DNA of 46,087 bases, taken from contig NZ_SSMQ01000089.1 in the NCBI RefSeq assembly GCF_005144585.1, forward strand, positions 1-46,087, in the 5' to 3' direction. Origin of the DNA: Polyangium fumosum. Its GTDB lineage: Bacteria; Myxococcota_A; Polyangia; Polyangiales; Polyangiaceae. Positions 1-46,087 of the stretch are shown one piece after another. The position numbers and the translations under genes are program-made. Each line of letters begins with the position of its first letter. The stretch's first letter is position 1. Below the pieces are notes generated by a model that had not been told where the DNA came from, searched no databases, and was given only the letters and a program-made list of their open reading frames with translations.

Positions 1-1618
1 GCCGCGCGTCGAGCTTCGCCTCGCCACGCGCCGCCCACGGGCTCGCCTCGCCACGCGCCACCGCAGCCAGCGACGTGAGCAGCTCCTCCCGCGAGCCTCC
101 CACCACCGCAAGACGGTGCTCGAAATGCCTGCGCCGGACACTCGCCGTATACGCAATGTCTTGAAGGGACGCCGCGCACTCCCCGGACAGGTAGCCTCGG
201 TAGGCGTCGACGAGCGCGGCGAGCGCTTCGGGGCTGCGCGCGGACAGCGGCAACACCCGGCTCGACACCTCCACGGGAGCCGCCGCCACGGCGCCCATCG
301 GTGCCTCCTCCACCACCACGTGCGCGTTGGTGCCTCCGATGCCGAACGAGCTCACGCCCGCGCGGCGAGGGGTCGCGCCACGCTTCCACTCCTTGAGCGC
401 AGCATTGACGTAGAAGGGGCTGTTCGCGAAATCGATCGCCGGATTGGGCGTCTCGAAGTTCAGGCTAGGCGGCAGCTCCCCGTGGCGAAGGGCCAGGACC
501 GTCTTGATCAGGCCCGCGACACCGGCTGCCGACTCCAGGTGCCCGAAGTTGCTCTTGATCGATCCGATGGCGCAAAACTGCTTCGCCGAAGTGCCAGCGC
601 GAAACACCCGGCTGAGCGCCGCGATCTCGATGGGATCCCCGAGCGGCGTCCCCGTCCCGTGCGCCTCGACGTACTGGATGCTCCGGGCCTCGACCCCCGC
701 GAGCCCCAGCGCCTCGGCGATCACCTGCGCCTGGCCCACTTCGCTCGGCGCGGTGTAACCGACCTTGAGCGAGCCGTCGTTGTTGATCGCGGATCCACGA
801 ATGACGGCGTGGATCATGTCGCCGTCGGCAATCGCCTCGTCCAGCCGCTTGAGGAGCACGATACCGGCGCCGTTGCCCGCGATCGTGCCCCGCGCCTTCG
901 CGTCGAACGTCCGGCAATGGCCGTCGGGGGCGAGGATGAACCCCTCCTCGTATCGATATCCGGCGTGCTGCGGGAGCCGAACGGTGATCCCGCCCGCCAG
1001 GGCCATATCGCATTCGCGATCCAGCAAGCTCTGGCATGCCAGATGGACCGCCACCAGGGACGTCGAGCACGCGGTCTGGACGCTGATGCTCGGACCCCGG
1101 AGGTTCAATCGATAGGAGGTCAGGGTCGCCAGGTAGTCCTTGTCATTGCCGATCATCTCCTGGAAGCCGACAGCGCCCTTCGCAATGAATCCGCTGGTCG
1201 TCAGGAAATGCGAGAGCAAATAGGTGCTCACGCTGGCGCCGGCATACACACCGATGGCGCCTTCGTACGCGAAAGGATCGTAGCCGGCACCCTCGAGCGC
1301 TTCCCATGCGCACTCCATGAAGATGCGATGCTGCGGATCCATCGTCGCCGCTTCGCGCGCGCTGACCCCGAAAAAGGATGCATCGTACCGATCGACATCC
1401 TGCAGGATCGCGCCGGCCCGCACATAACTTGGATCCTGCATCAACGTGCGATCGACCCCCGACGCCTGAAGCTGCTCCTCCGAGAAGAAGGCGATGGACT
1501 CCACGCCGTTCCGGAGATTCCTCCAGAGCTCGTCGACGTTCCTCGCGCCCGGGAACCTCCCGGCCATGCCGATGATGGCAATCGCGTCGGACAGCTCCTC
1601 AGGCTCACGCTCACTCAT
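1..1618 (-). CDS. Type I polyketide synthase, N-terminal part (KS plus KS-AT linker), runs off the left edge
   Basis: This is the first 539 codons of a modular PKS. A ketosynthase begins about 11 residues after the start (AIIGMAGRFPG) and has the active-site Cys in TACSTS (about residue 184), the His of VEAHGTGT and the His of SNFGHLESAAG, so it should be a working condensing KS. The GTNAHVVVEE end of the KS is followed by the linker that normally precedes an AT; the AT and later domains lie outside the window. The ATG at 1618 has a GAGGAA ribosome site about 9 bases upstream and follows the Cy-A-PCP NRPS stop by 57 bases. By position this KS should take the thiazoline-containing chain from that NRPS. 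There is no long N-terminal docking coil. Confidence 0.9.
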   Translation of the reverse strand, partial: MSEREPEELSDAIAIIGMAGRFPGARNVDELWRNLRNGVESIAFFSEEQLQASGVDRTLMQDPSYVRAGAILQDVDRYDASFFGVSAREAATMDPQHRIFMECAWEALEGAGYDPFAYEGAIGVYAGASVSTYLLSHFLTTSGFIAKGAVGFQEMIGNDKDYLATLTSYRLNLRGPSISVQTACSTSLVAVHLACQSLLDRECDMALAGGITVRLPQHAGYRYEEGFILAPDGHCRTFDAKARGTIAGNGAGIVLLKRLDEAIADGDMIHAVIRGSAINNDGSLKVGYTAPSEVGQAQVIAEALGLAGVEARSIQYVEAHGTGTPLGDPIEIAALSRVFRAGTSAKQFCAIGSIKSNFGHLESAAGVAGLIKTVLALRHGELPPSLNFETPNPAIDFANSPFYVNAALKEWKRGATPRRAGVSSFGIGGTNAHVVVEEAPMGAVAAAPVEVSSRVLPLSARSPEALAALVDAYRGYLSGECAASLQDIAYTASVRRRHFEHRLAVVGGSREELLTSLAAVARGEASPWAARGEAKLDAR

Positions 1619-1675
1619 ACGCACGTTCCTCTATCGAACACGGATTCCGCATGCACCCATCGACCAGCACGCTCG

Positions 1676-4600
1676 TTATCGACGCCCTCGGGCTTTCCTT
1701 CGGGCCTCTGCACGGGAGAGCGCCTTGTCGAGGGGCACCTCCTCGCTCCCGCCCTTCTGCAGGCGGGCCGCGAGGGCACTGATCGTCGCGTAGCGGAACA
1801 GCTCGACGACCGCGAAGTCCTTGGTGATGCTGTCCTTGATGCGACTCGCTATCCGGACCATCAGGATCGAGTTGATCCCCAGCTCGAAAAAGCTCTGGTG
1901 GATCCCGACTTTTTGGAGCCCGCTCACGTCCATCACGATGGCCGCGAGGCTCGCCTCCATCGCGTCCCGCGGCGCCACGAGCTCCGCCTCGGAAGAGACC
2001 GGCATGGCAATGAGCTGCAGCGCTTTTCGATCGACCTTGCCGTTGGCCGTCAAGGGCAGCGCGTCGAGCAGCATGAAACCCGCCGGGATCATGTATGCCG
2101 GCAATTTCGCGCGCAGAAAATCACGAAGCGCCGCGTCGAAGCTCCCCCTGCGCGCGGCGTCGGCGTTGCTCGGCACGACATAACCTATCAGCTGCTTTCC
2201 GCCGCCGTGCGCCCCCTTTGCCACCACCGCAGCGGCGGTGACGCCCGGATGCTGGACCAGCGCGGCCTCGATCTCGCCGAGCTCGATCCGGTGTCCACCG
2301 ACCTTCACCTGGTCGTCGTCTCGCCCCAGGAATTCGATGTTACCATCCCGCAGGTATCGGCCCATATCACCGGTCCGATAGAGCTGCTCTCCCGTCCGTG
2401 GATGGCGAAGGAAGCTCTCTCTCGTCTTCTGCTCGTCCCGCCAGTAGCCCTTGGCCAGCCCGATTCCGCCGATGTAGAGATGGCCCGGGACCCATACGGG
2501 ACACGCATCGAGCGCCTCGTCCAGCACGTGGAAGGTCTGATTCACCATCGGCCGGCCATAGGGAATGCTCTTCCACGCGGGATCGACGTGGTCGATCGGG
2601 TACAGGATCGACCAGATCGACGCCTCGGTGGCGCCGCCGAGGCTCATGACCTGAACCTTTCGCGCCTCCCGCGCGTCGTCGCCGACCAGCGCCGCGATGC
2701 GGCCCGGCAGCGTGACGGGAATCCAATCGCCGCTCATGAGGACCAGACGCAGCCGATCCGGCGTGGCCTCCGGCCGGCCGGTCGCGTGCTCCACCAGCAT
2801 CTCCATCAGCGTCGGCACGGAGTTCCAGAGGGTGACGCCCTCGCGGACGACGAGCTCCGCCCAATGCTCTGGATCCAGCCTGCGCTCCTGGTCCGGGAGC
2901 ACGATCGTCCCGCCCGCCGCGAGCAGACCGAAGATATCGTACACCGACAGATCGAAGCTCAACGAGGACACCGCGAGCACGCGATCTTCGTGGCCAACGC
3001 CGAAGCGACGATTGATGTCGAGGATCGTGTTGACCGCGCCGCGATGATCGATGACGACGCCTTTCGGCGAGCCGGTCGATCCGGACGTGTAGATCACATA
3101 GGCCAGATCCTCGGGTACCTGCACCGGCGAAAGGGGACCGTCCTCGAAGCCAGACCACGTCGTCTCGTCGTCGACGCAGAGCCGCGTGACCGCGTCGGGC
3201 CATTGCAGCCCGTCGTTCACCTTGGATTGGGTGAGGACCAGCTCGACCTGACCGTGTGCGATCAAATAATTCCGTCGCTCCTCCGGGAGCGCCGCGTCGA
3301 TGGGTAGATACGCGGCGCCGGACGCGACGATGCCGAGCACCGCGGCCACCTGCTCCCAGCCTTTCTCCATCACCACGCCGACCAGCTTCCCCGGGGCTGC
3401 CCCCTCCTTTCGCAGGCGGCGCCCAATGCGACAGACCAGGCGGTCGAGCTCGCCGTACGTCATTCGCCTCTCCGGCGAAACAATGGCGAGATGCGTCGGG
3501 CGGGCCTCTGCCTGCGAGGTGAACAGGGTGTGGAGCAGCTCGGTCGAGGTCGGCTCCTGTGTGAGGTTGGCCCGGCGGCGGGGCTCGAGGTGCTCCTCGC
3601 GCAGGAGCAGGGGCGCCGTCACGGGCTCCTGCCACGCGGCGTCGTCCGAGGCCAGCCGTTCCAGGAGGCGGGCGTAGGCGTCGAACATATCGGCGACCAT
3701 TCCCTCGGGGAACATCGCATCGATCGCGTCCCAGTGGAAACACAGCTCGCCGTCATGCTCGTAGGTCTGGTGATCCAGCCAGACTTGCGGCGTCTGGGTG
3801 ACCGCGTAAACGCTCTTTCCGAGCCAGCCCATTCGCCAGTTCTCGGCGCAGGGCAGCCCGAGGAGGCTCGTGAACACGATGGGCATCAGGTCGAGATCCA
3901 TCCGCCCGCGGGCCCGCGTGACCTCCCGCATGACCCGCACGCCACCGACGTGGGAGTGATTCATGTCCTCCAGCAGCCGCGCCTGGAGGTGCTGTGCGCG
4001 CGCCGCAAACCCGCCCGGAGGGGCGTCACACGTGAGCAGGAGTGTCGACGTGAAGTCTCCAATGAGATCGTTGACCTCCGCATGGAGGGGCAACCTGCGG
4101 AACATCGTCAGGGTGATGCTGAAGCGCTGGCGCCGGCTCCAGATCCGGAGCACCTCCGAAAAGGCGGCGGCGAGCATCCCTGTCGGCGTCATTCCCAGCT
4201 CCGCGGCCCGACCCTTCAGGCGTCGCCAGGCGTCCGCAGCGAGCGTGCCCGCGTGGCGGAGGACCTCGGGCTGCCCAGCGGCCGGCACCGGTCCGAGTGG
4301 CAATTCGGGGGCCGTCGGGAAGTCGACCACACGACGGAACCAGTAGGATTCCGCCGCCCGTACCTGATCCGAGCCCTGGAGCCCCGCCTCGGCGACCACA
4401 TAATCCCGAAACGAAAGCCCCGGCCTGACCCAGGGCGTGGAGGAATCGCGGTAAAGGTGTCGCCACTCCTCGATGAGCCGGAGGAGGCTCGCGGCGTCCA
4501 CGAGGAAGAGATCGATGCTGAAATAGATCCTCGTGTGGCGCTCGTCGAGGCGAATCGCCCGGATGTCGAACAGCGGCCACACCTCGAGATTGTAGACCCG

Positions 4601-5125
4601 GTGGGACATCGACCGGCGTGTCTCTTCGAGCATGGCAAGGACCGCTTCCGGAGGCTGCCCTCGCAGATCGAGCGTCTCGATCCCGTAGGTGGGCACCGCC
4701 TCGAGGAAATGCTGCCTGCCATCGGGGAGTACGACCGTCCGGAGCACGTCATGGCGGTCGATGAGCTGCCGCCAGGCGGCCGCCAGGCAATCGATATCGA
4801 GATCGGCGGCGTCGACCTCCGAATAGAAATGACACCCGACGTTCCCGCCCGCGGTGGGTACGAGCCGGCCCAGCAGATAGGCCTGCTGAATCTCGGTGAG
4901 CGGGAAAGGGAGGTGCCGCTCGGCCGGAGCCGGTACGAGCTGGGACGCGGAGCCGTGCTCGGATCGGCGCAAAAGCGCCAGGATCTCCTGCTTGTGCTCC
5001 ACGATTCGATCGCGGAGCGTGGCGTCCAGTGTCCCTCGCGGGGCTCGAATTTGAAGCTGCTCTGCCTCGACCGAGAGCTTGACGCCGAGCCGCGCAAGAT
5101 CGGTCAGTAGCTGGACCGCGCTCAT
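1676..5125 (-). CDS. NRPS module: TubC docking - Cy - A(Cys) - PCP
   Basis: A 1,149-residue NRPS expected to load cysteine and cyclise it to a thiazoline. Residues 1-55 resemble a TubC-type N-terminal docking domain. The condensation-type domain carries the heterocyclization motif DxxxxDxxS (D205, D210, S213) in place of HHxxxDG. The adenylation domain has YTSGSTGSPKG, and its specificity positions read by hand are D-L-Y-N-L-S-L-I-W, with Lys in NGKVDRK, matching the classic Cys code. The PCP attachment Ser is near residue 1086 (LGINS). No oxidase domain is inserted before the PCP, and the length is about that of Cy-A-PCP alone, so a thiazoline is predicted unless another oxidase acts. The start at 5125 is chosen because it overlaps the upstream PKS stop as ATGA and gives the docking domain its usual beginning. 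Confidence 0.93.
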   Translation of the reverse strand: MSAVQLLTDLARLGVKLSVEAEQLQIRAPRGTLDATLRDRIVEHKQEILALLRRSEHGSASQLVPAPAERHLPFPLTEIQQAYLLGRLVPTAGGNVGCHFYSEVDAADLDIDCLAAAWRQLIDRHDVLRTVVLPDGRQHFLEAVPTYGIETLDLRGQPPEAVLAMLEETRRSMSHRVYNLEVWPLFDIRAIRLDERHTRIYFSIDLFLVDAASLLRLIEEWRHLYRDSSTPWVRPGLSFRDYVVAEAGLQGSDQVRAAESYWFRRVVDFPTAPELPLGPVPAAGQPEVLRHAGTLAADAWRRLKGRAAELGMTPTGMLAAAFSEVLRIWSRRQRFSITLTMFRRLPLHAEVNDLIGDFTSTLLLTCDAPPGGFAARAQHLQARLLEDMNHSHVGGVRVMREVTRARGRMDLDLMPIVFTSLLGLPCAENWRMGWLGKSVYAVTQTPQVWLDHQTYEHDGELCFHWDAIDAMFPEGMVADMFDAYARLLERLASDDAAWQEPVTAPLLLREEHLEPRRRANLTQEPTSTELLHTLFTSQAEARPTHLAIVSPERRMTYGELDRLVCRIGRRLRKEGAAPGKLVGVVMEKGWEQVAAVLGIVASGAAYLPIDAALPEERRNYLIAHGQVELVLTQSKVNDGLQWPDAVTRLCVDDETTWSGFEDGPLSPVQVPEDLAYVIYTSGSTGSPKGVVIDHRGAVNTILDINRRFGVGHEDRVLAVSSLSFDLSVYDIFGLLAAGGTIVLPDQERRLDPEHWAELVVREGVTLWNSVPTLMEMLVEHATGRPEATPDRLRLVLMSGDWIPVTLPGRIAALVGDDAREARKVQVMSLGGATEASIWSILYPIDHVDPAWKSIPYGRPMVNQTFHVLDEALDACPVWVPGHLYIGGIGLAKGYWRDEQKTRESFLRHPRTGEQLYRTGDMGRYLRDGNIEFLGRDDDQVKVGGHRIELGEIEAALVQHPGVTAAAVVAKGAHGGGKQLIGYVVPSNADAARRGSFDAALRDFLRAKLPAYMIPAGFMLLDALPLTANGKVDRKALQLIAMPVSSEAELVAPRDAMEASLAAIVMDVSGLQKVGIHQSFFELGINSILMVRIASRIKDSITKDFAVVELFRYATISALAARLQKGGSEEVPLDKALSRAEARRKARGRR

Positions 5126-8100
5126 ACCGTGACGATCTCCCACTCCTCACCCGTGCTTGATTCCCCGACCGTGTCGCGCACCGCGCTCACCAGGCTCTCC
5201 GATGTCAATTGCTCCAGGAGATAGGAGCTGATCCGGCGGACATCCCCCTTCTGGAGGACGAGCATGGTCGGCACCGCAATCCCCAGGGTGGCTTCGATGC
5301 GGTTCCTCATGATCATGGCCATTAGCGAGTCGAGCCCCAGCTTCCCGAGCGGCAGGAGGGGATCGATGTGCGCCGACTCGAGCTGCAGGACCTCCGCGAG
5401 CTGCGCCGAGAGAAACTCCTCGAGCAGCCGCCGGCGATCACCGGGAGCGGCTGCATGGAAGGTTTGTCGCAGGGAGGACGCGCTGCGCTGCGGTTTGTCC
5501 CTGCGCTCGTGCTCATTGCCGACATACGCATCGCTCGAGGGCTCTCCGGCGCCGTCCCTCCAAGCAGCCGCCGCGATCCAGTACGATCGGCGCTGCCACG
5601 GGTAGGCTGGGAGCGCCACGCACTTCGCGCTGTCGGGATAAAGCGGCGCGAGATCCACCGCGGCCCCCCTCGTGTACAGCGCCCCCATGACCCGGAGGAG
5701 GTGGCGCCGCGCCTCCTGCCCGCGCCGGATCGAAAACAGCACCTGTCCCTGCACCCGCTCCGCCGCGAGACACCGCTCCAGGTGAGCGGCGAGCACCGGG
5801 TGCGGGCCCACCTCCAGGAAGAGCCGATGTCCGTCACGGATGGCCGTTCGCATTGCGTCCGCGAGCTTGACCGGCTCCCGGATATTCCTCCCCCAGTACG
5901 CCGCGTCCAGGGCATCGCCCGGGACGCGCTCACCCGTCACCGTGCTGTACATCGTGCCGGCCGTCGATTGCACGGAGACCGCGCGCAGCGCGCGCACGAA
6001 CTCCTCCCGCAGGGGATCCATCTGCGGGCTGTGGAACGCATAATCGACCCGGAGTTCCTGGCAGCGTAGCCCCTCGCCCGAGAGCCGGGCGAGCGCCTGC
6101 GAGAGCGCGGCGGTCTCCCCCGAGAGCACCACCGAGCCCGGGTCATTGACAGCGCCGATCGCGAGCCGCCCCTCGTACCTGGAGAGCATTTCGGCCGCCG
6201 CACCGGCCGTCATCTCCACGGCCGCCATTTTCCCGCGACCCGTGGCATGCTGCATCACCCGGCCGCGGCAACACACGAGGCGCACCGCCTCCGCGAGCTC
6301 GAGGGCGCCCGCGACGTGGGCCGCGGCCACCTCGCCGACGCTATGCCCGATCACCGCGTCGGGCCGCACGCCCCACGACGCGAACAGGGCGGCGAGCGCC
6401 ACCTCTATCGCGAAAAGTGCCGGCTGCGCCACGGCCGTCTCCCCGAGCCGCGAAGCCGCCTCGGGCGCCAGGATCTCCTCGATCACCGAGAACCCCGCGT
6501 GCGGCCGCATGAGGGCGTCGCACTCCTCCATCACCCGCCGGAAAACCGACTCCTCGGCGAGCAGCGCCCTCCCCATCCCCGCCCATTGCGATCCCTGCCC
6601 CGGAAAGACGAACACCACCCCGGGCATGCCCCCGGGCTCGACCTTGCCCCGGACGACGCCGGCGTGCCATTCGCCGCGCGCCGCCGCCGAAAGCGTGGCG
6701 TGCATCTCCTCCCGCGTCCCGCCGATCACGGCCAGGCGGTGCTCGTGGTGGGTGCGGCGAAGGCCGGCCGTGCAACAGAGATCGGATATCGCGAGATCGG
6801 GCCGCTCTACGAGCCAGGATGAAAGGTCGCCCGCGCGTGCGCTCAGCGCGGCCTCGGACCGGGCGGAGAGCACGAGCAACTCCGCGCGCGGCTCGTCGGC
6901 CGCTGCCGCGCATGCGACATCGCCCTGAACCTCTCCCGTGCGACGCGCAGGGACCCCCTCGAGCACGACGTGGCAGTTGGTGCCTCCGAATCCGAAAGAA
7001 CTCACGCCGGCCAGCGCCGGTGCATCGCCAACAGCCGGCCATGCCTCGACAGCGTCTTGCACCTTGAGGCGCAGCTTTCCGAAGGGGATATCTGGATTCG
7101 GCTCGCTGAAATGGAGGTTCGGCGGGATGAAGCGGTGCTTCAAGGCCAGCGCTGCTTTGATGAGGCCTGCGACCCCGGCTGCGGATTCGAGGTGACCGAT
7201 GTTGGTCTTGGCCGAGCCTATCCGGAGCGGGCGCTCGGCCGGGCGACCCGCGCCGAGTACGGCTCCGAGCGCGCTTGCCTCGATACGATCACCGAGAGCC
7301 GTCCCGGTGCCGTGGGCCTCGACGTAGCACACATCGGCGGGATTCACCCCTGCCCGCGCGTAGGCCTCCCGGAGCAGCGCCTCCTGAGCCTCGACGCTCG
7401 GCGCGAGCAGCCCGTCGCCGAATCCGTTGTTGTTCACCGCGCTGCCACGAATGACGCAATAGATCGGGTCGCCGTCCGCGAGCGCGAGGGAGAGCGGCTT
7501 GAGCACCACCACCCCGCCGCCCTCGCCGCGCACATAGCCGTCGGCGCGCGCATCGAACGCCTTCGAGCGGCCGTCGCGGGCCATGGTTCCGAGCTTGGAC
7601 ATGGCGATCGTGCTCTCGGGAGCGAGGATCAGGTTCACGCCCCCGGCGAGGGCGAGCGTGGATTCGCCGCTGCTCAAGCTCTGGCACGCCATGTGGACGG
7701 CGACGAGGGACGACGAACTGGCGGTGCTGACCGCGATGCTGGGCCCCCGAAGGCCGAGCGAATACGAAATCCGGGCCGGAATGATGCTCAGGTCCTGCCC
7801 CGTGGCCGTATGCTGGAGGATGGCGTCGGGCCTCCCGCCCGCGATCCTGGCATAATCGCTCCACATCGCCCCGAAGAACACGCCCGTCTGGGTCGCCGTG
7901 AGGGCATCCACCGGTACCCCTGCATCCTCCAGGGCCTCCCAGGAGAGCTCGAGCATGAGCCGCTGCTGGGGGTCCATCTCCGACGCCTCGCGCGGGGAGA
8001 TCCCGAAGAACAGGGGATCGAACTGGTCCACCTGCTCGAGAAAGCCCCCCCAGCGCGTGTTCATCTTGCCGGGAGCGTGAACGTCGGCGTGATAGAATGC

Positions 8101-8277
8101 GTCGGCACTCCATCGTGCGCTCGGCGTCTCCGTGATCGCGTCCTCGCCCCTGCACAGCGTCTGCCAGAAGGCGTCGGCACTCGGGCCCTTTGGGAGGCGA
8201 CAGGCGAGACCGATGATCGCGATCGGCAGACTCCTCGACGGCACGCCGGGATCCCGTCGCTCACGTATCCATCGCAT
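5122..8277 (-). CDS. PKS loading module KS(Cys to Ser)-AT-ACP
   Basis: A 1,051-residue PKS with three domains. The KS (about 17-440) is full length and keeps the His of VEAHGTGT and KTNIGHLESAAG, but the active-site motif is STASSSS: Ser187 (codon AGT, 7719-7717) replaces Cys. Such KS variants (KSQ; KSY in EpoA; KSS in the polyene loading protein NysA) decarboxylate the bound malonyl unit in loading modules and do not condense. The AT (about 560-850) has GHSVGE and a YAFH motif, intermediate between malonyl (HAFH) and methylmalonyl (YASH) types, so substrate choice is open. The ACP Ser is near 984 (GLDS). No KR, DH or ER lies between AT and ACP. The ATG at 8277 has GAGGTGA nine bases upstream. 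A GTG at 8289, overlapping the cyclase stop as GTGA, is an in-frame alternative. The gene overlaps the next NRPS by ATGA. Confidence 0.92.
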   Translation of the reverse strand: MRWIRERRDPGVPSRSLPIAIIGLACRLPKGPSADAFWQTLCRGEDAITETPSARWSADAFYHADVHAPGKMNTRWGGFLEQVDQFDPLFFGISPREASEMDPQQRLMLELSWEALEDAGVPVDALTATQTGVFFGAMWSDYARIAGGRPDAILQHTATGQDLSIIPARISYSLGLRGPSIAVSTASSSSLVAVHMACQSLSSGESTLALAGGVNLILAPESTIAMSKLGTMARDGRSKAFDARADGYVRGEGGGVVVLKPLSLALADGDPIYCVIRGSAVNNNGFGDGLLAPSVEAQEALLREAYARAGVNPADVCYVEAHGTGTALGDRIEASALGAVLGAGRPAERPLRIGSAKTNIGHLESAAGVAGLIKAALALKHRFIPPNLHFSEPNPDIPFGKLRLKVQDAVEAWPAVGDAPALAGVSSFGFGGTNCHVVLEGVPARRTGEVQGDVACAAAADEPRAELLVLSARSEAALSARAGDLSSWLVERPDLAISDLCCTAGLRRTHHEHRLAVIGGTREEMHATLSAAARGEWHAGVVRGKVEPGGMPGVVFVFPGQGSQWAGMGRALLAEESVFRRVMEECDALMRPHAGFSVIEEILAPEAASRLGETAVAQPALFAIEVALAALFASWGVRPDAVIGHSVGEVAAAHVAGALELAEAVRLVCCRGRVMQHATGRGKMAAVEMTAGAAAEMLSRYEGRLAIGAVNDPGSVVLSGETAALSQALARLSGEGLRCQELRVDYAFHSPQMDPLREEFVRALRAVSVQSTAGTMYSTVTGERVPGDALDAAYWGRNIREPVKLADAMRTAIRDGHRLFLEVGPHPVLAAHLERCLAAERVQGQVLFSIRRGQEARRHLLRVMGALYTRGAAVDLAPLYPDSAKCVALPAYPWQRRSYWIAAAAWRDGAGEPSSDAYVGNEHERRDKPQRSASSLRQTFHAAAPGDRRRLLEEFLSAQLAEVLQLESAHIDPLLPLGKLGLDSLMAMIMRNRIEATLGIAVPTMLVLQKGDVRRISSYLLEQLTSESLVSAVRDTVGESSTGEEWEIVTV

Positions 8278-8285
8278 GTCTCGTT

Positions 8286-9554
8286 TCACCTCGACGAATT
8301 GACGCCTTGTTCGAATGCGATCATTTCGACCCCCGAGACGGACAGCTTGATCTCTTTGAATCCGCTCACGTCCACGAGGTCCTTCATCGCGTGGCTCAGG
8401 TAGATGTGCCCTGGAGTGCCCTTGTCCTGGGCCATCTTCGAGGCGATGTTCACCGGCTGGCCTGCGATATCCCTGCCACCCGTCGCCAGGTCGAAGATCA
8501 TGAGGGTGCCCGCATCGATGCCGATGCGGCAAGAGACGTCCTGCCTCGTCAGATCCGCGCCGAATTCTCGCGCAAAGGCAAGGGCGGCGGTGCCGGTATC
8601 GAAGACGTAGATGCCCAGCGGCCCGACCACCTTGATCTCGGTGCCATTGTGCTGCGAGAGGTGCCGCATGCCCACGTCCTTCATGAAGGCGGAGAGGGCC
8701 ATGTTGCCGAGGAGATCGACCTCGTAAGACTCGTCGGGCTTGCTTTCCCGCTCGATGAGCACGACGACCTTGCTTTGCGTGTACCTCTGCAGTATCCGTG
8801 CGCCGAACGCGGCGTCGTGGAGCGCGGCGTCGTAGGTGATGAGCTCGCCGTAGAATTGCTCCGAGTAGGGGATCGGATATCTCTCCTTCGTGGGTACGAC
8901 GCCGGAGAGGCGCGGCCCGTCCACGATACGGTACAGGCTGCCAACCACCATCGGCTCGTCCTCCCGCTTGACGGCGGTGAACGCGTGCGTCGGCGGTAGG
9001 AGGTCGAGAAAGGCCTGGGTGATGACGATTTCCCCGCCTGCGGTGTCATTTTCGGCGATCTCTTCAATGGCGTCCGCCTCGGTGCCGTACAGGCCGCCGC
9101 TGATCGAATAGAATTCGCCGTAATGTGCGCCGAGGCCGATCTTGATCTGGCACCTCTCGTTGATCTCGTCCTGTATCGTCAGCAGCGCCGAGAGCAGGGT
9201 CTCCGCCGAGACGGCGGGAGGGTAGAACATTTGGGTGTTGTCCGCGGCCCAGATGCCGACCCCCTGCCCGCCGATCGCCGCACCGTAGCCATATACGATT
9301 TCCTTCGGCTGGCTGAGGATCGCCAGAATCTCGATGAGGCTTTTTTGCCCCGAGAGCTTGGTCAGACCAGACGAGTCGGAGGAGACGCTGTAACCTCTGA
9401 CCTTGAAAGGCTCGAGCAGATTCTGGGCATCCTGTGGTCCCTGTTCACTGCTCAACCATCGCTCGACGAGCTTCACCGGCAAAGTGCCGGTGATGTCCTG
9501 CGCGACGTCGAAGAGGCTAGGCGAGTACTGCTCCCTTGTGGCTTTGAACCCCAT
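8286..9554 (-). CDS. Tandem nucleotidyl-cyclase-like protein (class III fold, divergent)
   Basis: A 422-residue protein without signal peptide or membrane segment. Two class III cyclase-like halves can be seen. The first has SSDSSGLTKLS (Asp60), like the FSDIxGFT metal-binding motif. The second has CRIGIDAG, DIAGQPVNIASKM (about 363-374) and KVVGPLGIYVF. Several catalytic positions are altered: the second metal Asp of the usual GDxxMA motif is Gly or Pro (GGQGVGIW, GPLGIYVF), and the Arg of VNxAxR is Lys. Activity as a true adenylyl cyclase is therefore doubtful, and a nucleotide-sensing or pseudoenzyme role is possible. AGGG precedes the ATG. It is the first gene of the leftward PKS/NRPS operon, and its stop touches the PKS start region (GTGA at 8289-8286), so co-expression is likely. 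Confidence 0.75.
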   Translation of the reverse strand: MGFKATREQYSPSLFDVAQDITGTLPVKLVERWLSSEQGPQDAQNLLEPFKVRGYSVSSDSSGLTKLSGQKSLIEILAILSQPKEIVYGYGAAIGGQGVGIWAADNTQMFYPPAVSAETLLSALLTIQDEINERCQIKIGLGAHYGEFYSISGGLYGTEADAIEEIAENDTAGGEIVITQAFLDLLPPTHAFTAVKREDEPMVVGSLYRIVDGPRLSGVVPTKERYPIPYSEQFYGELITYDAALHDAAFGARILQRYTQSKVVVLIERESKPDESYEVDLLGNMALSAFMKDVGMRHLSQHNGTEIKVVGPLGIYVFDTGTAALAFAREFGADLTRQDVSCRIGIDAGTLMIFDLATGGRDIAGQPVNIASKMAQDKGTPGHIYLSHAMKDLVDVSGFKEIKLSVSGVEMIAFEQGVNSSR

Positions 9555-9989
9555 GTTTTACCCTACACTTTGCTGCCCAACTGCTACTGGCCGCGGACTC
9601 ACAGGTCAACACAAAACGGCCCGTCCTGGGCGAACATTTTGTGAAGTTGAAACCAGACACAACCAACACGGGTCCGCGCGATGAGGTGGATGACACTGCC
9701 GCGAGCCAATACGACCGCGTTTCCTAGTCCTCCGGTCACTTGGCCGATTTTCTCCAGGACCCGTGGCGTGTTGCCAGCATCAGTTGCGTACTGGAGGCAT
9801 CAGAAAAAGAGTCGCCGTGGGCCCGTTTGGGCTGGATTCCATGGATTGTGCTGCTCCTGCGACGGCGACCAGCAACATCTATGCCAGAAAACCAACGCGC
9901 TGCGTAGACCTCACCTTGGTGCGCAGTTCGATGGTGTTCACAGGACTTTCGGGCTTCCTTACGCGACTCGTCTGAGGTCGTCAGGCGCC
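9555..9989. other. Intergenic region upstream of the cyclase-PKS operon
   Basis: No convincing coding sequence. The stretch nearest 9600-9670 is AT-richer than its surroundings and probably contains the promoter of the leftward cyclase-PKS-NRPS operon, but I cannot point to clear -35/-10 boxes. Confidence 0.4.
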
Positions 9990-10214
9990 GGAGCATCAAT
10001 GCGATCATTGCGTGGACGGCGAGGAGCATCCTCATGATGTCGCCAAGCAGATGACGCTTCCGCCCGTTCACCTTTTCCCCGCGTTGAAGCCCGTTGGTTT
10101 TTTGACGCTTTGGCTATCGCCGATGGCCGCGGTCGGCTCTGGCTCACGGCCGGCTTTCACGCGGAGCATGCGGCGGAGCCGGTCGTGGATACGTTCGTCC
10201 ACCGCCGGCACCAT
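9990..10214 (-). pseudogene. Remnant of an IS5-family transposase (frameshifted)
   Basis: Read leftward from 10214, one frame gives a 48-residue segment containing AGREPEPTAAIGDSQSVK and GFNAGK, ending in TGA at 10068. In the -1 frame the sequence continues from 10071 as VNGRKRHLLGD and then LLAVHA. Together these match the IS5-family core, in which the Asp of DSQSVK is catalytic and is followed by DAGKKVxGRKRHLLVDT. The frame change falls in a GGGGAAAAGG run. Nothing recognisable follows (the later DDE residues are missing), and I found no terminal repeats. It is a decayed element. Some IS5 subgroups use programmed frameshifting, so the frame change alone does not prove decay, but the missing 3' half does. 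Confidence 0.65.
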
Positions 10215-10330
10215 TGATAGATAGAAAGCGGTGGGAAATCATGCGGGAGTTGTCTCTACGAACAGCCGGTCCGCGTACAGTAACGAACGGCGTTCATGAT
10301 CTCCCGCGGGTGGAACTTCGGTTCCTGGAG

Positions 10331-10790
10331 ATTTAGGATCCAGATCGGAGGCGGAAGCAGCTCGGCGATGAGATCCCCTTCGGCATCAGCCAGATCGGAA
10401 GGATAACCCTGGCGGGAAGGTCGCTCGTCGATGCCCATGGACACCGGGTTTGGCACGACAGTCTGGTAGGGCCGAACTTCGTGATGAACATCCTCTGAGA
10501 GAGCTCTCCGGCAATCCACTTGGAGGCATGTCCCTGGCTGGCGAGCCTTCGCACCTCGGCCTCGCGCTCCGTCAGTGCTCCGCGGTATCGCAGGGACCGA
10601 ACATCAAGGACAATAAGGTAGCGCCGGCCGTGGGCATCGAACCGATCCATGACGGCCAGTCCACCCGCCGTGAGGCGCTACCATCGTGCAATGGTCTCGG
10701 AATCGTCCAGGGCCTGCTTCCAGGACCGATCCTTTTCGACGGCCATGGCTGCCGCTCGAAGCGGCTCGACGAGTGCGCGGCGCGCGGCCG
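10331..10790 (-). pseudogene. Decayed LuxR-type transcriptional regulator
   Basis: Leftward, one frame runs from about 10790: a segment ending ALDDSETIARW, a TAG stop at 10680-10678, then RLTAGGLAVMDRFDAHGRRY and ALTEREAEVRRLASQGHASK WIAGEL. The last part is the start of a LuxR HTH (LTxREAEVLxLxAxGxSNKxIAxxL), and the preceding FDxxGRRY context is common in myxobacterial LuxR-like regulators. The rest of the recognition helix is scrambled, consistent with a frameshift around 10500. The N-terminal part is absent and the remnant abuts the stop of the SPFH gene. The in-frame amber codon and broken helix make a working regulator unlikely. Confidence 0.55.
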
Positions 10791-10805
10791 TACCCTCTAC
10801 TCTCG

Positions 10806-11888
10806 TTACTGTCCGCTCCCCTGTGTCCCTTGTTCGCTCGCAGTCGACGCAGGAGTCGCTTGAGACGCGGATGTAGCGGTTTCCTGATTCTTTTTCCCAT
10901 CTGCGGAGCTGGAAACCTCGCCCGGCGCTGCTGCCAGAGCGCCCGTGGCTCCATCGACGTTCAACAGCATCTGCGCTCCCGGCCCCCCGCCTAGCACGAC
11001 CACCTTCGTGTTCTGCGATCTCGCGAGCTCCAACTGCGACTTCGCGAGCTCCAGCGACGCCTCGATCGTACGCCACTTGAGCATGTCCGGAGAAACTTTA
11101 CTCGCGATGAGGTTGTAGTCGCGGATCCCAGCCGCCTCCGTTCGCCTCCGCTCGGCCTCCTTCTCTTCCTTCTCCAGCCGGAAGCGATACTCGAGCATGA
11201 GCTGCTCTTGCTTGTACTTGTCGGCGATCGCGCTCTGAACGATCTCGGGCAGCTCGATATCAATGAGCTTGAGCTCGTAGAGCTGCACGTAGGGACGCGC
11301 ATTGCCGCTTTCATCGAGGCGCCCGAGCGCCGATACCTTGCCGACCTCCTGCAGGAGGTCACGCACGCTCGTGTAGATCTCGTGCGCCGTCCGGTTGCCG
11401 AAGGTGCGCCGGACGTGGGACTCGACCTCGGGCCGAATCAACCGCTCGAAGTAATCGACACCGATGTCCTGGTGTAGGTAACCGAGCATGTCCCTGTTCG
11501 GCTGGTATCGTACGGAGACCTCCAGCGGGAGGTTGAGCCCCTCCTCGCTGAGCACGTCGAATTTCAGCTTTTGCTGCTGCATCCGCGTCTCGTAGACGGT
11601 GAGCTCGTCCCAGGGCGGGACCACGTTGAGTCCCTCGCCCCAGATACGATCCGTCACCGTCCCACCGAGGAAAAAACGATACATGACGGCGCTGCTCCCC
11701 GCCGGCACGCGGATGAAGATCCGCGGCCAGAGGAAGCCAACCAAGAACAGGAGGACGACCAGCGTCGTATAGAGGGTGAATCGGGCCTTCCGGAGCCACT
11801 TCACGAGCCGCTCCCGGAAGGGTGGCTTCTTCACGTCGCCACTCGAAGATCCCTTTTGCATCTCTTCATCCGCTTCCGGCTTGCTCAT
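10806..11888 (-). CDS. SPFH/band-7 (prohibitin-like) membrane protein
   Basis: A 360-residue protein with a short charged cytoplasmic N-terminus, one membrane segment (about 36-56), then an SPFH/band-7 domain (IFIRVPAGSSAVMYRFF, later SVRYQPN and RPEVESHVRRTFGNRTAHEIY). A charged helical coiled-coil stretch follows (about 225-300, rich in Lys, Glu and Arg), then a low-complexity Ala/Ser/Thr/Gln tail. SPFH proteins oligomerise into membrane-associated cages or microdomains that organise partner proteins. It is the last gene of the NRPS operon, 23 bases after the second DUF697 gene. Its placement suggests a role in the envelope response to, or export of, the peptide; that role is inference. Confidence 0.85.
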   Translation of the reverse strand: MSKPEADEEMQKGSSSGDVKKPPFRERLVKWLRKARFTLYTTLVVLLFLVGFLWPRIFIRVPAGSSAVMYRFFLGGTVTDRIWGEGLNVVPPWDELTVYETRMQQQKLKFDVLSEEGLNLPLEVSVRYQPNRDMLGYLHQDIGVDYFERLIRPEVESHVRRTFGNRTAHEIYTSVRDLLQEVGKVSALGRLDESGNARPYVQLYELKLIDIELPEIVQSAIADKYKQEQLMLEYRFRLEKEEKEAERRRTEAAGIRDYNLIASKVSPDMLKWRTIEASLELAKSQLELARSQNTKVVVLGGGPGAQMLLNVDGATGALAAAPGEVSSSADGKKNQETATSASQATPASTASEQGTQGSGQ

Positions 11889-11911
11889 GGGCGGCTCTCA
11901 TCATGCGCTGG

Positions 11912-12628
11912 TCAGGACGGCTTGGTCGCCTTGGAGTCCTCTTTGGACTTCTGCACGTCCGCGACGTACTCCTTGGCGTTCTCGAATTCCTGCTTGAAGT
12001 GGCTGCGCACTTTGTGAGGATCAAAATCGAGCAGCGTGCCGCCTGTCTCGAAATGCATGACAAATACCTTTCCTAGCGCCCGGGTGAACGCGCCCGAGAT
12101 GACGGGGACCGTGACGATGCCGAACGCGGTGCCCACGAACGGAATGAGCTTCCCCAGGCTGGCACCGATCACAGCGCCGGCGCCGACGCCGAGGACTCCC
12201 GAGAGGAGCGAGCCGATGAGCTTCTTGGCGATGTCCTCCCGAAAACTCAGCTCATAAAGCTCCGAGAGTTCGGCGAGCATTTTCACCTGAACGCCCGTGA
12301 CCGCGATGATATCAGCGACAGGCACGGGAACGAGCCCGACGCCGAGCGCCCACAGCACGTTGCGCCGAATGATGGCATCCGCGCGGCCCACGCGTGAAAC
12401 GGGCTCAGGGGACTTCGGCGCGGTGCTGCTCGGGGACTTTCCCTCGGCCTTCGGCTCGACCTTGGCTTCGGCCTTCGGCTCGACCTTGGCTTCGGCCTTC
12501 GGCTCGACCTTGGCTTCGGCCTTCGGCTCGACCTCGGATGTGCTCGTCGCCTCCTCGGTCACCTCGATTTTCGGCGCGTCCGTCTTCTTCTCTGTCGACT
12601 GTTTAGATTGCGTGGTTTCGTTCGCCAT
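11912..12628 (-). CDS. DUF697 (YcjF-like) membrane protein with Lys/Glu/Ala-rich repeat
   Basis: A 238-residue protein. Residues 1-80 are acidic and disordered, with about four copies of the octapeptide VEPKAEAK encoded by a 24-bp tandem repeat. The domain that follows (about 80-200) has the DUF697 pattern: RADAIIRRNVLWALGVGLVP, then VADIIAVTGVQVKML and ELYEL, followed by Gly-rich hydrophobic stretches (GVLGVGAGAVIGASLG) that probably insert into the membrane. The end has HFETGGTLLDFDP and a charged helix. DUF697 occurs in YcjF and Era-like GTPase fusions, where the molecular role is poorly known. It is a clear paralogue of the protein at 35654-36220 in the same operon, which shares VFxMHFETGGT near the C-terminus. 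Confidence 0.82.
   Translation of the reverse strand: MANETTQSKQSTEKKTDAPKIEVTEEATSTSEVEPKAEAKVEPKAEAKVEPKAEAKVEPKAEGKSPSSTAPKSPEPVSRVGRADAIIRRNVLWALGVGLVPVPVADIIAVTGVQVKMLAELSELYELSFREDIAKKLIGSLLSGVLGVGAGAVIGASLGKLIPFVGTAFGIVTVPVISGAFTRALGKVFVMHFETGGTLLDFDPHKVRSHFKQEFENAKEYVADVQKSKEDSKATKPS
12444..12537. repeat. 24-bp tandem repeat, about 3.9 units, inside the DUF697 gene
   Basis: Units start at 12444, 12468, 12492 and 12516 (the last one partial). On the coding strand each encodes VEPKAEAK in a shifted register. The units are nearly identical in DNA, so copy number may vary between strains. Confidence 0.9.
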
Positions 12629-12667
12629 GATTCCTCTCCGGTTGCAGGTCGAGAAAATGAGCAGGTA

Positions 12668-14221
12668 TCAGTGTCTCCCCGTCGCGTCCCGCCAAGCGCG
12701 CGTGAGTTCTGCTACAAACTTACCGTCCAGGCGCGGTGCCTCTACGAACGTCGTGTCGAGCTCCACGCCATAACGTCGAAATTTGAGAAATGGATTCTCG
12801 GTGTCCTCGATGTTCCGGAGCTTCAATTCGGTGTTCACCGGTCGGAACCCCCGTTTGACGGCCAGCTTCTGCATCTCCATGCTGCGAAGGAAGCCGATCC
12901 ACTTCTCGGCAGCCGTGCGTTGCTCGGCGGTGATCTGGCCGTCGTCGAAGATGACGACAGGATGCTCGTTCACGATCGTCGGCTGCGGATACACGACGCG
13001 CACTTCCGTCATGACGTCGGCATGCATGTCGATCTGCTGGAAGACACCGAAAATGAGATGCTCCTGCGTCACCACGGCGTCATATCGGCTCGCACCGAGG
13101 CTGAACATGGCATCGGTCAAAACATCCGCCGACGCTGTGGGCGGCGGTGCTCCTGCCTCGCATCGCTCGAGCCAGCGCTGGAAAGGTTCACGTCGCTCCT
13201 GAAACGAGCGCGCGAAGTCCGCCTCGGCGAGATCACCTCGCACGATCCCCCCCTCTTTCGCGGGTTGCTCGAACGCCTCCTTGATGCGCTCTTGGAGCGC
13301 GGCCGGCCTGTCGCTCGGCGGCAATGCGTACTCGTACGCCATCAGGTACAGCGCTTCGAGCCCCTCCGCCGAGCGCGTCGGCGATGGGTGCGTGATTTTC
13401 ACCTGTCCCCACCGCTTGATTTCGTCGACCGTCGGAAACGGCGCGATATAGGCGCGCTTGGTCCTCTTGTCGACCCGCCGAGCCGCCGGCGCCGGTGGTT
13501 GCGGGAGCGCGGCCGGGACGACCGAGTCGTACCAATCGCTCCACGTCCCCGGCACCTTGTGTTCGAGGGCCATCTCATCGAGATTCTGCGGATCCCTCGG
13601 CACCCCCGGGCACAACGAGTTCACCCACTGCCCTTCACCATTCTTGTTTTTCTCGAAGATCGCTCCGAGGACCTCGAGCCGGTCTTCCCATATCAAGACC
13701 ATGAGCGGGGATCGGACGAGCGAGACCTGCTTCGTGATGTCGAATGGCGATCGATCATGATCCTCCCTCCAGCGAGCATCGAAATAGCGGAGGACGAGAT
13801 CATCCGCGGGGGACCAGATCGTCGGCTTCACTTCGCCTTTCAGGATGGCGTCGGCTCCCTCGACACTGCTCGCCGAAGTCGCTTTGATCTGGATCGTCGG
13901 ACATATTTTCGCAAACCGAGTTGCTGCCTCGTCGATCCACGCCCGCTTGTCGCCGCTGTACAGCATCTCGACAATGATGGTGTGGCCGTCCTGCGGCGCC
14001 GGCCCGCACGTCTCGCTCGAGACGCCGTTCGTGACGTTCACGTCCGCGAGCCGTGATGGCTTTGGAAGGTCGATCACGAACCTGCCACCTCGCGCGAAAA
14101 ACGCAGCAAAAAGAGCGAGCAGCCCCGAGGAGATGACAATGTCGCGAATGGTGAGCCCGAGCGTCGTTTTTCTCGAGCGATGTTCGTCGTGTTTCCGAAT
14201 CGGGGCCACGAGATCCTCCAT
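12668..14221 (-). CDS. Membrane-anchored extracellular solute-binding protein (PBP type 2 like)
   Basis: A 517-residue protein with a positively charged N-terminus, one membrane segment (about residues 25-45, GLLALFAAFFARGG), then a large exported domain. HTIIVEMLYSGDKRAWIDEA and the following EGADAILKGEVKPTIWSP resemble SBP_bac_11-type solute-binding proteins, including those that occur fused to vWA domains; no vWA domain is present here. The C-terminal part (ITAEQRTAAEKWIGFLRS) also fits that fold. The ATG at 14221 shares its A with the last base of the TGA stop of the preceding gene (TGATG). No dedicated permease is next to it, so a scaffold or sensor role is as likely as import. The exact ligand cannot be read from the sequence. 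Confidence 0.72.
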   Translation of the reverse strand: MEDLVAPIRKHDEHRSRKTTLGLTIRDIVISSGLLALFAAFFARGGRFVIDLPKPSRLADVNVTNGVSSETCGPAPQDGHTIIVEMLYSGDKRAWIDEAATRFAKICPTIQIKATSASSVEGADAILKGEVKPTIWSPADDLVLRYFDARWREDHDRSPFDITKQVSLVRSPLMVLIWEDRLEVLGAIFEKNKNGEGQWVNSLCPGVPRDPQNLDEMALEHKVPGTWSDWYDSVVPAALPQPPAPAARRVDKRTKRAYIAPFPTVDEIKRWGQVKITHPSPTRSAEGLEALYLMAYEYALPPSDRPAALQERIKEAFEQPAKEGGIVRGDLAEADFARSFQERREPFQRWLERCEAGAPPPTASADVLTDAMFSLGASRYDAVVTQEHLIFGVFQQIDMHADVMTEVRVVYPQPTIVNEHPVVIFDDGQITAEQRTAAEKWIGFLRSMEMQKLAVKRGFRPVNTELKLRNIEDTENPFLKFRRYGVELDTTFVEAPRLDGKFVAELTRAWRDATGRH

Positions 14222-14946
14222 CAATCGACGTATCCATCCGGTCGAAACGCTGCATCCACGACCTCCTCCCAAAGCGTCGGCAATTTTGGGATATCGGCGG
14301 CTGCGACGCGTGCCATGAGCTCGTCGCGGGAGGAGACGTCGAACTTCCGGACATAGGCGAGCAGGCATTCCGGACGCGAGAACAAGAACATCAGATCGGT
14401 GAGCTGCATCGAGCGAATCACCAGCATCGGGTGCGGCGCCTCGAGGGGGCGGTAGTCAGGGTTGTGCAAGCCGGGCTCGAGGCAGCCGGGGTAGAATTGG
14501 CCAATCATCAAGCCCTGCGCGGTGATCTCGGGCTTCAGCGCCTGGTGCACGGGGTCGATCAGCATGGGCCCGCCGTCGTTGGGCAGGTCCGGAAACAGGG
14601 TCAGGATGGCGCGGAACTCGCGGCCGACCTCGGTGGCGGGCGGCAGCGTCGGAAAGCGCGCCGCAAGCGCGCGCATCACCGGCTCCACGGCGGCGCGGTG
14701 GAGCTCGCCCTGGTACACGTGAAAGCGAATGGCCCGAAAGCGGGCCAGGGCAGGCCCGACGAAGGGGCAGACGTGGCCCTTGCGACCGAGCTGCGGATTC
14801 GGCTTGGCGATGTAGGTCTGGAGCCAGGTCAGCACCTCGAGCAGCTGCGCGCGGGCATGTGCAGGCAGATCGACGCTCTGCTCGACGAGCTGGTTGGCGC
14901 TGAGCAATTCAGGCTCACTGGCCATTTCATCGATTCTCGGGTTCAT
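14221..14946 (-). CDS. Conserved protein of unknown function
   Basis: A 241-residue soluble protein without signal peptide or membrane segment. Visible features are a GHVCPFVGPAL motif (around residues 57-67), an FHVYQGE segment, HPMLVIRSMQLTDLMFLFSR, and an acidic C-terminus. I cannot assign it to a named enzyme family with certainty; it may belong to a DUF6875-type family. It overlaps the upstream exporter gene by ATGA and the downstream solute-binding gene by one base, so it is translated as part of the NRPS operon. The CPF and HP motifs could suggest a metal- or thiol-dependent enzyme, but this is a guess. Confidence 0.6.
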   Translation of the reverse strand: MNPRIDEMASEPELLSANQLVEQSVDLPAHARAQLLEVLTWLQTYIAKPNPQLGRKGHVCPFVGPALARFRAIRFHVYQGELHRAAVEPVMRALAARFPTLPPATEVGREFRAILTLFPDLPNDGGPMLIDPVHQALKPEITAQGLMIGQFYPGCLEPGLHNPDYRPLEAPHPMLVIRSMQLTDLMFLFSRPECLLAYVRKFDVSSRDELMARVAAADIPKLPTLWEEVVDAAFRPDGYVD

Positions 14947-16568
14947 GCGCGTTCCACAGACCGAATTCGGCCATACTCCATGGTGATCACACGATCCGCA
15001 CAGTGGAAAAATCGGTCGTCGTGGGTAACTGCAATGACCGTCTTCCCTCGCTGCTTCAGCGCCGGCAAAAGCTCTTCATAGAAATACGTGCGGAACTCGG
15101 GGTCCTGATCAGCGGCCCATTCGTCGAACACACAGATGGGCCGATTCTCGAGGAGCGTCACGATCATGGCCAGGCGCTTGCGCTGTCCGGTGGAGAGATT
15201 GCGGTTCGTGAAGCCCTTGTTCTCGAACGACGTCTTCTGCTGCAGATCCATCTGCGCGAGCAGCCGATGCACGGCCGCTGGGTCGACGTCGAGCAGCCCA
15301 TAGAGCTTGGCGAACAGGTGGAAGTCCGAGTAGATGGCCGAGATCTTCTCCCGATACGCGGCGACATTGCTGGAATCGACGCGTATCCCGCCGACCATAA
15401 GCTCACCGCCCGTCGGCGGATACAGCCCCGTGAGCACCTTGAGGGCCGTCGACTTGCCGCTCCCGTTTCCGCCGACGATGAACACGATCTCGCCTTCCGC
15501 GATGTCGACGTCGAGGGGGCCGATGCGAAACGCGCCGTCGCCGTCCTCGGAAACGTATTCGAATTCGATACCGCGCCCCGCGATGGCGCCGAATCCACCT
15601 CGCCATGCGTCCTCGGCGTCCAGCGCGATTTGTGTCTCCAGGATGGCCTTGTCGAGCTTTTCCTCCAGCGTCCGCGCCCTGTCCAGCGCCACATTCGAGC
15701 GAATATATGCCGGCGCCCCCGTGATCAGCACGGTCATCGGTCCCCAGAGGAACAGGATGGCCGCGACGATCCCGACCAGCACAGAGGAGTCCACGTCAAT
15801 GTGCTGTGGGATGACGAGAACGATGACGCCGAGCAGCGCATAGAGGTTACAACTCGCGAAGATGACATTGTCTCCATTCATCTCGCCCGACTTCAGGTTG
15901 AAGCCCTGCAACACCTCCGACGACCGCTCGATGTTGGTGCAGATGTCGCGGCCGCGCCGACGGCTGAGCTTGACCTCCTTGAAACCCTTCAGCAGGTCCG
16001 TGAGCTGATCGAAGAACACGACACGAGCGTCCCCGAGGCGCTGCAGATAGCGCTCGAGTTCCTTGGCCCTGTCTCGATACGTCGAATAACCGATGGCGAG
16101 CAGGAGTGTAATGGCGATGAAGGTTGGCAACGAGATCCAGGCGATGTACAGCACCGCGAACGCCAGGATGAGGGCCGCTTGCAAAAATGCTGCTATCAGC
16201 GGCCCATAGTTGGACACGACGCTCAGGTTTTCCGTGATCCCGTCGTAAATCGCCGCGGTGCCGATGCGCTCGACCCCCTGGATGTCCGCCTTTTCGAGCT
16301 TGTCGACGATCCTGATCTTGATCTGGTGCAGCGCCGACTCCACGACCGTGGCCGTCCGGCAGTACATGTACTTGGCGCTGATGTAATGGCCGGCGACGAC
16401 GAGCGCGAAGAGGCTTGCCGCCAGCAGCCCCGAACGCTCCGGCGCGCTGGCGACCACATTCGCCCCGATGAGCACGAACATGCTCGTGGCGCCCGCCACG
16501 CACGCCGCCATGAGGATGCGACGGCGCTCGCCTCCCGCCTCCTGGGTGATGAGATCGACGATCGTCAA
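14943..16568 (-). CDS. Cyclic-peptide-type ABC exporter half-transporter 2 (SyrD/PvdE family)
   Basis: A 541-residue fusion of six membrane segments and one ATPase domain. Walker A is VGGNGSGKST (about residue 365), the signature is LSTGQ, Walker B is CVFDEWAADQDP and the switch His is in VTHDD; all are intact. FDEWAADQDPEFR is typical of the SyrD/PvdE/cyclic-peptide exporter family. The start is taken as TTG at 16568, overlapping the stop of the first exporter as TTGA. This aligns the beginning (xTIVDLITQEA) with that of the neighbour (MYVLDLLLEEA) and no closer ATG fits. It probably pairs with the adjacent half-transporter as a heterodimer to export the peptide made by the large NRPS. Confidence 0.88.
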   Translation of the reverse strand: MTIVDLITQEAGGERRRILMAACVAGATSMFVLIGANVVASAPERSGLLAASLFALVVAGHYISAKYMYCRTATVVESALHQIKIRIVDKLEKADIQGVERIGTAAIYDGITENLSVVSNYGPLIAAFLQAALILAFAVLYIAWISLPTFIAITLLLAIGYSTYRDRAKELERYLQRLGDARVVFFDQLTDLLKGFKEVKLSRRRGRDICTNIERSSEVLQGFNLKSGEMNGDNVIFASCNLYALLGVIVLVIPQHIDVDSSVLVGIVAAILFLWGPMTVLITGAPAYIRSNVALDRARTLEEKLDKAILETQIALDAEDAWRGGFGAIAGRGIEFEYVSEDGDGAFRIGPLDVDIAEGEIVFIVGGNGSGKSTALKVLTGLYPPTGGELMVGGIRVDSSNVAAYREKISAIYSDFHLFAKLYGLLDVDPAAVHRLLAQMDLQQKTSFENKGFTNRNLSTGQRKRLAMIVTLLENRPICVFDEWAADQDPEFRTYFYEELLPALKQRGKTVIAVTHDDRFFHCADRVITMEYGRIRSVERA

Positions 16569-18196
16569 GGCGCATCCATTCGGGTGGTCGCCTGGACCTT
16601 CCCGTAACTCAACTTGATGACGCGGTCCGCGCAATGAAAGTAGCGATCATCGTGGGTGACGGCGATGACCGTCTTGCCCCGGCCCTTCAACGCGGGCACG
16701 AGCTCCTCGTAGAAGTACCTGCGGAATTCAGGGTCCTGATCGGCAGCCCACTCGTCGAATACGTAAACGGGGCGATCCTCGAGGAGCGTCATGATCGTGG
16801 CCAGACGCCTGCGCTGGCCGGTCGACAGCGTGCGCCGGGTAAATTGCTGCTCCTCGAAAGAGGTCTTCCCCTTTAGGCCCATCTGCGCGATCAGCGCGCG
16901 CACCGCCTCCGGCTCCGCGTCGAGCATGCCATAGAGCTTGGAGAAGAGGTGGAAGTCCGAATAGATCGCCGAAATCATCTCGCGGTACGCGGCCACGTTC
17001 TCCGGCTGGACGAGGGCGCCGCCGACGCGCAGTTCTCCGCCGCTCCGCGGGTAGAGCCCCGTGAGCACCTTGAGCAGCGTCGATTTGCCGCTCCCGTTCC
17101 CACCGACGAGAAAGACGACCTCGCCCGGCTCGATGTCGAGGCTCAGGGGGCCGACACGGAAGCACCTGTCTCCGTTGTCGGAGGGATACTCGTACACGAT
17201 ATCGCGTGTCGAGAGTGTGCCCATGCGACCGTTCCACGGATCCTCCGGCTTCTGGACTGCCGCTCGCTGAACTGCCTCATCGAGCTTCCCCTCCAGCGCC
17301 CGGATCTGTTCGAATGCGACGCTGGAGCGGAACACCGCATTGAGCCCGCCGGCCACGCTGGTGAAGGGGCCCCATACGAACGCGGTGCACGTGACCAGGC
17401 TGGCCATGGTCGGAACATCCACGCCGCTGTACCTAGGCAGGGTGAAAATGACCGCCCCCAGCAGGATGTACAGGACGCAGTTGGGCATGACCAAGACGCC
17501 GCTGAGCCCCTCGGCCGTCCTCACGGCGCCGGTGCGGAGGGACTCGGCCATCGTCACGATATCGTCGTGGATCTCACGCCCACGTCGGCGGCTGAATTTG
17601 GCTTCTTTGAAGCCCTTCAGCAGATCCATGACCCTATCGAAGAGCTCGAGCCGTAGCTGCCCCATCTGGCGCAGCACAGGGACGACCTCGTCGAATCTGT
17701 ATTGAACGATGAAGAAACCGAACACCAACATGAGCGCGATCAGCGCAAAGGCTGGCAACGAGATCCACGCAATGTAAACGAGCCCGAACACGAGGACGAA
17801 GAGCGCCTGCAGGAAGCTCCCGAGCACCCACCCTTGCTCCGACACGACGGACATGTTCTCCGTGACGCGATCGAAAATCTCTGCGGTCCCGACGCGCTCG
17901 AGCCCCTCGAGCTCCGTTCGCTCGATCTTCTCGGCGATCCTCGTTCTTATGCGGTGGAGCAGAGCTTCGACGAGGGACGTCGTCCGGTGGTACGTTGCTC
18001 GAGCACCGAGCACGTAGGTGGCCATCGTCAACCCGAACAGGAAAAGCGCCCGCATGTCCGCCCACTCCGGGGCCCCGGCGAGGACATTGGCGCCGACGAG
18101 GAGGAGGGCGTTCGCGATCCCCCCCATCGTCGCGACGGCCAGGAGGGAAGCTCGCTGCCCCTTCGCCTCTTCGAGGAGAAGGTCTAGGACGTACAT
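16565..18196 (-). CDS. Cyclic-peptide-type ABC exporter half-transporter 1 (SyrD/PvdE family)
   Basis: A 543-residue membrane-ATPase fusion. Six predicted membrane segments precede the ATPase domain, which has Walker A VGGNGSGKST (about residue 364), signature LSTGQ, Walker B YVFDEWAADQDP and the His of VTHDD. It is a close paralogue of the next gene, sharing SRRRGR after LLKGFKE and FDEWAADQDPEFR. Chosen start: the ATG at 18196, which overlaps the stop of the large NRPS by 13 bases. Family members export lipopeptides and siderophore precursors (SyrD, PvdE). Co-transcription right after the NRPS makes export of its product the natural role. Confidence 0.9.
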   Translation of the reverse strand: MYVLDLLLEEAKGQRASLLAVATMGGIANALLLVGANVLAGAPEWADMRALFLFGLTMATYVLGARATYHRTTSLVEALLHRIRTRIAEKIERTELEGLERVGTAEIFDRVTENMSVVSEQGWVLGSFLQALFVLVFGLVYIAWISLPAFALIALMLVFGFFIVQYRFDEVVPVLRQMGQLRLELFDRVMDLLKGFKEAKFSRRRGREIHDDIVTMAESLRTGAVRTAEGLSGVLVMPNCVLYILLGAVIFTLPRYSGVDVPTMASLVTCTAFVWGPFTSVAGGLNAVFRSSVAFEQIRALEGKLDEAVQRAAVQKPEDPWNGRMGTLSTRDIVYEYPSDNGDRCFRVGPLSLDIEPGEVVFLVGGNGSGKSTLLKVLTGLYPRSGGELRVGGALVQPENVAAYREMISAIYSDFHLFSKLYGMLDAEPEAVRALIAQMGLKGKTSFEEQQFTRRTLSTGQRRRLATIMTLLEDRPVYVFDEWAADQDPEFRRYFYEELVPALKGRGKTVIAVTHDDRYFHCADRVIKLSYGKVQATTRMDAP

Positions 18197-21100
18197 GGCT
18201 GCCTCGCAATCGAGCGAGCTTCCACATGCGTGGAGGCCCCCTCCTCGCGTGCGGTCGAGGAACTCGAAGGCGTCTCCCCGAATGCGTCGCGCGAGGTGCA
18301 GTGTGCGATGAGGCGTCGCAGCGACGAGAGGACCCTTTCCGCAATCCTCTCTACCGTCGATGTTTCGTACATCGCGGGGCTGTAGCCCCACGTGAGCCGC
18401 AGGCGCCCGTGCATCACGATGCAACTCAATGCGAGCTCATGAAACAACGCCATGTTCGGGCTCGTGCTCGTCTGCTCCGTCCCCGCGAAGTCCCAGGTCG
18501 AGCCTGCCTCATGTTGCCCGACATAATTGAACAGCACCGGCATTGGTACGGTGAGCGACGCGCGTACGGCCTCATCCGGGTGCGCATACCGCAGCCATCC
18601 ATATCCCACGCCCCGCCCTGGCACCGACCGGAGCTGTTCCTTCACGCCATTCAGCAGCTCAGCAGGATCCTCCCCCGGAGGCACGTCCAGCGAGAGCGGG
18701 AACAGCGACGAGAACCACCCCACGGTGCGGGATACGTCGACGTCCTCCACCACGGGCTCGCGACCGTGATGCTGCAGTGCCACGCAGACCGTATCCGTCC
18801 CAGAGGACGCGCTCAATCCCTCTGCGAGCGCCGATAGCAGGACCGCGTGGATCTCCGTTCCACCAACCGATCCCACGTCGTGAAGGAGCGCACGGGTCTC
18901 TGCCTGAGGCAACTCCACCTCCAGGGTACGGCTCTCGCCGAATGTGCCCGCCACGCCGTCGCGACTCCGCGCGCTCGACGTCACGCCGCCGGCGCATTGC
19001 ACCTGCCAGTACTCGAGCTGCTTCGACAGGCCGCCGTCCCCGACAAACGCATGCAATCGCTCGGACCACTGGCGAAGGGATGTCGTCTTGGGTCCGAGAT
19101 CCGGAATTCGCCCAGCGATCAGCATATCGCAGGTGCGCTCCACGTCCTCGCACACGATGCGCCATGACACGATGTCCGTGATGAGGTGGTGCATGGCGAG
19201 GAGCAGCCGCGTCCCGCCTTCGCCCATATCCAGCCACGCAGCGCGGAAGATCGGGCCGCTGGACAGGTTCATGCCCCGTTGCAGGACCTCCGCTGCCTTC
19301 TTCACGGCGGCATCACGGGCCGAGGGCTCTATCGACGACAGGTCCACCCGCTCGAGTACCGGGGTCGCCGCCGCCTCGTGCTCCTGCACCCAGCCGGTGT
19401 CGGTGCGACGATAACGGAGCCGCAATGCGTCGTGCTGCTTCGCGAGGATCCGCAGCGCCTCTGCGGCAATCTCCTGCGACAGCGCGGGAGGCGGCGTCCA
19501 TGACATCGCCGGACTGAAATGATGAGCGTCCACGGGATCTCTATCCAGGAACCAATGCTGGATCGGCGTCAGCGGGACCGTCCCGGCCACGGCGCCCTGC
19601 TCCGCGAGGACCGCGCTTTCTCTACGCACAGCCTGCGCGAGCTGCGCCACCGTCTGGTGCGTGAACAGATCGCGCACGGTCAAGTGGAGACCGGCTCGTT
19701 TGGCGCGACCTATGACCTGAATCGCGAGGATCGAGTCCCCGCCGAGCGTAAAGAAGTTATCGTGGATCCCGACGGGCGAGAATTGCAACACCTGCGACCA
19801 CAGCTCGGCGAGCGCGCGCTCCGTCTCGGTCCGCGGCGCCACGTACGAGGTCTCCACCGCGCTACGCGTCATCTCTGGTGCCGGCAGCGCCTTGCGGTCC
19901 ACCTTGCCGCTGGGATTCAGCGGCAGCGCCGACAGCCGCACGAATACAGAGGGGACCATGTACGCGGGCAGCGACGCCTGAAGGTGCTCGCGCAGCGTGC
20001 CCTCGGTACATTCGCCTTCCCCGGCCACCACATATGCGACCAGCCGCTTGTCACCGGGCGTGTACTCCCATGCGACCACGGCGCACGCTCGCACCGCCGG
20101 GTGGGACGACAGCACCGCCTCAATTTCACCAAGCTCGATGCGGAAACCTCGGATCTTCACCTGGTGATCGATGCGCCCGAGGAACTCCAGCTCTCCATTC
20201 GCGTCCCATCGGGCGAGATCACCCGTGCGGTACATCCGCGCCCCGGGCACGTTCGAGAACGGGTCGGGGACGAAGCGCTCCGCTGTCAGTCCGGGGCGCC
20301 CCCGATAGCCGCGTGCGAGCCCGGCTCCCGCGATGTACAGCTCCCCAGGAATGCCCACCGGGACCTGCATCAGGTTTCGATCGACCACGTGGAGCTGCGT
20401 GTTTGCGATACCTCGGCCGATCCGGACATTGCTCTGCTCAGCGTCGACGCGATATTGCGCAGACCAGATCGTCGTCTCCGTCGGCCCATAGACATTCCTG
20501 ACCGTGGATGCCCGGCGTGCGAGTTTGGCCGCGAGATCTGGCGTCATTGCTTCTCCCCCGCACAGCACCTGCAGGAGCCTTCCCCCCTCCCAGCCTGCGT
20601 CGAGGACCATCCGCCATGTCGCAGGCGTCGCCTGCATCATCGTCGCGCGCTCCAGGGCTCTCACCAGCGCCTCCCCATGGCTCGCGTCTTCCTGCGACGC
20701 GAGGTGGACCGAGGCTCCCCGGAGCAAGGGCATGAACAGCTCCAGCCCGGCGATATCGAAGGACAGCGACGTGACGGTCAGCATTGCGTCCTGGGGCCCA
20801 GCCCCCATCGTTTCGGCGAAATCGTGCAGCAGGTTCGTCAGCGCGCCGTGCAGAACCTGGACGCCTTTGGGCCTCCCCGTCGAGCCCGACGTGTAGATGA
20901 CGTACACCGCGTTGTCCGGCCCTACCTGGGCGCCGGGAGACGTGAGCGGTTGCTCCTGCCAAGGCGGCGCGCTCGCATCGAGATGCACCGTCACGGCCTC
21001 GTGCGCAGGCAACCTGTCCTGCAAGCGCTCCTGGGTGAGCAGCACCGCGGGCCGCGCGTCCGTCAGCATGTAGGCCAGCCGCTCTCGCGGATAACCGGGG

Positions 21101-22830
21101 TCGAGCGGCACGTACGCGCCGCCCGCCTTGAGAATGCCGAGCAGCCCCACCACCATCTCCAGCGAACGCTCGACGCATAGCCCCACCAGCACCTCCGGGC
21201 CCACGCCCAGCGCGCGCAAATAGTGGGCCAGCTGATTCGAGCGCTGGTCGAGCTCGCGGTAGGTGAGCTCTCGCTCAGCGAATACCAATGCCACCGCGTC
21301 AGGTGTTCGTGCGGCCTGCTCCTCGAAGAGGTCGTGGATGCACTTGCCCTCGGGATACGTGGCCGCCGTATCGTTCCAGGCAGCGAGTTGCCCGTGCTCC
21401 GCCTCGGTCAGGAAGGAGAGTTCGGACAGGGGTTTGTCAGGGTGCGCCACCGCGTCGAGGAGCAAGGCACCAAGGTGCTCGCCCAGCCGCCTCGCCGCGG
21501 CATCGTCCACGCGTGTCGTGTCATAGGCCAGGTGGATGCTGGTCCCTTCCGCGTCACGGACCACGGCGAACACCAGCGCGTTTTTCGCGGTTGTCACACC
21601 GGGGGACACCACGTCGGGAAATGGCGACCACCCCGCCGCGACCCCGGTGTGCGGCGCCGACACTTCGAAGAGGAGCACGTCATACAGCGGATTTTCATCG
21701 CCGTGCCTGGACAACCCCTGGTCCTGCACCACCACGTCGAATGGCAATGCCTGATGCTCGTGGACTTCCACGGACGTGCGCCTCGCCATCGAAAGCAGCT
21801 CGCCAAACGTCGGGTTCCCCGAGAGGTCGGTCCGCAGCACGACCGTGTTCGTGAAGAAGCCCAGGAGGTCGGCCGTGCCAGGCACCTCGCGGTTCGCAAT
21901 CACCGCGCCCAGCCCGAAGTCCTTCTGGCCGCTGTAGCGCGACAGCACCGCCGTCAGGACCGCATACCACGCCATGAACGCCGTACATCCGTGGTCACGC
22001 GCCAGCGCATGCAGCGCGCTGCTCGCATCCGCTGGAATGCGGACCTTCACGCTCGCTTCGGGGCCGGGGCCGCCCTCCGAGGCGGGCCGAAGAGTCGGCA
22101 ACTGGAGCCGCGGCACGCCCGCAAGTTTGTCCTTCCAGTACGCACGCGAGGCCCCGAACCCACCTCCCGTCAGCGCATCCTGCTCCGCCCGGGCGTAATC
22201 GGCGAATTGGTACGCCAGCGCCGGCAGGCTCCCCGCATCGCCGCGGCAGCACGCCTCGTACAGGCGCGAGAGCTCGGAGAGCAGCACGCCGCTCGACCAT
22301 TCGTCCGTGATGATGTGGTGCTGCAGGACGAGTACGACATGCTGCGTGGACGACACGCTCACCACGACCACCCGCATCAGCGGTCCCGCTCCAAGATCGA
22401 AACGCACCCCGATCTCGGTTTCCAGGAGAGCGCGCAGGGCGGCTTCCCGCGCAGCTTCGGGCAGCGCCGAGACGTCCTCCACGCGCACCGGAATCGATAC
22501 CCTTTGCGCCACCACCCGCCTCGGCACGCCGTCCACCTCGGGATACGTCGTGCGCAAGATCTCCTGCCGCTCCGCGAGCAACACAACGCTCTCGCGCAAC
22601 GACGGCTCCGAGAGCGCACCTCGAATGACGAACATCTGCGGGACCTGGTACGACAGCGCCTCGGGCGATAGTTTGTCGAGGAACCACATGCGCCGCTCGG
22701 TCCCCGAGAGGCCGGCGTACGCAGGATCGGCCGCGCCGCGCGGGGCGGGGGAGAGGGTCGCCACGGGCGCCGAGCGCTTCGCCATTTCGTCCAGCGACGC
22801 CGCCAGGGCCGTCAACGTCGATTGCTGAAA
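18184..22830 (-). other. NRPS module 5: C-A(Gly)-PCP-E (E degenerate)
   Basis: The A code is D-I-L-Q-L-G-V-I-W, one change from the known glycine code (DILQLGLIW). The terminal E domain keeps the HH of HHLITDIVSW but loses the Gly of HHxxxDG. Its EGHGRE motif is QHHGRE, so the catalytic Glu is Gln (CAG). RTVGWFSSLFP and FNYVGQ remain. No TE follows; the protein ends in a short Ser/Thr/Arg-rich tail. Confidence 0.8.
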
Positions 22831-25800
22831 CAGGGTCGCCACGGTCAGCCCGAGCCCGAGCCGCGCTTTCACCGCGGACACGAGGCGCACCGCCAAAAGC
22901 GAGTGGCCGCCGAGTAGGAAGAAATCGTCATGCGCGCCGATGGGCCGCACTTCGAGCAGCTCTTCCCATAGGGCCACGAGCGCGCGCTCCGTCTCGGTCC
23001 GCGGCGCCACGTAGGAGGGCTCCGCCTCGCCGCGCGTCGCCTCGGGCGATGGCAGCGCTTTGCGGTCCACCTTGCCGTTCGGCGAAAGCGGCAGCGCGTC
23101 GAGGAAGACGAATGCCGATGGAATCATGTACTCGGGCAGCCTGCTTCGCAGGTGCTCACGCAGAGCATCCGCCGTTGGCGCGCCGTCCCTCCCCACCACG
23201 TAGGCGACCAGCCGCTTGTCTCCCGGCGCGTCTTCACGCGCCACGACGACGCACGATCCTACCGCGGTGTGCGAGGAGAGCGCAGCTTCGATTTCGCCGA
23301 CCTCTACGCGGAACCCTCGAATCTTCACCTGGTGATCGGCGCGACCCAAGAACTCAAGCTCCCCGTCCTCGTTCCATCGCGCGAGGTCCCCGGTGCAATA
23401 CATCCGGGCGCCAGGCTCCTTCGAGAAGGGATCCGGGACAAACCGCTCCGCCGTCATGCCGGGGCGATTCAGATAACCACGCGCGAGGCCCACCCCCGCG
23501 AGGTGGATCTCCCCGGCCATTCCGATCGGCACGGACCGCTTCGCCCCATCGAGCACGTGAATCTGCACCCCGTGAACCGGTCGACCGATTGAAAAATTAT
23601 CCGGACGTTCTGCATCAAAATACGCTTGCGCCCCGAAGATGCTGAACTCGGTAGGGCCATAGGAGTTCAGCACCCTCCGACCCTTCGCCCACTGCGCCAC
23701 GAGTCCGGGCGACGTCGTGTCGCCCGCCAAGGTGATATGGCGCAGAGCGGGCGCGCGGCAGTTCAACACCCGCAGCATCGCCGGCGGAATGAACGACACC
23801 GTGATCCCACGGTTCTCCAGGCACTCCGCAATGCCCTCGACCGCGCCGTGGGCATTGCTCGGCAACACGCACGCGGCACCGTTGCACAGCGATATCATCC
23901 AGTCGATGATCGCCCCGTCGAACGCCACCGCTGCGCTCTGCAGCACGCGATCATTCGGATGGATCACGAAATGCTCGCGCTGGAATGCCACACGCGCCGC
24001 AAGCCCCCGGTGCTCGTTGACTACAGGTTTGGGTTTGCCCGTGGAGCCAGAGGTGAACACCACGTAATTCGCATGCTCGGGCCGAACGCCGCTCTCGGGC
24101 GGCGTGGCCTGCTGCGACACCCATTGCGTCGCGTCCGCGTCGAGCCGCACCACCGTCACGCCGGACGCCGTGAATCGGCCCTCAAGATTTTCGTGCGTAA
24201 GCAGCACCGGCGCCTGCGCTTCGGAAAGCAGGAGCGAGAGCCTCTCCGGCGGATATGCGGGATCCAGCGGCACGAACGCGCCGCCGGCCTTCAGGATCCC
24301 GACCAAGCCCACCACCATGTCGAACGACCGCTCCACGCACAGCGCCACGCGCACCTCGGGCCCGACGCCGAGGGAACGAAGGTGGTGCGCCAGCCGATTG
24401 GCCTGCGCATCGAATTCCCCATAGCTGAGCTGCCGGCCGTCCTGTTCGAGCGCCACCGCCCCAGGCACCTTCGCCGCCTGCTCCGCAATGAGCTCGTGAA
24501 TGCACCGGGCAGCGGGGTCCACCTTGGGCGTGTCGTTCCACGCGGCGAGCTTCTCCGTTTCCTCTTCGGTCAAGAGGTCCAGATCCGACAAACGGTTGTC
24601 CGGATGCACGGCGGCATCCGTCATGACCGTCCGCAAATGGCTGCACAACCGCTCCGCTGCCGTGCGCGAGACGCGCCTCATGTCGTACAGGACCTCCAAG
24701 ACGGTCCCTTCGACCGAGTGCTGCACGGAGACGGCAAGCGCGTCCTTCGCCGTCGCCATACCCTCGTGCACCGCACCAAGGAAGGGTGACCACCCGGCCG
24801 CATCTCCGGTGGTCGGAGGCGTCACCTCGAAAAAGGCCACGTCATACAGCGGGTTCTCCCCGGCATGCCGCGAGAGCCCCTGATCCTGCACGACGATGTC
24901 GAACGGCAACGCCTGGTGCTCGTACGCGTCCAGCGACGTCCGTCGCGCGCGAGACAGCAGCTCGGCAAACGTCGGGTTCCCCGAAAGGTCGGTCCGCAGC
25001 ACGACCGTGTTTGTGAAGAAGCCGAGGAGGTGAGATGCGCCCGGTGCCTCGCGGTTCGCGATCACCGCGCCCAGCCCGAAGTCCTTCTGGCCGCTGTAGC
25101 GCGACAGCACCGCCGTCAGAACCGCGTACCACGCCATGAACGGCGTACAGCCGTGGTCACGCGCCAACGCTTGCAGCGCGCTGCTCGCATCCGCTGGAAT
25201 GCGGACCTTCACGCTCGCTTCGGGGCCGGGGCCGCCCTCGGAGGCGGGCCGAAGAATCGGCAACTGGAGCCGCGGCACACCCGCAAGTTTGTTCTTCCAG
25301 TACGAACGCGAAGCCCCGAATCCACCACCCGTTAGCGCATCCTGCTCCCCCCGAGCATAATCGGCGAATTGGTACGAGAGCGCCGGCAAACTCGCCGCAT
25401 CGCCGCGGCAGCACGCCTCGTACAGGCGCGAGAGCTCGGAGAGCAGCACGCCGCTCGACCATTCGTCTGTGATGATGTGGTGCTGCAGGACCAGCACGAC
25501 ATGCTGCGCGGACGACACGCTCACTACGAGCACCCGTGTCAGCGGTCCCGCTCCGAGATCGAAACGCATCCCGATCTCGGCCTCCAGGAGCGCGCGCAGG
25601 GCGGCTTCCCGCGCAGCTTCGGGCAGCGCCGAGACGTCCTCCACGCGCACCGGAATCGATACCCTCTGCGCCACCACCCGCCTCGGCACGCCGTCCACCT
25701 CGGGATACGTCGTGCGCAGGATCTCCTGCCGCTCCGCGAGCAACACCACGCTCTGGCGCAATGCCGGCTCCGAGAGCGCACCTCGAATGACGAACATCTG

Positions 25801-28800
25801 CGGGACCTGGTACGACAGCGCCTCGGGCAAGAATTTGTCGGCGAACCACATCCGCCGCTCGGTCCCCGAGAGGTCGGCATACGCTGAATCGGCCGCGCCG
25901 CGCGGAGCGGGCGAAACGCCTGCCACGGGCGCCGGCCGCTTCGCCATTCCATCCAGCGACGCCGCCAGGGCCGCCACCGTCGATTGCTGAAGCAGCGTCG
26001 CCACGGTCAGCCCGAGCCCGAGCCGCGCTTTCACCGCGGACACGAGACGCACCGCCAAAAGCGAATGGCCGCCGAGCTGGAAGAAGTCGTCGTGGACGCC
26101 GATGGGCCGCACTTCGAGCAACTCTTCCCAGATGGCCACGAGCGCGCGTTCTGTGTCGGTCCGCGGCGCCACGTACGATGTCTCCGCCGCGTCGCGCGTC
26201 GCCTCGGGTGCCGGCAGCGCCTTGCGATCCACTTTGCCGCTTGGATTCAGCGGCAGCTCCGTCAGCCGCACGAATGCAGACGGGACCATGTACTCCGGCA
26301 GCGTCGTCCCCAGGTGCTCCCGCAATGCTACTGGCGCCCACGTCTCCTCGGCAGCCACCACGTACGCTACCAACCGCTTGTCGCCCGACGCTTCGTCCCG
26401 GGCCACCACCACGCAATCGCGCACCGACGCGTGCGTCACGAGCGCAGCCTCGATTTCACCGAGTTCGATCCGGAATCCGCGGACCTTCACCTGGTGGTCG
26501 ATGCGGCCCAGGAACTCCAGCGCGCCGTCCTCCCTCCAGCGCGCAAGGTCGCCCGTGCGATACATCCGCGCCCCTGCCTCGGGCGAGAACGGGTCAGGTA
26601 CGAATCGCTCCGCCGTCAGCTCGGGGCGATTCAGATAGCCTCGCGCGAGCTGCACCCCCGACAGGTAAAGCTCCCCCGCGACGCCCACGGGCACCGCGCG
26701 CAATTCGTCATCGAGCACGTAGGTACGCGTGTTGTCGATCGGACGCCCGATCGGCACCGGCCCCTCCTCCTCCGGCCTGCACGCGTGGCTCGTCACATCA
26801 ATGGCCGCCTCGGTCGGACCATACAGATTGTGAAGCTCGCCTTTGCTCCCCGCATACCAGGACGCACGCAGGTGCGCCGGCAGCGCCTCGCCGCTCGCGA
26901 ACACCAATCGCAGCGATGCGCGCTCCCGGGGCTCCGTCGCCGCAAGGAACACCCCGAACATCGACGGCACGAAATGCGTCACCGTGACCCCGCGCTCCCC
27001 CATCAGCGCAGCGAGATAACGCGGATCCTTGTGACCCTCGGGCGCCGCGATCACCATCCGGGCGCCCTCCAAGAGAGGCCACCACAGCTCCCAGCCCGAC
27101 ACGTCGAATGACAGCGGCGTCTTCTGCAACACCGCGTCGCTCGCCTTCAGCCCGTAAGCGCGCTGCATCCATCGCAGGCGGTTGTCCACCCCGCGATGCG
27201 TGTTGAGCACTCCCTTCGGCCGACCCGTCGAGCCCGACGTGTAAATCACGTACATTGCATGGTCCGGACCTACCTGCACGTCGGGGGACGTGAGCGGTTG
27301 CGCCTGCCAAGGGGCCGCGCCCGCATCGAGGTAGACCGTGACAACCTCATGCGCGGGAAGACTGCCCTCCAGGCGCTCCTGCGTCAGCAGCACCGCCGGA
27401 CGCGCGTCCGCCAGCATGAAGGCCAGCCGATCCCGCGGATAGCCAGGGTCGAGCGGCACGTACGCGCCGCCCGCCTTCAGAATGCCGAGCAGCCCCACCA
27501 CCATCCCCAACGAACGCTCGACGCACAGCCCTACACGCACCTCCGGGCCCACGCCCAGCACGCGCAGGTGGTGCGCCAACTGATTCGAGCGCTCGTCGAG
27601 CTCCCGGTAGGTCAGCTCCTGCTCGGCGAATACCAAGGCCACCGCGTCGGGCGTCCGCGCCGCCTGCTCCGCGAACAGAACATGAATGCACTTGCACGCG
27701 GGATACGCCACCTCCGTGTCGTTCCAGGCAGCGAGCTGCCTGTGCTCTGCCTCGGTGAGCGTGGCAAGCTCAGACAATGGTTTGTCTGGGCGTGTGGCCA
27801 TGTCGAGCAGCAGGGTGCGCAGGTGCCCCCAGATCCGCTCGACGTCTTCCCCGCGAAGAGCTGCGGGGTTCCACATCCAGCGCAGGTCGAGCGTCTTGCT
27901 CGCCACCACCGCAATGGTCAGCGGGTAGCTCGTCTGCTCGAAAGACCGGAAGTTCACGATCGGCAGCACCTCGGCCTGCTGCGCCGCCTCGTCCACCGGA
28001 TAGTTTTCGAAAACGAGGAGCGTATCGAACAGCGCGCGACCTCCGCCCACCGCGCTCGCCCGCTGCACCTCATAAAGGGGGGTGGCCTCGTGGGCGCGCA
28101 GGTCGACCTGCTCGGCTTGTAGCCGCTGCAGCCATTCGACCACACCTTCCGAGCCCGACCACCGGGCCCGGAGCGGCAGCGTGTTGATGAACAGGCCGAC
28201 CATCCGCTCAATGCCGGGGATGGGCGCGCTGCGACCGGAGGTCGTCATGCCGAAGACGACATCCGGTCGTCCCGTATAGCGGCCGAGGATCTGCGCGAGC
28301 GCGCCTTGCACCACCGTGTTCACGGTCAGGCCATGCCGCCGCGCGAATGCCGTGAGCTCCGTGGTCTCGGCAGCCGTCAACGAGTCATTACGATTCGCGT
28401 GCTCCCGCGTCGCCTCGGCGGGCATCGCCGCGGGCGGCAGGAACGGCAGCCGCGTCGGCTCGTCGACGCTGGCCAGGTACGTGGCGAAGAAGGCTGCCGA
28501 GGCCTGTTCGTCCTTCGTTGCGAGCCATGCGATGTAGCGTTCGTACGGCGCCGGCGCCGGCAATACGAGCCTGCTCCCTCCCCGAAGCGCGGCATAAGCG
28601 GCCTGCAGTTCACCGAGCACAACCGGCATCGACCAGCCGTCAGACAGGATGTGATGCGTGCTGTTCAGCATCCACGTCCTGCCTCCGGGCATGCGTACGA
28701 GCACGACCCGCGACAGGGGAGCGTGCGTGAAATCGAATCCGGCCGCGCGTTCCTCGCGCTGCAGAGTTTCCCACCGCGCCTCGGCTTCGGCCGCGTCCAG

Positions 28801-31800
28801 CGAGGACCAGTCGTACGTCGGCATTGAGAAAGAGACGTGGCGATGCACGACCTGCAGCGGCTCCGGAACCCCCTGCCATACGAACGACGTCCGGTAGACC
28901 GCGTACCGTGCGATCACGGTCCTCCACGCGCCTTCCAGGGCTGCGGCGTTCACCTCGCCGCCCAGCTCGAGCGCGAGCTGGACCGTGTAGGTCGGCGACT
29001 CCGGCTCATTCAGGGCGTGGAACAGGAGCCCCGCCTGGAGCGGCGAGAGCGGATAGACGCTCTCCACGTCGCGCATGCCCCCGACGAGGCGATCCAACAC
29101 TCCTTGCCCGAGCCGCGCGAGCGGAAAGTCCGAAGGCGTGTATCCAAACGCTTCGCTCGACGTGCAATGTGCGATGAGCCGGCGGAGGGAGGCGACGAAC
29201 CGCGCCGCGAGCTGCTCCACCGTGGACGCGTCGTGGACCACGGGGCTGTAGGTCCATTCGAACCGCAGGCGTCCCTGCCAAACCCCGCCGTTCACCGCCA
29301 GCGTATGCCACAGCCTCATCCGTGGGCTCGTGGCCCTCCCCGCCGGCTCGTCCGCCGGCCCAAGCAACCCTCGGCCCTGCGCCGCCATATCGAGCTGCCC
29401 GAGGTAATTGAACACCACGGACGAATCGACCGACAGCGAGGCGCGCACCGCCGCGTCCGGGTGCGCATACCGAAGCCAGCCATACCCCACGCCTCGGCTC
29501 GGCACCGACCGGAGCTGCTCCTTGATCCCCTTCAGGAGCGCCGCAGGATCCTCGTTCCCCGGCACCGTCAGCCAGACCGGGAACAGGGCCGTGAACCATC
29601 CAACGGTGCGGGACACGTCCACGTCCTCGACCAGCGCTTCGCGCCCGTGCCCCTCCAGGTCGATGCAAACCGTATCCGTATGGCAAAATGCGCTCAGCGC
29701 GGACGCGAGCGCCGAAAGCAGGACGTCATTGATCTCGGTGCGGTAGGCCGAGCTCACGTCCTGCAAGAGCGCACGGGTCTCCTCCACCGAGAGCTCCACG
29801 TCCACCGTGCGGCTCTCGCCGACCGTGCCCGGCGCCACGTCGCGATCGAGCGAAAGCGGCGTCACGCCGCGCGCGCATTGCGCCTGCCAGTAGCCAAGCT
29901 CCTCCGACAAACCACCGCCTGCAATGAATGCATGCAGCCGCTCCGACCACTGCCGGAACGACGTCGTCTTCGCGGCGAGCTGCGGCGTTTGTCCGGCCAG
30001 CCGGTCCTCGCAGGCGCGCTCCAGATCTTCGTGCAGAATGCGCCACGACACGCCGTCCACGACGAGGTGGTGCACGACGAGCAGAAGTCGCGTCCCTTCC
30101 TCGCCGAGATCCAGCCACGTCGCGCGGGCGACCGGGCCCGTGAACAGCGACAGCCCCCCTTGCAAAGCGTCGGCCACGTTCTGCACGGCAGCTTTGCGTG
30201 CCGAGGACGGCACCGCCGAGAGGTCCACCCGCTCGAGCGGCAGCGCCACTTCCTCCGCGTGGCGTTGCACCCACCCCGACTCCGCGCGGTGATACCGCAA
30301 TCGCAACGCGTCGTGTTGCCTCAACACGACCTGCAATGCCTCCGCCACGATCTCGGGCGACAGCGTGGACGACGGCGTCCACGTCATTGCCTGATTGAAA
30401 TGGTGTATCTCTTCGGGGTCCTTGCGCAGGAACCAATGCTGGCTCGGCGTCAGCGAGACCCTGCCGGTCACCGCGCCCTGCTCCACCAGGGCTGCGCTGG
30501 AACTGCGCGCGGCCTGCGAAAGCTCCGCGACCGTCTGGTGCATGAACATGTCGCGCACCGTCAAGTGCAAGCCGGCACGCTTGGCTCGCCCCACTACCTG
30601 GATCGCGAGGATCGAATCGCCTCCGAGCGCGAAAAAATTGTCGTGGATTCCCACGGACGCGGCGCGCAGCACCTCCGACCAGATCTCCGCGAGCGCTCGC
30701 TCCGCCGCCGTGCGCGGCGCGGTGTAGGCGGCCTCCGCGACCTGCCGCGTGTCTTCCGGCGCAGGCAGCGCTTTGCGGTCCACCTTGCCGTTCGGCGAGA
30801 GCGGCAGCGCGTCGAGGAAGACGAAAGCCGACGGAATCATGTACTCGGGCAGCCTGCTCCGCAGATGCTCGCGCAGCGCACCCGCCTCCGGCGCGCCGTC
30901 CTTCCCCACCACGTAAACGACGAGGCGCTTGTCCCCCGGCGTATCTTCACGCGCCACGACGACACACGACCCCACCGCGGCGTGCGACGAGAGCGCCGCC
31001 TCGACTTCGCCGGTCTCGACCCGGAACCCTCGAATCTTCACCTGATGGTCGGCGCGACCCAAGAACTCAAGCTCCCCGTCCTCGTTCCAGCGCGCGAGGT
31101 CCCCGGTACAATACATCCGGGCCCCTGGTTCCTTCGAAAATGGCTCCGGGACAAACCGCTCCGCCGTCATGCCGGGACGATTCAGATACCCACGCGCGAG
31201 GCCCACCCCCGCGAGGTGGATCTCCCCGGCCATTCCGACGGGCACCGGCCGCTTCGCGCCATCGAGCACGTGAATCTGCACCCCGTGAACCGGTCGACCG
31301 ATCGAAAAATTCTCCGGACGCTCTGCATCGAAATACGCTTGCGCCCCGAAGATGCTGAACTCGGTAGGGCCATAGGAGTTCAGCATCCTACGGCCCTTCG
31401 CCCACTGCGCCACGAGCGTGGGCGACGTCGTGTCGCCCGCCAAGGTGATATGGCGCAGAGCGGGCGCGCGGCAGTTCAACACCCGCAGCATCGCCGGCGG
31501 AATGAATGATACCGTGATTCCACGATTCTCCAAGCACTCCGCTATGCCGTCGATCGCGCCGTGAGCATTGCTCGGCAACACGCACGCGGCTCCGTTGCAC
31601 AGCGATATCATCCAATCGATGATGGCCCCGTCGAACGCCACCGCTGCGCTCTGCAGCACGCGATCGCTCGGGTGGATCACGAAATGCTCGCGCTGGAATG
31701 CCACACGCGCCGCAAGCCCCCGGTGCTCGTTGACCACAGGCTTGGGTTTGCCCGTGGAGCCGGAAGTGAACACCACGTAATTCGCGTGCTCGGGCCGGAC

Positions 31801-34800
31801 GCCGCTCTCGGGCAGCGTGGCTGGCTGCGACGCCCATTGCCCCGCGTCCACGTCGAGCCGCACCACCGTCACGCCGGATGCCGTGAACCGGTCCTCGATG
31901 TGCGCGTGCGTCAGCAGCACCGGCGCCTGCGCTTCGGACAGCAGGAGCGAGAGCCTCTCCGCCGGATACGCTGGATCCAGAGGCACGAACGCGCCGCCGG
32001 CCTTCAGGATCCCGACGAGACCCACCACCATGTCGAACGACCGCTCCACGCACAGCGCCACGCGCACCTCGGGCCCGACGCCGAGGGAGCGAAGGTAGTG
32101 CGCCAGCCGATTGGCCTGCGCCTCGAATTCACCATAGCTGAGCTGTCGGCCGTCCTGTTCGAGCGCCACCGCCCCCGGCGCCTTCGCCGCCTGCTCCGCA
32201 ATGAGCTCGTGAATGCACCGGGCGGCCGGGTCCACCTTGGGCGTGTCGTTCCACGCAGCGAGCTTCTCCGTTTCCTCTTCGGTCAAGAGGTTAAGATCCG
32301 ACAAATGTTTGTCCGGGTGCGCCGCAGCATCCGTCGCGAGCGCCCGCAAATGGCCGCACAATCGCTCCGCTGCCGTGCGCGAAACACGCCTCGTGTCGTA
32401 CAGGACCTCCACAACGGCCCCCTCGGCGCCGTGGCGTACGGTCACCGCGAGCGCATTCTTCGCCGTCGTCACGCCTTCCGGCACCGCACCGAGCAGCGGT
32501 GACCAGCCGGCCGCATCTCCGGCGGTCGGAGGCGTCACCTCGAAGAAGGTGACGTCGAACAGCGGATTCTCGCCGGCCTGCCGTGAGAGCCCCTGATCCT
32601 GCACCACGACGTCGAACGGCAGCGCCTGGTGCTCGTACGCGTCGAGCGAGGTCCGCCGCGCACGCGAGAGCAGTTCGGCAAACGTAGGGTCTCCCGAGAG
32701 GTCGGTCCGCAGCACGACCGTATTCGTGAAAAACCCGAGCATCGCCTCGGTCCCAGCGACCTGGCGATTCGCGAGGACCGCACCGAGGCCGAAATCCGTC
32801 TGCCGGCTGTACCGAGCCAGCACAGCCGCAAGAGCCCCATACCAGGCCATGAAGGGGGTCGCGCCGCTCTCGCGCGAGAGCGCCTGCATCCGGCGGCTCG
32901 TCTCCGGCGATAAATGGAGCGAGACGCACCCTTCCGGCCCCGAGCCTACGCCCGAGGGAGGAGAAACAATCGACAGGTCGAGCCTCGGTACGCCGGAGAG
33001 GGCGTCCTTCCAGTATGCCCGCGACGCCGCGAGCCCGTCGCCGGCGAGCGCCGACCGCTCTGCGCGTGCGTAATCCGAGTAATGGGAGACAAGGGGAGGT
33101 AGCGCGGCCGTCCCCCCGCGGCGCGATGCCTCGTACAGGGACGAGAGCTCCGCGAGCAAGAGCCCCCAGGACCACTCATCCGTGATGATGTGATGCTGGT
33201 GCACGACGACGACATGCCGGTCCGCGGCGGTCTGCACGGCCAGGACCCGCGTCAGCGGGCCACACTCCAGGTCGAAATAGGTCGCGACCTCTGCGGCGAG
33301 CAACGCCTGCAGCGCGGAATCTCGCTCCGCTTCGGGCAGGAACGAGACGTCTTCCACGCGGATCGGAATGGCCACATCGTCCGACACCCGCCGCCTCGGC
33401 GTGCCGTCCACATCCGGATACGTCGTGCGAAGGATTTCGTGGCGCAATGCCAGCACGCGGACACTCTCGTGGAGCGCCGACGCCGAGAACGCGGACGCCA
33501 CCTCGAATACATGCGGGATCTGGTACGATCTCGCCTCGGGCGACAATTTCTCTAAAAACCAGATGCGCCGCTCCGTGCCCGACAGGCCCTCATGAGGAGG
33601 CTCACCCTCCGCGCGCGGCGAGAGGCGGATTTGCGGCGCAAGCGCCGGTCGCTCCGCCCTGGTGTCCCAGAGTGTCGAAAGCGCTTCGATCGTCGGATGG
33701 CGGAATACCGTCGCTACGCCCAGCGCGCCCCCGAGCCGCGCCTCGACGGCCGACACGAGGCGAAAGACAAGAAGCGAATGGCCGCCGAGCTGGAAAAATG
33801 AGTCTCTGACGCCGATCGGCCGCACCTGGAGCAACTCTTCCCAGATGGCCACGAGCGCGCGCTCCGTCTCGGTCCGCGGCGCCACGTACGATGTCTCCGC
33901 CGCGTCGCGCGTCGTCTCGGGTGCCGGCAGCGCCTTGCGATCCACTTTGCCGCTTGGATTCAGCGGCAGCTCCGTCAGCCGCACGAATGCAGACGGGACC
34001 ATGTACTCCGGCAGCGTCGTCCCCAGGTGCTCCCGCAATGCTACTGGCGCCCACGTCTCCTCGGCAGCCACCACGTACGCTACCAACCGCTTGTCGCCCG
34101 ACGCTTCGTCCCGGGCCACCACCACGCAATCGCGCACCGACGCGTGCGTCACGAGCGCAGCCTCGATTTCACCGAGTTCGATCCGGAATCCGCGGACCTT
34201 CACCTGGTGGTCGATGCGGCCCAGGAACTCCAGCGCGCCGTCCTCCCTCCAGCGCGCAAGGTCGCCCGTGCGATACATCCGCGCCCCTGCCTCGGGCGAG
34301 AACGGGTCAGGTACGAATCGCTCCGCCGTCAGCTCGGGGCGATTCAGATAGCCTCGCGCGAGCTGCACCCCCGACAGGTAAAGCTCCCCCGCGACGCCCA
34401 CGGGCACCGCGCGCAATTCGTCATCGAGCACGTAGGTACGCGTGTTGTCGATCGGACGCCCGATCGGCACCGGCCCCTCCTCCTCCGGCCTGCACGCGTG
34501 GCTCGTCACATCAATGGCCGCCTCGGTCGGACCATACAGATTGTGAAGCTCGCCTTTGCTCCCCGCATACCAGGACGCACGCAGGTGCGCCGGCAGCGCC
34601 TCGCCGCTCGCGAACACCAATCGCAGCGATGCGCGCTCCCGGGGCTCCGTCGCCGCAAGGAACACCCCGAACATCGACGGCACGAAATGCGTCACCGTGA
34701 CCCCGCGCTCCCCCATCAGCGCAGCGAGATAACGCGGATCCTTGTGACCCTCGGGCGCCGCGATCACCATCCGGGCGCCCTCCAAGAGAGGCCACCACAG

Positions 34801-35595
34801 CTCCCAGCCCGACACGTCGAATGACAGCGGCGTCTTCTGCAACACCGCGTCGCTCGCCTTCAGCCCGTAAGCGCGCTGCATCCATCGCAGGCGGTTGTCC
34901 ACCCCGCGATGCGTGTTGAGCACTCCCTTCGGCCGACCCGTCGAGCCCGACGTGTAAATCACGTACATTGCATGGTCCGGACCTACCTGCACGTCGGGGG
35001 ACGTGAGCGGTTGCGCCTGCCAAGGGGCCGCGCCCGCATCGAGGTAGACCGTGACAACCTCATGCGCGGGAAGCCTGCCCTCCAGGCGCTCCTGCGTCAG
35101 CAGCACCGCCGGACGCGCGTCCGCCAGCATAAAGGCGAGCCGGTCCCGCGGATAGCCGGGGTCGAGCGGCACGTACGCGCCGCCCGCCTTCAAAATGCCG
35201 AGCAGCCCCACCACCATCTCCAACGAACGCTCGACGCACAGCCCGACACGCACCTCCGGGCCCACGCCCAGCACGCGCAGGTGGTGCGCCAACTGATTCG
35301 AGCGCTCGTCGAGCTCCCGATAGGTCAGCTCCTCCTCGGCGAACACCAAGGCCACCGCGTCGGGCGTCCGCGCCGCCTGCTCCGCGAACAGAACATGAAT
35401 GCACTTGCACGCGGGATACGCCACCTCCGTGTCGTTCCACGCCGCCAGCAGGCGCAGCTCGTCGGAGGTGAGCAAGGGCAGGCGCCCCATCGGGCGCGCC
35501 GGATCGACGTGCCCCTCGTTCCAGCGCGCCCCGAGGTCGCCGCGGCGGCCTGCGTCCTGGCTCCGAATGTCTACGCTCTCGTCGTGCATGCTCAT
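18184..35595 (-). CDS. Five-module NRPS: A-T / C-A-T-E / C-A-T / C-A-T / C-A-T-E
   Basis: A 5,803-residue NRPS. Order with rough residues: A1 60-560, T1 603; C2 669-1116, A2 1132-1612, T2 1660, E2 1699-2149; C3 2169-2619, A3 2636-3132, T3 3177; C4 3246-3689, A4 3699-4182, T4 4229; C5 4302-4742, A5 4752-5235, T5 5284, E5 5346-5782. Specificity positions read by hand predict Ser - D-X - Ser - X - Gly, where X has the same unassigned code twice. There is no N-terminal C domain, so it can start synthesis. There is no TE or reductase domain at the end. Carrier proteins followed by E have LGGDS; the others have LGGHS, as usual. The ATG at 35595 precedes the C-A linker remnant; its ribosome site is weak, and the ATG at 35589 is an alternative. 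MbtH and type II TE partners are encoded just upstream, and exporters just downstream. Confidence 0.95.
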   Translation of the reverse strand: MSMHDESVDIRSQDAGRRGDLGARWNEGHVDPARPMGRLPLLTSDELRLLAAWNDTEVAYPACKCIHVLFAEQAARTPDAVALVFAEEELTYRELDERSNQLAHHLRVLGVGPEVRVGLCVERSLEMVVGLLGILKAGGAYVPLDPGYPRDRLAFMLADARPAVLLTQERLEGRLPAHEVVTVYLDAGAAPWQAQPLTSPDVQVGPDHAMYVIYTSGSTGRPKGVLNTHRGVDNRLRWMQRAYGLKASDAVLQKTPLSFDVSGWELWWPLLEGARMVIAAPEGHKDPRYLAALMGERGVTVTHFVPSMFGVFLAATEPRERASLRLVFASGEALPAHLRASWYAGSKGELHNLYGPTEAAIDVTSHACRPEEEGPVPIGRPIDNTRTYVLDDELRAVPVGVAGELYLSGVQLARGYLNRPELTAERFVPDPFSPEAGARMYRTGDLARWREDGALEFLGRIDHQVKVRGFRIELGEIEAALVTHASVRDCVVVARDEASGDKRLVAYVVAAEETWAPVALREHLGTTLPEYMVPSAFVRLTELPLNPSGKVDRKALPAPETTRDAAETSYVAPRTETERALVAIWEELLQVRPIGVRDSFFQLGGHSLLVFRLVSAVEARLGGALGVATVFRHPTIEALSTLWDTRAERPALAPQIRLSPRAEGEPPHEGLSGTERRIWFLEKLSPEARSYQIPHVFEVASAFSASALHESVRVLALRHEILRTTYPDVDGTPRRRVSDDVAIPIRVEDVSFLPEAERDSALQALLAAEVATYFDLECGPLTRVLAVQTAADRHVVVVHQHHIITDEWSWGLLLAELSSLYEASRRGGTAALPPLVSHYSDYARAERSALAGDGLAASRAYWKDALSGVPRLDLSIVSPPSGVGSGPEGCVSLHLSPETSRRMQALSRESGATPFMAWYGALAAVLARYSRQTDFGLGAVLANRQVAGTEAMLGFFTNTVVLRTDLSGDPTFAELLSRARRTSLDAYEHQALPFDVVVQDQGLSRQAGENPLFDVTFFEVTPPTAGDAAGWSPLLGAVPEGVTTAKNALAVTVRHGAEGAVVEVLYDTRRVSRTAAERLCGHLRALATDAAAHPDKHLSDLNLLTEEETEKLAAWNDTPKVDPAARCIHELIAEQAAKAPGAVALEQDGRQLSYGEFEAQANRLAHYLRSLGVGPEVRVALCVERSFDMVVGLVGILKAGGAFVPLDPAYPAERLSLLLSEAQAPVLLTHAHIEDRFTASGVTVVRLDVDAGQWASQPATLPESGVRPEHANYVVFTSGSTGKPKPVVNEHRGLAARVAFQREHFVIHPSDRVLQSAAVAFDGAIIDWMISLCNGAACVLPSNAHGAIDGIAECLENRGITVSFIPPAMLRVLNCRAPALRHITLAGDTTSPTLVAQWAKGRRMLNSYGPTEFSIFGAQAYFDAERPENFSIGRPVHGVQIHVLDGAKRPVPVGMAGEIHLAGVGLARGYLNRPGMTAERFVPEPFSKEPGARMYCTGDLARWNEDGELEFLGRADHQVKIRGFRVETGEVEAALSSHAAVGSCVVVAREDTPGDKRLVVYVVGKDGAPEAGALREHLRSRLPEYMIPSAFVFLDALPLSPNGKVDRKALPAPEDTRQVAEAAYTAPRTAAERALAEIWSEVLRAASVGIHDNFFALGGDSILAIQVVGRAKRAGLHLTVRDMFMHQTVAELSQAARSSSAALVEQGAVTGRVSLTPSQHWFLRKDPEEIHHFNQAMTWTPSSTLSPEIVAEALQVVLRQHDALRLRYHRAESGWVQRHAEEVALPLERVDLSAVPSSARKAAVQNVADALQGGLSLFTGPVARATWLDLGEEGTRLLLVVHHLVVDGVSWRILHEDLERACEDRLAGQTPQLAAKTTSFRQWSERLHAFIAGGGLSEELGYWQAQCARGVTPLSLDRDVAPGTVGESRTVDVELSVEETRALLQDVSSAYRTEINDVLLSALASALSAFCHTDTVCIDLEGHGREALVEDVDVSRTVGWFTALFPVWLTVPGNEDPAALLKGIKEQLRSVPSRGVGYGWLRYAHPDAAVRASLSVDSSVVFNYLGQLDMAAQGRGLLGPADEPAGRATSPRMRLWHTLAVNGGVWQGRLRFEWTYSPVVHDASTVEQLAARFVASLRRLIAHCTSSEAFGYTPSDFPLARLGQGVLDRLVGGMRDVESVYPLSPLQAGLLFHALNEPESPTYTVQLALELGGEVNAAALEGAWRTVIARYAVYRTSFVWQGVPEPLQVVHRHVSFSMPTYDWSSLDAAEAEARWETLQREERAAGFDFTHAPLSRVVLVRMPGGRTWMLNSTHHILSDGWSMPVVLGELQAAYAALRGGSRLVLPAPAPYERYIAWLATKDEQASAAFFATYLASVDEPTRLPFLPPAAMPAEATREHANRNDSLTAAETTELTAFARRHGLTVNTVVQGALAQILGRYTGRPDVVFGMTTSGRSAPIPGIERMVGLFINTLPLRARWSGSEGVVEWLQRLQAEQVDLRAHEATPLYEVQRASAVGGGRALFDTLLVFENYPVDEAAQQAEVLPIVNFRSFEQTSYPLTIAVVASKTLDLRWMWNPAALRGEDVERIWGHLRTLLLDMATRPDKPLSELATLTEAEHRQLAAWNDTEVAYPACKCIHVLFAEQAARTPDAVALVFAEQELTYRELDERSNQLAHHLRVLGVGPEVRVGLCVERSLGMVVGLLGILKAGGAYVPLDPGYPRDRLAFMLADARPAVLLTQERLEGSLPAHEVVTVYLDAGAAPWQAQPLTSPDVQVGPDHAMYVIYTSGSTGRPKGVLNTHRGVDNRLRWMQRAYGLKASDAVLQKTPLSFDVSGWELWWPLLEGARMVIAAPEGHKDPRYLAALMGERGVTVTHFVPSMFGVFLAATEPRERASLRLVFASGEALPAHLRASWYAGSKGELHNLYGPTEAAIDVTSHACRPEEEGPVPIGRPIDNTRTYVLDDELRAVPVGVAGELYLSGVQLARGYLNRPELTAERFVPDPFSPEAGARMYRTGDLARWREDGALEFLGRIDHQVKVRGFRIELGEIEAALVTHASVRDCVVVARDEASGDKRLVAYVVAAEETWAPVALREHLGTTLPEYMVPSAFVRLTELPLNPSGKVDRKALPAPEATRDAAETSYVAPRTDTERALVAIWEELLEVRPIGVHDDFFQLGGHSLLAVRLVSAVKARLGLGLTVATLLQQSTVAALAASLDGMAKRPAPVAGVSPAPRGAADSAYADLSGTERRMWFADKFLPEALSYQVPQMFVIRGALSEPALRQSVVLLAERQEILRTTYPEVDGVPRRVVAQRVSIPVRVEDVSALPEAAREAALRALLEAEIGMRFDLGAGPLTRVLVVSVSSAQHVVLVLQHHIITDEWSSGVLLSELSRLYEACCRGDAASLPALSYQFADYARGEQDALTGGGFGASRSYWKNKLAGVPRLQLPILRPASEGGPGPEASVKVRIPADASSALQALARDHGCTPFMAWYAVLTAVLSRYSGQKDFGLGAVIANREAPGASHLLGFFTNTVVLRTDLSGNPTFAELLSRARRTSLDAYEHQALPFDIVVQDQGLSRHAGENPLYDVAFFEVTPPTTGDAAGWSPFLGAVHEGMATAKDALAVSVQHSVEGTVLEVLYDMRRVSRTAAERLCSHLRTVMTDAAVHPDNRLSDLDLLTEEETEKLAAWNDTPKVDPAARCIHELIAEQAAKVPGAVALEQDGRQLSYGEFDAQANRLAHHLRSLGVGPEVRVALCVERSFDMVVGLVGILKAGGAFVPLDPAYPPERLSLLLSEAQAPVLLTHENLEGRFTASGVTVVRLDADATQWVSQQATPPESGVRPEHANYVVFTSGSTGKPKPVVNEHRGLAARVAFQREHFVIHPNDRVLQSAAVAFDGAIIDWMISLCNGAACVLPSNAHGAVEGIAECLENRGITVSFIPPAMLRVLNCRAPALRHITLAGDTTSPGLVAQWAKGRRVLNSYGPTEFSIFGAQAYFDAERPDNFSIGRPVHGVQIHVLDGAKRSVPIGMAGEIHLAGVGLARGYLNRPGMTAERFVPDPFSKEPGARMYCTGDLARWNEDGELEFLGRADHQVKIRGFRVEVGEIEAALSSHTAVGSCVVVAREDAPGDKRLVAYVVGRDGAPTADALREHLRSRLPEYMIPSAFVFLDALPLSPNGKVDRKALPSPEATRGEAEPSYVAPRTETERALVALWEELLEVRPIGAHDDFFLLGGHSLLAVRLVSAVKARLGLGLTVATLFQQSTLTALAASLDEMAKRSAPVATLSPAPRGAADPAYAGLSGTERRMWFLDKLSPEALSYQVPQMFVIRGALSEPSLRESVVLLAERQEILRTTYPEVDGVPRRVVAQRVSIPVRVEDVSALPEAAREAALRALLETEIGVRFDLGAGPLMRVVVVSVSSTQHVVLVLQHHIITDEWSSGVLLSELSRLYEACCRGDAGSLPALAYQFADYARAEQDALTGGGFGASRAYWKDKLAGVPRLQLPTLRPASEGGPGPEASVKVRIPADASSALHALARDHGCTAFMAWYAVLTAVLSRYSGQKDFGLGAVIANREVPGTADLLGFFTNTVVLRTDLSGNPTFGELLSMARRTSVEVHEHQALPFDVVVQDQGLSRHGDENPLYDVLLFEVSAPHTGVAAGWSPFPDVVSPGVTTAKNALVFAVVRDAEGTSIHLAYDTTRVDDAAARRLGEHLGALLLDAVAHPDKPLSELSFLTEAEHGQLAAWNDTAATYPEGKCIHDLFEEQAARTPDAVALVFAERELTYRELDQRSNQLAHYLRALGVGPEVLVGLCVERSLEMVVGLLGILKAGGAYVPLDPGYPRERLAYMLTDARPAVLLTQERLQDRLPAHEAVTVHLDASAPPWQEQPLTSPGAQVGPDNAVYVIYTSGSTGRPKGVQVLHGALTNLLHDFAETMGAGPQDAMLTVTSLSFDIAGLELFMPLLRGASVHLASQEDASHGEALVRALERATMMQATPATWRMVLDAGWEGGRLLQVLCGGEAMTPDLAAKLARRASTVRNVYGPTETTIWSAQYRVDAEQSNVRIGRGIANTQLHVVDRNLMQVPVGIPGELYIAGAGLARGYRGRPGLTAERFVPDPFSNVPGARMYRTGDLARWDANGELEFLGRIDHQVKIRGFRIELGEIEAVLSSHPAVRACAVVAWEYTPGDKRLVAYVVAGEGECTEGTLREHLQASLPAYMVPSVFVRLSALPLNPSGKVDRKALPAPEMTRSAVETSYVAPRTETERALAELWSQVLQFSPVGIHDNFFTLGGDSILAIQVIGRAKRAGLHLTVRDLFTHQTVAQLAQAVRRESAVLAEQGAVAGTVPLTPIQHWFLDRDPVDAHHFSPAMSWTPPPALSQEIAAEALRILAKQHDALRLRYRRTDTGWVQEHEAAATPVLERVDLSSIEPSARDAAVKKAAEVLQRGMNLSSGPIFRAAWLDMGEGGTRLLLAMHHLITDIVSWRIVCEDVERTCDMLIAGRIPDLGPKTTSLRQWSERLHAFVGDGGLSKQLEYWQVQCAGGVTSSARSRDGVAGTFGESRTLEVELPQAETRALLHDVGSVGGTEIHAVLLSALAEGLSASSGTDTVCVALQHHGREPVVEDVDVSRTVGWFSSLFPLSLDVPPGEDPAELLNGVKEQLRSVPGRGVGYGWLRYAHPDEAVRASLTVPMPVLFNYVGQHEAGSTWDFAGTEQTSTSPNMALFHELALSCIVMHGRLRLTWGYSPAMYETSTVERIAERVLSSLRRLIAHCTSRDAFGETPSSSSTAREEGASTHVEARSIARQPCTS
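21850..22940 (-). repeat. Intragenic repeat (C5), partner about 25012-26102 (C4), offset 3,162 bp
   Basis: The N-terminal two-thirds of C5 and C4, with part of the preceding PCP, are nearly identical in DNA. C2, which sits at the position equivalent to C4 in the first half, is clearly more divergent. Confidence 0.8.
22830..25990 (-). other. NRPS module 4: C-A(X)-PCP
   Basis: The C domain has HHIITDEWSSGVLL. The A domain gives the same D-G-I-F-T-A-S-I-F code as module 2 and is its close duplicate. The carrier has FFLLGGHSLL. Unlike module 2 there is no E domain, so X should be L here and D in module 2. Confidence 0.85.
23049..24530 (-). repeat. Intragenic repeat (A4), partner 30762-32243 (A2), offset 7,713 bp
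   Basis: Same offset as the A1/A3 pair but with more differences: about 6 in 60 bases in the worst stretch I compared, and far fewer around 23710-23790. It shows that the whole A-T-C-A unit was once duplicated. Confidence 0.85.
25990..29110 (-). other. NRPS module 3: C(D-donor type)-A(Ser)-PCP
   Basis: The C domain (YPLSPLQAGLLFHAL, HHILSDGWS) follows an E domain and has the sequence style of C domains that accept a D-residue donor. Its A domain is nearly identical in DNA to that of module 1 and has the same Ser code. Confidence 0.85.
26121..27728 (-). repeat. Intragenic repeat, copy 2 (A3), partner 33834-35441
   Basis: Second copy of the near-identical A(Ser) block. It is 7,713 bp (2,571 codons) from copy 1, so the reading frame is kept. 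Confidence 0.9.
29110..33690 (-). other. NRPS module 2: C-A(X)-PCP-E
   Basis: The C domain has HHIITDEWS. The A code reads D-G-I-F-T-A-S-I-F, which matches no common code I know. The E domain is intact: HHLVVDGVSWRIL, EGHGRE, RTVGWFTALFP and FNYLGQ are all present, so residue 2 should be D-configured. Confidence 0.85.
33690..35595 (-). other. NRPS module 1: A(Ser)-PCP, starter
   Basis: Only about 60 residues precede the A domain, ending in the usual C-A linker sequence (LLTSDELRLLAAWNDT), so no C domain is present. The code D-V-W-H-F-S-L-I-D is one conservative change from the EntF serine code (DVWHFSLVD). The PCP has FFQLGGHSLL. Serine is the predicted first residue. Confidence 0.85.
33834..35441 (-). 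repeat. Intragenic repeat, copy 1 (A1), partner 26121-27728
   Basis: A direct repeat at a constant offset of 7,713 bp without indels. Between about 33876 and 35073 I found only a single base difference (near 33915); the 35073-35441 part carries scattered changes. It covers nearly the whole A1 domain. Confidence 0.9.
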
Positions 35596-35653
35596 CGTAT
35601 GTCGTGATTGAGTCTCGTGGTATCGATGCGAGCCCGAGGACCGACCAGCAGGC

Positions 35654-36220
35654 CTACGGCTCCTGCTGCATCTTGGCGACGGTCTCCTTGGCCTTCTCGA
35701 GCTCCGATCTGAAATGTGACCGCATGGCATTCGGATCGAAATTGAGGAACGTACCGCCGGTTTCGAAATGCATCATGAATACCTTGCCAAGCGCATACGT
35801 GGCCGCACCCGCGACGAGCGGCGTGGAGATGATCCCGAGAGCCGAGCCGACCACGGGCACGAATTTGGCGAGCCCGTATCCGAGGGTGGTCCCCATACCC
35901 ACGCTCCACGTGCTCGTGATGAGGGAGCCAAGGAGCGTCTTCGCGACGTCACGGGTGAACTTCACCTCATAAAGGTCGGCGAGCTCCTTCAGCATCTTGA
36001 GCTGAGTCCCCTTGATGGCAATCAGGTCGACGGCGGGCACGGGGAGGACGCCGGCCACGAGCGTCCAGAGGACATTCCGCCGAATGATCGCCTCCGCGCG
36101 GCTGGCGCGCGGTCGCACGTCGTTCGACTCGAGATCCGACTTCACCTCGGCGCCGTCCGCCCTGACCTCGTGCTTGGTGGACGTCTCGGTTCGATCGACC
36201 TTCGTAGCCTCGCCTGCCAT
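35654..36220 (-). CDS. DUF697 (YcjF-like) membrane protein, first copy
   Basis: A 188-residue protein. A polar N-terminus (about 1-38) precedes RAEAIIRRNVLWTLVAGVLP, VDLIAIKGTQLKML and ELADLYEV, the DUF697 pattern. Gly-rich hydrophobic stretches (GMGTTLGYGLAKFVPVVGS) and VFMMHFETGGTFLNFDP with a charged helix complete it. The start is the ATG at 36220; the open frame extends further upstream, but only over the thioesterase in another frame. It lies between the thioesterase gene (11-base gap) and the NRPS (58-base gap). It lacks the octapeptide repeats of its paralogue at 11912-12628. Function is unknown; membrane association is inferred from hydrophobicity. Confidence 0.83.
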   Translation of the reverse strand: MAGEATKVDRTETSTKHEVRADGAEVKSDLESNDVRPRASRAEAIIRRNVLWTLVAGVLPVPAVDLIAIKGTQLKMLKELADLYEVKFTRDVAKTLLGSLITSTWSVGMGTTLGYGLAKFVPVVGSALGIISTPLVAGAATYALGKVFMMHFETGGTFLNFDPNAMRSHFRSELEKAKETVAKMQQEP

Positions 36221-36231
36221 GATCACGCTCT

Positions 36232-36981
36232 CTATGCAATGCCCGCGAAAGCCTGCTTGACCACGCGCAGCACAGCCGCCTCGGCGGAATGCAGAAAGAA
36301 GTGGTCTCCCTCGAAGATGCGGAGCGCAAACGGACCATTCGTGGATTCGCGCCACCCTTCGAGCTGTGCCGGCTGCACCGTGTCGTCCTTCGCGCCCCCG
36401 AGTGCGGTCAGCGGAACATCGAGAGGCTCTGTGGGTACGTGGCGGTAGGACCGGAGGAGCTCGAAGTCCGCCCGGAAAGCGGGCAGGATCAGGTCCATGA
36501 GCCCCGGCTCGGCCAGGACGCTCGCGGGCGTTCCGCCATAACGTCGGATGCAGGAGAGGATGTACGCGTCGGTCAGCTCGCCGGTGGGTGGGTACGAGTC
36601 CGGGAACTGCGCCGCGCGGCGGCCGGAGATGAAGAGGTGCATCGGCGCTCGGAGGCCACGTGCGCGCAGCCAATGGCAAAGCGCAAACGCGACGAGCCCG
36701 CCCATGCTGTGCCCGAACATCACGAACGGGATGCGGCTCGGGGCGAGGGCCTGCCCGAGCGCCTCCACCAGGGGCTTGAGCGTCGTCATGGGCGCCTCTC
36801 GAATTCGCGGCCCTCGGCCTGGGAGCTGCGCGGCGACGAGCTCCACGTCGGGCGGCAGGTGAGCGACCCAGGTCCGGAAGACCATCGCATTCGCTCCTGC
36901 GTAGGGGAAGCAAAATAGCCGCGCCCGCGGCAACGCCACGGGCTTTTGCCTCCAGAACCACGCACCCGGGATCGGCTCCAT
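36232..36981 (-). CDS. Type II thioesterase of the NRPS
   Basis: A 249-residue alpha/beta hydrolase that removes wrong or stalled acyl groups from carrier proteins. FCFPYAGANAMVFRTW at the start and LPGRG are typical of type II TEs. The nucleophile is Ser92 in GHSMGG. A later Asp (GGAKDDTVQP) and the His of FEGDHFFLHS complete the triad. The length is typical. The ATG at 36981 lies 10 bases after the MbtH stop. Because the NRPS lacks its own TE, this protein might also help release the product, though that is not the usual role of the family. Confidence 0.93.
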   Translation of the reverse strand: MEPIPGAWFWRQKPVALPRARLFCFPYAGANAMVFRTWVAHLPPDVELVAAQLPGRGPRIREAPMTTLKPLVEALGQALAPSRIPFVMFGHSMGGLVAFALCHWLRARGLRAPMHLFISGRRAAQFPDSYPPTGELTDAYILSCIRRYGGTPASVLAEPGLMDLILPAFRADFELLRSYRHVPTEPLDVPLTALGGAKDDTVQPAQLEGWRESTNGPFALRIFEGDHFFLHSAEAAVLRVVKQAFAGIA

Positions 36982-36991
36982 CGTCGGCGAC

Positions 36992-37225
36992 TCAGGCCGA
37001 TGGCTTGGCCGCAGCCGCAGCCGCGTCCATCTGCTTGCGCAGGCTGAGCGGCCGCATGTCGGTCCAAACCTCCTCGATATACTGGAGGCATTCGGCGCGG
37101 TTCCCACGCTTCCCCGCCAGGCGCCAGCCCGCAGGGATCTCCCGGCCGGCGGGCCAGATGGAGTACTGCTCCTCGTGGTTCACGACCACCTCGAAGGTGG
37201 TATCTGCGTCGTCGAAGACACTCAT
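36992..37225 (-). CDS. MbtH-like NRPS accessory protein
   Basis: A 77-residue protein that binds and stabilises or activates A domains. It contains the family's [16 protein letters not shown] and [19 protein letters not shown]. The ATG at 37225 has GAGAGGA about 8 bases upstream. It is the first gene of the long leftward NRPS operon, so the operon promoter should lie in 37226-37781. The C-terminus is Ala-rich. Confidence 0.96.
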
Positions 37226-37781
37226 CGTGGGTCCTCTCGCTGTCGAAAGGTCGCCTCGAGATGCGCTCATGGGAATCGATCGCCGGCCAGCGTCGCCCAA
37301 CAGGGCGGTGGCACTGCCGCTGACGGCGAACGTCTCGCCTTCTCGCGCGCTCGGGGTCGCCTTTTGCTATCCAGGTTCTCTGTGGGTAGACGTTACGCCC
37401 GCGGCATAGCAAGCGAGGTGCCAGCCCATGGTTCGTCTTCCGAGCCTGGGCGCCTCATCGTTCTTGGAGATGCGACCCACGCTGGCCCGACCGCTGTAAC
37501 AGGACCTGTAACATGGTCCTGTTACAGATCCTGTTACAGGTACAGGACGCTCGGCAACGCTCGGCGACGCTCGCCGGGCGCGCAACGCACCTCCCGTGCG
37601 ACGCACGGATGGCCTGTTCGTTGCAGAGCGCACGCTCGGAGCAGCCACGACGGATTCTCTGCGTATCCCGCGGCTCGCCATCTCCGATAGGTGCCGCGCG
37701 TGATGCCCATGGTCCCCCGGAGCTTCCTCGGGGCATTGTCGACCATTCGGAGCGCAACCGGCGAACCCACAGGGTGAATTC
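37226..37781. promoter_or_regulatory. Divergent intergenic region between the NRPS operon and the oxidase gene
   Basis: 556 bases without a convincing gene. It must hold the leftward promoter of the MbtH-NRPS operon and the rightward promoter of the multicopper oxidase. The dyad at 37494-37540 lies near its middle. I found no clean sigma-54 -24/-12 site: TGGCAC occurs near 37310 but is not followed by TTGC at the right distance. Confidence 0.55.
37494..37540. promoter_or_regulatory. Symmetric four-half-site dyad (candidate double operator)
   Basis: Four heptamers, TGTAACA at 37495 and 37507 and TGTTACA (its reverse complement) at 37520 and 37532, are spaced N5, N6, N5. The whole array is symmetric about 37516.5. 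The outer flanks also pair, with CTGTAACAGGACC at 37494-37506 matching GGTCCTGTTACAG at 37515-37527. It is 270 bases from the MbtH start and 243 from the oxidase start. The pattern fits two dimers of a regulator; a strong hairpin is the other reading. Confidence 0.6.
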
Positions 37782-39722
37782 GTGACGTCCCATTACAAAT
37801 CTTCATCCGATAAAAATCGTCCCCGCGCCACGCTCACGTTCGATCGGCGCGCTTTTTTGAGTCTGGGCGCCGCGATCAGCGCTGGCCTCTTGCTGCCCGA
37901 TACCACCGGGTGCAGCTCCGACGACAAGCCGCCGACGCCGCAGCCGACTCCGAGCAGAGAGCTCTTCAACCCTGCCACGGTCCGAGCCAAGGACGGCCTT
38001 CTCGATATCGAGATGACCATCACCGAGACCGAGGTGACGGTGGGTACGTATACGTTCATGACCCGCGCGTACACGGGCCTCAAAGTCAATGCAGGAGAGG
38101 CGAGCTTCGAGGGAACATATACGGGCACGATCCCAGGCCCGAGCATCGAGCTTCGCCCGGGTGATCAGCTCAAGCTCAAGCTCATCAACGGCCTTCCGGA
38201 CGACGACAGCGCCGTGGACCCCCCCGATTGCGGCATGACCACCAGCGGTGGGCATGGCGGGCACGGCCCGGGCATGCAGAACAACACGACCAACTTCCAC
38301 ACGCACGGCCTGCACGTCGACCCCGGGCCGCCCGGAGATGACGTCTTCTTGGAGATTGGTCCCGGCGAAAGCTACGATTTCGTCATCGACATCCCCAAGG
38401 ACGAGGTCATGCCGGATGGGACGATGGCCGATCATCCGGCCGGGACCTACTGGTATCACCCGCACTTCCACGGAGCGACGGCCATCCAGGTGGGAGGCGG
38501 CATGGCTGGGGCCCTCATCATTCGCGACGAAACGAAAGACGACCTCGACAAGCTGTTCTCTCCCAAGCCCGAGCAGGGGCAGGGCAAGGAGCAGCTCCTG
38601 GTCGTCGGCGAGCTCATGCTCCAGACCAAGGATCCTTGCAATGGCAAGATCCGCCTCGCGACGTACGGTGAAATGGGCCATTCCGGCCCCTTGCCTGAGA
38701 ACATCGTGGATTTCTTCCACGTCAACGGCCAGATCAACCCGATCCTTCGCTTGCACCCGAGTGAGGTGCAGCGCTTCCGGGTCCTTCACACGGGCTTCCG
38801 TGCTCCGCTGGATGTCGCCTTCCTCCGCGTACCGGACGACCAGGTGGACGCCGCGACGTCATTGCCGAAGCCCGATTATGATCCGTTCGGCTATTCTTGC
38901 GCGAGCAACGGGGGGCCGCCCGTGCTCAACCGGGACGCGTTGCGGGCGAAGTCGGTCACGTACTACCAAGTCGCGACGGACGGGATCACCTACGCTGCGC
39001 CCCTGAAGATGCCGATGGCCAACCCCGTTTCGGAGGTCGAGTACGTCATCCCGCCGGGAGGCCGCGCGGACCTGCTCGTCCAATTCGAACCGGGCACCTA
39101 CCAGATGGTGGCGCTCGGCTACCTGGACTTCGTCTGCTGGGCGCCGCAGGTCCTCGCCACCGTGATCGTATCGGGGACGCCGGACACGAGCCTCGAGATC
39201 CCGCAAACGCTCACGCCTCCGGCGCTTTACCCGTCCTTCGACGACATGGCGAAGCCTGGCAACCAGATCGACAATAACCGCCAGCTCGATTTCGCCGTGT
39301 CCATCGATGCGCAAGGAACACATTTCACCATCGACGACAGGACGTTCTGCGAGACCCGTATCGATCAATGCATGGCTTTGGGCGCCGTGGAAGAATGGAC
39401 GCTCAACAACAAGGTGACCCCGTCGGCAGGAGCGTCGATCCATCCCTTCCACATCCACGTCAACTCGTTCCTCGTGACGTCCATCAACGGGAAGAAGCCG
39501 GCACAGGCCATCTGGCGCGATACGTTTCTCATCCCCACGGGCGACATGATGGGCGTCGACGGCACCGTCACGTTCCTGTCGCGCTTCCTCCATTTCGAGG
39601 GCAAATACGTGCTGCACTGCCACATCCTGGAGCACGAGGATGAAGGCATGATGCAGCTCCTCGAGGTGAAGAAGGACGCGGCATGCGAGCCGTCGATGAC
39701 CGACACGTGCCCGATGCCGTGA
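37782..39722 (+). CDS. Exported multicopper oxidase (laccase/CotA-like)
   Basis: A 646-residue three-cupredoxin-type oxidase. Copper ligands are all visible: HTHG (173-176), WYHPHFHG (224-231), HPFHIH (554-559) and HCHILEHEDEGMM (from 612), with Met623 as likely axial ligand of the type 1 copper. The N-terminus has a Tat-like motif (DRRAFL, R22-R23), a hydrophobic stretch and TTGC44, so it is exported and may be lipidated. A Gly/His/Met segment (GGHGGHGPGM, about 156-165) may bind copper. The start is GTG at 37782, with AGGGTGA just upstream. It is the only clear rightward gene, divergent from the NRPS operon, and stops 11 bases from the convergent regulator gene. Copper detoxification or oxidative tailoring of a product are both possible. 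Confidence 0.93.
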   Translation: MTSHYKSSSDKNRPRATLTFDRRAFLSLGAAISAGLLLPDTTGCSSDDKPPTPQPTPSRELFNPATVRAKDGLLDIEMTITETEVTVGTYTFMTRAYTGLKVNAGEASFEGTYTGTIPGPSIELRPGDQLKLKLINGLPDDDSAVDPPDCGMTTSGGHGGHGPGMQNNTTNFHTHGLHVDPGPPGDDVFLEIGPGESYDFVIDIPKDEVMPDGTMADHPAGTYWYHPHFHGATAIQVGGGMAGALIIRDETKDDLDKLFSPKPEQGQGKEQLLVVGELMLQTKDPCNGKIRLATYGEMGHSGPLPENIVDFFHVNGQINPILRLHPSEVQRFRVLHTGFRAPLDVAFLRVPDDQVDAATSLPKPDYDPFGYSCASNGGPPVLNRDALRAKSVTYYQVATDGITYAAPLKMPMANPVSEVEYVIPPGGRADLLVQFEPGTYQMVALGYLDFVCWAPQVLATVIVSGTPDTSLEIPQTLTPPALYPSFDDMAKPGNQIDNNRQLDFAVSIDAQGTHFTIDDRTFCETRIDQCMALGAVEEWTLNNKVTPSAGASIHPFHIHVNSFLVTSINGKKPAQAIWRDTFLIPTGDMMGVDGTVTFLSRFLHFEGKYVLHCHILEHEDEGMMQLLEVKKDAACEPSMTDTCPMP

Positions 39723-39733
39723 GCCGGCCACGA

Positions 39734-41157
39734 TCATAAGCGATACGCGTCGGCGTCGATCGAGAACCTCTGGATCCAGCGGTGGATCTGGACCCGCGAC
39801 TTGCCCATGTCGCGCGCGACCCCGCTCACGTTGCCCCTGTGCTTCTCGAGCAGCGCCACGATACGCCCGCGCAGCGCGTCCGGCGCCGTTTCCCTCTCCT
39901 CCTCGGGCTCCGGCGCCACGACGCTCTCCTCGCTGGGCGGCGCCAAGGGCCCGAGGCTCCGCTCGACCAGGTGCGCGCGCTCGATGAGCGGCCCGTCCGC
40001 GAGCACAGCCGCGACCCCGAGGACCTGCGAGAGCTCCCGGATGTTGAGCGACCATGGCTGCGACAAGAGCCACTTGCCCGCCTGGATGGTGAAACCAAGC
40101 TCGCTCGCGCCCGGCACCTTGGAGCGCCGCAGAAGATCGCGGACCAAGATCCCCATGTCCTCGAGCCGCTCCCGCAGCGGCGTGAGCGTGTGCCGATGCC
40201 CGGAGAGCCGCGCGAGCAAGTCGACCCGGAGCTCGCCCCGGAGGGCCATCTTGTCGAGCGGCTTGTGCGTCGCCGCGACGACGCGCAGGTCCACCTTGAT
40301 GGGGTTCGTCCCGCCCACGGGCGCGACCTCGTTCTCTTCGAGCACGCGCAAGAGCGCGGCCTGCGCGGGGAGCGGGAGATCACCGACCTCGTCGAGGAAG
40401 AGCGTGCCACCATCCGCCCGGCGCACGTAGCCCGGCTCGTCCCGGACGGCCCCCGTGAACGCGCCCTTGACATGCCCGAAGAGCTGGCTCTCGAGCAGCG
40501 ACGCCGTGAGCGCCCCGCAATTCACGGCGACGAGAGGCCCTGCCCGCCCCGAGTGGGCGTGGACGTTTCTCGCGAGCACCTCCTTGCCCGTGCCCGACTC
40601 GCCGAGGAGGAGCACCGGGATGTGCGCCCGCGCGATACGCGTCAGCGCGTAGAGGTTTTCCGCGAGCGAGGGGACGAGCGTGGAGAGATCCCCGACCTCC
40701 GAGGGCGGGAGATCGAGATCCGCGCCGGCGGCAGGCGACGACAACAAGCCCGCGCGGTACCGCAGGATGACGTGGCCGAGCTCGATGAAATCACCGTCCC
40801 GCAGCGCCGCCTTCGTGACGCGCTTGTCATTCACATGCGAGCCGTTCCGCGAGCCCATGTCCTCGAACACCCACCCCTCGCCGCTCCGGACGAGGCGCGC
40901 GTGGGCCTTCGAGATGGCCCCGTCGGGCAAGCGCAGATCGAGCCGCCGAGCGCCCCCCTCGCGGACGCGCGAGGCGACACGCTCGGGGCCGCGGCCGATG
41001 TCGACGACGTCGAGCTCCGAGAGGCAATACCGCGCGCCGCCGAGCGCCGGCTGGTCGCAATGGAGCACGACGAAGAGGAAAGGACGCGCGAGGGCTTGCT
41101 CCCTCCGCTCCTCGCGCACGGCGTTCTGGGTCGTACCGAGCGAGATCAACTTCCTCG

Positions 41158-41161
<4 letters not shown>
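39734..41161 (-). CDS. FHA-AAA-Fis sigma-54-dependent transcriptional activator
   Basis: A 475-residue activator with a non-standard input domain. The N-terminal FHA domain (about 45-138; [20 protein letters not shown]) binds phosphothreonine and replaces the response-regulator receiver. The AAA core has Walker A GESGTGKE (187-194), the sigma-54 contact loop GAFTGA (233-238), Walker B FLDEVGD and the RVDLLARL arginine segment. The Fis-type HTH lies at about 430-475. It therefore opens sigma-54 promoters and is probably controlled by a Ser/Thr kinase. Its ATG overlaps the stop of the upstream kinase gene as ATGA, so the two should be made together. Its targets cannot be read from the sequence. 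Confidence 0.94.
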
Positions 41162-45915
<4,754 letters not shown>

Positions 45916-45991
45916 GTGGCACCGCCTCGACGAACATGACCACGGATCGCATCGGTCGAGCTAGTTCCTCGACACAGGGGTCTTGACTGTT

Positions 45992-46087
45992 TCACGCTGC
46001 GACGGGCAGCGCGGGATGCGCTGGCTGTGGGTATGCGTGCCCCATCTTCTTGCGAGCGTGCTGGACACTGAACCTCCAGCGGATTCC
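45992..46087 (-). CDS. Possible C-terminal end of a transposase (partial, runs in from the right edge)
   Basis: Thirty-one codons open from the right edge to a TGA at 45994-45992. They include WRFSVQHARKKMGHAYP, which resembles the WxFTxxDARxKLxxLYP end of some IS630-like transposases. It is too short to be sure and could be chance. Confidence 0.3.
   Translation of the reverse strand, partial: GIRWRFSVQHARKKMGHAYPQPAHPALPVAA

Follow-up and report, generated by a model that had tools for sequence, protein, structure and literature searches.

Epothilone is an anticancer drug whose methylthiazole cap is a standard example of a hybrid start; the modules that follow the ring are all PKS. Loading modules in which serine stands in for the KS nucleophile, together with an AT and an ACP, have precedent in polyene PKSs such as RimA and NysA, where, as PMC4540446 describes them, they feed a PKS module and their role as decarboxylases is debated. 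The thiamyxins are myxobacterial PKS-NRPS products with thiazolines, which according to PMC10100342 lie within the chain, and their starter is of the GNAT type.

We analyzed a stretch of 46,087 nucleotides from Polyangium fumosum (the window), which is the start of contig C188 in a genome (G000) of 12,979,202 bases and 201 contigs. From the sequence, we consider it probable (roughly 0.78) that the window holds the start of a complete cis-AT PKS-NRPS line with the predicted chemistry and structure of a 2-methylthiazoline-capped polyketide-dipeptide. In this line a KS(Ser) module would feed a heterocyclizing NRPS protein, unlike the polyene modules of PMC4540446. The kind of system, an epothilone-like sulfur-ring start, is known; what is new is probably the variant, which has no oxidizing step and a different rest of the molecule.

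Domains of the loading and ring-forming genes

The window begins with three tightly packed genes on the minus strand, P0003 starting about 50 bases past P0001 (Table 1). An earlier note on this DNA had read KS(Ser)-AT-ACP, Cy-A-PCP and a normal KS, in that order, from 8277 to 1. Pfam domains and motifs agree with this order, and the interval is correct, 8277 being an ATG of the loading gene and its likely start.

Table 1. Positions of the start genes and their domains in the window, with the related KS(Ser)-AT proteins of other genomes
Feature	Position	Strand	Basis or remark
Loading gene KS(Ser)-AT-ACP (P0002)	5122..8277	-	Pfam; ORF spans 5122-8532; likely start ATG 8277, alternative GTG 8289
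Loading KS domain	6958..8226	-	Cys nucleophile replaced by Ser, motif TASSSSL, codon AGT at 7719-7717
Loading AT domain	5662..6615	-	malonyl-type motifs GHSVGE / YAFH
Loading ACP	5218..5412	-	GLDSL motif
Cy-A-PCP gene (P0001)	1676..5125	-	Pfam; ORF 1676-5143; ATG overlaps the loading-gene stop (ATGA)
TubC-type N-terminal docking domain	4967..5113	-	Pfam; match to PDB 5t7z EpoB
Cy domain	3629..4921	-	DLFLVDAAS motif and T/D/Q catalytic residues
A domain	2036..3523	-	pocket code DLYNLSLIW; EpoB Ox insertion missing
PCP domain	1760..1948	-	Pfam
First extension module, KS (TACSTSL) and KS-AT linker (P0003)	1..1624	-	leaves the contig at its start; following the contig path, goes on as AT-DH-KR-ACP on G000:C53
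Other KS(Ser)-AT proteins	G113:C1:6726273 (L239), G113:C1:8737669 (L240), G124:C1:9102243 (L238)		the three form one clade; all in the 9-row clade of the loading KS

By motif reading, the loading KS has Ser for Cys and retains both active-site His motifs. The nucleophile motif is TACS[ST][SA]L in 11 of the 11 other KSs compared (five from the same line and six from a line in genome G004). Cysteine also stands at the nucleophile column in 72 of 73 KS matches of the GTDB loci, the remaining one being a fragment without a letter there.

The loading AT has the Arg of extender-type ATs, and for its GHSVGE and YAFH motifs we rejected a methylmalonyl-type AT, on our assumptions about what such motifs say of malonyl and methylmalonyl and about the role of the pocket Arg. 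GHSMGE and VASH are found instead in the ATs of modules 3 and 6, and an unusual VPSH in that of module 5. Since the loading AT is malonyl-type, an acetyl starter and 2-methylthiazoline are favored; of the two starters offered in the earlier note, the 2-ethyl form is disfavored. No ER was found in the loading protein by Pfam, and the ER query that matches EpoA did not match it. Making acetyl requires no reduction, so the missing ER is probably of no consequence for the starter.

The pocket code of the A domain is identical to that of EpoB and common to 56 of 131 Cy-A rows, with columns placed by hand. We take this code to mean cysteine, EpoB having served as its control. The Cy domain has the DxxxxD motif and the T/D dyad with its helper Q, and the residues D, D, T, D and Q (DDTDQ) are the same in 93 of the 131 rows. 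With EpoB's pocket code and the catalytic residues both present, the earlier assignment of Cy and A(Cys) stands. The T-D spacing of 32, with Q at +2 (EpoB numbering), agrees with the dyad and helper residue of the solved HMWP2-Cy2 as described in PMC9547227. Pfam finds no oxidase domain in P0001, and the alignment with EpoB has gaps at residues 991-1005, where the Ox insertion would sit.

As a control we used the EpoA-EpoB-EpoC start of a relative (G122:C1:7143500-7156500), in which the domain search gave KS(TAYSSSL)-AT-ER-ACP, Cy-A-Ox-PCP and KS(TACSTSL)-AT. Across 494 compared residues, EpoB of this relative is near-identical to PDB 5t7z, and the flanking proteins are taken as EpoA and EpoC by place and domains. 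P0001 is 52.4% identical to EpoB over 1129 aligned columns, without the Ox insertion; between the loading protein, which has no ER, and EpoA the identity is 45.1% (921 columns). The loading ER and the Ox, which the earlier note had called absent, were found by neither query here, whereas the control shows both. The two starts share the order of loading KS(non-Cys)-AT-ACP, docking-Cy-A(Cys)-PCP and KS, a malonyl-type loading AT, the A pocket code and the docking tails. The loading protein ends in ...EEWEIVTV, resembling the ...QDWEIIAL of EpoA, and P0001 ends in RAEARRKARGRR, like the RVEARRKGRRRS of EpoB. They differ in the loading nucleophile, which is Ser here and Tyr in EpoA, and, provided that the contig path given below is correct, in the two NRPS modules and TE at the end of the present line.

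The line across three contigs

The coding-sense ends of C188 and C53 have exactly 127 bases in common, as do the coding-sense starts of C53 and C174. Judging from assembler behavior, these matches would be the trace of de Bruijn assembly around a collapsed repeat. At the starts of C53 and C174 (modules 2 and 4), the AT-DH stretches are 99% alike over 400 bases and 95% alike over 1200, which points to recent duplication of a module or to gene conversion. The assembly likely breaks because these stretches are near-identical. No further near-identical copy of the contig ends was found in the genome among the scored candidates (40 of 451 and 40 of 118).

The simplest path would run from C188 through the repeat to C53, and through the repeat again to C174. 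The assembly lacks the joining repeat, which covers roughly 120 residues at the N-terminal end of two AT domains, and we thus infer the frame across it and the course through it. Since C188 and C53 enter one repeat and C53 and C174 leave one, C188 might also lead directly to C174, with C53 a free circle. We find this unlikely; a single linear path using C53 once fits the end matches. C53 could be present in more than one copy.

Through these contig-end matches, the remaining PKS modules that the earlier note expected in the left flank were traced to C53 and C174. The domains of C53 are AT-DH-KR-ACP-KS-AT-DH-KR-ACP-KS. C174, with domains annotated from about 22 kb up, encodes AT-DH-ER-KR-ACP-KS-AT-DH-ER-KR-ACP, then KS-AT-KR-ACP-C-A-MT-PCP-E-C-A-PCP-TE. 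There are no stops within the translated ORF pieces of the line. The whole line thus has a loading module, Cy-A-PCP, five PKS modules (reductive sets DH-KR, DH-KR, DH-ER-KR, DH-ER-KR and KR, in order), C-A-MT-PCP-E and C-A(Pro-like)-PCP-TE.

The E domain was named by its position and by the stretch HHLAVDSVSWR, which we take to be an E-domain motif. The pocket codes, read from the alignment, are DAFFLGVTF in module 7 and DVQFIAHVV in module 8, presumably suggesting a branched aliphatic residue and proline, respectively. The DH domains of modules 2, 4 and 5 do not have the usual Gly of HxxxGxxxxP, and we counted this against our main reading. An epothilone cluster is ruled out by these downstream modules together with the Cy-A tree. 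The earlier expectation of a different thiazoline-capped polyketide therefore holds insofar as the product would not be an epothilone, but the NRPS modules of C174 point to a polyketide-dipeptide hybrid and not to a pure polyketide.

Relatives and histories of the parts

A scan of GTDB genomes with P0001 confirmed 329 relatives, and the best 80 of the 329 were used, as 75 loci. In the family, 16 of 108 genomes have P0001 matches at 1e-240 or better. KS motif patterns gave 36 family matches with a Ser(TCN), Tyr, Gln, His or Pro nucleophile and 10 with Ser(AGY); the exact motif was required, so others may be missed. Forty of these 46 matches came with loci and were tested, and five of the 40 are KSs (that of the window, that of EpoA, two of G113 and one of G124). 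Among these five, Cy follows only the KSs of the window and EpoA. No Cy follows the KS(Ser)s of G113 and G124 in the 20 kb stretches read, where PKS modules follow instead.

We then compared the parts in quick trees (LG+G4, SH-aLRT only). The Cy-A tree contains 50 of the 131 rows, made up of the genome-search loci, 19 chosen rows of the GTDB loci and the window. In this tree, EpoB clusters with the Ox-bearing protein of G001 and the Ox-less one of G004 (100, starred). The window's Cy-A, 52% identical to that of EpoB, falls outside this clade, and no starred set includes it. It pairs weakly (92, unstarred) with a row of G045 that carries Ox; across the tree, 11 changes are required to explain the Ox label. 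In the KS tree (65 rows), the KS that follows the ring in the window and the one that follows EpoB are sisters (SH-aLRT 95, 74% identity). The loading KS falls in a nine-row clade (99) with the three other KS(Ser)s and five Cys KSs (two from G122 and one each from G023, G113 and G004, that of G004 being its starter KS). The KS of EpoA falls in another clade.

Because only the post-ring KS is sister to that of EpoC, with KS(Ser) and Cy-A outside the clades of the EpoA KS and EpoB Cy-A, the parts appear to have different histories, and by these trees the start is a mosaic with an epothilone-like layout. The earlier description of the locus as mirroring EpoA-EpoB-EpoC is thus apt for the layout and docking ends, but in the trees for the third KS only. 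Tentatively, and at somewhat under even odds, the epothilone-type start may have arisen at least two times in the family from different parts. A KS of another clade would have lost its Cys to Ser and joined a Cy-A of another lineage and an EpoC-like KS, with an oxidase that was lost or never there, and the products would be 2-methylthiazoline-capped polyketide-N-methyl-D-amino acid-proline compounds of a new family.

Among cyanobacteria, Fischerella sp. PCC 9431 (L076, 6681-20790) comes close to the epothilone start, encoding KS(Cys)-AT-ACP, Cy-A-Ox-PCP and an NRPS with a methyltransferase and TE.

Predicted product and neighboring genes

In the pathway that we propose, the AT would load malonyl, and decarboxylation by, or around, the Cys-to-Ser KS would give acetyl-ACP. 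The Cy-A-PCP protein would join acetyl to cysteine and cyclize it to 2-methylthiazoline-4-carbonyl. With no Ox, the ring should remain a thiazoline and would be passed to the first normal KS. The product would be completed by five PKS modules, one NRPS module that N-methylates and epimerizes, a second that is proline-like, and a thioesterase. In the open-access literature searched, we found no matching compound and no description of such a start. A natural counterpart of the epothilone start with neither Ox nor ER, and with a KS(Ser) of another clade, would offer a direct test of KS(Ser) decarboxylation and of how well downstream PKS modules accept an unoxidized ring. Traced across three contigs, the line gives a definite starting point for isolating a new compound.

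The origin of the acetyl group could be different. In NysA, PMC4540446 reports that another serine (S413) seemed more important than the Ser replacing Cys and that acetyl-CoA may also serve, which leaves decarboxylation by KS(Ser) uncertain. The KS(Ser) might likewise be inert here and the AT take acetyl-CoA, with the same product, because malonyl decarboxylated or acetyl loaded directly leads to the same ring; alternatively, methylmalonyl would lead to 2-ethylthiazoline. Given the malonyl-type motifs and extender-type Arg of the loading AT, unlike the VASH ATs of the line, a starter other than acetyl from malonyl seems highly improbable. The chance that the Ser is a base-call error in an ordinary KS(Cys) module is smaller again. 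Such an error is conceivable because AGT is a single change from TGT, a codon used by one of the line's five Cys KSs, and because the KSs closest to it in tree path (two from G122, one from G023 and the starter KS of G004) have Cys. However, the other four Cys KSs use TGC, the loading gene is otherwise intact, and the clade of its KS contains three more KS(Ser) proteins from the family. The predicted starter would also hardly change if the Ser were Cys.

Oxidation of the thiazoline by an enzyme encoded elsewhere would instead give a true epothilone-type methylthiazole. Thiazoline oxidases with a nitroreductase fold can be stand-alone proteins, as BmdC is for bacillamide (PMC8795117). The nitroreductase model has five matches in the genome, on C77, C44, C156 (two) and C114; one on C156 is also a strong match, the only one in the genome, to the SagB-type model, and any of them could act in trans. 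However, none of the five is on C188, C53 or C174, and in tblastn (>80 residues, E 1e-5) the EpoB Ox matched none of the five loci, whereas it did match an Ox of G001. In a six-frame search, the EpoB Ox query also matched nothing in the window, in C53 or in bases 1-59999 (of 60,266) of C174, including the part below about 22 kb. The stand-alone oxidase that the earlier note had raised for the left flank was therefore not found on the continuing contigs with either the Ox query or the nitroreductase model. Cy-A-PCP proteins of G004, G113 and G114 are without Ox as well. We regard oxidation in trans as improbable and prefer the unoxidized 2-methylthiazoline. The window also has a multicopper oxidase gene (37782-39722, plus strand) beside a sigma-54 activator with an FHA domain (39734-41161), and we found nothing linking this oxidase to the line.

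Upstream of the loading gene are an NRPS of 5848 aa with five A domains (18184-35730, minus strand) and genes for two ABC transporters and DUF6875, SBP-like, DUF697 and Band 7 proteins (10806-18424, minus strand). The set from ABC to Band 7 is 78-95% identical in the congeners G002, G003 and G004 (78-93% in G002 and G003). Beyond Band 7, tblastn (E 1e-5, >80 residues) gave no match to KS, AT or Cy in 22 kb of G002, to the contig end, or in 29 kb of G003. Because the accessory genes are conserved in these two genomes without such matches nearby, the NRPS appears not to belong to the line; it and the accessory genes look more like an independent conserved cluster next to a PKS that varies.

A thiazoline-type PKS lies on the same side of Band 7 in G004 (G004:C1:10496184-10539577, L111-L114), adjoining the same ABC, DUF6875, SBP, DUF697 and Band 7 genes. 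Like the present line, it has a starter protein, an Ox-less Cy-A-PCP, PKS modules, an NRPS module and a TE. However, its starter is ACP-KS(Cys)-AT-AT-DH-ER-KR-ACP, its module order differs, and its Cy-A has the code DLFNISAVW and belongs to EpoB's clade. This placement beside an Ox-bearing sister suggests that Ox was lost in the Cy-A-PCP of G004. Transposase and reverse-transcriptase genes lie between that PKS line and Band 7.

Directly upstream of the window's loading gene, and ending at its start, a gene at 8286-9554 (minus strand) encodes a 422-aa protein weakly similar to nucleotide cyclase, which had no tblastn match >80 residues in the stretches of G002, G003 and G004. At the far side of the window, 41158-45915 (minus strand) encodes a kinase-STAND NTPase-WD40 protein of 1585 aa, and an nSTAND3 protein is also encoded on C174.
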